64,000 nucleotides of DNA. Origin: Pseudoalteromonas sp. NC201. GTDB taxonomy: Bacteria; Pseudomonadota; Gammaproteobacteria; Enterobacterales; Alteromonadaceae. This document shows positions 1 to 64,000 of the stretch, in pieces. Numbering within the stretch: position 1 is the stretch's first letter; the number at the start of each line of letters is the position of its first letter. Where the stretch lies: NCBI RefSeq assembly GCF_002850255.1, contig NZ_CP022522.1:2541125-2605124 (forward strand), read 5' to 3'. The notes below the pieces were generated by a model. That model did not search any database, was not told the origin of the DNA, and saw only the letters and a list, made by a program, of their open reading frames with translations. A program made the position numbers and the translations under genes.

Positions 1-2
1 TT

Positions 3-212
3 GAGTCTAATAGAGACTTTTATCAGCCTTGGTTAACTAAACTCAATCAATGGCTCAGCGAAGGTAAATCACCTTATGTGTTTTTCCATACCGCAGACAA
101 TTTTGATGCGCCATTTTTAGCAAGACAATTTATCGCTGATTTAGAGATACATCATCAAGTAAGCAATCCATTCCCCGCTGAAAAAGAAGCAAAGCAAGAG
201 GCGCTGTTTTAA
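3..212 (+). CDS. DUF72 (YecE-like) protein, C-terminal fragment
   Basis: Only the last 69 codons are in the window; the gene begins upstream of base 1. The frame is open from base 3 to a TAA at 210-212. The segment YVFFHTADNFDAP followed by a short helical tail is what the end of DUF72/YecE proteins looks like; the family is widespread, forms a TIM-barrel-like fold and has no firmly assigned activity. The stop overlaps the ATG of the next gene (TAATG), so the two are translationally coupled. The family call rests on a short C-terminal match. Confidence 0.7.
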   Translation, partial: ESNRDFYQPWLTKLNQWLSEGKSPYVFFHTADNFDAPFLARQFIADLEIHHQVSNPFPAEKEAKQEALF

Positions 213-718
213 TGTCCCATCCCTATTTTTTAAACTACTCAGAGCAAGTCCAGACTCAAGTCACTCAATTAATAGAGAGCAAGCGACTCAGTGCTTTTTT
301 CAAAAGCCGCTATCCTGAAGCGCATCAAATCAAAAGCGATAAGCTACTTTACGAATATGTGGAAGGATTAAGACAGCAGTACTTAAAAAATACCCCACGG
401 GTATCGCAGGCCAAGTTTGAGAAGCGCAACAATATGGTATTGAATGCGTTAGGAACCCATACGTTCAAAACCACACGACACGGGCAAAAACAAAAAACGT
501 CGCACCAAATACACATCGCAGCACAGTTAAAACACGCACCCGAGGCAGTGCTACGAGCATTGGTTGTACACGAGCTAGCGCACTTTAAAGAGAAAAACCA
601 TAACAAGGCGTTTTACAAGCTTTGTCAGCATATGGAACCCCACTATCATCAACTTGAGCTAGAGTTACGGCTATTTATGCTGATGTGTGAAACAGAAGGC
701 AACACCAATTACACTTAA
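212..718 (+). CDS. YgjP-like zinc metallohydrolase
   Basis: A 168-residue protein with the zinc-binding motif HELAH at about residues 120-124, followed by H130 in HNKAFY and a helical tail. This arrangement is typical of YgjP-like M48-type metallopeptidases (DUF45/SprT-like zincin fold). It has no signal peptide, so it should be cytoplasmic. It starts within the stop of the DUF72 gene and is probably cotranscribed with it. The substrate is unknown in the family. A strong hairpin overlapping the stop codon likely ends the transcript. Confidence 0.8.
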   Translation: MSHPYFLNYSEQVQTQVTQLIESKRLSAFFKSRYPEAHQIKSDKLLYEYVEGLRQQYLKNTPRVSQAKFEKRNNMVLNALGTHTFKTTRHGQKQKTSHQIHIAAQLKHAPEAVLRALVVHELAHFKEKNHNKAFYKLCQHMEPHYHQLELELRLFMLMCETEGNTNYT

Positions 719-739
719 CTTAAGGGTAATTGGTGTTTT
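701..739. terminator. Bidirectional terminator between convergent genes
   Basis: AACACCAATTAC (701-712) pairs with GTAATTGGTGTT (726-737), a perfect 12-bp stem followed by a short T run. The YgjP-like stop codon sits in the loop, and the convergent M48 gene ends at 746. The reverse direction has no comparable T tract, so termination is best supported for the plus-strand transcript. Confidence 0.7.
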
Positions 740-745
740 GAGAAA

Positions 746-1543
746 TTAGCGTTTACAGCTTGGTGCAAAACCACCCGTACGCGCTTTGTTAGCGGTTGCT
801 TGGGCAGTTGTCATGTTTGCTTGTAATTGCTTAATTCGATTTTCAGGCGCAGGGTGCGTCGACATAAATTCTGGTGGACGCTGTTCGCTCATTTTCGCCA
901 TATTTTGCCAAAGCGCAACCGAGCCTTCAGGGTTAAAGCCAGCCTTGGCCATTAGATCTAAGCCGATAACGTCCGCTTCGCTTTCATGAGAGCGGCTAAA
1001 TGGCAGCGCGACACCATACTGCGCGCCAAGACCTAATCCCTGCATAATGGCATTGCGATATTCGATATTATTCATTTCAAGCACCGCCGCCCCTGCTTGC
1101 AGGCCAAACTGCAACACACTGTTTTGCGATACGCGCTCATTAGCGTGTTCAGCAATAACATGTCCTACTTCATGGCCCATCACCGCAGCAAGTTGATCTT
1201 GGTTTTCTGCAACTTTGAGAATCCCCGTATGAACCCCGATTTTGCCGCCGGGTAGTGCAAATGCATTAGCAGAGTCATCTTCAAATACCACAACTTCCCA
1301 TTGCTGGTTTGCGTAGTTTGCTGGGAGTTGTGCTATTAAGGCATTTGCAATACACTTAACGTAGCGATTGGTTTTAGCATCAGTATCAACTTTTTGCTCT
1401 TGCTTCATTTGTTCAAAGCTTGCAACACCCATTTGGTCCATTTGCTGCTCGGAATAGAGTGCTAACTGAGTGCGTCCGGTAGGCGATGTTTTGCAGCCAG
1501 CAAGCGTTGCTGCCACAGCTATCGCGAGAACCAGTTTTTTCAT
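746..1543 (-). CDS. M48 family metallopeptidase, lipoprotein (LoiP/YggG-like)
   Basis: A 265-residue protein with a lipoprotein signal peptide (lipobox LAGC, cysteine 17) and the M48 zinc motif HEVGH at residues 124-128, followed by AEHANERVS and the third-ligand region SHESEADVIGLDLM. It matches small periplasmic M48 peptidases such as E. coli LoiP, which are membrane-anchored and act in envelope protein quality control. It lacks the long C-terminal TPR region of BepA, so LoiP is the better comparison. It is a single gene, convergent with the YgjP-like gene. A role under envelope stress is inferred from the family. Confidence 0.85.
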   Translation of the reverse strand: MKKLVLAIAVAATLAGCKTSPTGRTQLALYSEQQMDQMGVASFEQMKQEQKVDTDAKTNRYVKCIANALIAQLPANYANQQWEVVVFEDDSANAFALPGGKIGVHTGILKVAENQDQLAAVMGHEVGHVIAEHANERVSQNSVLQFGLQAGAAVLEMNNIEYRNAIMQGLGLGAQYGVALPFSRSHESEADVIGLDLMAKAGFNPEGSVALWQNMAKMSEQRPPEFMSTHPAPENRIKQLQANMTTAQATANKARTGGFAPSCKR

Positions 1544-1774
1544 AACTTGTTCCTTTTCTTATTTTATAACTTAAGTTTCTCTAAGTTTACCGCAATTTCG
1601 TCACTTAACGAGACTAACTTAGTACAATATAAAAAATTTTTCATGAACTTCTGCTGATCAGAACGCCGTCTTTTCGTTGCTCCACTCTAGTGCACCGAGT
1701 TCCATTTCCATATAAAGCGTCTCTGATTGGTGTATTTATTCTGCTTAACATTAACAAGGTAACAATACCAACCT

Positions 1775-2980
1775 ATGAAGTCATCAACACTCCCAGCAAT
1801 ACTCTTGCCATTACTGGCTAGTATTGTCGCGATAACGCCTTTGGCTATCGACTTGTATCTCCCCGCGATGCTTGCGATTGCAGACAGCTTGAATAGCCCG
1901 CTTGAGCAAGTACAGGTTTCTCTTAGTAGCTATTTAGCAGGTTATGCTGTCGGCATGATGGTGTTTGGCCCCCTTGCTGATAGATTCTCAAGACAGACGT
2001 TAGCTATTTGGGGCTTGGTCGGCTTTACCGCATCGTCAATTGGGCTTGCGCTAACGAATGACATCGATATGTTTTGCTTCTTACGTGTTGTTCAAGCATT
2101 TTGTGGTGCCGCAGCGACTGTCGTTGTACCAGGCGTGATCCGCTATTATTACAAAGAACACACAGCCAAAGGGATGTCTTATGTTTCGATGATCATGATG
2201 ATCGCGCCACTTATTGCTCCCTCTCTTGGTGCGTTGATCTTGTTGTACTTTGATTGGCACGCCATTTTTTGGTTTTTAGCGGTTTATGCAATACTCGTTA
2301 TCATCGCATTACAGTTTTTCTGTATTGCAATCCCGACCAAAGCTGATGTACCGCTTAGCTTATCGTTTTTCTTAAAAAACTACCGCATTGTATTAACACA
2401 AAAGAAGGCCCGCTACGATATTCTTTCTTCGATGCTGGCATCATTCGCATTCTTTTGCTTTTTAACCTCAGTTTCGTTTATCTATCTTGAATATTATGGT
2501 GTGTCGGAGCAGCTGTTTGGAGTGTTATTCGCCATGAATGTGATTGCATTGATGCTCGGTAACTTTGCCAACACGCGTTTAGTGCCAAGGCTTGGTTCTA
2601 GGAAAATGCTCAATATCGGTCTTACTATTGGTATCGTCTTCGCGACACTACTGGTCATACTCAGCAGCCAATCAGTCTCGGTTTGGGTGCTAGCTTCTGC
2701 CATTGCACCTTTGATGATGAGTTTGGGGATCATTGCCAGCAACGCTGATGCGCTGATATTACTGGGCTTTGAGCATCAAACCGGTACCGCTACCGCGGTG
2801 ATAGGCACGCTACGATTTGGTAGCGGCGCTTTGGTCGGCCCCTTACTTGCACTCGCGGTTCCTGAGTCACCTTTGCCGTTCTCAAGCTTTATGTTCGCTG
2901 CCATTGTGTTGACTATCGTCTGCCAATTGTTAAATAGGCGTTTTGAGAAAAGTGTCAACGCTACAGAAATCAAAGAATAA
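1775..2980 (+). CDS. Bcr/CflA family multidrug efflux MFS transporter
   Basis: A 401-residue membrane protein with about 12 hydrophobic segments. The N-terminal TPLAIDLYLPAM and the following GPLADRFSRQ loop (the MFS motif A region) are characteristic of the Bcr/CflA branch of drug:H+ antiporters, which export compounds such as bicyclomycin, chloramphenicol or sulfonamides. The substrate cannot be read from sequence. It stands alone with its own 230-bp upstream region and ends at a strong bidirectional terminator. Confidence 0.85.
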   Translation: MKSSTLPAILLPLLASIVAITPLAIDLYLPAMLAIADSLNSPLEQVQVSLSSYLAGYAVGMMVFGPLADRFSRQTLAIWGLVGFTASSIGLALTNDIDMFCFLRVVQAFCGAAATVVVPGVIRYYYKEHTAKGMSYVSMIMMIAPLIAPSLGALILLYFDWHAIFWFLAVYAILVIIALQFFCIAIPTKADVPLSLSFFLKNYRIVLTQKKARYDILSSMLASFAFFCFLTSVSFIYLEYYGVSEQLFGVLFAMNVIALMLGNFANTRLVPRLGSRKMLNIGLTIGIVFATLLVILSSQSVSVWVLASAIAPLMMSLGIIASNADALILLGFEHQTGTATAVIGTLRFGSGALVGPLLALAVPESPLPFSSFMFAAIVLTIVCQLLNRRFEKSVNATEIKE

Positions 2981-2986
2981 TACACA

Positions 2987-3011
2987 AAAAGCCCCGACTT
3001 GCGGGGCTTTT
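2987..3011. terminator. Rho-independent terminator, bidirectional
   Basis: AAAAGCCCCG (2987-2996) pairs with CGGGGCTTTT (3002-3011) around a five-base loop. A-rich and T-rich flanks make it work in both directions, serving the MFS gene (plus) and the SYLF gene (minus). Confidence 0.9.
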
Positions 3012-3035
3012 CTCTAAAATCGTTATTATATCAGG

Positions 3036-3599
3036 TTAATTTAGCTCTTTATCTTTCCAGAACTTAGTGCCTTTTACTGTTGCTTGCAGCGCCAAACCAC
3101 TTTCAGTAAAGGTGTACACAGTAACATCACCATAATAGGCTTCGCCTTCTACCGACGCACCTTTTTTAGCGGCTTTCGCTGCAGCATCTGCATTTCCGCC
3201 AAACGTCCAGCCTGAAGTAACAAACTTATTCATTGCTTCAGGAGTATGGAATACCATCACAATACGATAATCTTTTACACCTAGACCAAGGCCTACACCA
3301 CCTTCAGCCATATTCATATAGGTGTTACTTCCTACCGTATTATCGTGTACGACACCGTAACCTGTTCCAGCTGCAACAAATAGCAGATTAATATTGGCAT
3401 TAGAAAAAACAGCATAGCCCGGCGCTGCCGCAATTTGCGAACGCGTATCTGGCTTTTTGCTGTAGAGCTGAGTAAGTACATCGTTTTTCATATCTAGGAT
3501 GGCACGTTGCTTTTCAACCTTGTCACCATCGCCCATTGAAGCACATGCACTAAGCATGACGGCCAAAAAGCCAGCCATTAAATGTTTAACGTTTACCAT
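3036..3599 (-). CDS. SYLF/YSC84-domain lipoprotein
   Basis: The start at 3599 (MVNVKHLMAG) is preferred over an upstream in-frame ATG at 3635 because a GGAAAGG ribosome site precedes it and it begins a proper lipoprotein signal peptide (lipobox LSAC, cysteine 19). The mature 170 residues carry the SYLF/YSC84 domain: AAPGYAVFSNANINLL, a Gly-rich GTGYGVVHDN segment and GGVGLGLGVKDYRIVMVF. SYLF domains bind lipids in eukaryotes. The bacterial lipoproteins are of unknown function and probably attached to the outer membrane. Confidence 0.8.
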   Translation of the reverse strand: MVNVKHLMAGFLAVMLSACASMGDGDKVEKQRAILDMKNDVLTQLYSKKPDTRSQIAAAPGYAVFSNANINLLFVAAGTGYGVVHDNTVGSNTYMNMAEGGVGLGLGVKDYRIVMVFHTPEAMNKFVTSGWTFGGNADAAAKAAKKGASVEGEAYYGDVTVYTFTESGLALQATVKGTKFWKDKELN

Positions 3600-3673
3600 A
3601 GGTTTTTCCTTTCCTGCATTAATTGAAAATAACACTGCCTATCATAGACGCTTAGTTTGAATGCTGGATTAAT

Positions 3674-4780
3674 TTAGAGGTATGTTTCGAGCCTTGCCAA
3701 ACCAGCGGCAAAGTTACGCTTACCCGTTCCTAAACGAAAGTGGCACTCGCTCTCCAATAGAAATAACTTTGCGGGTAACAATAGCGTGTTCGAGGTCTCT
3801 GCAAATTGACGTGACCACTTTTCAGAGTCCCTTACTGAATTAATCTTCAGCAATGACAACACACCTCCACGAGGCTCAACCCAAGTCACTTTTTGCGAGT
3901 ATAAACTGACAAATTCACGCATCAATTGGACGTTATTTGCGATGATTTTCGCATTATGCGCTAAGATAGTTTCACTATGCAGTAATGCAGTCGTCGCCAA
4001 TAAATCATCCACTTTACTGCCACAAATGCTTAAGTAGCTTTTACCGGCCAACAGCGCATCTGCTAGTGCTTTCGAACCGCAAATTGCCCACCCTACTCGG
4101 ATGCCAGGCAAGCCCATACTTTTAGATAATACGCCTAACGTAATCGACCGCGGATAAGCCGAAAAACGCCCACCTGCGGCGCGGTCATCGCCATGGCTCT
4201 GTGCTGATACTTCATCACTTAATATGTAAGCACCACACTGCTCTGCCAGTTGTTGTATTTGTCCAACTTCATTGTCAGTCAAGCCTGCGCCCGTTGGATT
4301 ATGAGGAGCATTGACGATAATGAGTTTGGTTTTTGTCGTCACTGCGTTTTTGAGTCTTTCTATATCAACCTGCCAGTTGTCCTCCTCTCGCAATGCCACC
4401 GTGTTGACGATAGCGCCAAACTGTTTGGGAAGTGTTGCAAGCGATGGGTAACTTGGCGTACAGACCACCACCTCATCTTGTGGGTCTAGTAATTGCGCCA
4501 TCGTAGTGAAAATAGCTTCTTGAGCACCGCTAAATGACACGATTTGATTAAGATCCACACATGCCGTCGTCGGCAGATGATAAGCTTTAATCGCCGCTTT
4601 TAGCCCTTCACTGCCCGCAATCGGATTGTAACCCAGTTCAATGTCTGGCATTTTACCGCCACCAAGCTCAATAAGTTCACCAAGCGTGACACCTTGAGCG
4701 CAGGAATCACTCAAGTTGATGTCGATGGGAGTAGCCAAGCTTTGACTAAACTTAATGTGATCGGGTAATACTAATTCCAT
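3674..4780 (-). CDS. ovoB: Probable OvoB, PLP-dependent ovothiol sulfoxide lyase
   Basis: A 368-residue fold-type I PLP enzyme of the class I/II aminotransferase superfamily. Visible landmarks are NAPHNPTG, SDEV and the PLP lysine in LSKSMGLPG (K220). It lies 52 bp downstream of ovoA on the same strand. In ovothiol A synthesis OvoA joins cysteine to the histidine ring as a sulfoxide, OvoB is an aminotransferase-like lyase that cleaves the C-S bond to release 5-thiohistidine, and the OvoA methyltransferase domain then methylates it. OvoB is often encoded next to or fused to OvoA. The specific assignment rests on fold plus neighbourhood; an ordinary aminotransferase is the alternative. Confidence 0.65.
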   Translation of the reverse strand: MELVLPDHIKFSQSLATPIDINLSDSCAQGVTLGELIELGGGKMPDIELGYNPIAGSEGLKAAIKAYHLPTTACVDLNQIVSFSGAQEAIFTTMAQLLDPQDEVVVCTPSYPSLATLPKQFGAIVNTVALREEDNWQVDIERLKNAVTTKTKLIIVNAPHNPTGAGLTDNEVGQIQQLAEQCGAYILSDEVSAQSHGDDRAAGGRFSAYPRSITLGVLSKSMGLPGIRVGWAICGSKALADALLAGKSYLSICGSKVDDLLATTALLHSETILAHNAKIIANNVQLMREFVSLYSQKVTWVEPRGGVLSLLKINSVRDSEKWSRQFAETSNTLLLPAKLFLLESECHFRLGTGKRNFAAGLARLETYL

Positions 4781-4790
4781 TCTCTAACCT

Positions 4791-4819
4791 AAAAAGTCGT
4801 GCCAGCACTTTGGCTGGCA
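4791..4819 (-). terminator. Hairpin with T tract between ovoA and ovoB
   Basis: On the minus strand TGCCAGC pairs with GCTGGCA (4800-4806 with 4813-4819, six-base loop), followed four bases later by five Ts (4791-4795). It falls after the ovoA stop and only 10 bp before the ovoB start, so it would act as a partial terminator or attenuator setting the OvoA:OvoB ratio. Confidence 0.55.
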
Positions 4820-4832
4820 TGTGTATCAACGA

Positions 4833-6938
4833 CTATTTAAGACGCCATAGCGTAAGTTGGCATCGCTCTAGTTCAACTTTACGTGCGTTTTTGCTTATGG
4901 CGGACATTACTTCATCTTCAGCCAACAGTTCAAAATCTCGTCCCAGTAAAATTTCTAAACCATCACGGCCCGTGACGTTCTCACCACTGACCTTATAACC
5001 GCCCAACCAGTTTTGTGCTTGGGTTAGCGCTTTGTCCCACTGATAGGCTGAGCTTATCGCAAGGATCCCGCCTGCATTCAAGCGCGATTTAATTTGGTTT
5101 AAAAAGGTTTTTGGTGAATATAAGTATTCCACAACACGATGACACAAGATTAAGTCATACTCGGCGAATTGTGGTTTAAGGTTATGCCCATCCCCTTGGC
5201 AGAAATGGATACGCTCACTGAGTTCATTAAAACCTAATTGCGAAGTAGACACTTCGTGGAAGTCCACAATTTCACCTTCAATCTCGGTAGCAAAGCGTAC
5301 CGGCGTGCCTTCTTTTAAGGCCAACGCGTGTTGAATATTGCGCGCAGTAAAATCAATGCCATCTACTTGAGTAAAGTGTTTCGCTAATTCAAAACTTGCA
5401 CGACCGACCGAGCAACCCAAATCCAGCGCTTTATCTGTATTACCTTGATAATGCACCATTAGCTGTGAAACAACACTTTGCAATGGATTGCCAAAATGCA
5501 TAACAGGCTTGCCGTAGTGGCTATGTAGCGCATTGGCAACGTCCGCATCCATTTCGCACAAGTTGACCTTTTGCACTGGCACTTGTGGGCTCTCACTTTC
5601 GATGTATCTAAATCCGGCATGTTGGAAGAAGTGGCGTCTAAAGGCATAACGAGAGTCTCGCACGGCTTCGTTACCTGTAGAAATCCAAGAACCACCTTTT
5701 ATCAGATTATGTTTACCGTCAAAAGTGGGAGTCGAGAAATCATCGTATAATGGATGCACTTTAAAGCCGCTATATGCGTCGATCGGACTTTCCGTCCATT
5801 GCCAAACATTGCCGATGATGTCGAATAAACCTTCAGTTTCAAAACGGTTAACCGGACAGCTTGAAGCACATACCTCCAGGTTAATGTTTCCCGGCGCTTC
5901 ACTCCATGTTGGCAAGTCAACATCGAGCTTATCGCGTAGTACTTGCCACTCTGCTTCTGTTGGTAAGCGTACAAAGTGCTCACTTTGCTCAGACTTCCAA
6001 TTACAAAAAGCCTTAGCTTCAAGGTAATTAACCTCAACTGGCCAATTGAGTGGTAATGGAATTTCCTCGGCTAAGTTTCGTTGCCAAAAGCCTGTGTCTT
6101 TTTTTACCCAAAAGCGCGGCATGGTTGATTTAGTTGAAGCCAGCCAAGCTTGACCTTCAGCCGTCCAAAACTCTGGCTGCTTGTAGCCACCAGCTTCGAC
6201 AAAGGTTAAAAACTCTTGGTTTGAGACCACATATTTACTGGCCTTGAATGGCGCCACATTGACGTCTTGTACGCCATATTCGTTATCCCAACCGTAGGTT
6301 TGATTTGATTCAGATTTACCGAGCCGAACATCACAACCGCTTACTGAGATTAGGTTGTTGTCAGGTGCATCACCGTACTCATCACACGCTTCCCAACCGG
6401 GTTGTAAAGTCAAGTCAGCCAGCGGCAGCATCCGCATTATTACAGAAGAGGTTTCTAGGTGGATACGTTCGTGTTCAATCCCCATTAGGACAACCCACGC
6501 AAGGCTATCTTGAGTGATTGGTAGGGTAATATCCATCTCATCGATTAACCCGTTAATAAGTGCATTCACTTGTTGGCGATAAGCACGCACTTCTGGCACT
6601 GTTGGCCAATCGTAATTATTGCTATCAAGGTCATCCCAAGACATTTCGTCTACGCCAACTGCACAGGTAGATTCAATGTGTGGATTAACGCGTTGAGTGA
6701 TATATTTCCCTAACATCAACTTATTAACGTAAAAACAAGCGGTATGACCGAAATAGAAAATGAGCGGATGCCGTAACCGCTCTGCCTTCACAAAATAGGC
6801 GTCGTCATTGTTGATATTGCTAAATAATGATTCGTACTGCTGCCAGCTATTGTTGAAGTATGCTTTGATCTCAGCGCGCTTTTTCTCCACGTCGCCACCT
6901 GAAAGCCAGATTGGCTTTAATGTATTTGGTCTTTCCAT
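4833..6938 (-). CDS. ovoA: OvoA, 5-histidylcysteine sulfoxide synthase / 4-mercaptohistidine N1-methyltransferase
   Basis: Start chosen at 6938 (MERPNTLKPIWLSGG), since OvoA proteins begin just before this motif; the longer ORF from 6986 adds an unconserved stretch. The 701 residues contain three parts: a DinB-like domain with the iron-binding histidine motif (GHTACF near residue 90; H156, H160 and E162 in EHERIHLE); an FGE-sulfatase domain (about 215-430, with FVRLPTEAEWQ, GNVWQWTES and IKGGSW); and a C-terminal SAM methyltransferase (about 480-700, LDLGCSVGRASFEL). The enzyme is non-haem Fe(II)- and O2-dependent, couples cysteine to histidine and N-methylates 5-thiohistidine. Product: ovothiol A, a redox-active thiol. 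Confidence 0.95.
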   Translation of the reverse strand: MERPNTLKPIWLSGGDVEKKRAEIKAYFNNSWQQYESLFSNINNDDAYFVKAERLRHPLIFYFGHTACFYVNKLMLGKYITQRVNPHIESTCAVGVDEMSWDDLDSNNYDWPTVPEVRAYRQQVNALINGLIDEMDITLPITQDSLAWVVLMGIEHERIHLETSSVIMRMLPLADLTLQPGWEACDEYGDAPDNNLISVSGCDVRLGKSESNQTYGWDNEYGVQDVNVAPFKASKYVVSNQEFLTFVEAGGYKQPEFWTAEGQAWLASTKSTMPRFWVKKDTGFWQRNLAEEIPLPLNWPVEVNYLEAKAFCNWKSEQSEHFVRLPTEAEWQVLRDKLDVDLPTWSEAPGNINLEVCASSCPVNRFETEGLFDIIGNVWQWTESPIDAYSGFKVHPLYDDFSTPTFDGKHNLIKGGSWISTGNEAVRDSRYAFRRHFFQHAGFRYIESESPQVPVQKVNLCEMDADVANALHSHYGKPVMHFGNPLQSVVSQLMVHYQGNTDKALDLGCSVGRASFELAKHFTQVDGIDFTARNIQHALALKEGTPVRFATEIEGEIVDFHEVSTSQLGFNELSERIHFCQGDGHNLKPQFAEYDLILCHRVVEYLYSPKTFLNQIKSRLNAGGILAISSAYQWDKALTQAQNWLGGYKVSGENVTGRDGLEILLGRDFELLAEDEVMSAISKNARKVELERCQLTLWRLK

Positions 6939-7240
6939 ACAATTATCTTCTTTAAACTTGCTACTTCGATACATACACCATTTCAATGCATGCAGCTTTT
7001 AAACTTTGCTCACTTTGCCACTTAATGCCAATGGCATCTTGCTGTATACGTTTGATAATCTAGCTTAGACCACTGATATCAACTTTTTATGACCTTAACT
7101 TATTCACATTTAATTTTCACTGCCGACAAGACTATTTTCGGAAAAAACTTCACTTGGTACATCTAGCATATGTGATAAAAATAAAAAGAGCGCAACTTAG
7201 GTCACGCTCTTTTGGCAGCCGGGCTGCATCACAATGAAAT
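6939..7240. other. Intergenic region upstream of ovoA
   Basis: About 300 bp with no credible gene. It holds the ovoA leader and promoter (no clear consensus could be assigned) and, at its far end, the terminator at 7183-7213 belonging to the DUF417 gene. Confidence 0.6.
7183..7213. terminator. Rho-independent terminator
   Basis: AAAAGAGCG (7184-7192) pairs with CGCTCTTTT (7205-7213), loop of 12. On the minus strand the stem is followed by a T-rich run, ending the DUF417 transcript whose stop is at 7241. It may also act on the plus strand. Confidence 0.75.
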
Positions 7241-8104
7241 TTACGCGACCACGGGCTCTAAAGACTCAGCTGAGCTGGACTCCAATGTCAAAAATACCAT
7301 CACCATGATATTGGCGATGAACCACAAGTCTTTAATCACAAATTGTCCCAAGCCACCCAGCAAGCTCATGTCGCTAAACGCACCGGCTGCGGTAAACAGA
7401 AAGCTTTGCGTCATAACAAATACCGCTAGACACCCAAGGCTTGCAACACTAATCAAGACTCGCTGTTTGAACCAAATGCCAATGCCAAGCAAGCCTGCCA
7501 TCAAAATGTCATAGGCGCCTATCACGTTTGAGGCTTCTTGCACGGAAAACAAGTCATACATCCAAGACATAAACGGTGAAGTTTCTACTAGCGGCACGAT
7601 TGCCTTTGCCTCAAGTTCGAGAAATTTCATTCCACCGATCCAGACTAAAACCAATGCCACCGGGAAATAGTTCGCCCACACTAGCGTTCGCGTGTTGGTA
7701 TGATGACGACAGTATAGAAATAGTGCGATGGGTACTAACGCAAAATACTTGATGATCCCTTGCCCAGAACCAATAACGGGAAAGCCGCCATGAGCTGCTA
7801 TCCAGCGGTTTTCGGCAAACAACGTCAACAAAGTAAATAAACTAATGATGGCGATTAAGGCAAGCGGCCACGCCGCAGGAATAATCTTACATTGCTGTAA
7901 AATGACTAGACCCGCGGCAACCATTAACGCAAAGCCAAATACAATGCCAAGTGTGGCAACAGGCACCCACTCTGTTAACCCGTAAAAGCTAAAGGTACCG
8001 GAAATGGTACTTGGCCCAGCGCCAAACAAAAATGAAATGCCAAGCAGTAATAAGCTCACTGCTAACACGCCTGAAATAGAATAATCGATAGTTCTAAACG
8101 ACAT
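7241..8104 (-). CDS. DUF417 (YkgB-like) integral membrane protein
   Basis: A 287-residue inner-membrane protein with about eight hydrophobic segments. Motifs shared with DUF417/YkgB proteins are VWIGGMKF followed by E-rich TM boundary residues, the loop VETSPFMSWMYDLF, SNVIGAYDI, and GAFSDMSLLGGLGQF near the end. E. coli YkgB/RclC belongs here and is linked to reactive chlorine resistance. The N-terminal third is an added membrane region, since typical members are shorter. It sits downstream of a LysR gene on the same strand with a 118-bp gap. The function is inferred only at family level. Confidence 0.75.
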   Translation of the reverse strand: MSFRTIDYSISGVLAVSLLLLGISFLFGAGPSTISGTFSFYGLTEWVPVATLGIVFGFALMVAAGLVILQQCKIIPAAWPLALIAIISLFTLLTLFAENRWIAAHGGFPVIGSGQGIIKYFALVPIALFLYCRHHTNTRTLVWANYFPVALVLVWIGGMKFLELEAKAIVPLVETSPFMSWMYDLFSVQEASNVIGAYDILMAGLLGIGIWFKQRVLISVASLGCLAVFVMTQSFLFTAAGAFSDMSLLGGLGQFVIKDLWFIANIMVMVFLTLESSSAESLEPVVA

Positions 8105-8222
8105 ATCTAACCTCTTAATATGCTATTGTCTATAAGACCCGAGGTTTTAGAAAGTTCATTCAGCGTTTGTGAAGTTTATACCCATTGCAAGGTATACTAA
8201 GTAGTTAGGTCCACAACCCAGT

Positions 8223-9092
8223 TCAATGCCAGTGCGTCGCAAAGTCAATGAGTCGCGTTAATATTGGGCTTTGAAATTTATCTTTACGCGTCACCAACCA
8301 AAACTGCCTCGGTGCGGCTTTTAAACCTGAAAGCGCCTTAATTCGTTGCTGTGCTATGGCATGTTCAGCGGAGTATTTTGAGATACACGCTAAACCGAGC
8401 CCTGCCGCCACACCATTTATAATCGCCTCGGTGGAATTTAACTCAAACGCGGTTCGCCACGACGTAAGCTGCGCTGCAATATTCGCTAAGAAAAATTCTC
8501 GACTGCCGGAGCCTTGTTCCCGCAACAACCAACGAGATTGACTTTGTATCAGCGTTTGAAAGTCAGTTACCGCAAAGTCCATTGCACTCACGATACACAT
8601 TTCATCTTCAAACCAAGGCATGATGTCTAAACCTTCGCCTATCACTCGGCCTTCAACAAAACCAATGTCTAATTCGTAGTCACGAAGCATAGCGCACACT
8701 TTCGCCGTATTGGTGATAAACAACTGCTGCTGCGTATGCCCTGTTTGCTGCTGAAAAGCCGCTAACATGGGAGGCAGCAAATGATTGCCTAAGGTATCGC
8801 TGGCACCAATTTTAATTTCGCCATATAGCCTCTCGCTTTCTTTAAATAGGGACTCTAAGAAGCGACATCTATCTAGCACTTGATGCGCATGCGGTAGTAA
8901 TAACTCTCCGGCTGGATTTATCATTAATCGATTATTTACACGATCGAATAATGGTTGTTCGAGGTGACGCTCTAACTCCGCCAGAGCCATGCTAACAGCA
9001 GCCTTAGTTAAACATAGCTTATCCGCTGCAGCCGTGATCGAACGCTCTTGCACGATTACCGTAAATACATTGAGTTGCTTAAGGGTTACCAT
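8223..9092 (-). CDS. LysR-family transcriptional regulator
   Basis: A 289-residue LTTR. The N-terminal winged helix-turn-helix spans roughly residues 3-60 (LKQLNVFTVIVQERSITAAA, then TKAAVSMALAELE), followed by the effector-binding domain with EIKIGASDTLGNHLLP. It is divergent from the TDT-family transporter at 9196 across about 100 bp, the usual arrangement for an LTTR and its target. It resembles the YeiE/CysB-type branch with the GSGSREFF segment. The ligand is unknown. Confidence 0.9.
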   Translation of the reverse strand: MVTLKQLNVFTVIVQERSITAAADKLCLTKAAVSMALAELERHLEQPLFDRVNNRLMINPAGELLLPHAHQVLDRCRFLESLFKESERLYGEIKIGASDTLGNHLLPPMLAAFQQQTGHTQQQLFITNTAKVCAMLRDYELDIGFVEGRVIGEGLDIMPWFEDEMCIVSAMDFAVTDFQTLIQSQSRWLLREQGSGSREFFLANIAAQLTSWRTAFELNSTEAIINGVAAGLGLACISKYSAEHAIAQQRIKALSGLKAAPRQFWLVTRKDKFQSPILTRLIDFATHWH

Positions 9093-9195
9093 TGACGTTA
9101 AGAATTACTGAACACTAATTTAAATATATTCAGATATTCTTAATTAAAGCGCAAGCGTATTATTCCCTCATCGAACAATTATTGTGAAATTACGC

Positions 9196-10173
9196 ATGGC
9201 TACTCTTCATTCTTACAGTAAAAAACTCACCGCCACTATCCCCACCCCGATGTCTGGTCTTGCTCTTGGGCTGGCTAGTTTAGGCTGGTGTATCAGTAAC
9301 CTGTTTCCCGCATTTTTTGTGTTAAAACCTTTAAGTGCACTGCTGGCTGGCTTTATTTTATTGCTGTTAGTGCTTAAGTTTATTCATCAACCTGCTCAAT
9401 TAAGAGCAGATCTCGCGCATCCAGTGGTTGGGAGTGTATTACCAACCAGCGCCATGACAATCATGGTTATTTCTCATAGCATCGCGGCCTATTCTCACCT
9501 TATTGCAACTGTGGTTTGGCTACTTGCTATTGCAGTTCATCTGGGTTTGCTAGCCAGCTTTGTGTATTTTCGCAGCCGCAATTTTGAGCTTAACCAGCTT
9601 GTGCCAAGTTGGTTTATTCCCCCAGTGGGGTTTGTCGTTGCCGATGTCACCTTTAACGGCATGTCAGCGTTGCAACCATTGGCGATGGGGCTTTGGTACT
9701 TGGGAGTGATATTTTATCTGCTGCTGCTACCGTTCATGATTTACCGTTTATGTAGAGGCAGTGCCATACCACAGCAAACCCAGCCCACAATTGCAGTCAT
9801 GGCAGCGCCTGCGAGTCTATGTTTAGCAGGATATTTAAGTGTCCATCCAATGCCAGCGGCTGGCGTGGTGTTTGCCCTACTGAGCGTCGCTATTATTATG
9901 ACCCTAGCGATATACCTTGCTTTTATTCAGCTGCTGCGGCTGCCATTTAGTCCTGCCTTTGCGGCATATACCTTTCCATTAGTCATCGGCGTCACCGCCA
10001 TTAGTAAAGTCGTCACTTGGCTAAGCAGCGAACACTTAAGCCCAGGCTGGTTAAGTGTGTTGCAATACCTAGTTTGGCTTGAACTTGTCGTTGCGATCGC
10101 AGTAATTAGCCTCGTTTGTATTCACTATGTGCGATTCTTACTAAAAATAAGCACTGCCAATTCAGAGAGTTAA
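9196..10173 (+). CDS. TDT family transporter (TehA/Mae1/SLAC1-like)
   Basis: About 325 residues with ten hydrophobic segments. The opening IPTPMSGLALGLASLGW is the hallmark of the tellurite-resistance/dicarboxylate (TDT) family, which includes TehA, yeast Mae1 and SLAC1 anion channels. Substrates are small anions or carboxylates. An in-frame GTG at 9184 could be the start instead; neither has a clear ribosome site, and the ATG is chosen as the stronger codon. The divergent LysR gene is the likely regulator. Confidence 0.85.
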   Translation: MATLHSYSKKLTATIPTPMSGLALGLASLGWCISNLFPAFFVLKPLSALLAGFILLLLVLKFIHQPAQLRADLAHPVVGSVLPTSAMTIMVISHSIAAYSHLIATVVWLLAIAVHLGLLASFVYFRSRNFELNQLVPSWFIPPVGFVVADVTFNGMSALQPLAMGLWYLGVIFYLLLLPFMIYRLCRGSAIPQQTQPTIAVMAAPASLCLAGYLSVHPMPAAGVVFALLSVAIIMTLAIYLAFIQLLRLPFSPAFAAYTFPLVIGVTAISKVVTWLSSEHLSPGWLSVLQYLVWLELVVAIAVISLVCIHYVRFLLKISTANSES

Positions 10174-10207
10174 AGCTAATATTGCAATAACCTAAACACA
10201 CACCATT

Positions 10208-10251
10208 TACTTAGCATGCTAACTACTTTAGAATACTTAGCATGCTAAGTA
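10208..10251. promoter_or_regulatory. Tandem palindromic operators upstream of marR
   Basis: Two copies of TTAGCATGCTAA (10211-10222 and 10237-10248), centres 26 bp apart. The second is part of a perfect 18-bp palindrome TACTTAGCATGCTAAGTA (10234-10251), and the first matches that 18-mer at all but one arm position (10208-10225). They end 15 bp before the marR start. MarR dimers bind palindromes of this size and commonly autoregulate, so these are very likely the MarR operators controlling the efflux operon. Confidence 0.8.
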
Positions 10252-10266
10252 AATATATCTTAAGTT

Positions 10267-10752
10267 ATGTCGTCACTTCCATTTCATGAAACGCTCGATC
10301 TCAGCCTCTGTGGCAAGTTAGGCCGAGTCCATAGAATTTGCCGTCAAGCCGTAACCCAAGCTGTGGAGCCACTCGGTTTTACCCAGCCACGCTGGACCGC
10401 CATGATGCATATTCATCATTTGGGTGAAGGTTGCACACAACACCAATTGGCGTGCAGTTTAGATATCGAAATGCCGAGCCTTACTCGCACGATGAAACAG
10501 TTAGAAGAAAATAACGTGATAGAGCGCCGCATTGATAAGCAAGACAAACGCTGTCGTAAAATCTACTTCACCGAACACGGGCAAGCCCAGTTAGCGCAGC
10601 TAAAGATGCGGATCAGTGAAGTGAAGGCACTTTTATATCATGGGCTTAGCGATGACGAGCTCAATGCTATCGCACATGCGTTGGTCAAACTTGAGAACAA
10701 TGCTCAGCAATGTTGTGACAATATTTCTGAAAATGGGAGTACCAGTGAGTAA
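10267..10752 (+). CDS. MarR/SlyA-family transcriptional regulator
   Basis: A 161-residue winged-helix regulator. The DNA-binding core is QHQLACSLDIEMPSLTRTMKQL with the wing RRIDKQDKRCRKIYFTEHG, placed as in SlyA/MarR. It is the first gene of a three-gene operon with an HlyD-type adaptor and a DUF2955 membrane protein. MarR repressors usually control such efflux genes and release DNA when a phenolic or lipophilic ligand or an oxidant binds. Several cysteines (for example CRKIYF and QQCCDN) could allow redox sensing, which is speculative. Confidence 0.9.
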   Translation: MSSLPFHETLDLSLCGKLGRVHRICRQAVTQAVEPLGFTQPRWTAMMHIHHLGEGCTQHQLACSLDIEMPSLTRTMKQLEENNVIERRIDKQDKRCRKIYFTEHGQAQLAQLKMRISEVKALLYHGLSDDELNAIAHALVKLENNAQQCCDNISENGSTSE

Positions 10753-11809
10753 ACTTAGTCCAGATCAGCAATTTTCCCGCTACGTAAAGGTTTCAATCGC
10801 CCTTTTTGCCCTCTGCTTTAGCTATTTTATCTTTGCTGATCTCTACATACCAATGACGCCCCAGGCACGTGTGTATCATCAAGTAACCAAAGTGACGCCC
10901 AAAGTCAGTGGTGAAGTGCTTGCCGTGAATGTCAGCAATAATCAAAGAGTTCAGCAAGGGCAACTACTACTTACTATCGATGAAGCGCCGTATCGTTTAG
11001 CATTAGCTAAGGCTGAGCTCGCTTTGGCAGAAGTTAATCAACAGAACAAACAATTAGACGCCCAGATAGTTGCCCAACAAGCACAAATAGAGGCTGCTGT
11101 AGCCAAGTATGATGAGCAACAGCGACTTTATAAACGCAGCCAATCTTTGCTGTCACAACACGCAATTTCAACGCAGGAATCAGATCAAATTCAAGCAAAT
11201 TTTGCGACGGCTAAGTCACAGCTCAGTGCACTCAGAGCTAATCTACATGCGCTTGAAGTAAAGCGTGGTGCAACCGACGAACAGAATATTGCACTAATGC
11301 AAGCACGAAATGCCGTAGAGCAGGCTAAATTGCAACTCAGTTACACCGAAGTTCGCGCGCCCCATGATGGCATCATTAGTAACTTACAGATCACCACGGG
11401 AACCTATGCTCGCACGGGTGTGAGTTTAACCAGTTTGGTTTCGGACAATATTGACTTAGCTGCGGATTTCAGAGAAAAGTCGCTTTACCACGTCAAACTT
11501 GGCGAACAAGCGCTAGTGAGCTTTGATGCGTTACCGGGCAAAGTCTATCCCGCCGTGATCCATGAATTTTCTGCCGGCGTCAGTGATGGACAACTCAATG
11601 CCGACGGCCAATTGGCTGCCGTTGAGACCTCCAACCGCTGGGTGCGAGATGCGCAGCGTCAACGCGTTCATTTAGCATTTGATGAGCCATTACCTTTACT
11701 AGCAAGTGGTGCCAGAGCGACAGTTCAAGTCCTGCCTGAAAGCACTTTGCTTGCAACCCTTGCACAAGCGCAAATCAAATTCGTCAGTCTACTTCACTAC
11801 GTTTATTGA
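10745..11809 (+). CDS. HlyD/EmrA-family membrane fusion protein
   Basis: Periplasmic adaptor of an efflux system, 354 residues from the chosen start. The GTG at 10745 is preferred because GGGAG (10735-10739) lies five bases upstream; it overlaps the marR stop by 8 bp, indicating translational coupling. Upstream in-frame ATGs inside marR have no such site. Features are one N-terminal TM segment (VSIALFALCFSYFIF), a biotinyl-lipoyl-like half (TPKVSGEVLAVNV), a long alpha-hairpin of Gln/Ala-rich coiled coil, and the return strand YTEVRAPHDGIISNL. Such adaptors pair with DUF2955/FUSC proteins, as AaeA does with AaeB. Confidence 0.88.
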   Translation: MSKLSPDQQFSRYVKVSIALFALCFSYFIFADLYIPMTPQARVYHQVTKVTPKVSGEVLAVNVSNNQRVQQGQLLLTIDEAPYRLALAKAELALAEVNQQNKQLDAQIVAQQAQIEAAVAKYDEQQRLYKRSQSLLSQHAISTQESDQIQANFATAKSQLSALRANLHALEVKRGATDEQNIALMQARNAVEQAKLQLSYTEVRAPHDGIISNLQITTGTYARTGVSLTSLVSDNIDLAADFREKSLYHVKLGEQALVSFDALPGKVYPAVIHEFSAGVSDGQLNADGQLAAVETSNRWVRDAQRQRVHLAFDEPLPLLASGARATVQVLPESTLLATLAQAQIKFVSLLHYVY

Positions 11810-11810
11810 T

Positions 11811-12842
11811 ATGAAAGTTGCATTAAACGCCAATGACCTAAGACAGATGCTGCGTATTGCAACTGGGAGTACGCTAGGCTTTGCACTAAGCAAACTGCTC
11901 AACTGGCCGTACGGTATCTTTTTTACCGTATATCCCATGCTGCTACTTGGGTTAGTACCAATGTTAAACGCACACATAGTGCGCCAGTTTATCTTAAGTG
12001 GGTTGGTCTGTGCCTTTTCGGTATTGGTGCTACAAGGGCTATTTGGTTTCCACCCTGCGTTAATGTCCTTACTCACCTTTGCCTTATTTGCCTTGTTGTT
12101 TTTGCAAATGAGCAAAGGCGTTAATTTCTTATTTGGTGCAATGAGTGTGGTGGGACTATCAATCCAACTTCATTTTGCCAGTTATGCTTCAACCAGTGGT
12201 GGCTTATATTCACTCATAGCCAGTAACTCTCTGGCTATTATCATTAGTATCGCAACCGCATATGTAATGCATTGGTTATTTCCGGACGTTACTGTGCGTC
12301 AATTACCGCCACGGCCAGCAAAAGATGCTGCAAGTATTCGCCATGAAGTCTTACTGTGCGCCACCGTAGCCACACTCTCATTTATGGTATTCCAAATCCT
12401 AGATTTACAAGATTCCGTTTCCGCCCAAGCGGCCTCAATATTAATCCTCTTTCCACTGAGCTGGAAAGCGGCGGGCACAGCAGGCTGGCAACGTGCAGTT
12501 GGCACGCTGATAGGTTGTAACTTGGCATTAGCAGCGCAAATCCTACTGCAAACCTATAGCCAAATTTTGCTTTTTCCAATTTTGATTTTATGGATCTTAG
12601 TTTTCATTTTTAGTCGCTATCACTTGCTAAGTGGTGGTGCTCCTGGGATTGGCTTTGGTATTATTACCACTTTTGGGATCTTGTTTGGTCAGTCTCTCGC
12701 GCCAAATCAAGATTTAATCTACAGCGCACTGTATCGCTTCAGTTCGGTGAGCGTTGCAATTACGGTAAGTCTCTGTGCAATCTACCTTATTCATCGCCTA
12801 CTTAACCACTTTAGTGCAACGCGCCACCATACCTACGCCTGA
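11811..12842 (+). CDS. DUF2955 / FUSC-like inner-membrane efflux component
   Basis: A 343-residue membrane protein with about ten TM helices in two repeats (the second begins near EVLLCATVATLSFMV), the layout of DUF2955 and related aromatic-acid exporter (FUSC/AaeB-like) proteins. The ATG at 11811 follows the HlyD stop by one base, so the two are coupled; the longer ORF from 11706 lies inside hlyD and is not used. With the HlyD adaptor it probably forms an exporter of aromatic acids or similar toxic compounds under MarR control. No outer-membrane factor is encoded here; a TolC would be supplied from elsewhere. Confidence 0.8.
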   Translation: MKVALNANDLRQMLRIATGSTLGFALSKLLNWPYGIFFTVYPMLLLGLVPMLNAHIVRQFILSGLVCAFSVLVLQGLFGFHPALMSLLTFALFALLFLQMSKGVNFLFGAMSVVGLSIQLHFASYASTSGGLYSLIASNSLAIIISIATAYVMHWLFPDVTVRQLPPRPAKDAASIRHEVLLCATVATLSFMVFQILDLQDSVSAQAASILILFPLSWKAAGTAGWQRAVGTLIGCNLALAAQILLQTYSQILLFPILILWILVFIFSRYHLLSGGAPGIGFGIITTFGILFGQSLAPNQDLIYSALYRFSSVSVAITVSLCAIYLIHRLLNHFSATRHHTYA

Positions 12843-12857
12843 ATAAAAGGAATCCAC

Positions 12858-13505
12858 TTGAAGCTTGGAAAACGCTTACAGACTTTGCATGATGTTGTTA
12901 CTGAAGACTATCAACATATTTGGGACTGCTGCTGCGATCATGGCCAGCTTGGCGCACAGTTTTTAGATTCGAGCCAAGCGCACATACACTTTGTTGATGT
13001 AGTCCCAGCGCTTATCGCGAAAGTGAAACTGGATCTCACACGCTTCTTTCCAGAAGCCGAAACGCGCTATAGCCTTTACACCCAAGACGTTGCGAAGATC
13101 CCTCTTGCACAATACTCAGGCAGGCAATTAGTGATCATCGCAGGTGTTGGCGGCGACTTAACCGCAGAACTGATGACAAGTCTTTGCTGCAATTTGCGTG
13201 ACGAGGTCGATTTCTTGCTTTGCCCAGTTCATCATCATTATACCCTGAGGCAAACCTTGCAATCTTTGCCACTTAAGCTGACCCATGAATCACTGGTTGA
13301 AGAAAATCGACGTATTTACGAAGTGCTCTATCTTACTTCAGGTAAGACTGGCGCTGCCATAACCCCGTTGGGCGAAGCGATTTGGCAACAAGGAACGCTT
13401 TCCAAACGCTATTTAGAGAAAACGTTGGATCATTATGCACGAGTTGCCAAAGGCAAACCCGAAGCGCAAGCCATTTTATTGGCTTATCAACACCTTACAC
13501 TATAA
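12858..13505 (+). CDS. TrmK-like tRNA (adenine-N1)-methyltransferase family protein
   Basis: A 215-residue SAM-dependent methyltransferase. It opens with KLGKRLQTLHDVV, then a nucleotide-binding region CCCDHGQLGAQFL, and carries VIIAGVGGDLTAEL and the DFLLCPVHHHYTLR segment, all as in TrmK/YqfN proteins that methylate A22 of bacterial tRNAs. It starts with TTG at 12858, supported by AAGGAA a few bases upstream. Its 3' end overlaps the convergent DUF998 gene by 11 bp. The Gram-negative members are little studied, so the exact target base is not established. Confidence 0.75.
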   Translation: MKLGKRLQTLHDVVTEDYQHIWDCCCDHGQLGAQFLDSSQAHIHFVDVVPALIAKVKLDLTRFFPEAETRYSLYTQDVAKIPLAQYSGRQLVIIAGVGGDLTAELMTSLCCNLRDEVDFLLCPVHHHYTLRQTLQSLPLKLTHESLVEENRRIYEVLYLTSGKTGAAITPLGEAIWQQGTLSKRYLEKTLDHYARVAKGKPEAQAILLAYQHLTL

Positions 13506-14088
13506 AACACAGCGCACTCAGCCAGACTAGCTGAGCGCCATAACTTAATCGCTGATAGAGCCCACTGTTACGCTTTTGCTTGTAAGCATTGGCAAGCTGA
13601 TAGCTAAAACCGATACAAACAAGTACACAAGCAGTAGAAAACCAAGCAAATAGCGAGCTTAAAGGGCTTACAAACCAAACCAATAAAGGAGCGATAAGTA
13701 AACTTAATAGCATTACCATGCCCGCGAAAGAATGAATATTACACGCTCGACTCGGCGAGGTTGTGTATGGATCGGGATCCATAGGAAAGAAACCTGCAAC
13801 AGCGGTTGCTAGACCATGACAAACAATCAAACCGCCAATAACACCTAACGCCCAGTTCCCTTCGGGTACCAAGATGATATAAAAACCAAAACAACAAAAT
13901 AGCAAGGCTAAGGGGTAATTATTAACTGCGGGAGACAATCGTTCTGTTGGACTACCACTGGCACCTAACTCACTACAAAATTGATTTTTGTGACTATAGT
14001 TTGGATAACGCTTGGCAACGCCATACACCCCTACCAGCATCCATATACTTGCTAGTATGCCAAAATAACTCACCAACTCTTGCAACAT
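13495..14088 (-). CDS. DUF998 family membrane protein
   Basis: About 197 residues and six TM segments. It has the DUF998 pattern: a first TM, the FCSELGASGSPTERLSP loop, and AGFFPMDPDP followed by a conserved histidine (CNIHSFAG) in the next TM. The start at 14088 is chosen over 14127 because AGGATAGG precedes it and the hydrophobic region begins directly. The function of the family is unknown. It overlaps the convergent methyltransferase gene by 11 bp. Confidence 0.75.
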   Translation of the reverse strand: MLQELVSYFGILASIWMLVGVYGVAKRYPNYSHKNQFCSELGASGSPTERLSPAVNNYPLALLFCCFGFYIILVPEGNWALGVIGGLIVCHGLATAVAGFFPMDPDPYTTSPSRACNIHSFAGMVMLLSLLIAPLLVWFVSPLSSLFAWFSTACVLVCIGFSYQLANAYKQKRNSGLYQRLSYGAQLVWLSALCFIV

Positions 14089-14173
14089 CACGCCTATCCT
14101 TAATGCGCTAAATTTATGTCTACACACTTTATACTAATTTAGGAACATACGAAACCAAGCAGCTGCATTCAAT

Positions 14174-14923
14174 TTAGTGTATTTTCCAGCGCTCCAAAAT
14201 AGCTTGTTGTTGACCTCTTTGACTTAATTCCGCTAGTGCGTGCTGCAAGCGGTTCGCAAGTTCATTGGGAAACTCTGCATTCACCGCCAGAGCCAACTCA
14301 CTTGGGAAATGCTCAAGAAGTAACTTATGCTCAATTGCTTTTGGGTCCAGTTTTAGGGCATTTAGTTCTTTCTCGAGTGTTAGTGTGTTGGTTAGTACAA
14401 AATCAATCCGGCCCTTAAACAATAAATTCCAAAGACTTTGGTAGTTTGACACTAATACCAACTCATAGCCTTCAGAAAAGCCAGCTTGTTTGAGAAAGGT
14501 TTCACTATAGTAACCGCGTATGGTTCCAGTACGATAGCGCTTTGCAGCGTCAAGATCGTTTATTGGCGTTTGAGATTGTTTCAGGCCAATAAGTGATGCG
14601 GACGTATGGCACATAGTCCCCAAAAAGCGGAAATAGACTTCCCGAGTTGGTGTTTTTAGCCAAGATAACAGCACCACATTAGGTTTAGTTTCTAATTCGT
14701 GTAACACACGTGCCATCGGCATTATTTCAATTTTAGCATCAACATTTGCTTTATCTGCTACCGCTTGAGCAAGCTCAACCAAGCCACCATCCACTTCGCC
14801 TTGGCCATTGATAAAATGATAGGGAGGCAAATCTTCCGCAACAAAATGCACAGTTTCTTGCAGCGAAGCAATTATTTTGGTTGATGCAAGTAGCGCTACA
14901 AGGAATAAAATTTTCCTAATCAT
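14174..14923 (-). CDS. Periplasmic solute-binding protein (SBP_bac_3-like)
   Basis: A 249-residue secreted protein with a signal peptide (KILFLVALLASTKIIA). The mature part begins ETVHFVAEDLPPYHFING and contains DGGLVELAQAVADKANV and a hinge segment, as in family 3 amino-acid-binding proteins. No ABC permease lies nearby. Stand-alone members of this type are common in Alteromonadales and may act as orphan receptors or sensors. The ligand is unknown. Confidence 0.8.
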   Translation of the reverse strand: MIRKILFLVALLASTKIIASLQETVHFVAEDLPPYHFINGQGEVDGGLVELAQAVADKANVDAKIEIMPMARVLHELETKPNVVLLSWLKTPTREVYFRFLGTMCHTSASLIGLKQSQTPINDLDAAKRYRTGTIRGYYSETFLKQAGFSEGYELVLVSNYQSLWNLLFKGRIDFVLTNTLTLEKELNALKLDPKAIEHKLLLEHFPSELALAVNAEFPNELANRLQHALAELSQRGQQQAILERWKIH

Positions 14924-15079
14924 TTTATCTCAATAAATTAAATAATCATTCGGTCAGTGTGCCCGTATTTGCATTGCAATTCAATCAGCAGCAATGGCTA
15001 GATTGCTTCAGAAAGTATTTCATTTGATAATCCAGTACATCATGTAGTAATGGTTTTACCTCGCCATGGGTACAGTTAG

Positions 15080-15661
15080 CTACTTATGACCCGCGTTTAC
15101 CGCTGCCAGACCTTGCCAATCTTCTAAATCTTGTTCTGGCTTTTCAGCACGAAATTGTTGATACAAGGCAATACCTTGCTCATCTTCTAAAATATCGACT
15201 TGTACGCCCTTACTTTCAAGTAACGGCTCATTGCCTGAAGCATTAGTGATATCCCCTACCACGACTCGCTGAAAACCACGCATGTAGAGTAATGTTGCGC
15301 ATACGTCACAAGGACTTAGGCTGGTATACAAAGTGGTTCTACTAAAATCAATCCGTCCCGCATCTCGAATTGCCGAGGTTTCACCATGGTTATATGGGTG
15401 GCTCTCTTGTACTAACGTATTATGTCCTTTACCTACAATTTGATTGGTCTCGTTATCAACAATAACCGCACCAATTGGGCAACCGCCCTCTTCATAACCC
15501 TTTTTTGCCAGCAAAACAGCAATGCGCATAAAGTCTTGATCGCAAAGCTTACGCGTAAAGTCGCTATCGAGTAATACGCCAAGACTCTTGGTTGGCATAT
15601 GTGCAATGGCATTGAGCGCTTCGCTATTTACTTGGGTTTCTGCGTTGAGTAATACAGTCAT
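15080..15661 (-). CDS. Cytosine-deaminase-like nucleoside/nucleobase deaminase
   Basis: A 193-residue zinc deaminase. The catalytic pair is HGET (H92, E94) and SPCDVC (C118, C121). The surroundings (GGCPIGAVIVDN, KGHNTLVQ, TTLYTSLSPCD, and a C-terminal EDEQGIALYQQF then EKPEQ) resemble yeast-type cytosine deaminase more closely than CDA or TadA. The start at 15661 has AAGGAA upstream; the longer ORF runs into the mocR coding region. The first 35 residues are an extension beyond the yeast-type domain. It lies 40 bp downstream of a MocR regulator, probably cotranscribed. Confidence 0.8.
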   Translation of the reverse strand: MTVLLNAETQVNSEALNAIAHMPTKSLGVLLDSDFTRKLCDQDFMRIAVLLAKKGYEEGGCPIGAVIVDNETNQIVGKGHNTLVQESHPYNHGETSAIRDAGRIDFSRTTLYTSLSPCDVCATLLYMRGFQRVVVGDITNASGNEPLLESKGVQVDILEDEQGIALYQQFRAEKPEQDLEDWQGLAAVNAGHK

Positions 15662-15701
15662 TTTTTTATTCCTTGTTGTATTATATGAACCGAGCTTAAC
15701 A

Positions 15702-17096
15702 CTATAATTTGGCGCAATTATGAAGTACCCAATCACATAGCTTATCTAACCAAGGTTTTGCCACATCAAGCGGCCAACCACAATTGATCCGCAGATGATC
15801 TTGATACAACTCACGACTTGTAAATAAGCTGCCTTGGCGAATCTCAACCCCAAGTTCAGCTAGACGTAAAGCGAGTGCATCACAGTCAATATTAGGCAGT
15901 TTCAGCCATAATGCCATTCCGCCCTGAGGGGAAGATATTTTACAGCCCTTTGGTAAACGCGATTTCAAATAGCTTTGGTAAGCGAAGCAGTGTGCCGCTA
16001 AGGTGCGATTAAGCGTCCGTAAATGGCGCTGGTAATGTCCTGTCTCAATAAAGCGTGATACCGCCATTTGTAAACATTGATTTGGCATGCCGTGAAACGC
16101 CTGCATGAGCGCGGCCACTTGGCTTTGATAACGCCCAGCTTCACACCATCCAACTTGCAAGCCCGGCGCTAACGTCTTAGACACTGAGCTACACCAAATT
16201 ACATATCCGGCTTTATCCCACGCCTTTATCGGTAAAGGCATTGTGTGATTATGGCTCAACTCCCCAAAGACGTCATCTTCGATAATCGCCATTTGATACC
16301 GCGCAGCAAAATCCGCAAGCCACGCATTTTGTTGCACAGATAGACTGTGCCCCGTTGGGTTTTGATGATTTGCTGTAAGCAAACACACTGATACCCTTTG
16401 CGTTGTCACTACCTGTTCTAAGGCTTCTAGGTCAAGTCCTTCTGGCGTCGTTGGGATCTCAATCACCTTGAGCTGTAGCGTTGCAAGCAGTTGCAATAAA
16501 CCTTGATAACATGGTGACGGCACCACCACACAATCCCCCGCTTTTGTAACAGCCTGCAGTCCCGCCATCACGGCTTGAATACAGCCGCCAGTCACCACGA
16601 GATTATCAGGATTCAGCGCCAACCCCTTTTGTTTAAAGTGCTTGGTTAGATTCTCTCTAAGCGACCTCAGTCCCATCGCATTGGGATAATGAAAATGGTG
16701 ATACTGAGGAGAGTCGAACGCTTGCTTTATAAACTTAGTCAGGCGATCTATGGGCATCAACTCGGGTGCTACTTGCACCGTCGATAACATCGTATTGAGC
16801 CCTACGACAGAGGGTCTTAACGCACTTTTAGGAGATTTCACTTCACTCGTAAACATGGCAAAGTCAATGTCACTATTTTTCGCTTTCGGTTTACAAATAT
16901 AAAAACCAGATTTCTCTTGAGAAGCTAAAAAGCCATTATCCTGTAATTCCTCATAGGTTCTAATTGCGGTACTCATGCTCACGCCATGCTGCTTGGCAAA
17001 GATCCTAAGTGAAGTCATTTTTTCACCGCATTGACGCTCACCAGCGTTTATCTCTGCAATCACCTGCTCACTTAATGTAATAAACTTCTTCGCCAT
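15702..17096 (-). CDS. MocR-type (GntR-aminotransferase fusion) regulator
   Basis: A 464-residue chimera. The N-terminal GntR winged helix (MAKKFITLSEQVIAEI, MTSLRIFAKQHGVSMSTAI, TYEELQDNGFL) is joined to a fold-type I aminotransferase domain (VVTGGCIQAVMAGL, NHQNPTGHSLS, IEDDVFGEL, and PLP lysine region CSSVSKTLAPGLQVGW). MocR proteins sense PLP or PLP-amino acid adducts and usually regulate adjacent genes. The start at 17096 has AGGGG upstream. It is divergent from a PLP decarboxylase and upstream of the deaminase, both candidate targets. Confidence 0.9.
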   Translation of the reverse strand: MAKKFITLSEQVIAEINAGERQCGEKMTSLRIFAKQHGVSMSTAIRTYEELQDNGFLASQEKSGFYICKPKAKNSDIDFAMFTSEVKSPKSALRPSVVGLNTMLSTVQVAPELMPIDRLTKFIKQAFDSPQYHHFHYPNAMGLRSLRENLTKHFKQKGLALNPDNLVVTGGCIQAVMAGLQAVTKAGDCVVVPSPCYQGLLQLLATLQLKVIEIPTTPEGLDLEALEQVVTTQRVSVCLLTANHQNPTGHSLSVQQNAWLADFAARYQMAIIEDDVFGELSHNHTMPLPIKAWDKAGYVIWCSSVSKTLAPGLQVGWCEAGRYQSQVAALMQAFHGMPNQCLQMAVSRFIETGHYQRHLRTLNRTLAAHCFAYQSYLKSRLPKGCKISSPQGGMALWLKLPNIDCDALALRLAELGVEIRQGSLFTSRELYQDHLRINCGWPLDVAKPWLDKLCDWVLHNCAKL

Positions 17097-17159
17097 CTGT
17101 ACCCCTAACAACCAAGAATTCTGTATCTGTACTGCATTTTTACCGAAGTTACACTGTAA
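17095..17159. promoter_or_regulatory. Divergent mocR/decarboxylase promoter region with direct repeats
   Basis: The 95-bp gap between the divergent mocR and decarboxylase genes holds direct repeats of ATCTGTAC (17095-17102 and 17125-17132, exactly 30 bp apart) and further CTGTA/ACTGTAA copies at 17121 and 17153. MocR regulators such as PdxR and GabR bind direct repeats between divergent genes, so these are candidate sites. No binding evidence is available. Confidence 0.4.
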
Positions 17160-17191
17160 TTCCAGTATTCGTTCACAAATGGGATTGACAC

Positions 17192-18574
17192 ATGACGATG
17201 ACACACAACCAATGGCAAGCATTACCCCAATTGCTCACTGAGTTTTCTAAACTTACCGAGGCGTTTATACAGTCTAGCAATAGCCGCCCAGTCGCAGGTC
17301 GAGATATTGCTCCGCCCGACCTAACACTCACAGAGTCTGGAATTGCATTTGAATCACTGATAGAGATTTTTAGTAAACAAGTAGTGCCAAACTTAAGCAC
17401 CAGTATTGGACCTAGGTATTGGGGATTTGTCACTGGCGGCGCAACGCCTGTTGCCACCTTTGCCGATTGGCTAGTGTCAACCTATGACCAAAATGTCTCA
17501 AAAGGCGATGGCTCCATTGCGACCAGTATAGAGCGGCAGGCCATTCGCTGGCTAACCGAATTATTCGACCTACCAGCAAGCTTTGATGGTCTTTTTACTA
17601 CAGGGGCGACAGCGGCAAATTACTTAGGTGCGGTCGTAGCTCGCCAGTTTGCAGGACATCAACAAGGGATCAATGTGGCAGAAGATGGAGCCTTCGGTTT
17701 GGAAGTTGAGGTTTTTTGCGCGACGCCCCACGCGAGTATGATTAAGGCGCTTGGTCTTGCAGGCCTTGGCCGCAACCAAATCACTAGAATCGCAACGCAA
17801 GTAGGCAATGAGGCTACGGATATTGCAGCGCTTGAGTCAGCGCTTACAACAAGTAACGCCAAAGGAAAAGTTGTCATCGCCAGTGCCGCCACGGTTACTG
17901 GCACTAATTTTGATGATTTAATTCAGATCCGCCATTTATGCGATAAACACCAAGCTTGGCTGCATGTTGATGCTGCATTTGGCATTTTCGAGCGTCTGAT
18001 TTCTGGCTCAGAAGGTCGCACTAATGGGCTAGAGTTAGCCGATAGTATCACCTTGGATGCACACAAGTGGCTCAATGTACCATACGACTGCGGTATTTTT
18101 CTCACTCGTCATTTGCACTATTTGGTTGAAAGCTGTGATGTTCCAGCTCCTTACTTAGTCACATCAAAAGCCGAACCCGACTTTTTTTCGATGGGTGTAG
18201 AAAACTCTCGTCGATTTAGGGCGCTACCCGTTTGGATGTCATTACTTGCGTATGGTAAAGACGGGATCCGTCAATGGGTAAGCAAAAATATTGCGCAAAC
18301 TAAACAACTTGCAGACTGGTTTACTGATTCTCCAGACTATGATTTAGTCTACTACGGAGAGCTCAACGTAGTGCTTTTCAAGCCAAGTGGCAAAGATGAC
18401 GCAGCAACAACCGCCCTTCTTCATGCCATTAATGCGGACGGCCGTATATTTGTCAGCCCAGGGAGTTGGCAAGGACAGAAGGTGATCCGTGCTGCGCTCA
18501 GTAATTGGCAAACGGAGCAAATTGATTTAGACATAGCAAAAAGCGCATTAACCGAATTAGCTAAGGCGCTTTAA
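17192..18574 (+). CDS. PLP-dependent group II decarboxylase (aromatic amino acid decarboxylase-like)
   Basis: A 460-residue fold-type I enzyme of the pyridoxal-dependent decarboxylase family (glutamate/aromatic-L-amino-acid/Dap decarboxylases). Visible are GFVTGGATP, FTTGATAANY, the HVDAAFG aspartate that contacts the PLP nitrogen, and the PLP lysine K292 in LDAHKWLN. It is cytosolic. The substrate could be aromatic amino acids, glutamate or diaminobutyrate; sequence alone does not decide. It is divergently transcribed from mocR, which probably controls it. Confidence 0.88.
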   Translation: MTMTHNQWQALPQLLTEFSKLTEAFIQSSNSRPVAGRDIAPPDLTLTESGIAFESLIEIFSKQVVPNLSTSIGPRYWGFVTGGATPVATFADWLVSTYDQNVSKGDGSIATSIERQAIRWLTELFDLPASFDGLFTTGATAANYLGAVVARQFAGHQQGINVAEDGAFGLEVEVFCATPHASMIKALGLAGLGRNQITRIATQVGNEATDIAALESALTTSNAKGKVVIASAATVTGTNFDDLIQIRHLCDKHQAWLHVDAAFGIFERLISGSEGRTNGLELADSITLDAHKWLNVPYDCGIFLTRHLHYLVESCDVPAPYLVTSKAEPDFFSMGVENSRRFRALPVWMSLLAYGKDGIRQWVSKNIAQTKQLADWFTDSPDYDLVYYGELNVVLFKPSGKDDAATTALLHAINADGRIFVSPGSWQGQKVIRAALSNWQTEQIDLDIAKSALTELAKAL

Positions 18575-18591
18575 GATTATAATATTTGCAG

Positions 18592-19434
18592 TTAGCTAAC
18601 GCTGTGGTTAGGAGTAATACTTTGCGCCAATTTGCGACTGTATTCCTCAAAATCGATATTGCTTTGCTCACCAAGTCCAGCCACCGCATGAGAAATAAAC
18701 TGCGGTGGTACAAATAGATAAGTACGTTTTTTAAATTTCCAATGACGCACGATGTGCTTGGGCTGATGCTTGTCTTCATCTAACCCAGCCAACGAAAATA
18801 AATCTTGCCAGTCACTCTCGGTATCGCCTGTCGACTGGGCAACGCTTTGTGGTTCAATACTGAGCAAAATTGCCGACGTTTGTGGCACACCCATCAACAG
18901 CTCACCAATAAAAAAGATGCTACCACTGCGGCACAACTGCTGCTGCGCTTCCGTCATCTCAGATTGCTCTGCCATCTTCGCCCTTTGATATTGCATACCA
19001 TTAAACATAGACTTGGCAAAAGGCAGCTGCTTTTCAGAAAACTCTCGATTTAAGACATGCTGAAACAGCGCTTTGCCGAGCGTATTACCTACGCCATCGT
19101 GACTAAAAGTGCCTTCTTCCACATTGGTTTCAATGAAAAGCCCTGACTCTACCAAAATATTTTTCACAGCTTGGTAGTTAAATATTGAAAACGGCTTACC
19201 CGTCACCGGATTTGTTGTCGACGTCACCGCTTTTGTCATCGCAGCAAAAAACACACTAATATCAACGAATGCACTTTTTAAGTCAGTGTCAAAACTCTGA
19301 ATGCTATCCGCCGTTGCACACAACATGATATTACCCGTTTCATTAAACACATAATGTTTAGTAATTGGGGTATATATTGGCTTTGATTGCAGTTTTGACG
19401 GTTTATCTTGCTTGCTAAACCAAGTTGAGAACAT
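18592..19434 (-). CDS. Unknown protein, paralogue of the upstream gene
   Basis: I do not recognise this 280-residue protein. It has no signal peptide or TM helix. It shares a clear colinear pattern with its upstream neighbour: HYVFNETGNI against FVVNATGNL, DISVFFAAMTKAV against EVSVFFAALTKAM, a YQAVKNILVESGLF segment against YDALNKLVSSSGLF, and RTYLFVPPQFISHA against SVYLFVPPAFVKQA. The two are therefore a tandem duplication, separated by 15 bp and probably cotranscribed. The central parts differ. Function unknown. Confidence 0.75.
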   Translation of the reverse strand: MFSTWFSKQDKPSKLQSKPIYTPITKHYVFNETGNIMLCATADSIQSFDTDLKSAFVDISVFFAAMTKAVTSTTNPVTGKPFSIFNYQAVKNILVESGLFIETNVEEGTFSHDGVGNTLGKALFQHVLNREFSEKQLPFAKSMFNGMQYQRAKMAEQSEMTEAQQQLCRSGSIFFIGELLMGVPQTSAILLSIEPQSVAQSTGDTESDWQDLFSLAGLDEDKHQPKHIVRHWKFKKRTYLFVPPQFISHAVAGLGEQSNIDFEEYSRKLAQSITPNHSVS

Positions 19435-19449
19435 TGTTTACTCCCAACA

Positions 19450-20271
19450 TTAACTGTCCTTTTTAGTCGTTTTACTGGCTGCTGTGGTTTGCGGCGGTGC
19501 GGCTATGACACTTCGCATTGATTCAATCAGGTTATTAAACTCTGGATCTGACATCGCCTCATTGAGCGATGCCGCTTGCTTAACAAAAGCAGGAGGAACG
19601 AATAAATAAACAGACTTACAAAGTGTAAGTTGTATCTCCGTATGGCCCCCTTTTAAACAAGGGCCTGCTTGCCACACCGATTTGACATCATTGGCATCCG
19701 CTGAGATAACAATTGGCGCAATAGAAATAGCACCGAGTAAATATTCGCAAACAAAAATGATGGTGCCGACCTTTTTGTCTTGACTGTCGGAACTCGCACT
19801 AATACTTACCGAGGCTTGCCCCATACCAGCGATCATATCCATCAATGATTTACCTATGGAGGCTAAATTACCACTGAGCCCTAGTAAAGTTTGAATCAAC
19901 TGGCTCGATAGTGTGACCCCTGTCTGTTTACTCTCAAACTGAATATTACTCTCTGTCACTTTGACAAAAAGACCTGAACTTGAGACTAATTTATTGAGCG
20001 CGTCATAGTCATATAAACTCGTGCCTGACTCTGCCATCGCCTTGGTTAAAGCAGCAAAAAATACACTCACTTCACCAAACGCATTTTCAGCTTCTTGCGG
20101 CAATACACTTCCACCTGCGGTACTGTTTAGCGTACTTGCGATAAATAAGTTGCCGGTGGCATTCACTACAAATTGTTTAGTCGCTGGCACTTCATTGCTG
20201 TTTGTCGTCGTTAAATTAGCGGCTCTGGTTTGTGCATTACTCACAACAGTGCCGGGTTGAGGTGTTGACAT
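19450..20271 (-). CDS. Unknown protein, first of a paralogous pair
   Basis: A 273-residue protein of unknown function. The N-terminal 35 residues are Thr/Asn/Gln-rich and low in complexity and the C-terminus is Thr/Lys-rich, while the middle shows the motifs shared with the downstream paralogue (ATGNLFIAS, VSVFFAALTKAM, YLFVPPAF). A helical, Gly/Ser-rich central stretch (about 130-180) precedes IIFVCEYLLGAISIAP, which could be amphipathic or membrane-interacting. No Sec signal is seen. Export by another system cannot be excluded. Confidence 0.75.
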   Translation of the reverse strand: MSTPQPGTVVSNAQTRAANLTTTNSNEVPATKQFVVNATGNLFIASTLNSTAGGSVLPQEAENAFGEVSVFFAALTKAMAESGTSLYDYDALNKLVSSSGLFVKVTESNIQFESKQTGVTLSSQLIQTLLGLSGNLASIGKSLMDMIAGMGQASVSISASSDSQDKKVGTIIFVCEYLLGAISIAPIVISADANDVKSVWQAGPCLKGGHTEIQLTLCKSVYLFVPPAFVKQAASLNEAMSDPEFNNLIESMRSVIAAPPQTTAASKTTKKDS

Positions 20272-20397
20272 ACTCGTTCCTTAGATCTTGGTCTAGCAGA
20301 TATTCTTCTTATGTCGATTTAGTGTAGTCGCATTTTCAATTACTTAAAATTTACTTTTGTGATTTTTTACAACCCAACCTATGTCGTAAAAACAGCA

Positions 20398-20778
20398 CTA
20401 AAATAAACTGGTGGGCGTACCCTGATGATGTAACAACTGCCACTTATCATTTTGCTCGACCCATAAAGATGACCGATAAGCATGCTCTGAAAGCGTGCCA
20501 TCAGTGTTCCGCCATGCGGAGCGATAAGTAAGAAGCAAAGCGTCACTATTCATATAAGCACAGTGAAACTGCTCTGCTACTACCTCCCCATCTGGCCATT
20601 CTTCTTCATTCATTAAGCATAGGATCTGGCCTAAGTTATATTGGCTTCCAGAGCGTCCAACCTCAATAAATTGAGGGTGAAGGAGTTCGCGACACAGCGC
20701 CATATTATGCCTATTTTCTTTGCGGTGAAGCGCACACTCCTTCGCGATCACTTGCTTAATAATTGACGTTGAACACAT
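20398..20778 (-). CDS. DUF4440 / NTF2-like protein
   Basis: A 126-residue protein with the SnoaL/NTF2-like pattern of DUF4440: an N-terminal helix, LHPQFIEVGRSGSQY, a central EEWPDGEV loop, and the terminal strands YRSSLWVEQNDKWQLLHHQGTP. Such small cone-shaped domains bind or turn over diverse small molecules. It is the last gene of a minus-strand run from HIT to DUF4440 with gaps of no more than 15 bp. Confidence 0.8.
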   Translation of the reverse strand: MCSTSIIKQVIAKECALHRKENRHNMALCRELLHPQFIEVGRSGSQYNLGQILCLMNEEEWPDGEVVAEQFHCAYMNSDALLLTYRSAWRNTDGTLSEHAYRSSLWVEQNDKWQLLHHQGTPTSLF

Positions 20779-20787
20779 CAGAGCAGG

Positions 20788-21195
20788 CTAAGGCTGTTTA
20801 TCAAATACGATGACGCCCTCTGGGATGGTATACCAGCCTTGCTTTTCACTAACCCATGCATGGGCCGTCGGTTGAATAAGGCGAGTATCGTCCAAATTAC
20901 TTGGTTTGAGTTTAATTGAATTCGGCTCTGCTGGATTAAAGTGGTAAATGCGATTGCCGCAAGTTGGGCAAAACTTAGCTCCGCTAACGTTACCGCTGTC
21001 AGCAGGGCGTCGCCATTCCTTCATCGGACCCGAAAATTCAATATCGTCTTTATCAACAATGGCTGTAATGCTAAATGCGCTGGTTGACAGTTTTTGGCAA
21101 GCCTTACAATGACAGGCGACCACCATTTTAGGTGCTGCTTTTAACGTGTAGCTTACTTCACCACATTGGCACGAGCCGTTAATTGGAAATGTCAT
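20788..21195 (-). CDS. GFA family (glutathione-dependent formaldehyde-activating-like) protein
   Basis: A 135-residue zinc protein. Cysteine pairs are arranged as in Gfa/CENP-V domains: GSCQCGEV, CHCKACQK and FCPTCGNRIY. The founding enzyme condenses formaldehyde with glutathione, but most bacterial members have no demonstrated activity. It sits in a compact minus-strand gene run. A second, distinct GFA gene is present at 43515-43889. Confidence 0.88.
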   Translation of the reverse strand: MTFPINGSCQCGEVSYTLKAAPKMVVACHCKACQKLSTSAFSITAIVDKDDIEFSGPMKEWRRPADSGNVSGAKFCPTCGNRIYHFNPAEPNSIKLKPSNLDDTRLIQPTAHAWVSEKQGWYTIPEGVIVFDKQP

Positions 21196-21208
21196 AAAAT
21201 ATCCTTGC

Positions 21209-21661
21209 TTAAGTTCGGTCTAACTTCATTGGAACAAATCTAATACCGTTTTTCTGTGCTTCTTGCCCTGTCGCCTGAAAACCTAGCGCAAGATAAAACG
21301 ATGCTGCATTAAGCGATGAACATAGCGAGATTTGAGCTGCGGATGTACTCGCTAACACAGTATCTAATAACTGCCGGCCAACCCCTTTACCTTGAGCTGA
21401 CTTAGCAACAAATAAATGGGTGAGGTAGTTACCGTCTCTTAATAAAGCAAACCCGATCAGCTCACCGTTTATCAACGCCTTGGCACCGACAAAGTTGGCG
21501 TTGCACATGACTTGAGTTACTTCAGGTATTATTTCGTTTAGATAAGTGTCTTTGCCAAGCTGCGAAAAATTCGGTAAGACGTCAGCCTCTGAGACTTCAC
21601 GCATTAACCTTTCGATGGCATCCGCATCCTCGCCCTGAATCGCATTGATGTTAATCTTCAC
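21209..21661 (-). CDS. GNAT family N-acetyltransferase
   Basis: A 150-residue protein with the GNAT core: LTHLFVAKSAQGKGVGRQLL (acetyl-CoA pyrophosphate-binding motif QGKGVG) followed by a SLNAASFYLALGFQATG strand and helix near the end. The acceptor substrate is not predictable. It is separated from the following GFA gene by only 13 bp. Confidence 0.88.
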   Translation of the reverse strand: MKININAIQGEDADAIERLMREVSEADVLPNFSQLGKDTYLNEIIPEVTQVMCNANFVGAKALINGELIGFALLRDGNYLTHLFVAKSAQGKGVGRQLLDTVLASTSAAQISLCSSLNAASFYLALGFQATGQEAQKNGIRFVPMKLDRT

Positions 21662-21676
21662 TTATGACCTTTTGAT

Positions 21677-21964
21677 TTATTGCGTGCTTACATTTCTGGC
21701 AAACATTATCCCAAAAAAGCAATGCATTGCCGCTAGGCTAAATATTAACTTACTTAAACTGGCATCGAAAAACCAAATGCCAATAGCAAATACGGGATGC
21801 ATAGCAACCATTACCCACCAGCACACTCGGCCAATGTTGTAGAGTGGGTAGCCATGTTTGTTTTGGAAATTTAATAACCCAAACGCCCAAGGCAACAAAG
21901 TCCAGACGAGTGACATACAAAGTAATAGCGTTACAACAACCTTAATTAATACTTCCCCGAGCAT
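21677..21964 (-). CDS. Small membrane protein of unknown function
   Basis: 95 residues with three hydrophobic segments (residues about 5-30, 45-65 and 70-90). I do not recognise the family. Its start lies immediately after the HIT gene stop (21965) and its stop 15 bp before the GNAT start, so it is part of the same transcript. This placement supports it being real. Confidence 0.65.
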   Translation of the reverse strand: MLGEVLIKVVVTLLLCMSLVWTLLPWAFGLLNFQNKHGYPLYNIGRVCWWVMVAMHPVFAIGIWFFDASLSKLIFSLAAMHCFFGIMFARNVSTQ

Positions 21965-22354
21965 CTATAACCCCTCAAGTGAGGTACGCAAAACCTCTTG
22001 AGGTTTAATATTGAGCCCATCGCGTCCAAACGCAAAACTATCTCGCTTATAGCGGGGGAAAATATGCAGGTGATAGTGGCTCAATTCGTTAAAATGCCCG
22101 TTGTTTTGCACCAGCGTAATCCCATCTGGGGAAAATTTACGCTCAATTCGCACATAAAGGTCACGCGCAACGCGGTGGATTTCAGCCAGTATGGATTCAG
22201 GGACCTGAAGAAGCGTTTCATAAGGGGATTTGGGGCAAATTAAGATATGGCCAAAGTTTATGGGGTCGTGATCGGCAAACGCAATCACCTGCTCTGATTC
22301 ATATACAATAACCGCTTCAATATCTCTAGCAACTATCTGTTCTACAATCGTCAT
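21965..22354 (-). CDS. HIT family protein (histidine-triad nucleotide hydrolase)
   Basis: A 129-residue protein with the histidine triad HYHLHIFPRY and the upstream PINFGHILICPKSPYETLL segment of the HIT fold. Family members hydrolyse or transfer nucleotides from dinucleoside polyphosphates or AMP conjugates. It is the first gene of the minus-strand run extending to 20398. Confidence 0.9.
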   Translation of the reverse strand: MTIVEQIVARDIEAVIVYESEQVIAFADHDPINFGHILICPKSPYETLLQVPESILAEIHRVARDLYVRIERKFSPDGITLVQNNGHFNELSHYHLHIFPRYKRDSFAFGRDGLNIKPQEVLRTSLEGL

Positions 22355-22530
22355 CAGCTACTTCTCCTTAACCTGATTACATAGAGTAATGTACCTGAGC
22401 GACTCTCTTCCTGCCAGTGATATATTCTATTTTCTCCTTTGTTAAGTGAATAATTTTCAAGCCCAAATTAACTCACAACCTATTTAAACCAGTTACATTA
22501 TTCAATGAATAACCCTACAAGGAATACAAC

Positions 22531-23604
22531 ATGTTAAAAACGTTGGTTACGGTGGCTTTATTAGCTTTTGGAAGTGTAGCCAGTGCCGCAAATCACGCAG
22601 CGACCCATCATGCGATTCATTATGAAGGACGCGTCAGTAAAAACTATGCCGATGGCAGTGTGAGTTTTAATTGGCCGGGTAGCCAGCTGCATACCAAGCT
22701 CACTGGTCGTGCCTTTCATATCGAGTTGATGGGCTATGGCGATCAATTCGATGTATTGATTGATGGCAAATTTACAAAAAAGCTAAAGACCAACGCCAAT
22801 GGTGTTGCGGAGACCTTCACGCTATTTGAAAGTACAAAGACAGAAACCGTCACAATTGAACTCGTTAAACGCTGGGAGCACTATGACCACAATACCCAGA
22901 TCCTAAGTGTTGATGTGGACGGAAAATTAGACTCAATCCAGCAGCCACAGCCCCATATCTTATTTATTGGCGATTCAATTAGCGCAGGCTTTGGCAGTGA
23001 GTCCACTCAAAGACAGTGTGAATGGAGTGAAATTCTTGATTTAAGTAACGCGCATAAAGCATTTCCGTATATGAGCGCGCAACAGCTGGGAGCCAGTTTT
23101 ACCCAAGTTTCATACTCAGGTTTAGGCTTAATTCGAAATTGGGGCGGCAATCAACCACATCATACGTTGCGTAGTTACTACGACAAAATGTCAGCAGTAT
23201 TTACCGACAACACTGACTTTGAAGACAAGTTTCCACAACTTATCGTCATTGAAGTAGGCACCAATGACTTTAGTACCGATCCAACCCCTGCAGAGCCTTG
23301 GCAAACTATTGATGAAGTCAAAACGCAGTGGGTAAAAACGATGGTCGTTTTCACCAAACAGCTGCGTGCAAGATATCCTGCAGTCCCCATTATTTATATG
23401 CCTCGTCCGGCATATCCATATAACTTTATTATTCCAGCAACTCACGATGCAATTGCAAAGCTTAATCAGCAAGATATCAGTAAACTATACAGTCATACAT
23501 TCGACTCACCATTAGAAGGCTGTGTGTGGCATCCAACCGCTTCAGAGCATCAAGACATTGCTGAGAAACTCGTTACCTTTATCAAGCAGCAAGCACTTCT
23601 CTGA
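22531..23604 (+). CDS. Secreted SGNH/GDSL carbohydrate esterase (CE2-like)
   Basis: A 357-residue secreted esterase. A signal peptide (ending VASA) is followed by a jelly-roll domain (about 28-135, VSFNWPGSQLHTKLTG then FHIELMGYGDQFDVLIDG), the N-terminal module of CE2 deacetylases. The SGNH hydrolase domain has block I ILFIGDSISAGFG, block III VIEVGTNDFS and the catalytic WHPTASEHQ near the C-terminus. CE2 enzymes remove acetyl groups from xylan or other polysaccharides. A signal for export fits a polysaccharide-degrading lifestyle, as does the GH16 protein at the far end of the window. Confidence 0.85.
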   Translation: MLKTLVTVALLAFGSVASAANHAATHHAIHYEGRVSKNYADGSVSFNWPGSQLHTKLTGRAFHIELMGYGDQFDVLIDGKFTKKLKTNANGVAETFTLFESTKTETVTIELVKRWEHYDHNTQILSVDVDGKLDSIQQPQPHILFIGDSISAGFGSESTQRQCEWSEILDLSNAHKAFPYMSAQQLGASFTQVSYSGLGLIRNWGGNQPHHTLRSYYDKMSAVFTDNTDFEDKFPQLIVIEVGTNDFSTDPTPAEPWQTIDEVKTQWVKTMVVFTKQLRARYPAVPIIYMPRPAYPYNFIIPATHDAIAKLNQQDISKLYSHTFDSPLEGCVWHPTASEHQDIAEKLVTFIKQQALL

Positions 23605-24006
23605 GCATATGTTCAGCGTTATTCAGTGAGATTAAGCTCGATGTACTGAATAACACGCAAACCATTTACAAACTTTCACATTGTTTTTTATACAAAAATT
23701 CACAACAAAAAATCAACTCACCCGCTTTAAAAACAAACTAATGAGAACGATTTTTATTTGTAAAAATAATACTTGTTGAGATTTATACTTTTTCAACACG
23801 TAAAGCCGGTACTTTGAACGACCCACATTAATTTCACTTTTCACAACAAAAATCACCAAGGATAACCTTTTGGCAATAACTCCCCTCTTTTCAAGCACGC
23901 AAAAACATGATTAAGATCGTTACGTTATAACATTTTTAAAAATAATCATTTGTATCAAATAAATGATGGTTCTTTTCACATTCGTTTTTGCAGTTGGAAT
24001 AACAAA
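23605..24006. promoter_or_regulatory. Promoter region of the metallophore operon with Fur-like and Zur-like sites
   Basis: 400 bp without a gene. A 10-bp inverted repeat GTTATTCAGT/ACTGAATAAC (23618-23627, 23645-23654) follows the esterase gene. AATGAGAACGATTTTTATT (23740-23758) matches the Fur 7-1-7 pattern at about 10 of 14 positions. At 23915-23937 the sequence around GTTACGTTATAACATTTTT has a right half nearly identical to the gammaproteobacterial Zur consensus TATAACATTTC and a partial left half (GTTA). A further AATAATCATT lies at 23941. These point to metal repression of the downstream operon; which metal is unclear. Confidence 0.5.
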
Positions 24007-26112
24007 ATGACAAGGTCACTCCTGACAGTTAGCGTGCTTAGTAGCTTATATTCTTCACTTAGTGTTGCCGAACAATCCATTGAAACAATTGATGTGCATG
24101 GCACTCGCGCGCCTCTTTACAGCACAAGAGACGTGAACGCTTCGGCGTTGGGGATGAAAGATCCACAGCTTCTTCCTATTTCCATTCAATCATTTTCTGA
24201 AGAACTGATCAGCAATCAAAGAGTAAAAACGCTAGGCGAAGTGCTTGCCAACGATGCTTCTGTTCAAAACACCTCAATTGGTACGGTTTTCGACTTTGTG
24301 AGTCTGCGTGGCTTTCAACTAGATTGGACTAACGGTCTAAGACGCGACGGTTTAGCGCTTGCCCCCTACCAAGATGTACCGCTAGAGAATATTCAGCGCA
24401 TTGATATCGTTAAAGGCCCGTCAAGTCTCGTATCAGGCTTTAACAACCCCGGCGGTACCATCAACTATGTGACAAAGCGCCCTACCATGGACGCCTTTTT
24501 GGATGTCACAACGGAAGTACGTAGCCGTGGAGGAAAGTATTTACACATCGACCTCGGTGGGCCAATTTCCGAAGAGCAAACGCTCGGCTATCGTATTAAT
24601 GCCGCAGCAGAGAAAAACGGTGACTTTACCGGTGGTGATGACTTAGAGCGCTATTTCTTTAGTGCAGCACTGGATTGGCAAGTCTCAGACCGCCTATTTA
24701 TCCGATTAGACGGCGATTACCAAGACAAAAGCACTGTATCACAGCCTTTGATAGGACTTGCCAGCGACCCCAATGATCCTGACCGTAAAATATTACCGCC
24801 CTATGTCGACACCAGTGATGTCTTGCTCGGACAACCTTGGGCAAAGTATCAAACCGAGTCATATAACCTTGCCGCACGTGCTGATTTTTGGTTGAACGAC
24901 ACCTGGCAATGGGTAAACCAAGCTGCGCTTTCTGGTAATGATAGATTTACCGTTTTTCCTGATATCTACTCGGTTGATACACAAGGTAATGTGCTGTCTG
25001 CCGCTATCCACATTACCCCAGACGAAACGTATGACACACTCTCCGCACATAGTTTTGTCAGCGGTCAACTTACCACCGCTGCAATTGAACATGAGCTAGT
25101 CGTCGGCGTTAGTATTCGTGATTATGAGTCAAAGGATGGGCGTTGGTTTGAGTTAACCAACCCCGTTGGCAATATTTTCAATCCAATTCATAGCAGTAAA
25201 CCGCAGTTCCCTGATTATCCAGAACCAACCAAAACTGAAGCCTCTGAAAGCGCGTTATTTATCACAGATACCTTGCACTTTAACGATGTATTTTATGCCA
25301 CCTTAGGGCTGCGTCATATTCAATACAAAAAAGAGCAAACTCTACCTGGCCAAACTAAAACCACGCTAGACGACCGAACTTTTAATACCCCCATCATAGG
25401 TCTTAACTACAACCCAAGCGATCAGCTCGCGTTTTATGCCAGTTACTCAGAAGGCGCGGGGGAAGGCGGCGTTGCAGTCATCGGCAGCGGTGCAATAAAC
25501 GAGGGCGAATCACTCGGCCCACAAGAAAGCGAACAAATTGAAGCTGGCATAAAATACCAAACGGACACCATGAACTACTCGATAGCCGTCTTCGAAATAG
25601 AAAAAATGTTGGAGTACCACAATCACATTACTAACTATTTCGTGCAAGACGGTGTCCAGTCACATAAAGGTATTGAGCTCAATGCTAGTGGTTCATTGGC
25701 TCACGGTCTTGCAACCGTAGCATCCATCACCTTGATGGACCCCAGCTTAGATAAGCTCGACGGCGAGCCCGCGCTTAATGGCAACACCCCAGCCAATGTG
25801 CCTGAATTTCAAGCAAATCTCTATGTCGACTATCAGCTGCCATTTTGGGAGGCGTTAAGCATCAATGCGGGTATTTTCCATGTTGATGAGCGCGAACAAA
25901 ACGTCAATAACACGCTAAAGCTACCAGCCTACACGCGCTTCGACTTGGGCGCTAAATACCACTTTACTGACATTAACACCACGCTACGACTCAAGGCCGA
26001 AAACCTGTTCGACAAAGAATATTGGCTATCTGGCGGTGCCAAAGGCATAGACTGGGGAGTCGCTCCCGGTCGTGGCCGCACCTTTATCGCCTCATTAAGC
26101 GTGAGCTTTTAA
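24007..26112 (+). CDS. TonB-dependent siderophore/metallophore receptor
   Basis: A 701-residue outer-membrane receptor from the ATG at 24007 (the longer frame from a TTG at 23950 is unlikely). A signal peptide ends near SVAEQ. The plug domain is recognisable by IETIDVHGTRAP (TonB-box region), LGEVLANDASV, IDIVKGPSSLVSG and GGTINYVTKRP. The 22-strand barrel ends with the aromatic C-terminus IASLSVSF and contains DLGAKYHFTD and LKAENLFDKEYW. It fits the siderophore-receptor subfamily. It is the first gene of a nine-gene operon with a 9-bp gap to the ABC ATPase, so it probably imports the metal complex of the operon's product. Confidence 0.93.
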   Translation: MTRSLLTVSVLSSLYSSLSVAEQSIETIDVHGTRAPLYSTRDVNASALGMKDPQLLPISIQSFSEELISNQRVKTLGEVLANDASVQNTSIGTVFDFVSLRGFQLDWTNGLRRDGLALAPYQDVPLENIQRIDIVKGPSSLVSGFNNPGGTINYVTKRPTMDAFLDVTTEVRSRGGKYLHIDLGGPISEEQTLGYRINAAAEKNGDFTGGDDLERYFFSAALDWQVSDRLFIRLDGDYQDKSTVSQPLIGLASDPNDPDRKILPPYVDTSDVLLGQPWAKYQTESYNLAARADFWLNDTWQWVNQAALSGNDRFTVFPDIYSVDTQGNVLSAAIHITPDETYDTLSAHSFVSGQLTTAAIEHELVVGVSIRDYESKDGRWFELTNPVGNIFNPIHSSKPQFPDYPEPTKTEASESALFITDTLHFNDVFYATLGLRHIQYKKEQTLPGQTKTTLDDRTFNTPIIGLNYNPSDQLAFYASYSEGAGEGGVAVIGSGAINEGESLGPQESEQIEAGIKYQTDTMNYSIAVFEIEKMLEYHNHITNYFVQDGVQSHKGIELNASGSLAHGLATVASITLMDPSLDKLDGEPALNGNTPANVPEFQANLYVDYQLPFWEALSINAGIFHVDEREQNVNNTLKLPAYTRFDLGAKYHFTDINTTLRLKAENLFDKEYWLSGGAKGIDWGVAPGRGRTFIASLSVSF

Positions 26113-26121
26113 GGATAATTC

Positions 26122-26841
26122 ATGACTACACCTGTTATTCAAATCAATAACCTGCAAAAGCGCTTTGGTGAATACCAAGCGTTACAGGGATTAAACTTGA
26201 GCGTACATCAAGGTGAAATTCTAGCGCTGCTAGGCCCAAATGGTGCAGGTAAAACCACCACGATTAATTGCTTACTGGGCTTTTTACAACCGGATGCCGG
26301 GGAAATCACCATCGCTGGAATTAATCCACAACATGACGTAGTAACGGCAAGGCAGCAACTGGCTTATATTCCTGAACAAGTCGCGCTCTATCCGCGACTT
26401 AGCGGACTTGAGAATCTCGCGTATTTCAGCAAAATGGCCAGCATAGAAAAGACCGACGAGGCCTTTCGCACACTGCTCAGTGAAGTAAAACTGCCAAGTC
26501 ACGCTGTAGACAAACCCGTTGCAACCTATTCAAAAGGGATGCGACAAAAAGTGGGCATAGCCATTGCCCTCGCAAAACAAGCCAAGGCATTGATCTTAGA
26601 TGAGCCTACATCAGGTCTTGATCCTTCAGCCAGCCATGAATTTAGCCAGCTCATTCAGTCATTAGCAAAGCAAGGCGTTGCGATTTTAATGGCGACCCAC
26701 GACTTATACCGCGCTCAAGAAGATGCTCATCGCGTGGCAATTATTAATCAAGGGCAATTAGTCGATACCTTAGTCTATGAACAACTGCAAGAAGTCCAAC
26801 TTGAATCCGTTTACCTCAAACATATCAAGGTGGGTGTCTGA
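26122..26841 (+). CDS. ABC transporter ATP-binding protein (ABC-2 type)
   Basis: A 239-residue ATPase with Walker A GPNGAGKT (G38-T45), signature YSKGMRQKVGIA, Walker B LILDEPTSGLDP and H-loop ATHDLY. It resembles the ATPases that energise ABC-2 type exporters and NosF-like systems rather than siderophore importers. Its stop overlaps the next permease start (TGATG). With the two DUF3526-like permeases it forms a complete exporter-type ABC unit inside a receptor operon. Confidence 0.92.
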   Translation: MTTPVIQINNLQKRFGEYQALQGLNLSVHQGEILALLGPNGAGKTTTINCLLGFLQPDAGEITIAGINPQHDVVTARQQLAYIPEQVALYPRLSGLENLAYFSKMASIEKTDEAFRTLLSEVKLPSHAVDKPVATYSKGMRQKVGIAIALAKQAKALILDEPTSGLDPSASHEFSQLIQSLAKQGVAILMATHDLYRAQEDAHRVAIINQGQLVDTLVYEQLQEVQLESVYLKHIKVGV

Positions 26842-28241
26842 TGTTTCAAACGACATTAAAAAAGGAATGGCTCGATACCAAGCGGCAGGGACAAGCGCTT
26901 TGGCTTGGAGGCATTGCAGTATTGCTGCTCTTGCTTGCCTGCTTGACCGGTTTTAAAAGCCACCAAAGCTATCAGCAAGCCGTCACGGAAGTGTCCCAAT
27001 CAGAGCAATTACGCTGGCTAAATCAAGGTGAAAAAGGTCCCCATTCCGCCGCCCACTACGGTATTTATGTGGTCAAACCCACCACCCCATTGGCTGCACT
27101 CGACGCGGGATTACAAGCATACCAAGGGAATGTGTTAAGGCTTGAGGCTCATATTCGCAACGATAGCATGTTTAGAAGTGCGCAAGATAACTTGCCGATG
27201 TCACGTTTTGGTAGCTTATCACCCGCCTTTGTGCTGCAAGTGTTACTACCGCTATTGATTATATTAATTGGCTACCCACTACTTGCCCGAGAGCGTGAGC
27301 AAGGCACCTTAAAACAACTGCTCGCATCGGGCGCAAGCCCTGCAAAGCTGTTTATCGCCAAATGTGCGCTGCTTTTTGCTATTTCTTGCTTATTTTTATT
27401 GCCTGTCGCGCTTTTTTTACTTTATAGCCAAGTAACAAGCGCGGAGCCTCATACACTCAGAAGTGGACTATTTTTACTATTTTATTTGGTTTACTTATTG
27501 CTTTGGTCGTTACTCACCACCACGCTTTCAAGTTTACTTCCAACGGCAAGGCGCGCATTGGTAGCGCTATTAACCATTTGGGCCCTTACAACACTTTTAC
27601 TACCAAAACTGGCGATGAATATCGCAACCACCATTCATCCGCAAGGTTCAGGTCAAGCGTTTCAAGCAAAGCTTGAAAGTGAGGTTTATACCGAGGCACG
27701 AGTTGAAGCAATCGCAAAGTTCAAACAACAAACATTGACTCAATATGGTGTTAGCAATGTGGAAGACTTGCCCTTTGACTATGCCGGAGCGCAACTCCAA
27801 TTTGGTGAACAATACGCAGATAAAATCTTTGACCGCTTATTTTCAGCGCGTTTAGCTCAACTAGAAGCGCAATCACAAAGCTATCAACTTGCAGGAATGT
27901 TAACGCCGTTTATCGCGATACAAACGCTGTCGATGGCCACCGCCGCCAGCGACTTTACCCACCAGCAAGCATTTGAGAATGCGGCAGAGCAGCACCGCCG
28001 CCTGATGCAAGAGGTGCTTAACTTTAATCAAAGAGATCACGGTCACAAGGCGGACGGACATTACACCGCGGGCGAGGAATTATGGCAGCAGATCCCAAAG
28101 TTCGCATTCCAATACCCCAATTTCATTCGTTACCTGCCTCACTACGTTATAAGCCTGTTTAGCCTGAGCTTTTGGTTGATTGCGCTGGTGTTATTGAGTT
28201 TCTTCTCGATTAAAAAACTGCGCTTGGAGGAGCAAAGATGA
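26841..28241 (+). CDS. ABC-2 type permease, DUF3526-like (first of two)
   Basis: A 466-residue membrane protein. One N-terminal TM is followed by a large periplasmic loop (about 45-130), a cluster of TMs containing LLAREREQGTLKQLLASG (the cytoplasmic coupling motif of ABC-2/NosY-like permeases), a second large extracytoplasmic region (about 265-430) and a final TM. This layout and the paired occurrence fit DUF3526 permeases. It is translationally coupled to the ATPase and overlaps the second permease by 4 bp. Confidence 0.82.
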   Translation: MFQTTLKKEWLDTKRQGQALWLGGIAVLLLLLACLTGFKSHQSYQQAVTEVSQSEQLRWLNQGEKGPHSAAHYGIYVVKPTTPLAALDAGLQAYQGNVLRLEAHIRNDSMFRSAQDNLPMSRFGSLSPAFVLQVLLPLLIILIGYPLLAREREQGTLKQLLASGASPAKLFIAKCALLFAISCLFLLPVALFLLYSQVTSAEPHTLRSGLFLLFYLVYLLLWSLLTTTLSSLLPTARRALVALLTIWALTTLLLPKLAMNIATTIHPQGSGQAFQAKLESEVYTEARVEAIAKFKQQTLTQYGVSNVEDLPFDYAGAQLQFGEQYADKIFDRLFSARLAQLEAQSQSYQLAGMLTPFIAIQTLSMATAASDFTHQQAFENAAEQHRRLMQEVLNFNQRDHGHKADGHYTAGEELWQQIPKFAFQYPNFIRYLPHYVISLFSLSFWLIALVLLSFFSIKKLRLEEQR

Positions 28242-29707
28242 AACGCTTAATGTTAGCTACTGAGTTTAAAAACCTCTGGCGAGAAAAACTCGTACTCGCG
28301 CTGTTTGTGACCACTACCATGCTTGCACTAGTGGCATTTTTTAACGCCCATTACTTTGCTAAAAAACAGCATGACGTGGTACTTGCCGCACAGCAAATGC
28401 AGCAACAGGCCATCCAAGATGCCAAAGCTGGATTACCCGAAAGACTCGCCAGTACAGCAGACTATAAATGGTGGGAAGACCCATACGACCTGCGCGGGCA
28501 GGCTTTTTACTTAATGCAAAATTACGCCACCAAAACCCCGCTTGCAACGTCGCCAATCGCAACAGGGCAAGCCGACGTATTACCTTACTATTTTAAGATG
28601 CTAATCAAAGAAAAACAGCACATCGTTCATCAATATGACTATGTTCATCCGCTATCTCTGTTGTTAGGCCAGTTCGATTTAAGTTTTGTGATTGTCTATT
28701 TACTGCCATTGCTCATTATTGGCATTTGCTTTAATGCCTTGGCAAGTGAACGCCAAGATGGGCAGCTAAGACTACTGATGCTTCAAGGAGGCAGTGCGAC
28801 CCGCCTTCTGACCTATCAATTATTGCTGCGAAGCGCGTTAATTGTGCTGCCATTTTTAAGTATTAGTAGCCTGCTTTTAATAACAATACGAGAGCAGCTA
28901 GGGGTGGTTGAACTGCTGAGCTATAACCTTATCGCACTATGTTATTCTGGGTTTTGGATTGCCTTAACCGCTTGGGTAAATAGCAGAGCCAAAAGTGCAG
29001 CAAACAACGCAGCTACCTTAGTCACCTGTTGGCTTGCCTTAGTGATTGTGGTTCCAGCTTTGGTCAATACCAGCATCGCTTTGCTTGACCCAACCCCTTC
29101 ACGAATTCACTATATAGATAGCCTCCGTGCCGCTAGCGACGATGCCCAAAAAGCGAGTGAAAAGACCTTAGCTCAGTATTTTCAAGATCATCCAGAACTT
29201 GCGAAGAATGGCAGTGGTTCCAGCGATTACGCAACCAAAAAAATCGCCACCATTAATTCTGTTGAACGCGCAATGACAGCCCAAGATTTACGCTTTTTAA
29301 CTGCGCAACAAGCACAGCAACATAATGCACAAAAGCTACAGTATCTCTCCCCCGCACTCATCGCACAAACACTGCTGGTTGATTTAGCGGGCAATGGATT
29401 AGCACGTCATCACGCCTTCATGGCGGAAGTTGAAGCTCATCATCAAGCACTACAAGGTTTCTTTGCCAACGAAATTGCCAAAGCCAACCAAAGAGGAGAC
29501 TTTGCTCCTTGTGAGGGTTGTAGCGCAAAGCCAACGCTCACGGACTTAGCTGATATTCCTCAATTTAGCAGTGACTTTGCCACACCAGTGAACAACTACA
29601 CGCCATTAATCTGGTTGCTGCTACTAGCCGTCGGCCTGCTCCTTATAGCAAAACGCCGTGTCAACAAGATAGACAGTGCAAACAACAAAGAGGTGTTAGT
29701 CGTATGA
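28238..29707 (+). CDS. ABC-2 type permease, DUF3526-like (second of two)
   Basis: 489 residues, same architecture as the preceding permease: N-terminal TM, periplasmic region, coupling motif LASERQDGQLRLLMLQG, four or five TMs, a long second extracytoplasmic domain and a C-terminal TM (LIWLLLLAVGLLLIA). The second soluble domain contains DFAPCEGCSAKPTL, with two cysteines that could bind metal or form a disulfide. It overlaps the Y4yA-like gene by 4 bp. The pair probably forms a heterodimeric exporter with the ATPase. Confidence 0.82.
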   Translation: MKRLMLATEFKNLWREKLVLALFVTTTMLALVAFFNAHYFAKKQHDVVLAAQQMQQQAIQDAKAGLPERLASTADYKWWEDPYDLRGQAFYLMQNYATKTPLATSPIATGQADVLPYYFKMLIKEKQHIVHQYDYVHPLSLLLGQFDLSFVIVYLLPLLIIGICFNALASERQDGQLRLLMLQGGSATRLLTYQLLLRSALIVLPFLSISSLLLITIREQLGVVELLSYNLIALCYSGFWIALTAWVNSRAKSAANNAATLVTCWLALVIVVPALVNTSIALLDPTPSRIHYIDSLRAASDDAQKASEKTLAQYFQDHPELAKNGSGSSDYATKKIATINSVERAMTAQDLRFLTAQQAQQHNAQKLQYLSPALIAQTLLVDLAGNGLARHHAFMAEVEAHHQALQGFFANEIAKANQRGDFAPCEGCSAKPTLTDLADIPQFSSDFATPVNNYTPLIWLLLLAVGLLLIAKRRVNKIDSANNKEVLVV

Positions 29708-31038
29708 GTGATGCCTTCACTGCAAAATTGCATCCGCAAACGCAGAGCCTGCTATCGGAGCACCAAGCCAAGTTATTTGAATGGGCGGCAGCATTGGGAG
29801 CGCCGCTACATTTAGTGTTTCCTCAGCGTTTTGCGGAAAATATCGAAACCCTGCAAGCTAACTTAATAAAGCTCGGGCTTGAACATGAGATTTATTTTGC
29901 CAAAAAAGCCAACAAAGCCCAATGTTTTACTCAAGTCGCGTCCAATCACGATATAGGAATAGACGTGGCTAGTGTGCAAGAGTTTGAACTTGCCCTAAGC
30001 GGTGGTATTCAAGGTGTAAAAATTGGTGTATCTGGTCCGCATAAATCAGATGCACTACTTAGCTTAGCACTTGTGCATCAAGCACTTGTCGCCATAGATT
30101 CAAGTGCTGAGTTAAGCTCCATCATTACACTGGCCCGCCAGCGAAAGCGCCCAGCGCGAGTGCTACTGCGTTTACAAACACAACCAACTAAAGCCTCACG
30201 CTTTGGTAGTTCGCTGTGCCAGCTTACGCCGCTATTAGCACAGTGCCGAGAATACAAGGAATGGGTAAGCTTAGAAGGATTTAGCTGCCACTTAAGCGGG
30301 TACTGCCCACAAGCACGTGGCGAGAGTATCCATACCTTAGTCGGTGCAATAGACGAGGCCAAGCAAATGGGGCTGTCGCCATCAAAAGTGAATATTGGCG
30401 GTGGCCTGCCCGTCTCCTACTTACAGAATGAGCAGTGGCAACAAGCCTTGGACTTTGAATGCTTTTTTGCAGATAAAACCTTTGCAGGATTTTATCCCTA
30501 CCATAACAAACAAAGCCCTGCGGACACCTTACACGCTATTTTGGCAGTGAAGAACGCGCATGGACAAACCGCATTAGCGGCATTACGCCAAAGGAACCTT
30601 ACATTGATGCTTGAACCTGGGCGCGCACTGCTCGACGAGGCTGGCATTAGCTTGTTTAAAGTGCAAGGGACAAAGCCGCACCTAGGCACATCAGACTGCC
30701 ATATCGCCACACTTTCGGGCTCAAGCTTATCATTGTCAGAACAGTGGTTTGAAAGCGAATACTTGCCGAGTCCGCTGTTACTCACGGCACATTCAAACCG
30801 CAAACAAGGAACGTATCGCGTTGCTTTTGGCGGCGCAACCTGCCTAGATAACGACATGATAAGCTGGCGGTTTATTCCCTTGTCGCAACTACCGCAGCGC
30901 GATGACCTAATGGTTTACCTCAACACTGCAGGATATCAAATGGATTCGAATGAATCTGAATTTCACTCTATGCCATTGCCACGAAAAATCGCCGTAACGT
31001 GGGAGCACAACAGACTTTCTTGGCAACTACTTAGCTAG
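29704..31038 (+). CDS. Y4yA-family PLP-dependent decarboxylase (SbnH-like fold-type III)
   Basis: A 444-residue alanine-racemase-fold enzyme of the ornithine/diaminopimelate decarboxylase superfamily. The PLP lysine lies in FAKKANKAQ (K68), followed by GIDVASVQEFELAL, the LEGFSCHLSGY histidine segment, NIGGGLPVSY and LEPGRALLDEAG. These features match the Y4yA family, related to SbnH, which decarboxylates a citryl-diaminopropionate intermediate in staphyloferrin B synthesis. Here the substrate must differ or be made elsewhere, because no citrate ligase is present. It is coupled to the permease upstream and followed 37 bp later by the SbnA-like gene. Confidence 0.8.
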   Translation: MSDAFTAKLHPQTQSLLSEHQAKLFEWAAALGAPLHLVFPQRFAENIETLQANLIKLGLEHEIYFAKKANKAQCFTQVASNHDIGIDVASVQEFELALSGGIQGVKIGVSGPHKSDALLSLALVHQALVAIDSSAELSSIITLARQRKRPARVLLRLQTQPTKASRFGSSLCQLTPLLAQCREYKEWVSLEGFSCHLSGYCPQARGESIHTLVGAIDEAKQMGLSPSKVNIGGGLPVSYLQNEQWQQALDFECFFADKTFAGFYPYHNKQSPADTLHAILAVKNAHGQTALAALRQRNLTLMLEPGRALLDEAGISLFKVQGTKPHLGTSDCHIATLSGSSLSLSEQWFESEYLPSPLLLTAHSNRKQGTYRVAFGGATCLDNDMISWRFIPLSQLPQRDDLMVYLNTAGYQMDSNESEFHSMPLPRKIAVTWEHNRLSWQLLS

Positions 31039-31075
31039 AAAAACACCCAACAACACAACGTAAAGGAGCCTATTT

Positions 31076-32134
31076 ATGAACATAAATGCGCAGCATTCAC
31101 TCGCCTCGACATTATCCCTAACCCCCTATTTAAGGGTTTCGCAAAGTATTGGTAATACCCCGCTAATGCAGTTTTTAAGTCTACCAAACGGTAGCAAACT
31201 GTATCTTAAACTTGAGCAGTTTAACCCCACCGGTAGCACTAAGATCCGAATGGCGAAGTCTATGTTAGATGAAGCAGAAGCCAGTGGCCAACTGAAGCCG
31301 GGGGGCTGGGTCGTTGAGTCAACCTCTGGCAATACCGGCGTTGGCCTTGCGCTGCTTGCAGCTGAGCGTGGCTATCGCTTTACCGCACTTGTGGATAACC
31401 ATGCGGCAAAAGAGAAAATTAGTAATATGAAAGCCTTTGGCGCGGAAGTGATCTGCGTTAGCGAAGCTGGAGACGACAGCCTATCTACTGATATTCGCGA
31501 TGCAATGGCCGCGAAGCTGGCACAAGAGCAAGGCGCATTTTGGACCGCCCAACACAATAATTTTGCCAATAGCCGCGGTTATACAGGACTTGCGCAAGAG
31601 GTCTTTCATGAACTTGGTGAACACATTAGTCACCTTGTTGGTGCGGTTGGCACAGGTGGGTCGCTATGCGGCACAACAAGGGCTCTGCGGGATTTAGGTT
31701 GTCATCACCTCACAACGATTGGAGTTGAACCTGTAGGGTCTGTGATTTTTGGTGGACCAGGACTGAATTATCATCAGTCAGGAACGGGGACGCCGGAAGG
31801 CGCTGAGATAGGTCCCGTTATTGAGTATGAACTTATCGACAAAGGCGTGAAGGTATCTGACAAACAAGCGTTTAATACCGCCAGGTACCTTGCCAAGCAC
31901 TACGCCCTAATGGTCGGTGGCTCGGCAGGTGGAGTTATATACGAAGCGCTACAGGCGTTAAAAACCGCCCCCGCCGATAGCTTATTTGTGGTACTCGTTT
32001 GTGACGGTGGCGAGAAATATCTCGATACCGTATTCAATGATGATTGGATGGCAAAACACGACCTTATCGACATTAACATCGAGCAAGAGCTCGATGACCT
32101 ATTAACGCAATATAAACCTGCCGCGAGAGCCTAA
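31076..32134 (+). CDS. sbnA: SbnA-like N-(2-amino-2-carboxyethyl)-L-glutamate synthase
   Basis: A 352-residue fold-type II PLP enzyme of the cysteine synthase family. The PLP lysine is K56 in NPTGSTKIRMA, the phosphate-loop STSGNTGVG follows, and GSVIFGGPGLNY and CDGGEKYLDTVFNDDW match regions that distinguish SbnA from ordinary CysK. SbnA condenses O-phospho-L-serine with L-glutamate to form ACEGA, the precursor of L-2,3-diaminopropionate. The next gene encodes its partner SbnB, 2 bp downstream, which strengthens the assignment. A ribosome site AAAGGAG precedes the ATG. Confidence 0.8.
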   Translation: MNINAQHSLASTLSLTPYLRVSQSIGNTPLMQFLSLPNGSKLYLKLEQFNPTGSTKIRMAKSMLDEAEASGQLKPGGWVVESTSGNTGVGLALLAAERGYRFTALVDNHAAKEKISNMKAFGAEVICVSEAGDDSLSTDIRDAMAAKLAQEQGAFWTAQHNNFANSRGYTGLAQEVFHELGEHISHLVGAVGTGGSLCGTTRALRDLGCHHLTTIGVEPVGSVIFGGPGLNYHQSGTGTPEGAEIGPVIEYELIDKGVKVSDKQAFNTARYLAKHYALMVGGSAGGVIYEALQALKTAPADSLFVVLVCDGGEKYLDTVFNDDWMAKHDLIDINIEQELDDLLTQYKPAARA

Positions 32135-32136
32135 CC

Positions 32137-33120
32137 ATGACCCAACAAACTATTCTGCCGATACTAAATGAAGCCCGACTGGCGCAACTTGATTTTCCCT
32201 ATAGTAAAGTCATTGAGGTGGTGGAAAATGCCTTTCGTTCACTGCACCACCCTGACTCTGCCAACCCACTCAAAGTGATTATGACGCCACAAGATGGTCG
32301 ATCCATTGCCTATAGTATGGCTGGCCGAGATGCCGCAAGTAATACCGTAGGGTTTAAGGTGGTCTATGAATACGACCCAGACAGAAGTCGTAACCAATAT
32401 CAATTCTATTCCTTTATTTTCCTTTGCGATGATGCCACAGGCCACCCTGTGGCCCTAATGGATGTAAAAGAACTAGGCCCTATGCGCACATCAGCCACCT
32501 CCGCCTTGTTTGCAAAGTATGCCGTTCATTCAGATGCCAAAAATGCGTTGGTTGTAGGAACAGGTGTTCAAGGGCAAATCGCTTTACCAATGCTCATCAC
32601 GGCATTACCACAACTCACACACTTAACCGTCCACGGCAGCTATCAAGCAGGTTTGGAAGCGGTTCAGCAAAAACTAAAGGAGCATCACCCACAGCGACAA
32701 GTTGCGGTATCACAAGACTTAGAAGCTTCAGTAAGACAAGCCGATGTGATCCTTGCCGTTACTGGGTTATCCGCCAAAGAGAACATTAAATATGAATGGT
32801 TAAAACCGGGCGCTGTGGTGATTTTAGTTGGCTATGGGATCGAAAAGCCAGTGCTACACCGAGCTGATAGATTGCTCACAACGGATGCAGAACAAATGAA
32901 GGTCACCGGAGACGATTTATTAGACGAGAACGATAAGCTACCCGCCGTTGATGCGACATTGACGGAAATACTAAATGGTGAAAAGCCGGCACGAACCCAC
33001 CCTGATGAAATTATCTTTGTCTATAACAGCGGCATGATCATTACTGACGTGGCACTCGGAAGAGCGGTTGCAGACTTTGCCATCACACAAGAAAACGTGG
33101 AGGAAGTAACGTTATGGTAG
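32137..33120 (+). CDS. sbnB: SbnB-like diaminopropionate synthase (ornithine cyclodeaminase family)
   Basis: A 327-residue NAD-dependent enzyme of the ornithine cyclodeaminase/mu-crystallin family. KVVYEYDPDRSRNQYQFYSF and LMDVKELGPMRTSATSAL form the substrate-binding half; VVGTGVQGQIALPML is the dinucleotide-binding glycine motif. SbnB oxidatively cleaves ACEGA to L-2,3-diaminopropionate and 2-oxoglutarate. Its pairing with SbnA separates it from true ornithine cyclodeaminase. It overlaps the MATE gene by 7 bp. Confidence 0.82.
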   Translation: MTQQTILPILNEARLAQLDFPYSKVIEVVENAFRSLHHPDSANPLKVIMTPQDGRSIAYSMAGRDAASNTVGFKVVYEYDPDRSRNQYQFYSFIFLCDDATGHPVALMDVKELGPMRTSATSALFAKYAVHSDAKNALVVGTGVQGQIALPMLITALPQLTHLTVHGSYQAGLEAVQQKLKEHHPQRQVAVSQDLEASVRQADVILAVTGLSAKENIKYEWLKPGAVVILVGYGIEKPVLHRADRLLTTDAEQMKVTGDDLLDENDKLPAVDATLTEILNGEKPARTHPDEIIFVYNSGMIITDVALGRAVADFAITQENVEEVTLW

Positions 33121-34490
33121 CTTCAGCGCGCGCCGATATTTTTAAAGTAAGTCAGCTCGCAGGGCCGCTTATTCTGACCAATCTGCTCTACGTGGCAATT
33201 GCAACGATAGATCTTATCATGCTCGGTATGTTGAGCCCGTTAGAACTGGCTGCAGGCGGCCTCGCCATTGGTATTTTTAATCAATTTAGAACCATGGGAA
33301 CGGGCGTAGTCACGGCAACGGGTAATTTGGTATCTGATGCAATCGGCAAGGCTAAACTAGATCAGATCACTCCTCTTTTTAACGCCAGCATGCTTATCGG
33401 AACATTTTTGGGTCTGCTATTCGCCGCCGCGATGTTTGCCATAGAGCCATTTTTAAGGTTTATCGGTACATCCGAGGCAATTGCCAATTTGACGACCCAA
33501 TATTTAACCGTTGTCGCTTTGGGCTTATTACCCTGTTTTTGGTTTCAAAGCGTGCGGCATTTTAGTGTTGGATTGAAAAGACCAGGGCCATTGATGTTAA
33601 TAACGGGTGTATCTGTTGTACTCACTATCGTGCTCAATTACGGTCTAATTTTTGGTCAGTTTGGCCTACCACAACTCGGCTTTGTGGGGGTTGCAGCCGC
33701 CACGTGTATCGTGCTGTATTTATCGTTTTTACTGTTTGTACTATTTGCCAAGCGCGATGACGTACTCAGCCCCTACCTCACTATAAAGTTTTGGCAAACC
33801 GACCGTGAAGCACTTGGTAAAACATGGAAAATGGGCGTGCCAATTGGCGCAACTTACGGGCTTGAAGCTGGTTTTTTCACCGTGCTTGCGTTGTTTGTGG
33901 CAACACTCGGCGTAAATGCCTTAGCCGCCCACAACGTGGTAAGCCAAATGGTGTACATCGTATTTATGGTATCTGCTGGCATTTCATCTGCTTGTTCTAT
34001 TTACATCAGCGAAGCCAATGCTGCGGGGGACTTTCATCATGCAAAACGCATCGGCAATTTGGGGATTATTTGCGGTGCCGTGGTCATGTCTGTTTTCGCC
34101 TTAATCTATTTATTCACACCCGAATTTGTACTGCGGCCATTTTTAAGTGCAGAAGAATTACAAAACTCCGATGTCGTTGTTATCGCTATAGAGCTACTCG
34201 TTATTGCCGCCTTTTTGCAGTTTTTTGACGCGTGGCAAAATATCGGGCTCGGTATCCTGCGTGGACTTGGCGATGTTAAAAGCACCCTAATGCTGTCTTT
34301 AATTGGTTATTGGTGCATTGGTCTTCCCGGTGCGTGGTTATTTCAAGAATTTTTCTCTTTGGGTATTTTGGGCGTTTGGTACGCCTTAATGTTAGGACTT
34401 GCGGTCACAGCGCTATCTGAGATTTGGCTTTTTAATCATAGGGCTAATCGTTTACTTGAGCCCACATCACTCAAGGAGCAAAACGCATGA
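33114..34490 (+). CDS. MATE family efflux transporter
   Basis: A 458-residue transporter with 12 TM segments in two similar halves, each starting with a MATE-type motif (GPLILTNLLYVAIATIDLIM and GVPIGATYGLEAGFFTVLAL). MATE proteins exchange Na+ or H+ for small cationic or zwitterionic compounds. It sits between the biosynthetic genes, overlapping both neighbours (7 bp and 4 bp), which suggests that it exports the product of this operon. Confidence 0.9.
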   Translation: MVASARADIFKVSQLAGPLILTNLLYVAIATIDLIMLGMLSPLELAAGGLAIGIFNQFRTMGTGVVTATGNLVSDAIGKAKLDQITPLFNASMLIGTFLGLLFAAAMFAIEPFLRFIGTSEAIANLTTQYLTVVALGLLPCFWFQSVRHFSVGLKRPGPLMLITGVSVVLTIVLNYGLIFGQFGLPQLGFVGVAAATCIVLYLSFLLFVLFAKRDDVLSPYLTIKFWQTDREALGKTWKMGVPIGATYGLEAGFFTVLALFVATLGVNALAAHNVVSQMVYIVFMVSAGISSACSIYISEANAAGDFHHAKRIGNLGIICGAVVMSVFALIYLFTPEFVLRPFLSAEELQNSDVVVIAIELLVIAAFLQFFDAWQNIGLGILRGLGDVKSTLMLSLIGYWCIGLPGAWLFQEFFSLGILGVWYALMLGLAVTALSEIWLFNHRANRLLEPTSLKEQNA

Positions 34491-35599
34491 CAACGACAAT
34501 GCCAAACCCAGCCCGCAAGGAAGTCATTGCACTACCGCCCTATGGTGCGGGACAGACCATTGAGCAAGCAGCAGCGCGTAATCTCCACCCCAATATGATA
34601 AACCTCTCGGTGAATGAAAACCCTTTAGGGCCAAGTCCTGCTGCGCTTAATGCTTTTAAAGCACAACTGCATACCGCTAGCTGCTATCCAGACAGCCAAT
34701 GCACTGAGCTAAATGAGCAGCTGGCAACTAAACTTAACGTTGCCAGAGAACAAATTGTACTCGGCAATGGCTCTGAGGATGTACTCTCAATGCTGTGTAA
34801 AGCTTTCCTCAGTCAAGGCGATAAGGTGTTAGTGGCCAAGCCTACCTTTGCGCTTCATGGGATTTACGCCAATATGATGGGGGCAAAGGTCCTAGAAGTG
34901 CCGATGCAAAGCGATTTGTCCTATCGAATTGATGATTGGCTCGATGCTATCGCATGCCACCCAGATTTAAAAATGCTTATGCTTGCTAACCCGTCGAATC
35001 CTATAGGTTGTACGTTTGATGCCAATAATTTGCAGCGCCTCATTGATGCCTGTCCGCTCAATACGGTTATCGTCATTGATGAAGCGTACTGCGAATATGC
35101 CCAAGGCCATAAACAGTTTGTCGATAGCTTAACACTACTTCAAACACAGCCTCGTCCCTACGCGGTATTACGGACTTTTTCCAAAGCCTATGGTCTTGCA
35201 GGGCTTAGAGTGGGCTACGGCGTAATGGCAAATGCACAATTGGCGGATTATCTGCACCGCGTACGTACACCTTACAATGTAAATCGACTAGCACAACTTG
35301 CAGCGATCGCGGTACTACAAGATCCCTCCTATTTGGCAGACACGGTCACGCAAACGAATCGCGAAAGGGAAAAACTCAGCGCCGCCCTCACCGAGCTGGG
35401 TTATTTTGTCGCGCCAAGTCTAGCCAACTTTTTATTTATTGATGTCAAGCAGCCGTCTGCGCATGTCGCATCTTTGCTGCTGCAACAAGGAATAATGATA
35501 AAACCTTGGCTAGAATCAGGTTTTGATCATTTTGTAAGAGTAAGCATCGGGCTTCCGGAGCAAAACCTTAGGGTGCTTGAAGCCTTTAAACAGTTGTAA
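34487..35599 (+). CDS. HisC-like class II aminotransferase
   Basis: A 370-residue fold-type I PLP enzyme close to histidinol-phosphate aminotransferases: NLSVNENPLGPSP, LGNGSEDVLSML, NPSNPIGC, VIDEAYCEYA, and the PLP lysine in RTFSKAYGLAGLRVGY. It overlaps the MATE gene by 4 bp and ends the operon. There is no other histidine gene around, so it more likely transaminates a pathway intermediate than histidinol phosphate. Which intermediate is unknown. Confidence 0.85.
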   Translation: MTTTMPNPARKEVIALPPYGAGQTIEQAAARNLHPNMINLSVNENPLGPSPAALNAFKAQLHTASCYPDSQCTELNEQLATKLNVAREQIVLGNGSEDVLSMLCKAFLSQGDKVLVAKPTFALHGIYANMMGAKVLEVPMQSDLSYRIDDWLDAIACHPDLKMLMLANPSNPIGCTFDANNLQRLIDACPLNTVIVIDEAYCEYAQGHKQFVDSLTLLQTQPRPYAVLRTFSKAYGLAGLRVGYGVMANAQLADYLHRVRTPYNVNRLAQLAAIAVLQDPSYLADTVTQTNREREKLSAALTELGYFVAPSLANFLFIDVKQPSAHVASLLLQQGIMIKPWLESGFDHFVRVSIGLPEQNLRVLEAFKQL

Positions 35600-35604
35600 G
35601 TATC

Positions 35605-35623
35605 GCCCTCTGTGAGGGCTTTT
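35605..35623 (+). terminator. Terminator at the end of the metallophore operon
   Basis: GCCCTC (35605-35610) pairs with GAGGGC (35614-35619) around a three-base loop, followed by TTTT. It lies 6 bp after the HisC-like stop and directly abuts the stop of the convergent DUF1015 gene. Confidence 0.75.
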
Positions 35624-36512
35624 AAGCACAAGCTGCCTGCTGATTTAAATGGTAAAGTACTTGGCTGTCGGCCTTATGAGTAAATAAGGTCGACTTTTCT
35701 GGAAAGTACTTGCCTGCTTTGGCAGCAGCAAAGATGTCTTCAATTATGGGGGCGCGACAGATGGCGGTTACAATATGAGCGTCATCACTTAGCTCAACTT
35801 TATTTTTAGACCACAGCTCCTCAAACGCTGGCAGTGCCTGCAGTGCTCTACGCAACTGGGTCTGAATAAGATAAGAATCGCTTGTCGCGCGTTGGAGAGC
35901 AAAACATAAAGCAGCTTTCCCCAACCAAATAGTATAATCGCCCTCAGTCTCCGGGGATTCACAGATATCAAAATCGCTAAGGTGCTGTTTGAATTTAGTA
36001 ACATCTACAGCTTGTGTGTAAGATGCCTGCACCGCGAAACTCGTTATCACCGCATCTTGCTGTGGAACTAACCATGCCATCATCCGAGATTGAGGCGCAT
36101 GACGTTGGCTGGCAGCAAACATCCTGTGATGTCCATCAGCAATTAGCCATTGTTGGTGCATTGCGATCTGCTGTCTGAATTCTTGTAGCACGTGACGATT
36201 TTCAACAGCATAGAGGCGATGAGTACACTCACCGCAATCACTGTGCCACTGCGCAGTTTCAACACATTCCGCTTGCCATCGCACCTTGTCCAAATTAAGT
36301 TTTCCGACCAAAAGACACGGGGGTAACAGCAACTTCTCGAGCTGAACACGCTTTTTCAGCGCCATAGCATGGGTAACCGAAACCGACTCGTGAGGCAGAA
36401 TCGCTTGCTCAGGTAACACTGAAACGTCAAGCTCGGCCAAAATGCCTGTAACCAAAATACCACCTTGCTCCACTTGGTAAAGATGAAGTGGCCCATCCGT
36501 TATTGTGATCAT
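35622..36512 (-). CDS. DUF1015 family protein, possible L-serine kinase
   Basis: A 296-residue protein. ATG at 36512 (MITITDGPLHLYQ) is chosen; the upstream extension is hydrophobic noise. DUF1015-type landmarks are the central LIADGHHRMFAAS and, near the C-terminus, KYFPEKSTLFTHK. Related ParB-like/SerK folds, including SbnI of the staphyloferrin B cluster, phosphorylate free L-serine. SbnA needs O-phosphoserine, so a serine kinase beside an sbnA-sbnB pair makes biochemical sense. It is shorter than usual DUF1015 proteins. The activity is an inference; the family match is moderate. Confidence 0.6.
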   Translation of the reverse strand: MITITDGPLHLYQVEQGGILVTGILAELDVSVLPEQAILPHESVSVTHAMALKKRVQLEKLLLPPCLLVGKLNLDKVRWQAECVETAQWHSDCGECTHRLYAVENRHVLQEFRQQIAMHQQWLIADGHHRMFAASQRHAPQSRMMAWLVPQQDAVITSFAVQASYTQAVDVTKFKQHLSDFDICESPETEGDYTIWLGKAALCFALQRATSDSYLIQTQLRRALQALPAFEELWSKNKVELSDDAHIVTAICRAPIIEDIFAAAKAGKYFPEKSTLFTHKADSQVLYHLNQQAACA

Positions 36513-36641
36513 AAAATAAACCTTGCACCATTTTAGATACAATATAACATACCATAAATTGAGTAACATCAAGTTTACATGACAATTTATACTGACTTGT
36601 TTAGTGTGGTTATTGCTTTGCCTCAATAATCGGAAAAAAAT

Positions 36642-36674
36642 TCAGTAAGTTTGCTTTAACTTACTGAGCTTTTT
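36642..36674. terminator. Rho-independent terminator, bidirectional
   Basis: TCAGTAAGTT (36642-36651) pairs with AACTTACTGA (36658-36667), a perfect 10-bp stem with a six-base loop. GCTTTTT follows on the plus side and ATTTTTTT on the minus side. It ends the XRE gene (stop at 36678) on the minus strand. Confidence 0.85.
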
Positions 36675-36677
36675 GTA

Positions 36678-37265
36678 TTACAGATTTGGTGACAACGAGA
36701 GTTGATAATCATCAAAGTGTACTTCAGCCTGTTTTTGATGTTGAACCGTAACACTAGGGGAAGCGATAAGAACTTGACCCTCAGAAGATAAGCTGTAAAT
36801 CTCGGTCACTATTTTCACTTGGTTTTCTTGTTCAATTTTTGAGGTGAGGCGAATTTTTAGCTTATCTGAAAATACAATCTCGCTGAATGCGCCTTCGTCA
36901 TTCAAAACCTGAACATCAGCCAGCGTTTGTCCCTGAGAGGTTAGCATAAGGTCAACCATCACGGGCTTAGCTGACGCCGTTAAGGTAAAAACACTTGCAG
37001 CCATCACAGCAGTACCTGCAAAAAATGCCGCAGCTTTGCGTGTTAATTTGGCACCTTTTAGCTTAGGCTGATGTTGAATTTCTATCACCTTAACTTCATA
37101 AACCGCAGCAAGTGCTTTTATCGACTCGAGCGATGCCGTCCCTGACTTTTCGATACGTTGTATGGTTCGCAGGCTTAGCCCAGAAACCTGTGCCAATTCG
37201 GATTGACTCCACGCCCGCTCTACTCTTTTCGATTTTATAAGTTGTTTGTTAATTTGCATTTCCAT
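36678..37265 (-). CDS. XRE-family helix-turn-helix protein with membrane anchor
   Basis: A 195-residue protein. Residues about 8-62 form an XRE HTH (KSKRVERAWSQSELAQVSGL, RTIQRIEKSG). A hydrophobic segment at about 80-100 (AAFFAGTAVMAASVFTLTAS) is followed by a beta-rich extracytoplasmic domain of about 90 residues. The layout suggests a membrane-bound regulator with a periplasmic sensing or inhibitory domain. No partner gene is apparent nearby. Confidence 0.75.
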   Translation of the reverse strand: MEMQINKQLIKSKRVERAWSQSELAQVSGLSLRTIQRIEKSGTASLESIKALAAVYEVKVIEIQHQPKLKGAKLTRKAAAFFAGTAVMAASVFTLTASAKPVMVDLMLTSQGQTLADVQVLNDEGAFSEIVFSDKLKIRLTSKIEQENQVKIVTEIYSLSSEGQVLIASPSVTVQHQKQAEVHFDDYQLSLSPNL

Positions 37266-37466
37266 GATTGGTCTCCTGTATTAGTTAGCTCAACTATACT
37301 CGGAGACCTTCCTACTGATTACGCCACTTAGGCGACATAGGTATGTCAACTCTATGACATTAAAGAATAAATTAAAACTCTTTCACTGTGTTCTGACACA
37401 TAACGTTTAAGAGTTAAGCATTAAGGATATTTTCACTTAATATTGGCAAATCAGTTTACACAAATA

Positions 37467-37871
37467 CTAAATGGACATTTCATCGAGTTGTTTCACCATC
37501 GACTTTAGCTCATTAACTGTGACTTTTTCTGCACTAAACTCTTTGTTAAGATTTTGCTGGGCTGCTGCGAAAAACGGCTCAGCTGTTAGTGAGTTTCCAA
37601 GCTTTTCGTGCAATAATCCGATACGGATGTAAGTAAATGCTAAAATATTGGGCCCCAATTCAGCACGAACACTTGAGGACTCCGCTTGATTCAAAAGCCT
37701 AGCCAACGACTCCAAAGCATAGATTCCACTTTCAATTGAACCATCTTTATATTGCTGAAATGATATTTCAACCTCATTTTTAATAAAATCCATTTCCATA
37801 TCTTCTGCATAAGCGGTTGTTGTATTGAGTGTAATTAAGCCGCATATGCCTATTAAACATCCTTTAATCAT
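37467..37871 (-). CDS. Secreted helical protein, TPR-like, unknown function
   Basis: 134 residues from the ATG at 37871, which begins a signal peptide (MIKGCLIGICGLITLNTTTA, cut near AYA). GAATTCTCC-type purine-rich sequence precedes the start. The mature protein is helical, and FTYIRIGLLHEKLGNSLTAEPFFAAA resembles a single TPR pair. Family not recognised; probably periplasmic. Confidence 0.65.
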   Translation of the reverse strand: MIKGCLIGICGLITLNTTTAYAEDMEMDFIKNEVEISFQQYKDGSIESGIYALESLARLLNQAESSSVRAELGPNILAFTYIRIGLLHEKLGNSLTAEPFFAAAQQNLNKEFSAEKVTVNELKSMVKQLDEMSI

Positions 37872-37962
37872 CGAATTCTCCTTAGCCTGTTGTAACATTT
37901 ATTTTTAGAGTTCGTACCTTTTATAGCAAAAAAAGTTTACTGTGTACATTTTATCTGAGTTA

Positions 37963-38424
37963 TTATTGAGCGGGTTTAATTACTGATACAAGCGCCAGCT
38001 TCTCTATTCCATGTGTGGGCAACCAACGTTTAAACTCAATAAATCCATACTTTTGATAAAGCGCTATGGCGGGGATATTTGCGCTAGCTGTTTCAACTAT
38101 TACCTTCTCCGCACCCAACTCAGCTAACACAAAATGCAGTAATTTACCCGCAATCCCTTTGCGAAAATAACTGGGATCAACGGTCAGGCTATCTATTTCT
38201 AGCGTTTTCTCAACAATGACAATTTCAATGACAGCAGCAAGATTTTGATTTTCAAAATATCCATAAAAGTGACTCGTCGCACCGCATATATCTTCTATCG
38301 TTCGAGATAAAGGCGGAAAATAACTCGCCCCAATTAACTCTGCTTCTATTTTGTATGAGCGTTGAAATACATTGAAAATCTCTCTCGCCACCAACGCATC
38401 GCGATTGTTTAATTTTTGGATCAT
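37963..38424 (-). CDS. GNAT family N-acetyltransferase
   Basis: A 153-residue GNAT protein. LTVDPSYFRKGIAGKLLHFV contains the acetyl-CoA-binding RKGIAGKL loop, and ANIPAIALYQKYGFIEFKRW is the terminal helix/strand typical of the fold. Substrate unknown. It is divergent from the membrane protein at 38595. Confidence 0.85.
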   Translation of the reverse strand: MIQKLNNRDALVAREIFNVFQRSYKIEAELIGASYFPPLSRTIEDICGATSHFYGYFENQNLAAVIEIVIVEKTLEIDSLTVDPSYFRKGIAGKLLHFVLAELGAEKVIVETASANIPAIALYQKYGFIEFKRWLPTHGIEKLALVSVIKPAQ

Positions 38425-38594
38425 ATATTCCGCTTCCTAAAAGCGTTCCCACAATTGTACCAATTGATGACCAAAAAAGTATCAATCTCTTGGTTAAAAC
38501 ACAACGCAACCAGTTGAAAAATTTCCAAGTTTCACGGAAATACGATATAAATGGATCAGGATCATTGCTTTTATTAATATCAGGGAGGTGCCCT

Positions 38595-39296
38595 ATGTCG
38601 TTAGCTAAACACACACTCGATTTATCACTAACGGATAAAGTGTGGTTCAAATATGTAACTCTAAAAAACAAAAATGAGTTGAACGATAACTCTCAAGTAT
38701 CACTCAAATCTATCGCAGCGCTGGGCATGCTTTCCGGTGGCGCTGAGTTTTTATTTGCATTATTAGTCTTCGCCTTGGCTATCACAGCGTCGTTTATTGA
38801 TGGCGAGTACCCTCGCTACCTTGCCTTTCCTGCTTGTTTAATCGCATTTTTAATTATCTTTTTCACTAAAAGAGTCATGCTGTACAAAAAATTTGGCTTT
38901 GGCTCTCAATGGGTGATGGACGTGTCGAAAAACCAATTAACCATTTCGCCCAAAGCAATAAAAACAAAGGTAACTGGCACGCAAAAAATTGCTAGAGAAG
39001 ATATTACTGAAATCACCTTTCATTACTTACTATTAAAAGACCGCAAAGGCAGAAGAATAAAAACCACGGCCAATTTATGCTTTGCCGAAATCTTATTAAA
39101 AGATGGTACAAAAGTAGAACTCAATGGCACTCGGATCGGTTTTTTTGACTTACTCTACTTGCTTATATTTTTTGACTATCCCTTAGTTTATCGAAATACG
39201 TCTGCGGGCGGCAGCTCTGATATTGCCATCATTTTACTCAGGTTACTCTCTCTTTCTGCCATTGCCGCCGGTCTTGCTAAGCTTGCGCTGAATTAA
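38595..39296 (+). CDS. Membrane protein of unknown function
   Basis: 233 residues from the ATG at 38595, supported by a GGGAGG ribosome site; the longer frame from 38490 adds a polar, unlikely N-terminus. Two adjacent TM segments (about 45-68 and 75-95) are followed by a beta-rich cytoplasmic part (ITEITFHYLLLKDRKGRRIK, KVELNGTRIGFFDL), suggestive of a PH-like domain, and a C-terminal hydrophobic stretch. Family not recognised. Confidence 0.7.
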   Translation: MSLAKHTLDLSLTDKVWFKYVTLKNKNELNDNSQVSLKSIAALGMLSGGAEFLFALLVFALAITASFIDGEYPRYLAFPACLIAFLIIFFTKRVMLYKKFGFGSQWVMDVSKNQLTISPKAIKTKVTGTQKIAREDITEITFHYLLLKDRKGRRIKTTANLCFAEILLKDGTKVELNGTRIGFFDLLYLLIFFDYPLVYRNTSAGGSSDIAIILLRLLSLSAIAAGLAKLALN

Positions 39297-39308
39297 AAAA
39301 GTTCGCGC

Positions 39309-40655
39309 TTATTCTCGTGTAAATTGAGTAATAAGCGCTTCTCCTTTGTCGCCATTAATTTTCTCAATGGCCTCGAGCATTTCAATGATCCGTTGACGGT
39401 CAAACGGGTTAGTGATGGTATTGCGCACATCGTCGATGATGGCCTCTAGATAATTAAATAAACTTTCCGTCGCTTGTTGATCCGCACTTGAGCGAAACAG
39501 TATATTTTTAAACGCTTCCAACACATTAACCATGACATAGCCATCGGTCTTTGCATAGTTTCTTATCGGCGTAAAATTATCATGCAATAGTTCATCAAAA
39601 GACGCTTCGTGAATATATAAAAGCGGCTCATTTTTAGCGTGTTTAAAGGAGTAGTTCACATCGCAAATATCCAAACGCTGGATAAGTAAAATACTCAGCA
39701 TATCAATCGCCTTTACCGCAGTACCGGGGTCATTAATCCCTGGGCTCATGGCCTTCACTGCAATCTCCGAGATTTGTGTTAAACCATAGCGATAATGGTC
39801 GCTGATGTACTCTTCAACATAAAAAATAAAACAGCCAAGTAACGCATCCTGTAGCGCCTCATTTTCACTAAGATCCTTATTACACTTAAGAAACGGATAG
39901 CCTTTAACGGTAAAAAACCCTTGTTTAACTGCAATATATATTTTTAAGTCATGTTGCTCGCACAACCCGCACAGTTTGTCACTGTGTACTCCCTTAAAAT
40001 ATCCCTCTTCTGTGCTGGGTAAATTATGCCAACTCGAAAAGTCAGGAAAGTTATCAAAAGGCTGCTCTTGCTGTTTGGTGATAATATTCTTCATCTCATT
40101 CTTGGTGTTGTTAAACAGGTCATTTAGCACATTATCGACCTGTATGGCGCGGGAGATTGAATGGATAAAAAATACAAAAAAGCCTAATGAGATCAGTCCA
40201 AACACCAGCGAAAATAAAACCCCTAACGCCGGGATCCCAGTTTCACCATTGCCCACACCACGAATGTTTATCAGCATAATGATGGCATAAATGATACTGC
40301 CGAGATAAAACCCCAATACCAGCTGGTGTGACTTTCTGGTGATCAGGCCCGGCAACACTCTAGGTGATAACCCAGCGCTGGCATTATTCAGCACAATCAT
40401 CACCATTGAAAAACTAAATACCGTCAATGAGATGATACTACCCACGAGCGTGCTTAAGATGGTTCGTGCGTTCTCTTCACTGTCGACCAGTACAATCGCT
40501 ATAAGCTCCTTAAAGTTGCTGATAGGAGCTGCATATTCAAGTGCCGTGGTTATGAGCGCGAAAATAAAAAATGCAACTGCAAGTAAAGAGGGGTAGAAAC
40601 CGATACTACTTATCAGTTCGCGATAATTTTCGGCCAACTTGCGAGGTGTGAACAT
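39309..40655 (-). CDS. DUF2254 family membrane protein
   Basis: 448 residues with four TM segments in the first 170 residues and a long soluble C-terminal half. DUF2254 landmarks are VGSIISLTVFSFSMVMIVLNN, the Pro/Leu-rich SPRVLPGL loop, and EIAVKAMSPGINDPGTAVKAIDML in the soluble part. The function of the family is unknown. It is a single gene, convergent with the small membrane protein at 38595 with a gap of 12 bp. Confidence 0.85.
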   Translation of the reverse strand: MFTPRKLAENYRELISSIGFYPSLLAVAFFIFALITTALEYAAPISNFKELIAIVLVDSEENARTILSTLVGSIISLTVFSFSMVMIVLNNASAGLSPRVLPGLITRKSHQLVLGFYLGSIIYAIIMLINIRGVGNGETGIPALGVLFSLVFGLISLGFFVFFIHSISRAIQVDNVLNDLFNNTKNEMKNIITKQQEQPFDNFPDFSSWHNLPSTEEGYFKGVHSDKLCGLCEQHDLKIYIAVKQGFFTVKGYPFLKCNKDLSENEALQDALLGCFIFYVEEYISDHYRYGLTQISEIAVKAMSPGINDPGTAVKAIDMLSILLIQRLDICDVNYSFKHAKNEPLLYIHEASFDELLHDNFTPIRNYAKTDGYVMVNVLEAFKNILFRSSADQQATESLFNYLEAIIDDVRNTITNPFDRQRIIEMLEAIEKINGDKGEALITQFTRE

Positions 40656-40777
40656 TGCTATCCTTACACTTTGAGAATCTGATTATATAGCCTAGCAAGA
40701 CTTGAGCAATAGAGTAATGTATTTTAGAAAGTTAGCTTCGAAGGGTTAGCAAAACTAACCCTAAAACTTACTTGCGA

Positions 40778-42160
40778 TTATGCAATGCTTAAGAAGCCAA
40801 CAAAGGCAATAGCAGCCGCAATCAACGCATAAGGTAGCTGAGTGATGGCATGACTGACTAAGTTACAATCTGAGCCTTGAGCTGCCAATACCGTAGAATC
40901 CGAGTAGAAACACGCTTGACTACCAAATGATGATGCCGACAACAACGCACCTATCACCAAAGGAATATTAGCATCTACCGCAACGGCCAATGGCATCACG
41001 ATAGGAATAGTCACGGCGAAGATCCCCCAACTAGAGCCTGTTGCAAAAGCCAAAATAGCCATAGATAAAAACACCATCGCAGGCAGTAAACCAGCTGTCA
41101 TATAAGGACTCAGCGCATTTATCACATATTGTGGCAATAGCAGTTGATCGCACACATCCTTAAAGATAAATGCGGCGATAACCGTTCCTATCGCGGGTAG
41201 CATGCATTTAAAACCATTGATCATTTGCTCAAGCATGTCTGCAAGCGGCATCAACCTTTGCACCATATAAAATGGGATAGTCACAGCCAAAGTCGCTAAC
41301 AAGCCTTTCCATACATCAATGTCAAAATATACCGTAAACGCCACCAGCAAACCAATGGGCAGCAAAAAGTTAACCAATTTGCCTTGAGTGTCGGCTTGTT
41401 CAAACTCCTGCTCAATGGCTTTTGCAGCATAGTGATCCGGCGTATGTACTTCTTCCAAATCAACCTGCTCAAGCGCAGGTTGTCCTTGTTTAGCTGCAAG
41501 TTCTGCTTTTTTCATTGGGCCTAATAGTGGCACAATACCAAAGATCACCAATGGCACCATAATTACAGCCACCCAAGCATACAGCATGTAAGGAATGGCC
41601 TGAATATACGTACTGATCCCCTGTCCTTCTCCCGCGACACCGTTATCAACCAACAAACCGCCAAAGAACACCGCCCAAGTCGAAAGTGGTACTAAAACAC
41701 AGATAGGCGCAGCGGTTGAATCCACAACATAGGCAAGCATTTCCCTAGAAATCTTAAACTTATCGGTAACGCGGCGCATCGTCTCACCAACCGTCAGCGC
41801 ATTGAGATAATCATCAATAAAAATGATCACACCTAAAAAATAGGTCATAAGCAAAGACGACTTTGGCCCTTTTGCCATTTTCAGTGCATTGCGACCAAAT
41901 GCTAAGGCACCACCCGTGTGCACCAACAATGCTATCAAAGCACCAAACGTACCACATACCAGAATAAGCCAGCCGATGGTTTCATCGCCCATCACTTTTA
42001 GCGAAGCATCAGCAAAATTTGCCAATACGGTGGCAGGGTCTAACAATGCGAGTCCTACAAGCGCCCCTAAGACAAGGGACAAGATAGGACGACGTAAGAT
42101 AATTGCAAGCGTCAATACGACGACTGGGGGAATGATGCTAATTGCACTTGGCTCAGCCAT
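40778..42160 (-). CDS. NhaC-type Na+/H+ antiporter family transporter
   Basis: 460 residues from the ATG at 42160 (MAEPSAISIIPP), chosen because homologues begin at the first TM; the ORF extends upstream to 42286. About 11 TMs, with IFIDDYLNALTVGETMRR, STAAPICVLVPLSTW and FATGSSWGIFAVTIPI, all characteristic of the NhaC/ArsB-NhaD ion transporter superfamily. A hydrophilic loop near the middle is Glu/Gln-rich. The exchanged solute may be Na+/H+ or an organic anion; the family annotation does not settle this. Confidence 0.85.
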   Translation of the reverse strand: MAEPSAISIIPPVVVLTLAIILRRPILSLVLGALVGLALLDPATVLANFADASLKVMGDETIGWLILVCGTFGALIALLVHTGGALAFGRNALKMAKGPKSSLLMTYFLGVIIFIDDYLNALTVGETMRRVTDKFKISREMLAYVVDSTAAPICVLVPLSTWAVFFGGLLVDNGVAGEGQGISTYIQAIPYMLYAWVAVIMVPLVIFGIVPLLGPMKKAELAAKQGQPALEQVDLEEVHTPDHYAAKAIEQEFEQADTQGKLVNFLLPIGLLVAFTVYFDIDVWKGLLATLAVTIPFYMVQRLMPLADMLEQMINGFKCMLPAIGTVIAAFIFKDVCDQLLLPQYVINALSPYMTAGLLPAMVFLSMAILAFATGSSWGIFAVTIPIVMPLAVAVDANIPLVIGALLSASSFGSQACFYSDSTVLAAQGSDCNLVSHAITQLPYALIAAAIAFVGFLSIA

Positions 42161-42390
42161 GCGAATTTCCCAAATCAAAGGAATTTGAGCAGCGGAAAAA
42201 AGGGACGCAACATCGGCTATAAACAGCGGCTGATGCAGTCTTGTCCGTTTCCCAAATTCAGAACAAAAGGTTAAAATCACAGGCACTTAATGCGTGTGAG
42301 GATCTGCCTAATATTGGGTTGACGAGTTGACTGTATGGCCCTCATTGAAACATCGCGGAGAAAATATACAGAATTTGACTTTGCGTCAAT

Positions 42391-42810
42391 TTATTTTTTG
42401 TCTAATGCTAGTTTTGCCATGTGCTTATTTACTTGCTCTATCTCTTCAGCGGTCAATTCGGCGTAACGTCTAGGATAAGACCACCCGTACCCCCAACGAA
42501 ATGGCGTAGGTAAATAAGGAAGCCCACCAAGTCGTACACCCGCTAACATCAAGGTTGCCACTTCTTCTTGACCTACCGCAGCAACACATTTTTGCAAGGC
42601 AATGTCGGCATTTTCGCGCTCTATAGCGGTACCACCTTTCCAGTAGGCAAGGTCGTGTGCCGTGCAACAGCTCAACCACAGTTCATTTTGCGCCAAAGTA
42701 CCATCAGGAAATGCACTACAACCATCGCTTGTGAATGGCTTTAATTCATCAGCACTGCCGTGGCTAGATGCAAACAGCAGCGAGAATATAATTACTATTT
42801 TTTTAATCAT
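42391..42810 (-). CDS. Small secreted protein with a phospholipase A2-like CCxxHD motif
   Basis: 139 residues with a signal peptide (MIKKIVIIFSLLFASSHGSA). The mature part has SDGCSAFPDGT, then LSCCTAHDLAYWKGG (C48, C49, H52, D53) and ADIALQKCV. Secreted phospholipases A2 use a CCxxHDxCY helix with a His-Asp dyad, and the spacing here is reminiscent, though the calcium loop is not obvious. It is otherwise a conserved hypothetical protein. Activity unproven. Confidence 0.6.
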   Translation of the reverse strand: MIKKIVIIFSLLFASSHGSADELKPFTSDGCSAFPDGTLAQNELWLSCCTAHDLAYWKGGTAIERENADIALQKCVAAVGQEEVATLMLAGVRLGGLPYLPTPFRWGYGWSYPRRYAELTAEEIEQVNKHMAKLALDKK

Positions 42811-42875
42811 CGTAAATTACCGTATGGCTACTTTCCTTCCAAGCTTAGCTGGCGCACCTTACACTTTCATTTCCA

Positions 42876-43483
42876 TCAGCTGCGCATCTTCACCATAACT
42901 TTTGCATACCTTAATTGGCTTTGGAACATCAACCAAAACCCCACGCTATTTTGTACAGCCACGAGCCGAATGCGACAGTACCCCATTTGAGTCGCCAGCT
43001 CAACTAAGCGTTTAATCATCAAGGCACCAATTCCCTGCCCAGATACGGCTTGTGAAACAACTAGATCATGTAGAAACAACGACGAACTAGGCGGTTGTTC
43101 AGGAAGTAATACCAATTTGCTGAATTAAGTGCTCTATTTTGAGGCAAGAAAATCTTGTCGATAACAAGGCAAAAATTTTGCTATTTAGTTGTTCTAAATA
43201 AGAAATTTTTAACACAGTTAGCGTCAGATTTGTTCCTTCAAATTGAGCAAGTATTTAGGTAGATTGGTATAATGTAAACAAACTCGGCGGCTTTTCATCG
43301 TACCAAGGGTGCGCCAATAAATAGGCATCCACGGCTCGATGTTGTTTAAAAACAACTCTTTGGCGAGCGCATCCATTTACTTTTTAGGATATCCACAGTT
43401 TCCGGCGCAACATCATGATACGCCTGACTTTGTAGCGTTAGGATCTCAGGCCACGACGCATCTTCGATAGCGTAATAAGTCAT
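42876..43483 (-). pseudogene. GNAT acetyltransferase gene broken by a frameshift and a 160-bp element
   Basis: Reading from the ATG at 43483 gives MTYYAIEDASWPEILTLQSQ, as at the start of a GNAT enzyme, then a stop at a poly-T run (near 43370). In another frame the protein continues HRAVDAYLLAHPWYDEKPPS and FTL up to 43273. A 160-bp element (43110-43269) follows with TTA on both sides (minus strand). Beyond it the frame resumes as LLPEQPPSSSLFLHDLVVS with the acetyl-CoA loop GQGIGALM. Removing the element and one TTA joins ACA TTA CTT CCT in frame (TLLP). The gene is dead from two lesions. Confidence 0.85.
43110..43269 (-). mobile_element. 160-bp MITE-like element, copy 1 (inserted in a GNAT gene)
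   Basis: Ends are the inverted heptamers TACCAAT/ATTGGTA, with a 3-bp target duplication TAA (43107-43109 and 43270-43272, plus strand). A second copy of the same 160-bp length lies at 53751-53910 in the opposite orientation. Inside are two hairpins: AAAAATTT (43171-43178) with AAATTTTT (43203-43210) enclosing a TATTTAG/CTAAATA stem, and CTTGT/ACAAG beside it. It encodes no protein, so transposition would need a transposase in trans. Confidence 0.8.
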
Positions 43484-43514
43484 AATATACTCGCATACGA
43501 CGCTTAGGTTAACT

Positions 43515-43889
43515 TCATCCTATGCGCCACCATTTTGGCCTTTTTGAAATATAAGAATGAGATTTGGGTTCTAGGGCTTTACGACTATTGGCATCAAAAA
43601 CGCCGAGCACTAATGCAATGACAGGTGCGTCATCTATTGCACCTAATGTGCTACCACACTCAGGGCAAAAGGCGCGCGATGAATAATCCGATGAACGCCA
43701 CGCCTTAGGAGCACCGCCAGGCCCATCCCAGCTTACCTCTTCACTTGCGAACTCTACCCATGTAACGGTTAGAGCACCGCTATGTCTTTGGCACATTTTA
43801 CATGAGCAGGTATGAGGGTTACGAGGGACGCCAATCGCGGTAAAACGGATCTTCCCACATAAACATCCTCCAACAAAATTGACAGCCAT
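43515..43889 (-). CDS. GFA family protein (second copy type)
   Basis: A 124-residue zinc protein with the Gfa/CENP-V cysteine pattern GGCLCGKI, CSCKMCQRHSG and FCPECGSTLG. It differs from the GFA gene at 20788 in the linker regions and C-terminus (KPKWWRIG replaced here by KRPKWWRIG ending), so it is not a recent duplicate. Role unknown. It lies just upstream of the broken GNAT gene. Confidence 0.85.
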   Translation of the reverse strand: MAVNFVGGCLCGKIRFTAIGVPRNPHTCSCKMCQRHSGALTVTWVEFASEEVSWDGPGGAPKAWRSSDYSSRAFCPECGSTLGAIDDAPVIALVLGVFDANSRKALEPKSHSYISKRPKWWRIG

Positions 43890-44028
43890 CCTTGTGTTTC
43901 CTTAGTATTTCGCCATTATCCTAAATTAAGTACGATAGTAAATTACCGTGCCTATAAAGTTCCAAGTGAAACACAAAACTGAACACTAAGCCACTGAATT
44001 TGTGATGCATTAGTTAGGTATCTCTTAG

Positions 44029-44496
44029 TTACGCACTGTTACCATCGAAGTTATCGTGGGGCTCGCCGGCAAGTTCATACTTCAATACTCCAAGCTCCTG
44101 ATAATAATGCAAGATATCGATAAAAGATTCGTATTCTCTTTGCGGTGAAACCGTCAAGGCAAAGCACCCATCATCCAATTGCTCGCTCTCCACGCCAGAT
44201 AGAGTAAGCTCTTGAAGTAGCTCTATGTTTTTGGCATTTTCTAACTCGTTTGTAAAGCGGATCCGCAAAGAGTGATACTCACTTCGAGCCACAATCTCGA
44301 TGACGTCTAAAGAACCTTCGCTATCTGGTGCAACCAAAACGTGGTCGTCGTAGTTAACACCAAAAGCAAAAAGCGGAGCGCCTTTTATTTGATAAATATT
44401 ATCGCTCACTGCCGTCGCAACAATAAATTCTTCAGCACATCCTTGAGGATGGTTTTTAAAAGTAAACCGTATTTTGTCAGTGACTACATCATTCAT
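44029..44496 (-). CDS. DUF4265 family protein
   Basis: 155 residues from the ATG at 44496 (MNDVVTDKIRFTF); the ORF extends upstream without support. The pattern of an N-terminal beta-barrel-like half (YQIKGAPLFAFGVNYDDHV) and a C-terminal half with YHSLRIRFTN is that of DUF4265, small soluble proteins frequently found among toxin-immunity and cassette-type genes. No toxin is adjacent. Cytoplasmic. Confidence 0.7.
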   Translation of the reverse strand: MNDVVTDKIRFTFKNHPQGCAEEFIVATAVSDNIYQIKGAPLFAFGVNYDDHVLVAPDSEGSLDVIEIVARSEYHSLRIRFTNELENAKNIELLQELTLSGVESEQLDDGCFALTVSPQREYESFIDILHYYQELGVLKYELAGEPHDNFDGNSA

Positions 44497-44675
44497 ATGG
44501 ATACAAACCGCCTTTACATGGACTGATCTCGTTTTATTTAACCGACCGTAAGTCCAACAAATAAAAGTTACCCACAATTACAATGTGTTACTTGTATATG
44601 GGTTTAGATTGCGAACATGATGCAGTAGCAAAACTGAAGAGAAAATTAAGCGACGACCCATAGAAAACAAAGTGG

Positions 44676-45047
44676 TTAATCACCAGCTAATTTTAGCTTT
44701 GAGATCGACTGTGCGATCTTTCTTTTTATAATTTTCTGTTCAATATATAAAGAGACTCCCACTCCTATCATAGCGGTGATAAGCATCACTAACCAAAAGG
44801 ACAAATTGTCGTAAGACAATAACCCAGAAACGGCAAGGTAGACGTTAAACGGTACTACAATAAACAATACACCAAGCGCTTTGCACAGCTCATTTAAGGT
44901 TGCTGAGTCTGCTTTCGCTTCTGTAATTACCTCATGCAATATCCGATCGTCTATCAGCTCGATTTTCGTGAAATTATTCCTTATCCATCGTAAGTAATCC
45001 AATTTATCTTTGCCTCCAAATTTCGGTTTTAGATATAACGTATACAA
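44676..45047 (-). CDS. Small two-TM membrane protein, unknown
   Basis: A 123-residue protein with an N-terminal soluble stretch (about 1-55) and two TM helices (about 58-78 and 84-103), ending in a basic tail (KIIKRKIAQSISKL). I do not recognise the family. It lies 37 bp from the stop of the 752-residue unknown protein and may share its transcript. Confidence 0.6.
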   Translation of the reverse strand: MYTLYLKPKFGGKDKLDYLRWIRNNFTKIELIDDRILHEVITEAKADSATLNELCKALGVLFIVVPFNVYLAVSGLLSYDNLSFWLVMLITAMIGVGVSLYIEQKIIKRKIAQSISKLKLAGD

Positions 45048-45084
45048 TTTGCGAACGTGGCGCTCTGAGACTCAAAGTGGCATG

Positions 45085-47343
45085 CTAACGTTTGCCCCAA
45101 AGCACATCAATTTCTTTACCGTCTTTAACAAACTCTAGCTTCACCGTCACTTTGGTACCATTTTGTGCCTGAGGAAAAGTGCGCGTACATTGCAATACAT
45201 AATGGGCGAAAAAGCGGTTATAAAATCCATGTTCGCCCATGTCATCAAAAAGATTAAATGCTTTTTCAAGCACTGAATAATCCCCTTCTTGGTGATAAGC
45301 GAGGTTAAGTTGTGCAAAACCATCGCATAGGTTTTTAATGTCGTGCAAAATCCGCGGATGCAACTCGACTATTCCTGCAAGGGTTTGGAATTTACTCGCA
45401 CCTAGCCTGCGCCAATCCCGCTCTTTGCGTGCAAGTTTTCGACATCCCTTTGCTTTGAGATATTGATATGTCGCCAGAGCCACTTCGTTATGAGAGTTAA
45501 GTTGCGAATTTAACAATGCCTCAAAAATCGCATCATATAATTTCACCCGATTTTCTATAGTCGCCCGCTCAGGAAGTATTTTGTGATTGATAGGTAATGC
45601 AGCGGCAAGCGAGATGGCCAGTCTTCTACTATCAAACTGACCTAATAAAGGTAGTAGCTGAACAAACGCGTCATGGTCAAGGTGTAAGGACTTAACGATC
45701 CGCACATTATCGGCATCTTTGAGTATCTCGCTCAATCGGTGTTTTGTATCCTCAGAGCCAAACTCTGGGATCATACCCCATACCGATAAATCATCGACCA
45801 AGTGGTCCAGCTCGTTACTGGTCACACTCGCCTCTTGCTGTTTATGTAAGAGCGTCAGACCCAATGTAAACTCGTTTAGCTTGGGCGGCGTTGATGTTGA
45901 AAAGGCCACCATCTGAGCATCAAAGCTGAGATAGTAATGACGTTTATCGCCATTAATATCATCTTGATAACCACGCATTCCAAGCGTAGCAAGTTGCACT
46001 CTATTTAGCTTGTCTCTCGTTTCAATGGTTTTAAATGAATAGCTGTTACGGCTCATGGCCGACCAAGCACCAAAGCCTAAATTGAACCCATAGGCTTGCT
46101 TGATTTCAGTACTGGTTTGAAAGAAGAAGCGCTCTATCTCAATTTCATCTTGGTAACTATGCTGAGTGATAGTACCAACCCGCCCAAATAACGCATCAAG
46201 ATGCACCTGCTCTAGGCCTTTGGTAGTTAATTTAGCTTCAAGCAGCGATTGATGACTGGATAAACGCGTGAATTCAAACTTAACACTTAGCTCAGCTTTT
46301 AACTTTGCAGCCGTTTCAATATTTGCTAGCACCGTTTTTTTAATGGTCAGTAGCTCGCTTTGAAGTCGTTCTAAACTGTCCGTTAGTGGATCAAGCTGTA
46401 AGCGATCTTTTAATCTTAAGATCAGGTCGTTTTGCGCTTCATCGGGTGATTCTGTTGCGACGAGTGAGAGGATTTCTTCAACCTTATCCAGAGGTGCGTT
46501 GAATACCCCTGTCAAAATACTCGAATAAGCTTGCTTAAATCCGGTTTGGTCGGCAAATTTGGCGTTCACTCCCCCAGTGATTGTTAAAGCGGTATTCGAC
46601 AATGTTGATTTTTTAATTGCGAGGAAAGTATGGTGTGGTTTATCCAAGCGTTTAGAAAAGACAACACGAAAGCCACCACGGATCTCGATATTAAGGTCCG
46701 CATTCAAAGCCGAATCAAGGTTAACATCAAGTAATTCTCCTTGGTCCAACCAGCGGCTAAACATATCGAGATTTTGCGCGATTATATCTGACCACCTAAA
46801 ATTGGCGCTCACGGTTAACGCCCCAGCCGTTTCCATCATCAATGCATTGTTAGGTGCAAGTGACTTAACATCCTCAACATCGAAAATAACCGGCATAGTC
46901 GCAAGGTCGCGGCCTAAGGCAAGACCCACAGCTTCATGTGGTTGATGGCATAGGTAGGCTGCTAGTTTACATTGTGCCTGCCCATCTGTATTGATGCCAA
47001 GCAGCTCCGCTTTGGAGGCACCGGTTAGATCAAAATCAATCTGTGTGCTGTATTTTATCCAGCACACCTCATCACTATAGGTAAGTGTTGTGGTAGGTTC
47101 GAGATCTGCATTAACCGCTTTTTGCTCACCAATAATACCGTCTTCATCGATGACAGTGCTCGCGTTTATGAGCTCTACCTTAGCGTCACCAGTAACACTT
47201 GCGGTTATCCCCTCCAATGCGAAGCTATGGCTTTCTACCATTTCCCCGCGCCAAGGGAACAAATCACCATGATAGTCTTTAAGTGGTGTGAGGGTAGTCT
47301 CGACAAGCATTTGTAAGCCCGCCATATTCAATTCAATCGTCAT
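45085..47343 (-). CDS. Large orphan protein, 752 residues, unknown function
   Basis: No signal peptide, TM segment or recognised motif. The first 300 residues look beta-rich (alternating hydrophobic strands, ITASVTGDAKVELIN, LTYSDEVCWIKYSTQIDFDLTG), the middle (about 300-370) has a helical, coiled-coil-like stretch (SLERLQSELLTIKKTVLANIETAAKLKAELS split over two helices), and the C-terminus is helical repeats reminiscent of TPR/HEAT (AKGCRKLARKERDWRRLG). It could be a structural or scaffold protein. The followed small membrane gene is the only likely operon partner. The coding frame is clear by length and composition. Confidence 0.75.
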   Translation of the reverse strand: MTIELNMAGLQMLVETTLTPLKDYHGDLFPWRGEMVESHSFALEGITASVTGDAKVELINASTVIDEDGIIGEQKAVNADLEPTTTLTYSDEVCWIKYSTQIDFDLTGASKAELLGINTDGQAQCKLAAYLCHQPHEAVGLALGRDLATMPVIFDVEDVKSLAPNNALMMETAGALTVSANFRWSDIIAQNLDMFSRWLDQGELLDVNLDSALNADLNIEIRGGFRVVFSKRLDKPHHTFLAIKKSTLSNTALTITGGVNAKFADQTGFKQAYSSILTGVFNAPLDKVEEILSLVATESPDEAQNDLILRLKDRLQLDPLTDSLERLQSELLTIKKTVLANIETAAKLKAELSVKFEFTRLSSHQSLLEAKLTTKGLEQVHLDALFGRVGTITQHSYQDEIEIERFFFQTSTEIKQAYGFNLGFGAWSAMSRNSYSFKTIETRDKLNRVQLATLGMRGYQDDINGDKRHYYLSFDAQMVAFSTSTPPKLNEFTLGLTLLHKQQEASVTSNELDHLVDDLSVWGMIPEFGSEDTKHRLSEILKDADNVRIVKSLHLDHDAFVQLLPLLGQFDSRRLAISLAAALPINHKILPERATIENRVKLYDAIFEALLNSQLNSHNEVALATYQYLKAKGCRKLARKERDWRRLGASKFQTLAGIVELHPRILHDIKNLCDGFAQLNLAYHQEGDYSVLEKAFNLFDDMGEHGFYNRFFAHYVLQCTRTFPQAQNGTKVTVKLEFVKDGKEIDVLWGKR

Positions 47344-47407
47344 CGAATTTCCTTTTCATTTAAAGTGGAATTATCTAACCTAAGCTCCGATTAACTATAG
47401 CTGTAAT

Positions 47408-47728
47408 TTAACCCTGAGAGGATAATTTTAGACCAATAATCCCAATCACTATCAACAGTAAACTGAGTAGCTTAAGTGATGACAACGGTTCTTTAAAATA
47501 GACAAAGCCAACAATAATCGACCCTAGCATACCAATGCCAACCCAGACAGAATAAGCAACGCTAAGCGGTAAAGTTCGTAGTGCAACACTGAGAAAGTAG
47601 AAACTTGCGGCCATCGCCACTAAAGTAATAATTGAGGGAACAGGCTTCGTAAAACCGTTGGTAAATTTCAAACCAATAGCCCAAACGACTTCCAATAAAC
47701 CTGCAAAAGCAAGTAGCAACCAGCTCAT
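47408..47728 (-). CDS. gdx: Gdx/SugE guanidinium exporter (SMR family)
   Basis: 106 residues and four TM helices. The start at 47728 ([10 protein letters not shown]) has GGAG upstream. The SMR membrane-embedded glutamate is E13 in [11 protein letters not shown], and the following TNGFTKP and the [15 protein letters not shown] helix place it in the SugE/Gdx branch rather than the EmrE drug-exporter branch. Gdx proteins exchange guanidinium for protons. A guanidine-II riboswitch in the leader independently supports this assignment. Confidence 0.92.
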
Positions 47729-47742
47729 GACAACTCCAAAAT

Positions 47743-47792
47743 GGGGTCGTCCCCGCCAGTAAAAGAAAGCTCTGCAGGTCGTCCACCAGAGC
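47743..47792 (-). promoter_or_regulatory. Guanidine-II (mini-ykkC) riboswitch
   Basis: On the minus strand two short hairpins each present an ACGA loop closed by G-C pairs: GCTCTGGTGGACGACCTGCA with GAGC (47769-47792) and GGGGACGACCCC (47743-47754). Paired hairpins with ACGR loops are the signature of guanidine-II riboswitches. The second hairpin lies just upstream of the ribosome site GGAG and the gdx start, the usual position for translational control. Guanidine binding would expose the ribosome site. Confidence 0.9.
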
Positions 47793-47802
47793 AAGAAAAA
47801 AT

Positions 47803-47836
47803 TAGCACGCCCGTGAAGCTAATTCAAGCTTCACGG
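47803..47836 (-). terminator. Alternative hairpins upstream of the riboswitch
   Basis: On the minus strand CCGTGAAGCT pairs with AGCTTCACGG (47811-47820 with 47827-47836), a perfect 10-bp stem. The downstream arm can instead fold as TTAG..CACGGGCGTGCTAA, directly followed by six Ts (near 47797-47802). It probably ends the broken small gene whose stop is at 47845; the mutually exclusive folds are worth noting. Confidence 0.5.
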
Positions 47837-47844
47837 CAAACAAA

Positions 47845-48285
47845 TTAAGACTCAATTAAGATTGTAAAAGAGCGAGGGCCTGTTGACCTTTGCTGTTTGA
47901 TTTTTGTTCTTCTGAGTGTGTTTTGGTCGCGACGCTCGACTTGTCGCCTAGTAATCTAGGCAAAAGTTGAGCAACAATGAACAAAGCGCACTCAGGTGAA
48001 CCCAAAGGGCAGCGCTTGATTGGCATTTCTACTGTGTTATCACCAGACTTACATAGAATGACTATGCTACGCTGGCTCTGCCTTGTATAAATACCAATCA
48101 AACTGCTGCAAAAACAAACTTGAAAGATCAACAGGCCCTAATATCCTAAAAAATCGCAGTTAGCCGTGACAGACAACACCTTCCAACCACCTTGCTCTAT
48201 CTGTTCAATCTGTTGGTTGAGTAACTCAACGTCTGGTTGTCGCGAAAAAATGCTTTTTCTTATTATATATTACAACTCTTCTCAT
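47845..48285 (-). pseudogene. Small DUF4177-like gene broken by a frameshift and a 263-bp element
   Basis: From the ATG at 48285 (GGAGAGG upstream) the frame reads MRRVVIYNKKK, then shifts at an A/T run into SIFSRQPDVELLNQQIEQIE and QGGWKVLSVTANCDFLGY. Here the 263-bp element begins. Past it (minus strand from 47875) the frame continues RSFTILIES and stops at 47845. Deleting the element exactly gives GGA TAT TAT CGC TCT TTT in frame (GYYRSF). The GGWKVLSV and TILIE ends resemble small DUF4177-like proteins. The similarity call is moderate; the restored frame is directly visible. Confidence 0.75.
47876..48138. mobile_element. 263-bp MITE-like element with GGGCCTGTTGA ends
   Basis: The ends are 16-bp inverted repeats, GGGCCTGTTGACCTTT (47876-47891) and the complement of GGGCCTGTTGATCTTT (48123-48138), one mismatch. 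It contains a 91-codon open frame on the minus strand with no recognisable domain, which is probably not a gene, and no transposase. No clear target duplication is visible. It interrupts the small DUF4177-like gene. Confidence 0.75.
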
Positions 48286-48507
48286 GCACCTCTCCATGCG
48301 CAACTATCAAACCGGCTAAGTATAAAGAACAACAAAAAAGTACAAAGGCAAATAGCAAATAATAGCTGCGATTAGATGATTTATCACCGTTTTAGTGTGG
48401 GTAAGACCGCTACCAGTTTTATTATTCATCATTTACAGCGCAAAAGACGTAACACCAAAGGCTGTAAATCAAATCAATACATTACTCACATTTACCCTTT
48501 GATGATA

Positions 48508-49023
48508 TTACTTCGCATGTTGGCGTACAAAGCTATCAAGCGCCGCAACCGACTTAATCACATAGAGTGTTTTGGTTTGCGCACTTTCCTCTAACTGCGA
48601 TAAGAATTTTTCATTCCAAAATTGCGGGCAGCGCCTTAACGTTTTAATACTGGCAATCGTCCCTTTAAACACTGAGCTACCATCTGGCCAGCCTTCAGGC
48701 TTATTGAGCATGCTTTTTAAAAGACGTTTTATCACAAACCAATAACTCACTCGATATGGTAAGTCGATGTAGACTAAGGTATCTGCTGCATCTAAGCGCT
48801 GTTTAAACGCATCTAACGGACCAAAGCCGTCAATGATCCACGCATCAGTATTCAATATGTTTTGATGTGCTTTATCAAAAGCGGCTCTGTCAACAAACTC
48901 GCCATTTGCTTGGTAGAGCAGCGAGTCTAATTGATATAACGGGATGTGTATTGCCGCGGCCAGTCCTTTACTCACCGTAGACTTGCCGCTTCCCGGTTTA
49001 CCAAAAACTGCTATTTTCTTCAT
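48508..49023 (-). CDS. P-loop kinase (adenylate kinase-like, topology-modulation/FlaR type)
   Basis: 171 residues from the ATG at 49023, which has a strong GGAGG site. Walker A is GKPGSGKST at residues 8-16, followed by LYQLDSLLYQANGEF and WIIDGFGPLDAFKQRL, the pattern of small P-loop kinases annotated as adenylate kinase or DNA topology modulation protein FlaR. The true substrate is unknown. Single gene with an unusual leader containing a terminator hairpin. Confidence 0.8.
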   Translation of the reverse strand: MKKIAVFGKPGSGKSTVSKGLAAAIHIPLYQLDSLLYQANGEFVDRAAFDKAHQNILNTDAWIIDGFGPLDAFKQRLDAADTLVYIDLPYRVSYWFVIKRLLKSMLNKPEGWPDGSSVFKGTIASIKTLRRCPQFWNEKFLSQLEESAQTKTLYVIKSVAALDSFVRQHAK

Positions 49024-49062
49024 GTAACCTCCTTGCTGTGGCCCCACAAGGCAGATACAAAA

Positions 49063-49085
49063 AACCCACCTTACTTTGGTGGGTT
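49063..49085 (-). terminator. Terminator hairpin in the leader of the P-loop kinase gene
   Basis: On the minus strand AACCCACC pairs with GGTGGGTT (49063-49070 with 49078-49085) and is followed by a run of Ts. It lies 40 bp upstream of the kinase start, preceded by another inverted repeat (ACCATTCC/GGAGTGGT near 49105-49125). Either it ends a short upstream transcript or it acts as an attenuator. Confidence 0.6.
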
Positions 49086-49275
49086 CATTAAAAAAGCACA
49101 CAAAACCACCACTCCTAAGGAATGGTAATAATTCGTGTACTTGTGAGAAATAGTTTTATATTCATACCGATACTTTCACGTAATGATTAGTTATTGTCAA
49201 GCACACGCAGGCCAGATGAGTGAATTGAGAAACAGCATCACTTTGTGGGCTGGCGAGTCACTAACTTTGGCATCG

Positions 49276-49890
49276 CTACTGTCTACTCAACAGTAAGTTG
49301 CCGCCAGATAGCGCCAAAAATGAAGCACATGCACGATTAAAACGTTTAACCAGTTTAGGTTTACTAAACCACTGCCTTAGATACAGCCCAATAACAGCGT
49401 ACATAGCGATAGCCACTATTTCCAGAACGAGAAAAGTAGCCCCCAATAGTGAAAATTGCTCTGTCACATTTTTTGCAACGTCGACAAACTGAGGGAGAAA
49501 AGCGGTAAATATCAAAATTGCCTTTGGATTACCCGCAGCAAGAGCGAACTCTTGCTTCATCAGTCCGGTAATGCTCAGATTGCGGACATCATCCGAAACT
49601 GGACTAACGTCTGAGCGCCATAAATTATAAGCCATCCATAATAAATAGAGCGCGCCACAAATCTTAATGGCAAGAAACAATATTTCCGACGTATACAGCA
49701 CAACAGCAAGGCCTGAAGCGGCAAGCGCAATCATCACACAAAATGCGGCGAGCCTTCCAAATCCCGCAAGTAGAGCTATACGAAAACCATAACGACGAGC
49801 ATTATTTAGCGCTAGAAGATTATTTGGCCCTGGTGCCATATTCAAGGCAAAGCAGGCTGGAATAAATAAAAGTAGTGTCCAGATTTCCAT
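49276..49890 (-). CDS. LysE/RhtB family amino-acid exporter
   Basis: A 204-residue membrane protein with six TM segments. The N-terminal ALNMAPGPNNLLALNNARRYG carries the LysE family GPN motif, and AAGNPKAILIFTAFLPQF the second conserved loop. Members export amino acids such as homoserine, threonine or lysine. The 26-bp distance to the GNAT gene upstream suggests cotranscription. Confidence 0.88.
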   Translation of the reverse strand: MEIWTLLLFIPACFALNMAPGPNNLLALNNARRYGFRIALLAGFGRLAAFCVMIALAASGLAVVLYTSEILFLAIKICGALYLLWMAYNLWRSDVSPVSDDVRNLSITGLMKQEFALAAGNPKAILIFTAFLPQFVDVAKNVTEQFSLLGATFLVLEIVAIAMYAVIGLYLRQWFSKPKLVKRFNRACASFLALSGGNLLLSRQ

Positions 49891-49916
49891 TGTCTTTCCT
49901 TTTAAAAAATATTGGC

Positions 49917-50471
49917 TCAGCGATTAAATTCTGACTTTAATAACCCAAAGCACGTTAGGTCGTGAAATTGTTCTTTCCAATACCCACTTTGTCGTCTAAC
50001 TCCCTCAGCTTTAAAACCTAGCTTTTCTAACACAGCCTCTGACGCATGATTTCCCGGCACCGTATCTCCTTGAATTCGATTCAGTGCACCACATGCTAGT
50101 AAACCATCAAACGCGGCGGAGATAATTTGGTGTAATGCTTCAGTGGTATAACCCTTTCCCCAAAATTTCGGCATCAAATCATAACCGATAACTGCATTTT
50201 TCATCGCTGAGTTCCATGAGTTAAAACCACACGTACCTATAAGCTGCTCAGTGTCTTTTAATCGGATAGCCCAACGGATCCCAACACCGCTATCAAATCG
50301 AGAATGAAAGAAATCTATGAGTTTCTCAGCTTGTAACCGCTCACTAAATGCCTCTAAATCGTAGTATTTCACTACCTCTTGGTTTGAAAATAGTTCAAAA
50401 ATAGCATTACTGTCGCATTCGGATAGCGCCGTAAGCTTCAAGCGTGGTGTTTCAAATTCTGGAAATTGCAT
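49917..50471 (-). CDS. GNAT acetyltransferase, RimJ/RimL type
   Basis: 184 residues beginning FPEFETPRLKLTALSECD, the typical start of RimJ/RimL-like acetyltransferases; the acetyl-CoA region is MPKFWGKGYTTEALHQII, and VLEKLGFKAEGVRRQSGYWK the C-terminal strand. Members acetylate protein N-termini, amino acids or antibiotics. Substrate unknown. Confidence 0.88.
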   Translation of the reverse strand: MQFPEFETPRLKLTALSECDSNAIFELFSNQEVVKYYDLEAFSERLQAEKLIDFFHSRFDSGVGIRWAIRLKDTEQLIGTCGFNSWNSAMKNAVIGYDLMPKFWGKGYTTEALHQIISAAFDGLLACGALNRIQGDTVPGNHASEAVLEKLGFKAEGVRRQSGYWKEQFHDLTCFGLLKSEFNR

Positions 50472-50545
50472 ATTGATCTCCTAAACATTCAAAACGCAAC
50501 ACAGAGATAACTTCAAACCGCGATAAATAGCATGGTGAAAGTTAT

Positions 50546-51172
50546 CTATACTGCGCGAAATAGCACTTTGACTGCATCTAAAAAATGGCCGGATTGCGGC
50601 TGTTTAGTATTAAAACTTCTACCACCATCGTCTTCGACCACAATACTGTAATTACCTGACTCAAGTTCAGCGGTATACCACTGCATAAACTCAGAGAACG
50701 ACTTAGCAATCACAAACTTTTCGTCTTCGTCACGACCAAAGTTTATCACTTGTCCAACTGTGCCATTTTCGGCCGGATCAAAATCTAAACCAAGGTAGTT
50801 GCCTGCCCAATCATGGGCAAACGGTACCCACTTTTTATTAGCATAAACTTCTTTGATAAACCCAGGAACGTGAGAGGTTGAAAACATGCTCAGCTCTTTC
50901 ATTCCCTCTTCACCTTGTGAATCGATGATTTCAGCCCACGAACACCATTCTTCATAAACTCTGTTCAAAGGTAAAAAATTGAGTCCGTAAAATAAACCAG
51001 TATTGATCTCATCTTTCTGGCCGTTATGTTCGAGATACATCGCTTTCAATCGCTCAGGCAGTTCAACACCGAGCTTATTCTCTAGGCTTGCTATTTCACT
51101 CGCTGTCGCCGGCTGATTAAGATCACACATAAGCTCAGGCAATGTTGCCTGTACCCATTCCATCAAGTTCAT
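50546..51172 (-). CDS. SMI1/KNR4 family protein, immunity-type
   Basis: 208 residues. ATASEIASLENKLGVELPER and LKAMYLEHNGQ at the N-terminus, then VPFAHDWAGNYLGLDFDP and the SFSEFMQWY tail, define the SMI1/KNR4 (SUKH) domain. Bacterial SUKH proteins are often immunity proteins for contact-dependent or polymorphic toxins. No toxin gene is adjacent, so it may be an orphan immunity gene. Cytosolic. Confidence 0.85.
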   Translation of the reverse strand: MNLMEWVQATLPELMCDLNQPATASEIASLENKLGVELPERLKAMYLEHNGQKDEINTGLFYGLNFLPLNRVYEEWCSWAEIIDSQGEEGMKELSMFSTSHVPGFIKEVYANKKWVPFAHDWAGNYLGLDFDPAENGTVGQVINFGRDEDEKFVIAKSFSEFMQWYTAELESGNYSIVVEDDGGRSFNTKQPQSGHFLDAVKVLFRAV

Positions 51173-51250
51173 TTTAATTACTTCCTTATCACTTAAATCT
51201 AAGAGTTAATTCCATTGATATCTAAAATACGCGTGTTTGCTCATCCGCCT

Positions 51251-51775
51251 TCAACCAAACCGAGCATGCCAATCATTGAATCGGTTCAGCAACTCTGCGC
51301 TATTTAGCTTACGATTTGCTGCGCTTTCAAGTTCCAACATATGCTCGCTTGGATCTGCACTTAGCACTGACAGAAAAACATTTTTGGCAAAGACGCCTTC
51401 TTGCCTCAACTCTAAAAGCGCCAATACAAAAGCCTTGAAAGTGGGGTTGATAATTTCTTCAAGATAATTTTCATAGAGCTTTGCATCTTCCAGTTCAAGG
51501 CGAGCTGCGAGTAAAGTAGCAACACCTTTAAAATGCACATCCCTATCGCTTAAATCCCACTCAACGGGAGAGAACTCAAACTCAGTATTATCATCTTGTG
51601 AAAGCCATTGTTGTGTCATGGCAACGTGATAGAGCGTCATTACACTGTCATCAGTACATAAGGCATAACCGAGCAACTCATCTGGCTGGTGTATACGTTG
51701 GAGGTTTGTAAAAGTAGTTTTTACGGCATCTTTGACGAGACTTTTCAACTTATCAAAGTCAATCAAATCTGACAT
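51251..51775 (-). CDS. DUF4303 family protein
   Basis: 174 residues from the ATG at 51775. The pattern of DUF4303 is visible: FDKLKSLVKDAVKTTF, then LLGYALCTDDSVMTLYHVA, EFSPVEWDLSD and the C-terminal FVLALLELRQEGVF. Such proteins are soluble and frequently found near SMI1/KNR4 genes in polymorphic toxin-immunity arrays, as here. The function is not established. Confidence 0.75.
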   Translation of the reverse strand: MSDLIDFDKLKSLVKDAVKTTFTNLQRIHQPDELLGYALCTDDSVMTLYHVAMTQQWLSQDDNTEFEFSPVEWDLSDRDVHFKGVATLLAARLELEDAKLYENYLEEIINPTFKAFVLALLELRQEGVFAKNVFLSVLSADPSEHMLELESAANRKLNSAELLNRFNDWHARFG

Positions 51776-51829
51776 GGCACAACCTCCATACACTACACTC
51801 TGGATAACACACCAAACAGATCCGCAGGC

Positions 51830-52498
51830 TTATTTATCTGCTAATGACATCGACCCAACTATTTTGCCATTTTCGATTAAAAAGAGCCTATTTGCGATAG
51901 GTGCGTTACCGTAACTATCATCGTTCCAAGCTTCGCTATGTAAATAAATAAACTTATCCAATAAATCGTGCGATGCATCTCTGGATACCACCATTAATCC
52001 GGTACGTCTCGCTATTGAGACAAGTAACTGTTCGGCATCTAGCATTTCGTGCGCTTTCAGCATTTGCGTTTGAGATAAAATCGCTTCACTACTAAAAGAC
52101 TCTCCGCTGGCAGTTAATACTTGGTTGTTTAGCACTGCGGACGGGACAAAGGTTACATCTAAAGCATCAATATTTTGAAAAGCCTGTGGAACTACCACAT
52201 TTAAATCGATCTCTTGACCGTCTTGATGTGTTAAAAAAACGAAGTTATCTGGGGTATCATAACCAAAACCAATCACGACTTCTGGGTCATCTTCTGGGCC
52301 AATTAATACTGAATAAACCGCACCGTATTGAATACCTGGCCAATCTCCAGCCTTAATAATGGGATAAATTGTTCTATCCTTTAAGTCCATTGCTATTTCC
52401 TTATCTAAGTTGTTTGGTAAAGTAGTTTCTATTGGCATGTCTGCAACAACATCTCCCGAAAACGCAGCTACCAATAACAGTATTAAAAAGACCTTCAT
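51830..52498 (-). CDS. Secreted protein of unknown function
   Basis: 222 residues with a Sec signal peptide (FLILLLVAAFSGDVVADMP). The mature part is mixed alpha/beta and acidic, with YSVLIGPEDDPEVVIGFGYD and ANRLFLIENGKIVGSMSL. No family recognised; probably periplasmic. Confidence 0.65.
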   Translation of the reverse strand: MKVFLILLLVAAFSGDVVADMPIETTLPNNLDKEIAMDLKDRTIYPIIKAGDWPGIQYGAVYSVLIGPEDDPEVVIGFGYDTPDNFVFLTHQDGQEIDLNVVVPQAFQNIDALDVTFVPSAVLNNQVLTASGESFSSEAILSQTQMLKAHEMLDAEQLLVSIARRTGLMVVSRDASHDLLDKFIYLHSEAWNDDSYGNAPIANRLFLIENGKIVGSMSLADK

Positions 52499-52827
52499 AA
52501 AAATTTAAGCCTCAATCAAGTAAGACGTACTGCGTAATTGTCGGTTCGAATGTGTTCGTACTTATGCTGACGGTTGTAAGGGAGATAAATAGACGCACTA
52601 GATTTTTGGATTTATTTTGCGATATCCATACCATGCTATCTAAATACGATACTATTCTCAGCAATCCCTGGCAGTATCCATGCTTTTTTATTAAATCACC
52701 TTTGTTCCTTTTTTCAAGGTAATTTTATTAGACCATTAATAAAAAATTCAGTGATGTAGAAAAAGGCATGCATGCATGCCGTTTAGTCTAGGTTTTTAGT
52801 GGTAGTATGACCAAGAATAACTGAGCA
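52499..52827. other. Intergenic region with a palindromic terminator
   Basis: 330 bp without a credible gene. The perfect 16-bp palindrome GGCATGCATGCATGCC (52765-52780) is followed on the minus strand by TTTTT and lies 48 bp past the stop of the propeller gene, so it is the likely terminator. The rest is AT-rich with no pattern I can name. Confidence 0.6.
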
Positions 52828-53655
52828 CTAGTGTGTTGGTCTCAGCGTTTCAATAACCTTCGCATCCATCCAATATGGATTACCTTCCCAGTAACTCGTG
52901 CCGTCTTTTTTGACTTTTTTGTCACCTCGCCAAAAAAATAAGTACTTTCCGTCTGGTGATACTTTAGGTCGTTGCTCGTACGCAGCCGTATTAATCGTAT
53001 CTCCCATGTTTATTGCGTTTGTCCATGTGCCATCTTGGTTACGAAAACTAATGTAGATATCAGGCGTGTTTTCACCTTCCTTTTCAGCATCCCACATAAT
53101 ATAAGACTCATCTGGCGCGATGTAGGGGTGAGCAATGTACTTTCCTTGGTTAATTGCCTTACTCATTTTGTGCGGTGTTTCATATTTGCCATCAACAAGC
53201 CGTGAATAACTCAAATGCCCACTGCCGTCTTTCAAATCTAAGACATAAAAGTAGTGTGTCCCTTTTGCTGAGGTGGTATAACCTCTAATTGGAATATCTT
53301 TAAAAGGCTCGATGTTTTGTATGTGTGAAACCGGTGGGCTAAATTGCTCCTGATATGCTTTTATGTCTGCTTCGGGTATTGATTTTTCAATCCATTGATT
53401 GTTTTTATATTGCATCACAATCCATGTTGGTTTTTGATATTCCCCACCAGAGCGAGTAAAAGAAAGCTCTGACATATCTGGCAAAAACAACACTTCAGTC
53501 TCGCGGTGCTCATCCGTAGAAACGACACCTGGAGCAAATAACTCGGGTGTTAATCCCGGTGTTTTTTGTCCTAAATCGTAATTGTTTTGGGCATAACTTT
53601 TATCGCAAATTATTAAACTGCAAAACATAGCAACTAGAATGCTCATCTGCTTCAT
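52828..53655 (-). CDS. Secreted PD40/TolB-like beta-propeller protein
   Basis: 275 residues with a signal peptide (ending KSYAQ). Repeated blades are marked by IAPDESYIMWDAE, DIYISFRNQDGTW and VSPDGKYLFFWRGD, i.e. the PD40 (WD40-like) repeat of TolB-type propellers. The N-terminal segment (APGVVSTDEHRETEVLFLPD) is typical of secreted serine-peptidase-associated propellers. Role unknown. It is followed (minus strand) by the 52765 terminator. Confidence 0.78.
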   Translation of the reverse strand: MKQMSILVAMFCSLIICDKSYAQNNYDLGQKTPGLTPELFAPGVVSTDEHRETEVLFLPDMSELSFTRSGGEYQKPTWIVMQYKNNQWIEKSIPEADIKAYQEQFSPPVSHIQNIEPFKDIPIRGYTTSAKGTHYFYVLDLKDGSGHLSYSRLVDGKYETPHKMSKAINQGKYIAHPYIAPDESYIMWDAEKEGENTPDIYISFRNQDGTWTNAINMGDTINTAAYEQRPKVSPDGKYLFFWRGDKKVKKDGTSYWEGNPYWMDAKVIETLRPTH

Positions 53656-53750
53656 AAACTATCCTTTTATTAGAGCCTTTAGTTTTCAAGTAAATATAAT
53701 TGCACTAGGAAACAGACAAATCCAAGCACCTTTACAAAACCTGACAATGA

Positions 53751-53910
53751 CACCAGTTTGTCTTAATACTTGCTCAATTTGAAGGAGCAAATCTGACGCT
53801 AACTGCGTTAAAGATTTCTTATTTAGAATAACTAAATAGCAAAATCTTTGTCTTGTTATCGACAAGATTTTCTCGCCTCAAAATAGAGCACTTAATTAAG
53901 CAAATTGATG
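53751..53910 (+). mobile_element. 160-bp MITE-like element, copy 2
   Basis: Same 160-bp length and structure as the copy at 43110-43269 but in the opposite orientation. Ends read CACCAGT/ATTGATG, degenerate versions of TACCAAT/ATTGGTA. The main stem here is AAAGATTT (53810-53817) with AAATCTTT (53842-53849), so a G-C pair replaces the A-T pair of copy 1; the inner TATTTAG/CTAAATA stem is unchanged. The element abuts the stop codon of the next gene at 53911. Confidence 0.8.
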
Positions 53911-54150
53911 TTACACCGCAAAGCCTCGCCATTGCGGAATCAAAAGGCCTGCAATAAACCAAGGAACTTGTAGTACGAGAATACACAGTGCATACAAACG
54001 CAACTGCTCAGCAGTCCATAGCGCAGCAAACCACCCTATGATAAAGAACGACTTCCATCCTTCTATTTTTGCAGCTCCGCCAAAATTTAAAATCCAAAAC
54101 CAAAATGCCGCAAGTGTGACATGAGAGAGTATCCATGTAAGTAAACTCAT
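53911..54150 (-). CDS. Small membrane protein of unknown function
   Basis: 79 residues, mostly hydrophobic, with two or three TM segments (WILSHVTLAAFWFWILNF; FFIIGWFAALW; LYALCILVLQVPWFIAGLL). Its TAA stop lies exactly at the border of the 160-bp element, so the insertion may have replaced the natural 3' end. Family not recognised; a start with AGGAGTTAG upstream supports it being translated. Confidence 0.6.
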   Translation of the reverse strand: MSLLTWILSHVTLAAFWFWILNFGGAAKIEGWKSFFIIGWFAALWTAEQLRLYALCILVLQVPWFIAGLLIPQWRGFAV

Positions 54151-54285
54151 ACCTAACTCCTTGTCTCTAAGTTCGTACCCGATCCAGCTTTCGCTTCAGA
54201 AAGTAAGCTAATGAAGCTGATATTAAACCACTTTAATCAATTGCATATTTTTTAACTTCTTGAATCCGGAATTTTCATTGTCTTT

Positions 54286-55398
54286 TTAGCGCTTAGCGTG
54301 CTCATACTTTTCAACAATCGCATTGGCAATATCATTTAATTTCCCTTGCGTGTTGTTCGCTGAAACATTTGTGGCAATAAATATTCCTAACTTCTGCTTT
54401 GGATAAAGCGCAAGCCAAGTGGAAGTACCTATAGAGCCTCCACTGTGATAGAACATAGGATTAGCTGAGTGATACTCGTATGTATTCCAAAAAAATGCAT
54501 GGCCATGTTCACTGCTGGTTTCTGTTAATAAGGTGCGCGACAACAGCACTTCTTCTGCTTGGGTGCTGAGTAAATACTGCATATAATCGGCAATCGAAGC
54601 TGCATTGGATGTTAGTCCGCCTTCAGCAAACGAGTGTGGACTGAGTAACGGTGCAATTTTGCCGTTTCTATCTACCCCTCTCGTTATTTTACTTATCTCA
54701 CTGGGCTCTAAACGAAACCTTGTATGTTCTTCACCCGATTGTTCCGTGATCAATTGCGCAACAAGTGTAGATAATGGTCGGTTATACACGTTTTCCAAAA
54801 TATACCCAGTCAGGTTTGCGCCAACATTGGAGTATTGAAATGTCTGACCAGGCATTGAGGTAAGTTGGTACTGAGCTAAATCTTCAAAAAACTTCGCTTT
54901 TGAATAGTTAGAGAACAGCTCAAAAGCCTTGCCAGACTTTATATCTGCGCTTGTATATGCAAAATCTTGCGGTAAACCACTTCTGTGAGTCGCGAGATGA
55001 CGCAAAGTGATAGGTTTGCCTAGATGTTGCAGGTTTTGATAATCACCACCCTGCAAGTACACCCTAATATCTTCATCTAATTGCACTTTTTTATCTACTA
55101 CCGCCTTGGCAAGCAACAACCCGGTATAAGTTTTAGTGATGGATGCAATTTCATACACGGTATCATGGCGTGGCTTTGTACCATCAGGAAACTCGCCAAA
55201 TTGCTTTTGATAGTTAAGCTTATCATTCACAATAGCGATGGAAGCAATTTGTGCATTTTCCTCAATCAGAAAATCTGTTAGTTTTTTCTCAACAAACGCG
55301 TCAAAGTCTAGTTTGCTATCGTTGTTGCAGGCGGTTAACACCATCAAAAAGAGCATCAAACAAAGTAGAGTTAATGATTTCACTGAACGTAGCAGCAT
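54286..55398 (-). CDS. Serine hydrolase (beta-lactamase/penicillin-binding-protein-like), lipoprotein
   Basis: 370 residues with a lipoprotein signal (MVLTACNND). Class C/DD-peptidase motifs: SITK (S86, K89), YSN (Y189 to N191, in QYSNVGAN) and HSGG (YHSGGSIGTS). Such envelope-bound enzymes act as esterases, D-aminopeptidases or carboxypeptidases; true beta-lactamase activity is uncertain. It starts two bases after the stop of the esterase gene, so the two form an operon. Confidence 0.85.
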   Translation of the reverse strand: MLLRSVKSLTLLCLMLFLMVLTACNNDSKLDFDAFVEKKLTDFLIEENAQIASIAIVNDKLNYQKQFGEFPDGTKPRHDTVYEIASITKTYTGLLLAKAVVDKKVQLDEDIRVYLQGGDYQNLQHLGKPITLRHLATHRSGLPQDFAYTSADIKSGKAFELFSNYSKAKFFEDLAQYQLTSMPGQTFQYSNVGANLTGYILENVYNRPLSTLVAQLITEQSGEEHTRFRLEPSEISKITRGVDRNGKIAPLLSPHSFAEGGLTSNAASIADYMQYLLSTQAEEVLLSRTLLTETSSEHGHAFFWNTYEYHSANPMFYHSGGSIGTSTWLALYPKQKLGIFIATNVSANNTQGKLNDIANAIVEKYEHAKR

Positions 55399-55400
55399 AT

Positions 55401-56657
55401 TTACTCTGGCGCCTCGGTTAATTGATTGATGTATTCCAATAGAAGGCTTTTATTTACTTCATTATCAACCAGTCGCACGGCTACTTTGGTGTTTTTCAGC
55501 GCTTGTAAGTTATCCTCATTCGCCTCAAATGCCTTTGCTAATGACTCATAGGCTTGCCAAGACTTAGGTTGATATTCGGTGTAACGTTCTGCGACTTCTA
55601 TCGCTTCTATGACTCGGCCTTGTCTAATCAAATACGTACTAATGAAGCCGAGCCTATTAACACTATTCCAACGCGTTGATCTTGGCAATATAGTAAAACC
55701 ATAGCGCTCACTTAATTGGTCGTAGTAGTTATCAATATTTTTTAGAGCATTACCAGGTTTAGTCACAATATCGCGATACTTTGCTGACCAAAGTGGCTTC
55801 GGGTATTTTATTTCTATCACATCCAGCATCGTTTTTAGCAATGCATCATAATGTCCCTCGTTATCATAAATTTTGAGGATAAAAGGTAGGTCTTTTATAC
55901 TCTTCAGGCGGCTCTTGAGTTTATTCACATTGCTTTGATACTTCTTTTCCTTTTTTAGGTCGTCTCCAGCTACAGCAAAGTAAATAAGGGGGCCATTTTT
56001 AGGGTCTTCAGATACTCTTTCAACTAGACTATCTACCATAGTTTTATTTGGCGTGTATCCCATCCCTATGATATCAGCCGCAGCTAAAAACACGTATGTA
56101 TCAAATAACTGTTTTTCATGGATGAGATTATTTAATGGAAAGAAACTACTCGTTGAAATTGCAATCACTGTACGTTTTTCATTAGCCCGATAATGTGCTT
56201 TTAAAAACGGAAACAGCTCATTTTGATAAAAATCATGATATTTTTTAGGCTCCCCCCATGATGGCCACTTTTTATTCGACTGACCACCAAACATATCATT
56301 ATGGTAAATATCTGGTGAAGGGCTTCCTCCATTGATACTAACAACAATGGTTTCAGGCATCCGCTCTACATCAGCTAAGTGTTTTACGATACCACTGACC
56401 GCATGGAAGAACTCACTACCATGTTTACCAACTAAAAAGATCACGGGATAAGTATGAAGTTTCGAAGAAAGATCAAAGTTGCTAGGAAGCGCAATATTGA
56501 GTGGGATTTCATTATTTAAAATTTCAGACTTCAATACCAGTGTATTACCTATCACCACAGGGTCTTGCTGCGTCACCGTCACAGCTGTACTGCCACAGGC
56601 TGGGAAAAATAAAAAAGCATAAAGAACAAGGGTTTTTAATCCTTTTGGCGCTGTCAT
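55401..56657 (-). CDS. Lipoprotein esterase (IroE/COG2819-like) with C-terminal TPR
   Basis: 418 residues with a lipoprotein signal peptide (LFFPACGST). The N-terminal 280 residues follow the esterase D/IroE alpha-beta hydrolase plan: YPVIFLVGKHGSEFF, VVSINGGSP with the DIYHNDMF region, and a nucleophile-elbow region reading VIAISTSSFF, where the usual GHSxGG glycines are missing. The acid/histidine region is FILKIYDNEGHYDALL. The C-terminal 110 residues form TPR-like helices (WQAYESLAKAFEANEDNLQA). It may be a degenerate or altered-specificity esterase. It is upstream partner of the serine hydrolase. Confidence 0.72.
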   Translation of the reverse strand: MTAPKGLKTLVLYAFLFFPACGSTAVTVTQQDPVVIGNTLVLKSEILNNEIPLNIALPSNFDLSSKLHTYPVIFLVGKHGSEFFHAVSGIVKHLADVERMPETIVVSINGGSPSPDIYHNDMFGGQSNKKWPSWGEPKKYHDFYQNELFPFLKAHYRANEKRTVIAISTSSFFPLNNLIHEKQLFDTYVFLAAADIIGMGYTPNKTMVDSLVERVSEDPKNGPLIYFAVAGDDLKKEKKYQSNVNKLKSRLKSIKDLPFILKIYDNEGHYDALLKTMLDVIEIKYPKPLWSAKYRDIVTKPGNALKNIDNYYDQLSERYGFTILPRSTRWNSVNRLGFISTYLIRQGRVIEAIEVAERYTEYQPKSWQAYESLAKAFEANEDNLQALKNTKVAVRLVDNEVNKSLLLEYINQLTEAPE

Positions 56658-56706
56658 TAATACCTCCTAGTCTTGAACTTAGCCAGCAATATTCGTTATA
56701 TTAAAT

Positions 56707-56902
56707 AACCTGAGCTGCGGATAATTAATGCCTTTCTAGCAGCCAGTTTTAGCGCTAACTGCGTTGAATTCACTTCCAATAGCCAGCTATTGGTGCGTAA
56801 ATTCGCCTTGTTTTCCCTAAAACTCTCTGGCTAGACAAGGAGAAAACTAAGTTGTGCTTTAGCAACAATGAGTTGGAACATTCCTTATCCAAACCTCAGG
56901 TT
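56707..56902 (+). mobile_element. About 197-bp MITE-like element, copy A
   Basis: The ends are imperfect inverted repeats of about 24 bp beginning AACCTGAG, with a 4-bp target duplication AAAT on both sides. Inside, GCTAACTGCGTT is followed by the hairpin CCAATAGC-CA-GCTATTGG (56776-56793) within a GAATTCAC/GTAAATTC outer stem, then a CCTTGTT..ACAAGG stem. A close copy is at 58051-58248. No protein-coding content. Confidence 0.8.
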
Positions 56903-56987
56903 AAATATGAATCGTGTAATAGTCATTGAAATAGTCTCCATACCGCTTTATCTGAACGTCTATACCATTTACTGTCAGCGCACAGAC

Positions 56988-57938
56988 CTACTGGCGCTCA
57001 TTTGTTTTCTTTAATTTTTGTAGCGTTTCTTGGTCAAGACCTGGCACAACTGTCGCTTGCGAGCTGTTTTGAAGTATTTTTTTGATAGACGTGCCATCCA
57101 CATTTATAGAAAAGACATCATAAAAGCCAAATACATTCTCTGAAGCGAAATACACCTTTGTGCCGTCTGGAGACCAAGATGGATCCCACTCTTGAATGTT
57201 ATTACGAGTCAGTCGCTTGTTATTGGTTCCATCAATACTCATAACATATACTTCCTGATTCCCATCTCTATTAGATAGATAGGCTATTTTTGTGCCATCT
57301 GGGGAAATTTGAGGAGACATGTTATCAGTGTCGTCTTGAGTGAGTTGAATAACCTCGCTGCCATCCAAATTGGCAATGCTAATTTGGCTTGGGCTGGCTT
57401 TAGATTGGTATAGTAATCGACCATCTGGCATAAATTCTGGAGCACGACCTTCGAGATTTTTAATTTGGCGCTGTTCGCTACCATCAGCATTCATTAACCA
57501 AATTTCTTCCTGCCAAACACCTTCCTTATTTTCATATTCTCTAGCAAACGCTATCGTCATTCCATCCAAAGACCAAGCAGGTGCACTATCCCACACATAT
57601 TTTTTACTGGTTAATCTTTTCAGATTGCGGCCAGTAATGTCAACGGTATGAATTGACCATGTTTTGAAGTTATCGTATTTACCGTAAAAGGTTACTTTGT
57701 CTCCCAATGGGGAGACAGCAGGATAGCCGTCACTTGACGTGGCTTTCACGATCTTTACTGGCGATTTACCATCTTGGTCACTTAAGTAAATCGCTTTGCT
57801 ATTACCGTCTTTAGAACCATATATAACACCATACGACTCTGTTGGTGGTTCGCTATATGATTGAACTTCATGAATAAAAAACAACATAATGGTGGAAAAA
57901 CAAGCCAATTTTGAGATGCCAATTTTTTTAACAAGCAT
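56988..57938 (-). CDS. Secreted TolB-like WD40/PD40 beta-propeller protein
   Basis: 316 residues with a signal peptide (ACFSTIMLFFIHEVQS). Six PD40 repeats: YPAVSPLGDKVTFYG, SAPAWSLDGMTIAFA, APEFMPDGRLLYQS, MSPQISPDGTKIAYLS, DPSWSPDGTKVYFA and the intervening NADGSEQRQI and SIDGTNNKRLT strands. It matches the TolB propeller without the TolB N-terminal domain. It may bind a peptide or sugar partner in the envelope. It is flanked on both sides by copies of the 197-bp element. Confidence 0.85.
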   Translation of the reverse strand: MLVKKIGISKLACFSTIMLFFIHEVQSYSEPPTESYGVIYGSKDGNSKAIYLSDQDGKSPVKIVKATSSDGYPAVSPLGDKVTFYGKYDNFKTWSIHTVDITGRNLKRLTSKKYVWDSAPAWSLDGMTIAFAREYENKEGVWQEEIWLMNADGSEQRQIKNLEGRAPEFMPDGRLLYQSKASPSQISIANLDGSEVIQLTQDDTDNMSPQISPDGTKIAYLSNRDGNQEVYVMSIDGTNNKRLTRNNIQEWDPSWSPDGTKVYFASENVFGFYDVFSINVDGTSIKKILQNSSQATVVPGLDQETLQKLKKTNERQ

Positions 57939-58502
57939 TACTCAATCTCCCTTTTGTAGTTGTGTATCTAATTGGAAGACTACAGAAGTCTATCTACCAA
58001 AAACATGATGTTTTATTGATTTTTCGCTGAATTACACTTTTTCGTGCTATTTAACCTGAGCTTCAGATAATTAATGCCTTTCTAGCAGCCAATTTTAGCG
58101 CTAACTGCGTTGAATTCACTTCCAATAGCCAGCTATTGGTGCGTAAATTCGCCTTGTTATCCCCAAAACTGTCTGGCTAGATAAGGGTATAATTTAATGT
58201 GGGCTTAAAAACAATGAGTTAGCTCATTCCTTATCCAAACCTCAGGTTATTTAGCTGTCACAAAACGCTGATATTGCTATAACCCCTTACATTTATTGCG
58301 TAAAATCAATCAATAACCTCGGAACTCGTACTTTCCTAACTCATTGATATTTAAAATCAATGAACAGAAAATGAATAAATTTACCAAAAACCACGTTATT
58401 TTCTTGATATTTTTTCACTTTTGCCTGTATTTTAGCTTTGATAATCTCCATTTTTTAGCTAATTTAGCCCTATTTAGCAACAACATTGAAACAAGGTAAT
58501 TC
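57939..58502. other. Intergenic region containing element copy B and the porin promoter
   Basis: 560 bp with no gene. It holds the 197-bp element copy B (58051-58248). The segment after it (58253-58502) is AT-rich and should contain the porin promoter; TATTTTAGCTTTGATAATC lies nearby but no consensus promoter could be assigned with confidence. Confidence 0.5.
58051..58248 (+). mobile_element. About 198-bp MITE-like element, copy B
   Basis: Ends AACCTGAG..CTCAGGTT as in copy A, flanked by a perfect 4-bp target duplication ATTT (58047-58050 and 58249-58252). The GCTAACTGCGTT, CCAATAGC/GCTATTGG hairpin block is identical to copy A; the second stem differs slightly (CCTTGTTATC..GATAAGG). Both copies have the same orientation and flank the propeller gene. 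Confidence 0.82.
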
Positions 58503-59711
58503 ATGAAAAGAACACTTGCTGCCACCCTAATCGCTAGCGTGACTACTATTCCAACAGTACACGCTATCGAGATATTCAAAGATGAAAAGAATAGTGTCAC
58601 GGTTGGCGGCTTTATCGATGCTCGAGTTATTAACACTCAAGGCGAGACTGAGTTGGTAAACGGCGCATCGCGTATTAACTTTGACTTTAAACGCCAATTG
58701 AAAAACAACTGGCAGGCTTTCGCACTCCTTGAATGGGGTGTAAACCCTGTTGGTAGTAGTGATATTGTTTACAGCAACCGCTTCGAATCAATACAAGACG
58801 AGTTTTTATATAACCGATTAGGTTATGTTGGTATTAAGCACGATGAATACGGCCAAGTTACCCTAGGAAAACAATGGGGCGCTTGGTACGACGTGGTATA
58901 CAGCACCAACTACAGCCTAGTTTGGGATGGTAATGCCGCAGGTGTTTACACCTATAACAAAGACGACGGCGCGATCAATGGTACTGGTCGTGGTGATAAA
59001 GTGCTGCAATACCGTAATCAATTTGGCAAGCTGAGCTTTGCTGTACAAGCTCAGCTAAAATCTGATGACTTTTATACTTGTGATGTCGTTGATATTTCGA
59101 GCAGCTCCTGCGAAGCCCAATTTAATCAAGGGAACAACGCGGCACAAAAAGTAGAGTTTAATTCAACTTATGGTGCCTCACTTACCTATGCTGCGACCGA
59201 AAACTTAACTCTCACAGCCGGTGTTAACCGCGGCGCGTTTGATATTGTGTACGCTGGTGGCCGAAATCAATCGGTTAAAGATTTAATTTATGGCGTCGGT
59301 ATTACTTACGGGGATTTCTATAAGCCTGGTTGGTATGCAGCTGCAAACATCAATAAAAACGAAAACCACGATACAGATAACCTAGGCCGCTTAATCAAGG
59401 ATGCCGTTGGATTAGAGTCGCTTGTTAGCTACCGCTTTGATAATGACGTGCGTACATTTATCGCTTACAACGTATTTGATGCGGGCGATGACTATGTGAT
59501 CCAACCAAACTTTAATGCTGATCCTAATGATGTTTTTAAGCGTCAGTTTGCCGTGATAGGCGCACACTACTTTATGTCTGAAGACACCATTTTGTACATT
59601 GAAGCACGTAAGGACTTTAGTGACTTCTCAAGCGCCGATGCCGCGCAAGAAGCACAAATGTCACAAACCGAAGACGACGGTATCGCCATCGGTTTCCATT
59701 ACACGCTGTAA
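58503..59711 (+). CDS. Gram-negative general porin
   Basis: 402 residues with a signal peptide (ending VHAIE). The start NSVTVGGFIDARVINTQGE, the GYVGIKHDEYGQVTLGKQWGAWYD loop-3 region, and strands ending in IGFHYTL (aromatic-terminated beta signal) mark it as a trimeric 16-strand porin of the OmpC/OmpF type. It allows diffusion of small solutes and is likely an abundant outer-membrane protein. Single gene followed by an inverted repeat. Confidence 0.9.
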   Translation: MKRTLAATLIASVTTIPTVHAIEIFKDEKNSVTVGGFIDARVINTQGETELVNGASRINFDFKRQLKNNWQAFALLEWGVNPVGSSDIVYSNRFESIQDEFLYNRLGYVGIKHDEYGQVTLGKQWGAWYDVVYSTNYSLVWDGNAAGVYTYNKDDGAINGTGRGDKVLQYRNQFGKLSFAVQAQLKSDDFYTCDVVDISSSSCEAQFNQGNNAAQKVEFNSTYGASLTYAATENLTLTAGVNRGAFDIVYAGGRNQSVKDLIYGVGITYGDFYKPGWYAAANINKNENHDTDNLGRLIKDAVGLESLVSYRFDNDVRTFIAYNVFDAGDDYVIQPNFNADPNDVFKRQFAVIGAHYFMSEDTILYIEARKDFSDFSSADAAQEAQMSQTEDDGIAIGFHYTL

Positions 59712-59738
59712 GACTAAGCACTGTAATAACAACTTCAA

Positions 59739-59777
59739 GTGCATCAAAGCTCATGACTTTCGTGATCTTTGATGCAC
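59739..59777. terminator. Inverted repeat after the porin gene
   Basis: GTGCATCAAAG (59739-59749) and CTTTGATGCAC (59767-59777) form an 11-bp stem with a 17-base loop just after the porin and right before the stop of the large convergent gene (59782). No strong T tract follows, so Rho-independent termination is only possible, not certain. Confidence 0.45.
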
Positions 59778-59781
59778 AAAC

Positions 59782-62700
59782 TTACAATGAGTTTATAAAT
59801 GCCAACACGGCTGATTTATCATTTGCCGACAAGCTTTCGTAAGCTACTCTCGCTGCTTGCGCTTCACCATCATGCCATAAAATAGCTTCTTCAATCGTTC
59901 GCGCACGACCATCGTGCAGATAGCTTGGCTCAGCGGTACAAAACTCATTGCCCTGCCCACCTAACACATTATCAACACCACCTGTCACACAAGCAGACAA
60001 TCCAATCCCCCATAATGGCGCTGTTCGCCACTCAGCACCGCTAGCGATGCCTTCACCTAAGTTATCCGCAAGACCTGGGCCCATATCATGTAGTAATAAA
60101 TCGGTATACGGATGGATCGTTTGCGCACGTAACTCCGCAAATGGATGATACTCACTGGTTTCAAATGTTGCTGTATGGCAACCTTCACAGCCAATTGAGG
60201 TAAAGCGTGCCTTTCCTAATTGCACCTCAGGGTCGTCAAGCCCACGCTGCGCTCTTACACCCAATAAAGCGATATATTTGCTTAGCGCAGTGAGGTGTTG
60301 ATCAGACACTTCTACACCGCCACCTCCGCAGCTTGATTGTGATGCTCCACAGTCAGGATTTGGAAATACCGAGTTGGTTACTCCCATATCCGTATTAAAT
60401 GCACTAGCGACTTGGTGTTTAATTGATGCCGCCGCAGCTTTGTAGCCAAAGCGTCCTAACCGTGTTTGACCGGTAATAGGATCGTTCACGCGCTGCGCTT
60501 TGCCCGAAATACCGTCGCCGTTACTGTCGTTTTCATCCGCCAAGGCTAACACCGCACTTTCTGGTATCGCTTCAAGTAAGCCCAAGCCCACCAGCTGAGG
60601 CGCGATACGGGCTGAGTAGCGTGCTGGAGTGGTTTTATTAAATTGGTAATTGGGTGAACGCAAACCATTATTTTCAGTCCACGAAGCAATCGTTACATCT
60701 CCCTCGCCTTGCGTCTCGGTATCTATGCCTGTGTTTTTAGGCTGTAACACATTCCCCAATAAGGGATGGGTGTTGCCATTGATATCGGCCACTTTAAACA
60801 CCCATTTTGCCAATGAGCCGCCAATAGCTGGTGGAGCCGCACGACCATTGCGAACATGGCAAGCTGCGCAACTGTCGTTGATATAGTGTGGGCCTGACTT
60901 TCCAACCACCGCACTAAACACGCCATTTTCTCCGTTGCGTTCATCGTGCTCACCATTAACAAAACTACTGTGGTGAACACGTCGCCCCTGAACAAATGCC
61001 TGTCCATTTTGGCTCGATAAATTGGTCGCCATTTGCATAAAGTGATTATCAGGCTCATTAGTGTAATTGTATGGCAATGTGGTTTTGCCTCCTAACCACC
61101 CCGATTCTGCAATCGGGTAAGAATCTTCGCGTTGTGATGATGGATCAGCAAAGTCGCCAACGGTTTTCCATGGGACAAGCCCTTCACCTACCATGTATAA
61201 ATACGTTGTACCATAATAATTTTCTCGTCCTTCTGGTGGCGCATCAAGAAATTGGCTAACTTCAAACTCCATGCGCTGACCAACTTCAAGAGGCAAAAAA
61301 CCTGCAGCAGGGTCCCAATTTAGCGGCCTGTAGTCATCAATGATCACTCTATAACGATATTGATCACCTGAATCACTTATCTTATTAAAGTTCGTATCAT
61401 AACTGCCGTTATCAAGCTCAACGACCGCACCGCCACCAAAGTAATTACCGTGGTACTCAGCAACTGTGCCTAATCCACGATACCAAGCACGAAATTCGCG
61501 CGCACCGAGTTTCCATTCTGTAATAAAGGTCACTTCAATGCGTGAGCCGCCTTTAGCTACAAAATCAGCGATTTCAAATTGCGCAGTTCGATGCGTCCAA
61601 TAATGCGATAAATAGTGATCATAGATTTGAAACTGATCTTCTTTTGCATGGCGGTCTCGGCCGCGATCAGCAAAACGCGTAATTAGTGCATCTCCACGGT
61701 CATAACTAACGGCTTGCTCTAAAGGTGTTGTTGCATCATAAAGTGGCACAATAGTGCCAAAGCTGAGCTCACAACCTTGGCTGTCAACTTGGCGCCCCGT
61801 AGGGGTATTGGGACATTGGTCTAGATTATCTGGCACACCATCGTTATCGCTATCATTGTTAGATGAACCAGCGATATTGAACTCAAGCCAGTTTAGATTT
61901 AACTCGCCACCCGCCATTTCAACACGAACGGTATGTACACCCTCATTTAACGTAATCGACGCAATATTTTGACTAATAAAGGTTTGCCAGCCACCCGTAG
62001 CAGGCACAACGGTACTGGCAACTAGATTACCATTAACAAGAACGTTATACGCTCCGTTACCAACTTGGGAGGCAACGCGTGCGGTCAAATTATAGCTTCC
62101 CGCGCCTAAATTAGCCTGATATTCGAGCCACTCTCCCGCCGACGTCCAACCTACGTTGTAACCACCGCCGTTGTCGCTGGTCAGCTCAATATCAACATCA
62201 TCATTGCGATATTCGCCACCTGTATTGCCTGCATCGTTATCAAAATAGTTGCTGTAGTCTTCCGCTTCGATACGAAGTTGCTCAGTGATTAAAATGCTAC
62301 ATCCATCGGTGTTTACCACATCCCCCACAGGCGTATCTGGACACTGATCGATACCATCATTCACGCCATCACCATCGCTATCGTTACCAGCTGAGAATTC
62401 TGAAAGTATATAGGCCTGCTCTGCGGTATCTACGACCGTTCCGTCCTCCTGTTGGTAAGTAAACCAAAAACTAACTACATCCCCCACTGCTAGCCCAGAT
62501 ATTGTCAGCTCATTGCGACCATTAACCACTTGCATGCGGACATTTTGCTGCACACCGCCGTTGACTCGATAATGAACATCCGCCCAGCCGGTAGTGTTAA
62601 CATAGAAAGTTAAAGTATCCAGAGAGACCTGTTCCAATCCATCGGGTAAATTATTCAGTGGACAGCCATTCGCATCAACTTCTTCATTTGGTTGAGTATT

Positions 62701-64000
62701 TGGGCACTGATCGAGGCTATCCTCAACACCATCTTGATCACTATCGACAGGGGCACTACCGCCCCCTGTCCAGGTAATATCGTCAATTGCCATTTGAAAA
62801 GAATAGTTAGGTTCTTGCCCAGCGACAGAGACAATATTGAAGTGATTTTTAATTGATTGTAATGCCACCAAGCTACCCGCTAACTCAGTGATTGGAATAC
62901 GCACTTCACCCCATTGACCATCACGAACAAGGCCATACTGATTGGTGTTCGCGGGGAATGTGATCCAGTTCTCATTAGTATAAGTGTCAGCAATGCCAAT
63001 TCTGAAACTCACATTCGCAGGAATTTTAATCTTAAAATTTAAGTAACCATCCCTAAAGTTGCTCATATCTCGCGCTTGACGACTTTGAATACCGGCTCCA
63101 AACCACTGCGTTGGCGAATATTGCCATGCAATCACTTCATTGCCTTCATAGGCAGGGATATTGCCCTGAGTGAGTGAGTTTTGGTTCCACACATAAATAT
63201 CCGCGTTGCTTCCCGGCACTAACTGATTATCGCTTGGCCCCTCACTAAAAACACCAAAGGTGCCAACTTCGGGCTTAGTGACATTGCCGCTGAACACTTC
63301 ACCTTGACCATCTAGCTCATAAATACGCACATAATCCACCACCATTTTCCCAGGAAGTGGCGCGCTCACCTGTTCATTGCTAAGCACGTCCGTAAATAAC
63401 CCGCCGACAGCCAAATTCATCAATAGATAAAATGGCGCGTTGAATTCGTTTGACTCTTCACTAATAACAAACGGGCTATCGAACATATCATATTCGACCC
63501 CATTATCCTCAACTGTGAAACGGATCGTTTCTTCAGTCCAATAAGTACGATAGATAACAAAGCGATTGGTTAAGGGGGTTGAGGACAAATGTGCATTATC
63601 GGTTTTGTATGCCACACTTGCTGCACAGGTTGGATTACCTTCATTGCAGGCGGCATCTGCATAAAAAATTAAGTTTGAGCCTGTATAGTTATTGCTTGGC
63701 GCACCGGGAAATCCTGCATCATTACGAGCGGCTTGAGATTGGCCCATCTCCATGATGTCGATTTCGCCTTTTGCCGGCCAGCTAGCAGTACTCGTCCCTA
63801 GCATCCAAAGTGCAGGCCAAAGCCCCGTGTCGACATCAGATACCTTCATTCTGATCTCTATCATGCCATATTGCACAGCAAGCTTATTCTTACTCTGGAT
63901 CTTACCTGAGGTAAATGCCTTGCCGCCTATCGCTTGATTTTTTGCTTCAAGAACAAGGCCTTTGTTTCCCACCTCGCCTACAATGTCGGTAATATAGACA
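59782..64000 (-). CDS. Giant secreted GH16-CBM-di-haem oxidoreductase fusion, N-terminus beyond the window
   Basis: The frame stays open through the right edge (codons read VYITDIVGEVG), so the start lies outside. Numbered from the valine at 63972: GH16 glucanase (1-235) with EIDIME (E70, E75); ExoP-type galactose-binding-like domain (about 240-400); TSP3 calcium linker; a CBM56-like module (about 450-530, WADVHYRVNGG); second TSP3; CBM6 (about 565-700, IEAEDYSNYF, GEWLEY); third TSP3; then a DUF1111-type di-haem oxidoreductase (about 740-1396) with CAACH (1035-1039) and CEGCH (1262-1266). GH16 modules of this kind cut beta-1,3-glucan (laminarin). The haem domain suggests redox chemistry at the polysaccharide. 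Confidence 0.85.
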   Translation of the reverse strand, partial: VYITDIVGEVGNKGLVLEAKNQAIGGKAFTSGKIQSKNKLAVQYGMIEIRMKVSDVDTGLWPALWMLGTSTASWPAKGEIDIMEMGQSQAARNDAGFPGAPSNNYTGSNLIFYADAACNEGNPTCAASVAYKTDNAHLSSTPLTNRFVIYRTYWTEETIRFTVEDNGVEYDMFDSPFVISEESNEFNAPFYLLMNLAVGGLFTDVLSNEQVSAPLPGKMVVDYVRIYELDGQGEVFSGNVTKPEVGTFGVFSEGPSDNQLVPGSNADIYVWNQNSLTQGNIPAYEGNEVIAWQYSPTQWFGAGIQSRQARDMSNFRDGYLNFKIKIPANVSFRIGIADTYTNENWITFPANTNQYGLVRDGQWGEVRIPITELAGSLVALQSIKNHFNIVSVAGQEPNYSFQMAIDDITWTGGGSAPVDSDQDGVEDSLDQCPNTQPNEEVDANGCPLNNLPDGLEQVSLDTLTFYVNTTGWADVHYRVNGGVQQNVRMQVVNGRNELTISGLAVGDVVSFWFTYQQEDGTVVDTAEQAYILSEFSAGNDSDGDGVNDGIDQCPDTPVGDVVNTDGCSILITEQLRIEAEDYSNYFDNDAGNTGGEYRNDDVDIELTSDNGGGYNVGWTSAGEWLEYQANLGAGSYNLTARVASQVGNGAYNVLVNGNLVASTVVPATGGWQTFISQNIASITLNEGVHTVRVEMAGGELNLNWLEFNIAGSSNNDSDNDGVPDNLDQCPNTPTGRQVDSQGCELSFGTIVPLYDATTPLEQAVSYDRGDALITRFADRGRDRHAKEDQFQIYDHYLSHYWTHRTAQFEIADFVAKGGSRIEVTFITEWKLGAREFRAWYRGLGTVAEYHGNYFGGGAVVELDNGSYDTNFNKISDSGDQYRYRVIIDDYRPLNWDPAAGFLPLEVGQRMEFEVSQFLDAPPEGRENYYGTTYLYMVGEGLVPWKTVGDFADPSSQREDSYPIAESGWLGGKTTLPYNYTNEPDNHFMQMATNLSSQNGQAFVQGRRVHHSSFVNGEHDERNGENGVFSAVVGKSGPHYINDSCAACHVRNGRAAPPAIGGSLAKWVFKVADINGNTHPLLGNVLQPKNTGIDTETQGEGDVTIASWTENNGLRSPNYQFNKTTPARYSARIAPQLVGLGLLEAIPESAVLALADENDSNGDGISGKAQRVNDPITGQTRLGRFGYKAAAASIKHQVASAFNTDMGVTNSVFPNPDCGASQSSCGGGGVEVSDQHLTALSKYIALLGVRAQRGLDDPEVQLGKARFTSIGCEGCHTATFETSEYHPFAELRAQTIHPYTDLLLHDMGPGLADNLGEGIASGAEWRTAPLWGIGLSACVTGGVDNVLGGQGNEFCTAEPSYLHDGRARTIEEAILWHDGEAQAARVAYESLSANDKSAVLAFINSL

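Follow-up and report, generated by a model that had tools for sequence, protein, structure and literature searches.

The genome of Pseudoalteromonas sp. NC201 harbors, within the 64-kb stretch analysed here (the window), an operon that joins a TonB-dependent receptor and transporters to relatives of the siderophore enzymes SbnA and SbnB, and no NIS or NRPS gene was found inside it. This locus raises the question of which metal-binding product could be made by such a set of genes. It is likely that the operon and a neighboring DUF1015 gene form a complete system for making, exporting and reimporting a small, EDTA-like metallophore of the aminopolycarboxylate class that needs no ligase, most probably a Zur-controlled zincophore. 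The basis for this in the present analysis is the gene content, the common core, the mutually exclusive partner genes, the clades, the operator motifs and the kinase fold. The operon seems to represent a hitherto undescribed branch, the third, in the family of metal scavengers that includes EDDS and EDHA (ethylenediaminesuccinic acid hydroxyarginine).

Nine tightly packed genes with gaps below 40 bp had been described in a sequence-only reading of this DNA, and this was confirmed; the genes occupy positions 24007–35599 of the plus strand, and neighbors overlap by up to 7 bases or are separated by up to 37. The first gene (24007–26112) encodes a siderophore-type outer-membrane receptor (PF00593, PF07715) scoring 345 bits with TIGR01783 (cut-off 223.5); its start is the ATG chosen in that reading, and the mechanical ORF opens at a TTG at 23950. 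It is followed by a DrrA-like ABC transporter ATPase (26122–26841; PF00005, TIGR01188 under its cut-off), two ABC-2 permeases with DUF3526 (26841–28241 and 28238–29707; each PF12679 and PF12040), a type III PLP decarboxylase of the Y4yA type (29704–31038; PF02784), an SbnA-like, predicted β-replacement enzyme (PALP; 31076–32134), an SbnB-like NAD(P) enzyme of the OCD family (32137–33120), a MATE exporter (33114–34490; PF01554, above the TIGR00797 cut-off) and a HisC-like aminotransferase (34487–35599). The name Y4yA is a label used in the earlier reading and here, with no family model behind it.

The proposed SbnA and SbnB identities stood as far as family membership (PF00291 and PF02423), but both proteins missed the NCBIfam equivalog cut-offs, at 236.7 bits against 349.95 for the SbnA-like protein (TIGR03945) and 106.3 against 326.9 for the SbnB-like protein (TIGR03944). 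A cystathionine β-synthase model gave 244.7 bits on the SbnA-like protein, slightly more than the SbnA model and also under its cut-off, and the nearest solved structure among the PDB matches was a cystathionine β-synthase, with SbnA (5d84–5d87) ranking behind. The top PDB match of the SbnB-like protein was 4m54, a "putative ornithine cyclodeaminase" (E 7e-22), presumably S. aureus SbnB. Judged by their sequences, the two proteins are relatives of SbnA and SbnB and not certified as such.

The HisC-like protein passes the histidinol-phosphate transaminase model TIGR01141 (310.8 bits; cut-off 276.55) and does not reach PRK05166 (462.2 against 540). It is a second copy, 28% identical to the his-operon HisC located at C2:335183 between hisD and hisB. 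An Arg of the latter, presumably a phosphate contact, is replaced by Lys in all 16 cluster sequences printed from the 23 aligned. The range up to 36512 also takes in a tenth gene, unmentioned in the earlier reading, which lies on the minus strand (35622–36512) and encodes a DUF1015 protein with the fold of the free serine kinases SbnI and SerK, and hence a predicted kinase of this type. Sequence searches gave no SbnI relatives of this protein, and a profile search yielded just two matches, a partial one to 5v4d (E 0.024) and one to 1vk1 (E 1.4) in which DGHHR was aligned.

Comparison with relatives was based on 80 loci kept out of 297, with genes in high-GC loci called by a codon-position model instead of the longest ORF; a follow-up fetch of further clusters took 20 of 30 places. 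The Y4yA relatives were accompanied by SbnA in 76, SbnB in 78 and MATE in 75 of the 80 loci, and four of the five loci without MATE beside Y4yA are at a contig end. Among them are S. scabiei 87.22 (L057), where nine genes were called over 11.0 kb, and the EDHA reference MA5143a (L099). A four-gene version of the cluster with a Zur-type box was found in G446 (L209), which we take to be the EDDS cluster of A. japonicum. The window Y4yA is 42–43% identical to its counterparts in L209 (EDDS-type) and in L057 and L099 (EDHA-type), and the SbnA-like protein is 49–53% identical to the EDDS/EDHA-type homologues. This common core favors one of the two alternatives of the earlier reading, a metallophore system that makes a small EDDS-like aminocarboxylate without ligases, as the probable one. 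That reading overlooked a split in the cassette and its operators: TauD and HisC are mutually exclusive partner genes, TauD being present in 49 loci, HisC in 22, both in none and neither in nine. No TauD-family oxygenase was found in the window's operon or in the 22 HisC-type relatives, and a receptor match was present in all 19 Gram-negative HisC-type loci. DUF1015 occurred in seven of the 80 loci, in Pseudoalteromonas and Thalassomonas only.

Trees were built from 62 Y4yA, 50 SbnB and 48 MATE rows after removal of near-copies and short rows; later trees of 47 and 46 hand-picked rows excluded L041 and L047. The HisC branch was split in the Y4yA tree. In the later SbnB tree, the EDDS-type rows formed a clade of their own, and the window fell outside it. 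The label EDDS-type is ours and denotes seven rows that lack both TauD and HisC; L203 and L206 also lack both and were labelled "none". In the 50-row SbnB tree, HisC was found in all but two of the 19 rows of the other branch, which spans phyla; the two exceptions are L041 and L047.

A candidate Zur-type operator recognized by its motif, ATCGTTACGTTATAACATT (23916–23934, plus strand), lies 72 bp upstream of the receptor ATG and has two mismatches among the 12 fixed bases of the Zur core GTTATANTATAAC. It was the top site of the window with an 11-site Zur matrix (score 16.9; 1 of 300 shuffles equal) and dropped to third when own-genome sites were left out of the matrix. The matrix sites had been selected for resemblance to Zur: six were drawn from 30 ZnuA-family loci, most of which had no convincing site, and five own-genome sites represent three places from a pattern search that gave 13 matches per strand against 42 in the reversed control. 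A second candidate of the same type, TATGTTATATTGTATCTAA (36533–36551, minus strand), lies 20 bp before the DUF1015 ATG and ranked third within the 64 kb (7 of 400 shuffles equal). It is identical in P. aurantia (L028) despite proteins that are only 26–28% identical, and it has a palindromic counterpart in Thalassomonas. The P. aurantia counterpart of the operon's operator was weak (19 of 300 shuffles equal). As a genome-wide regulon motif, ACGTTATAACAT was rejected, as it gave 19 matches with at most one mismatch, fewer than its control in reversed orientation; of the 18 other matches, 11 had no ORF start nearby.

With hand-set region starts, shifted 150 bp upstream for L042 and L044 after the site was seen, the Zur matrix scored 11.2–20.7 in 18 HisC-side rows (the window, 16 HisC loci and L041, where HisC was not detected) and −8.0 to 5.6 in twelve TauD Gram-negatives. 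The HisC side left out L023, L024 and L027 as near-copies and L080, L082 and L089 for their other box type, and the TauD side omitted L036 (contig end) and L055. The best Zur site of L026 was elsewhere, at −259. The Y4yA gene of S. bikiniensis (L080) is preceded by the 15-mer TGAAAATGAGTGTCA, and a ZnuA-family gene of that genome has an exact copy of this 15-mer in front of it. Of two more HisC clusters from Actinobacteria, L200 had a 12/15 Zur-like site before Y4yA and L201 had none. A Zur-type box preceded SbnB in four of the seven EDDS-labelled rows (L209, L210, L212 and L213).

The route that would follow from these genes begins with phosphorylation of free L-serine by the DUF1015 kinase. 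The SbnA-like enzyme would convert O-phosphoserine and an amino acid, which by analogy with EDDS may be aspartate, into an N-(2-amino-2-carboxyethyl)-amino acid, and Y4yA would remove the Dap carboxylate to give an N-(2-aminoethyl)-amino acid. A second amino acid would be turned into its 2-oxo acid by the HisC-like enzyme and coupled reductively to the free amine by the SbnB-like enzyme, so that a -CH2CH2- bridge links the two amino acids. MATE would export the product, and the TonB receptor would reimport the metal complex.

Other explanations of the operon have to be weighed against this system. It is rather unlikely that the product is EDDS itself, with HisC merely an aminotransferase giving oxaloacetate from aspartate for the second half. 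The cluster L209 consists of just the four common genes with its Zur-type box, and aspartate is named as an EDDS precursor in the available part of PMC9252823; however, the EDDS-type rows have no HisC and form a separate clade, HisC is a feature of the other SbnB-tree branch across phyla, and the enzyme scores as HisC-type, far above the aspartate-aminotransferase models. It is highly improbable that the operon is a mere supplier of Dap or diamine building blocks to an NRPS line of the genome. No IucA/IucC match (PF04183) was obtained genome-wide by profile search, and 63 condensation domains place NRPS elsewhere in the genome; thus, the earlier statement that no such enzyme is seen is true for the operon and for NIS and not for NRPS, which was counted in the window's own genome. 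Against such a supply role, the cassette is conserved between genera together with an exporter of its own and, among Gram-negatives, a receptor; in addition, the available parts of the literature describe EDDS and EDHA, the products of its relatives, as made by neither NRPS nor NIS. These same published cases contradict the assertions that NIS or NRPS is indispensable to every such metallophore and that the product would be a new chemistry class. NIS synthetases were absent from 22 of the 34 genomes searched among those behind the 80 loci, and in the other 12 the matches lay outside the cassette, so that relatives do not always come with NIS, as the earlier reading had allowed they might. An S. 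scabiei SbnB homologue reported near an NRPS in the available text of PMC11479980 is presumably at a different locus.

That the product is a Fur-controlled iron siderophore like EDHA, the Zur-like sites being AT-rich promoter elements (−10 boxes), is unlikely. The receptor belongs to a siderophore subfamily, and ATCGTTACGTTATAACATT overlaps a −10-like TATAAC, although Zur boxes of Pseudomonas often overlap the −10 anyway (PMC10393844, available part). Fur-like sites were present in L026 (13/14) and adjoined the Zur-like site in four Pseudomonas (11–12/14; L030, L044, L065 and L072). In the window, a Fur-like 19-mer at −268 matched 15/19 (0 of 60 shuffles), and scoring with the 7-1-7 form gave 10/14 (103 of 300). 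In contrast, the Zur scores of the HisC-side and TauD Gram-negative rows do not overlap, and the DUF1015 gene bears its own Zur-type operator. DmdR iron boxes at 0 of 60 shuffles were found in 29 of 35 actinobacterial TauD loci, in a scan that misplaced the operon start of L085 and L091, against none of three actinobacterial HisC loci, one of which has a box in common with a ZnuA-family gene. For Fur, DmdR and Streptomyces Zur, sites were scored against consensus strings. Among the Gram-negative TauD loci, a Fur-like site at 0–1 of 60 shuffles was found in just 4 of 13, so that a clear link to iron is confined to the Actinobacteria.

Returning to the Zur-controlled zincophore, a broader proposal is offered tentatively and with some doubt: that the HisC branch represents a widespread and hitherto undescribed family of such zincophores; that its HisC has been repurposed to provide a second 2-oxo acid, either nitrogen-rich or aromatic, with which the SbnB-like enzyme yields an asymmetric ethylene-bridged chelator, e.g., Asp-CH2CH2-His; that an oxygenase adapts the shared core to iron (EDHA) and an aminotransferase adapts it to zinc; and that DUF1015 is a Gram-negative serine kinase feeding the core. 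Histidine-derived imidazolepyruvate as the 2-oxo acid is our boldest guess. If true, one three-enzyme core is retuned between iron and zinc by the swap of a single accessory enzyme, and a DUF1015 protein gains a testable predicted function as serine kinase. The operon would also be a possible zinc route in a genus with no ZnuA match in 105 of the 108 genomes searched; this lack was rejected as proof of a main zinc route, since a strong Y4yA match was found in only 11 of the 108. The branch with HisC and zinc-type operators comprises marine and soil Gram-negatives with a few Actinobacteria nested among them. EDDS-like chelators are biodegradable substitutes for EDTA. EDDS is reportedly the topic of Spohn 2016 and EDHA that of Spohn 2018, and Lim 2013 is said to treat zinc limitation in P. 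protegens.

Clusters of the EDDS/EDHA kind (aes) are mostly actinobacterial, plus Burkholderia, in the available parts of the literature, and the HisC-type cluster is described in no title or abstract opening within the open-licence PMC literature searched. Staphylopine and pseudopaline are described in the available accounts as ligase-free opine-like zincophores that are exported and Zur-regulated, with TonB reimport in Gram-negatives; unlike these systems, the window's ten genes, scanned with profiles, gave no nicotianamine-synthase-like or opine-dehydrogenase match. The staphyloferrin B cluster of Staphylococcus aureus (sbnA–I) is similar in its SbnA-like and SbnB-like enzymes, type III PLP decarboxylase and SbnI-fold kinase, whereas the window has no NIS synthetases and its proteins missed the SbnA and SbnB equivalog cut-offs. 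[S,S]-EDDS of A. japonicum is Zur-regulated and a product of neither NRPS nor NIS in the available part of PMC4993170. The EDDS-type cluster L209 has the same four core genes with the Zur-type box 45 bp upstream of the first, but no HisC, receptor or DUF1015 was found adjoining it, and it shows 37–49% identity to the window in a separate clade. The EDHA siderophore of Streptomyces is assigned to an 11-kb S. scabiei cluster, scab_5231–5311, in the available text. The EDHA clusters L057 and L099 likewise have SbnB-like, Y4yA, SbnA-like and MATE genes in one run, and the window's four core proteins are 43–53% identical to those of S. scabiei; however, the EDHA type has a TauD-family oxygenase and DmdR-type boxes, whereas the window has HisC, a Zur-type operator, a TonB receptor, an ABC-2/DUF3526 transporter and the predicted DUF1015 kinase.

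All nine genes of the operon proposed by the sequence-only reading were borne out, tightly packed on the plus strand (24007–35599): a TonB receptor, an ABC ATPase, two ABC-2/DUF3526 permeases, a Y4yA-type decarboxylase, SbnA-like and SbnB-like proteins, a MATE transporter and a HisC-like aminotransferase. A tenth gene, encoding DUF1015 (35622–36512), is convergent to the operon. The SbnA-like and SbnB-like proteins scored under the NCBIfam equivalog cut-offs. The window belongs to a genome of 5.38 Mb in two contigs, whose nearest named relatives are the Pseudoalteromonas piscicida/flavipulchra group. The absence of ligases held genome-wide for siderophore synthetases of the IucA/IucC family (NIS), for which no match was found, but not for NRPS, as 63 condensation domains were counted across the genome (NRPS genes were counted in this genome only). 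Most of these domains lie in very long open frames of this NRPS-rich genome. Among the 34 genomes with the SbnB-Y4yA-SbnA-MATE core that were searched, 22 gave no NIS match, including 11 of the 19 HisC-type genomes in this set. The remaining 12 of the 34 carried NIS matches outside the core stretch, with coordinates incompatible with overlap in nine and on contigs of another length in three (loci L050, L052, and L089).

The Y4yA protein was matched in 13 of 108 Pseudoalteromonas genomes (E ≤ 1e-10), strongly in 11 (at least 58% identity) and weakly in two (30–32%). For wider relatives, one genome per species was used, the best 80 of 297 were taken into the locus comparison, and partner genes were sought by tblastn in ∼10 kb around Y4yA. 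Among these best 80 of 297, SbnA was found near Y4yA in 76, SbnB in 78 and MATE in 75, and several loci missing one of these stand at contig ends. The same 80 loci were split by partner: 49 contained only a TauD-family oxygenase, 22 only HisC, none both, and nine neither (three of them at contig ends). SbnA, SbnB, and MATE were present in all 22 HisC loci, and a TonB-receptor match in all 19 Gram-negative ones. Three HisC loci were actinobacterial, and the neighbor scan covered two, showing a Peripla_BP_2 protein in both, accompanied by two importer-type ABC genes in Streptomyces bikiniensis (L080) and by a permease in L089. The order TauD-SbnB-Y4yA-SbnA-MATE is found in most Streptomyces, Burkholderia and their kin, Y4yA-SbnB-MATE-HisC-SbnA in Pseudomonas, Microbulbifer and a few Actinobacteria (with SbnA separate and on the opposite strand in Acinetobacter), and the window's order, Y4yA-SbnA-SbnB-MATE-HisC, in Pseudoalteromonas, Thalassomonas, and Cellvibrio. 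The ABC-2/DUF3526 transporter is kept within the window's group and occurs elsewhere in three loci (L041, L048, and L050). A further actinobacterial HisC cluster (L200, genome G244) comprises Y4yA, SbnB, HisC, and SbnA, followed by two importer-type ABC matches and a binding-protein match; MATE was not found in it.

In an SbnB tree of 47 hand-picked sequences, the 17 HisC-type sequences formed one clade (support 100) and seven EDDS-type sequences, from clusters with neither TauD nor HisC, a separate one (support 99). HisC loci clustered again in the other SbnB and MATE trees, joined by loci that lack HisC: L047 in both trees and L041 in the SbnB tree. The Y4yA trees separated the window's group from that of Pseudomonas. 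Actinobacterial HisC loci were nested within Gram-negative ones, a pattern suggestive of transfer. The operon HisC is a second copy, 28% identical to that between hisD and hisB in the his operon on contig 2. In the alignment, all 16 cluster HisC sequences printed have Lys in place of an Arg of the his-operon enzyme. This Arg contacts the substrate phosphate, and its replacement suggests that the cluster enzyme acts on an amino acid and not on a phosphate ester, although the operon's HisC still exceeds the HisC family cut-off (TIGR01141).

The Gram-negative Zur matrix was built from 11 sites, six from relatives' ZnuA-family promoters and five from the window's genome. As motif matches, the site before the receptor ATG (23916–23934, plus strand) scored highest in the 64 kb (16.9) and that before the DUF1015 ATG (36533–36551, minus strand) third (14.2). 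When the matrix is restricted to the six sites from relatives, the operon site drops to third. P. aurantia carries the same DUF1015 operator, TATGTTATATTGTATCTAA, although its protein is only 26–28% identical, and Thalassomonas has a palindromic equivalent; across eight loci, 0 to 10 of 400 shuffles were as good (window, 7). Scores ran from 11.2 to 20.7 for the window, 16 HisC loci and L041, with at most one of 300 shuffles as good in 16 of these 18 (L025, 8; P. aurantia L028, 19), and from −8.0 to 5.6 for twelve Gram-negative TauD loci. A Fur-like 19-mer reached 0–1 of 60 shuffles in only 4 of 13 Gram-negative TauD loci. DmdR-type iron boxes (0 of 60 shuffles) preceded 29 of 35 actinobacterial TauD operons and none of three actinobacterial HisC operons. 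An exact copy of the 15-mer TGAAAATGAGTGTCA, which lies upstream of Y4yA in S. bikiniensis, stands before a ZnuA-family gene of that genome; a 12-of-15 Zur-like match precedes Y4yA in L200, and none was found there in L201, another actinobacterial HisC cluster. Zur control is opposed by Fur-like sites adjoining several Zur-like ones, including one in Pseudoalteromonas (L026), and dual control is possible, as has been described for staphylopine (PMC8000910). The position of the operon site fits the frequent overlap of Pseudomonas Zur boxes with the −10 element (PMC10393844). The metal is fairly likely to be zinc.

ZnuA (PF01297) was unmatched in 105 of 108 Pseudoalteromonas genomes and matched in 11 of 14 control genomes. 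Elsewhere in the window's genome (G000), tandem Zur-type boxes, GTTATAGTATAAC and GTTATATTATCAC, precede a TonB receptor with a carboxypeptidase-regulatory-like domain (C1:2175572–2175622; L125, L132), perhaps a ZnuD-type zinc receptor. Tandem boxes also precede a gene for a 437-aa lipoprotein-like product, possibly a zinc chaperone, that is rich in Asp and His over one stretch and matches no Pfam family (C2:895181–895215; L135, L136), and one box lies between the genes for GTP cyclohydrolase II and a 407-aa protein that likewise has no Pfam match (C1:2996616; L134).

The operon very probably encodes a ligase-free metallophore system of the EDDS/EDHA kind and, judged by its sequences, belongs to a third branch that carries HisC and Zur-type operators. 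By analogy with EDDS, a serine kinase would act first, the SbnA-like enzyme would carry out a β-replacement with an amino acid, and Y4yA would decarboxylate the result to an N-aminoethyl amino acid; HisC would then make a 2-oxo acid for reductive coupling by the SbnB-like enzyme. We infer every chemical step of this route, the product of which would be two amino acids linked via an ethylene bridge. MATE would carry this product out of the cell, and the TonB receptor would take it up again. That this product differs from EDDS, one half being made by HisC, is put forward tentatively.

Among the TauD-type loci is that of S. scabiei 87.22 (L057), with nine called genes over 11.0 kb (2808 to 13845), among them an oligopeptide-type importer and TauD; span and gene content fit the published 11 kb EDHA cluster scab_5231-5311 (PMC8914351). 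Another TauD-type locus (L099) is from Streptomyces sp. MA5143a, described as the EDHA reference strain (PMC10702961). Neither TauD nor HisC was detected in the core clusters L035 and L037 (Burkholderia, one of them B. anthina), L061, L084 (Kiloniella), and L047 (Xylophilus), which may make other family members; an EDHA operon is reported for B. anthina clade II (PMC10702961). The order of Nocardia gave matches in 28 of 397 genomes searched, including a four-gene operon, SbnB-Y4yA-SbnA-MATE (L209), with a Zur-type box (TGAAAATGATTGTCT, opposite strand) 45 bp before SbnB; such a box precedes SbnB in four of the seven EDDS-type loci. We provisionally take the genome of L209 to be that of Amycolatopsis japonicum and the locus to be its EDDS cluster. 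In the literature, A. japonicum EDDS is described as Zur-regulated and made from aspartate by neither NRPS nor NIS (PMC4993170, PMC9252823). The EDHA-type clusters share SbnB, Y4yA, SbnA, and MATE with the window but have TauD where the window has HisC, and L209 shares both these four genes and a Zur-type box. Owing to this shared cassette, the EDDS-like, ligase-free chemistry foreseen by the sequence-only reading was right in kind, whereas the class it considered new is already represented by EDDS and EDHA.
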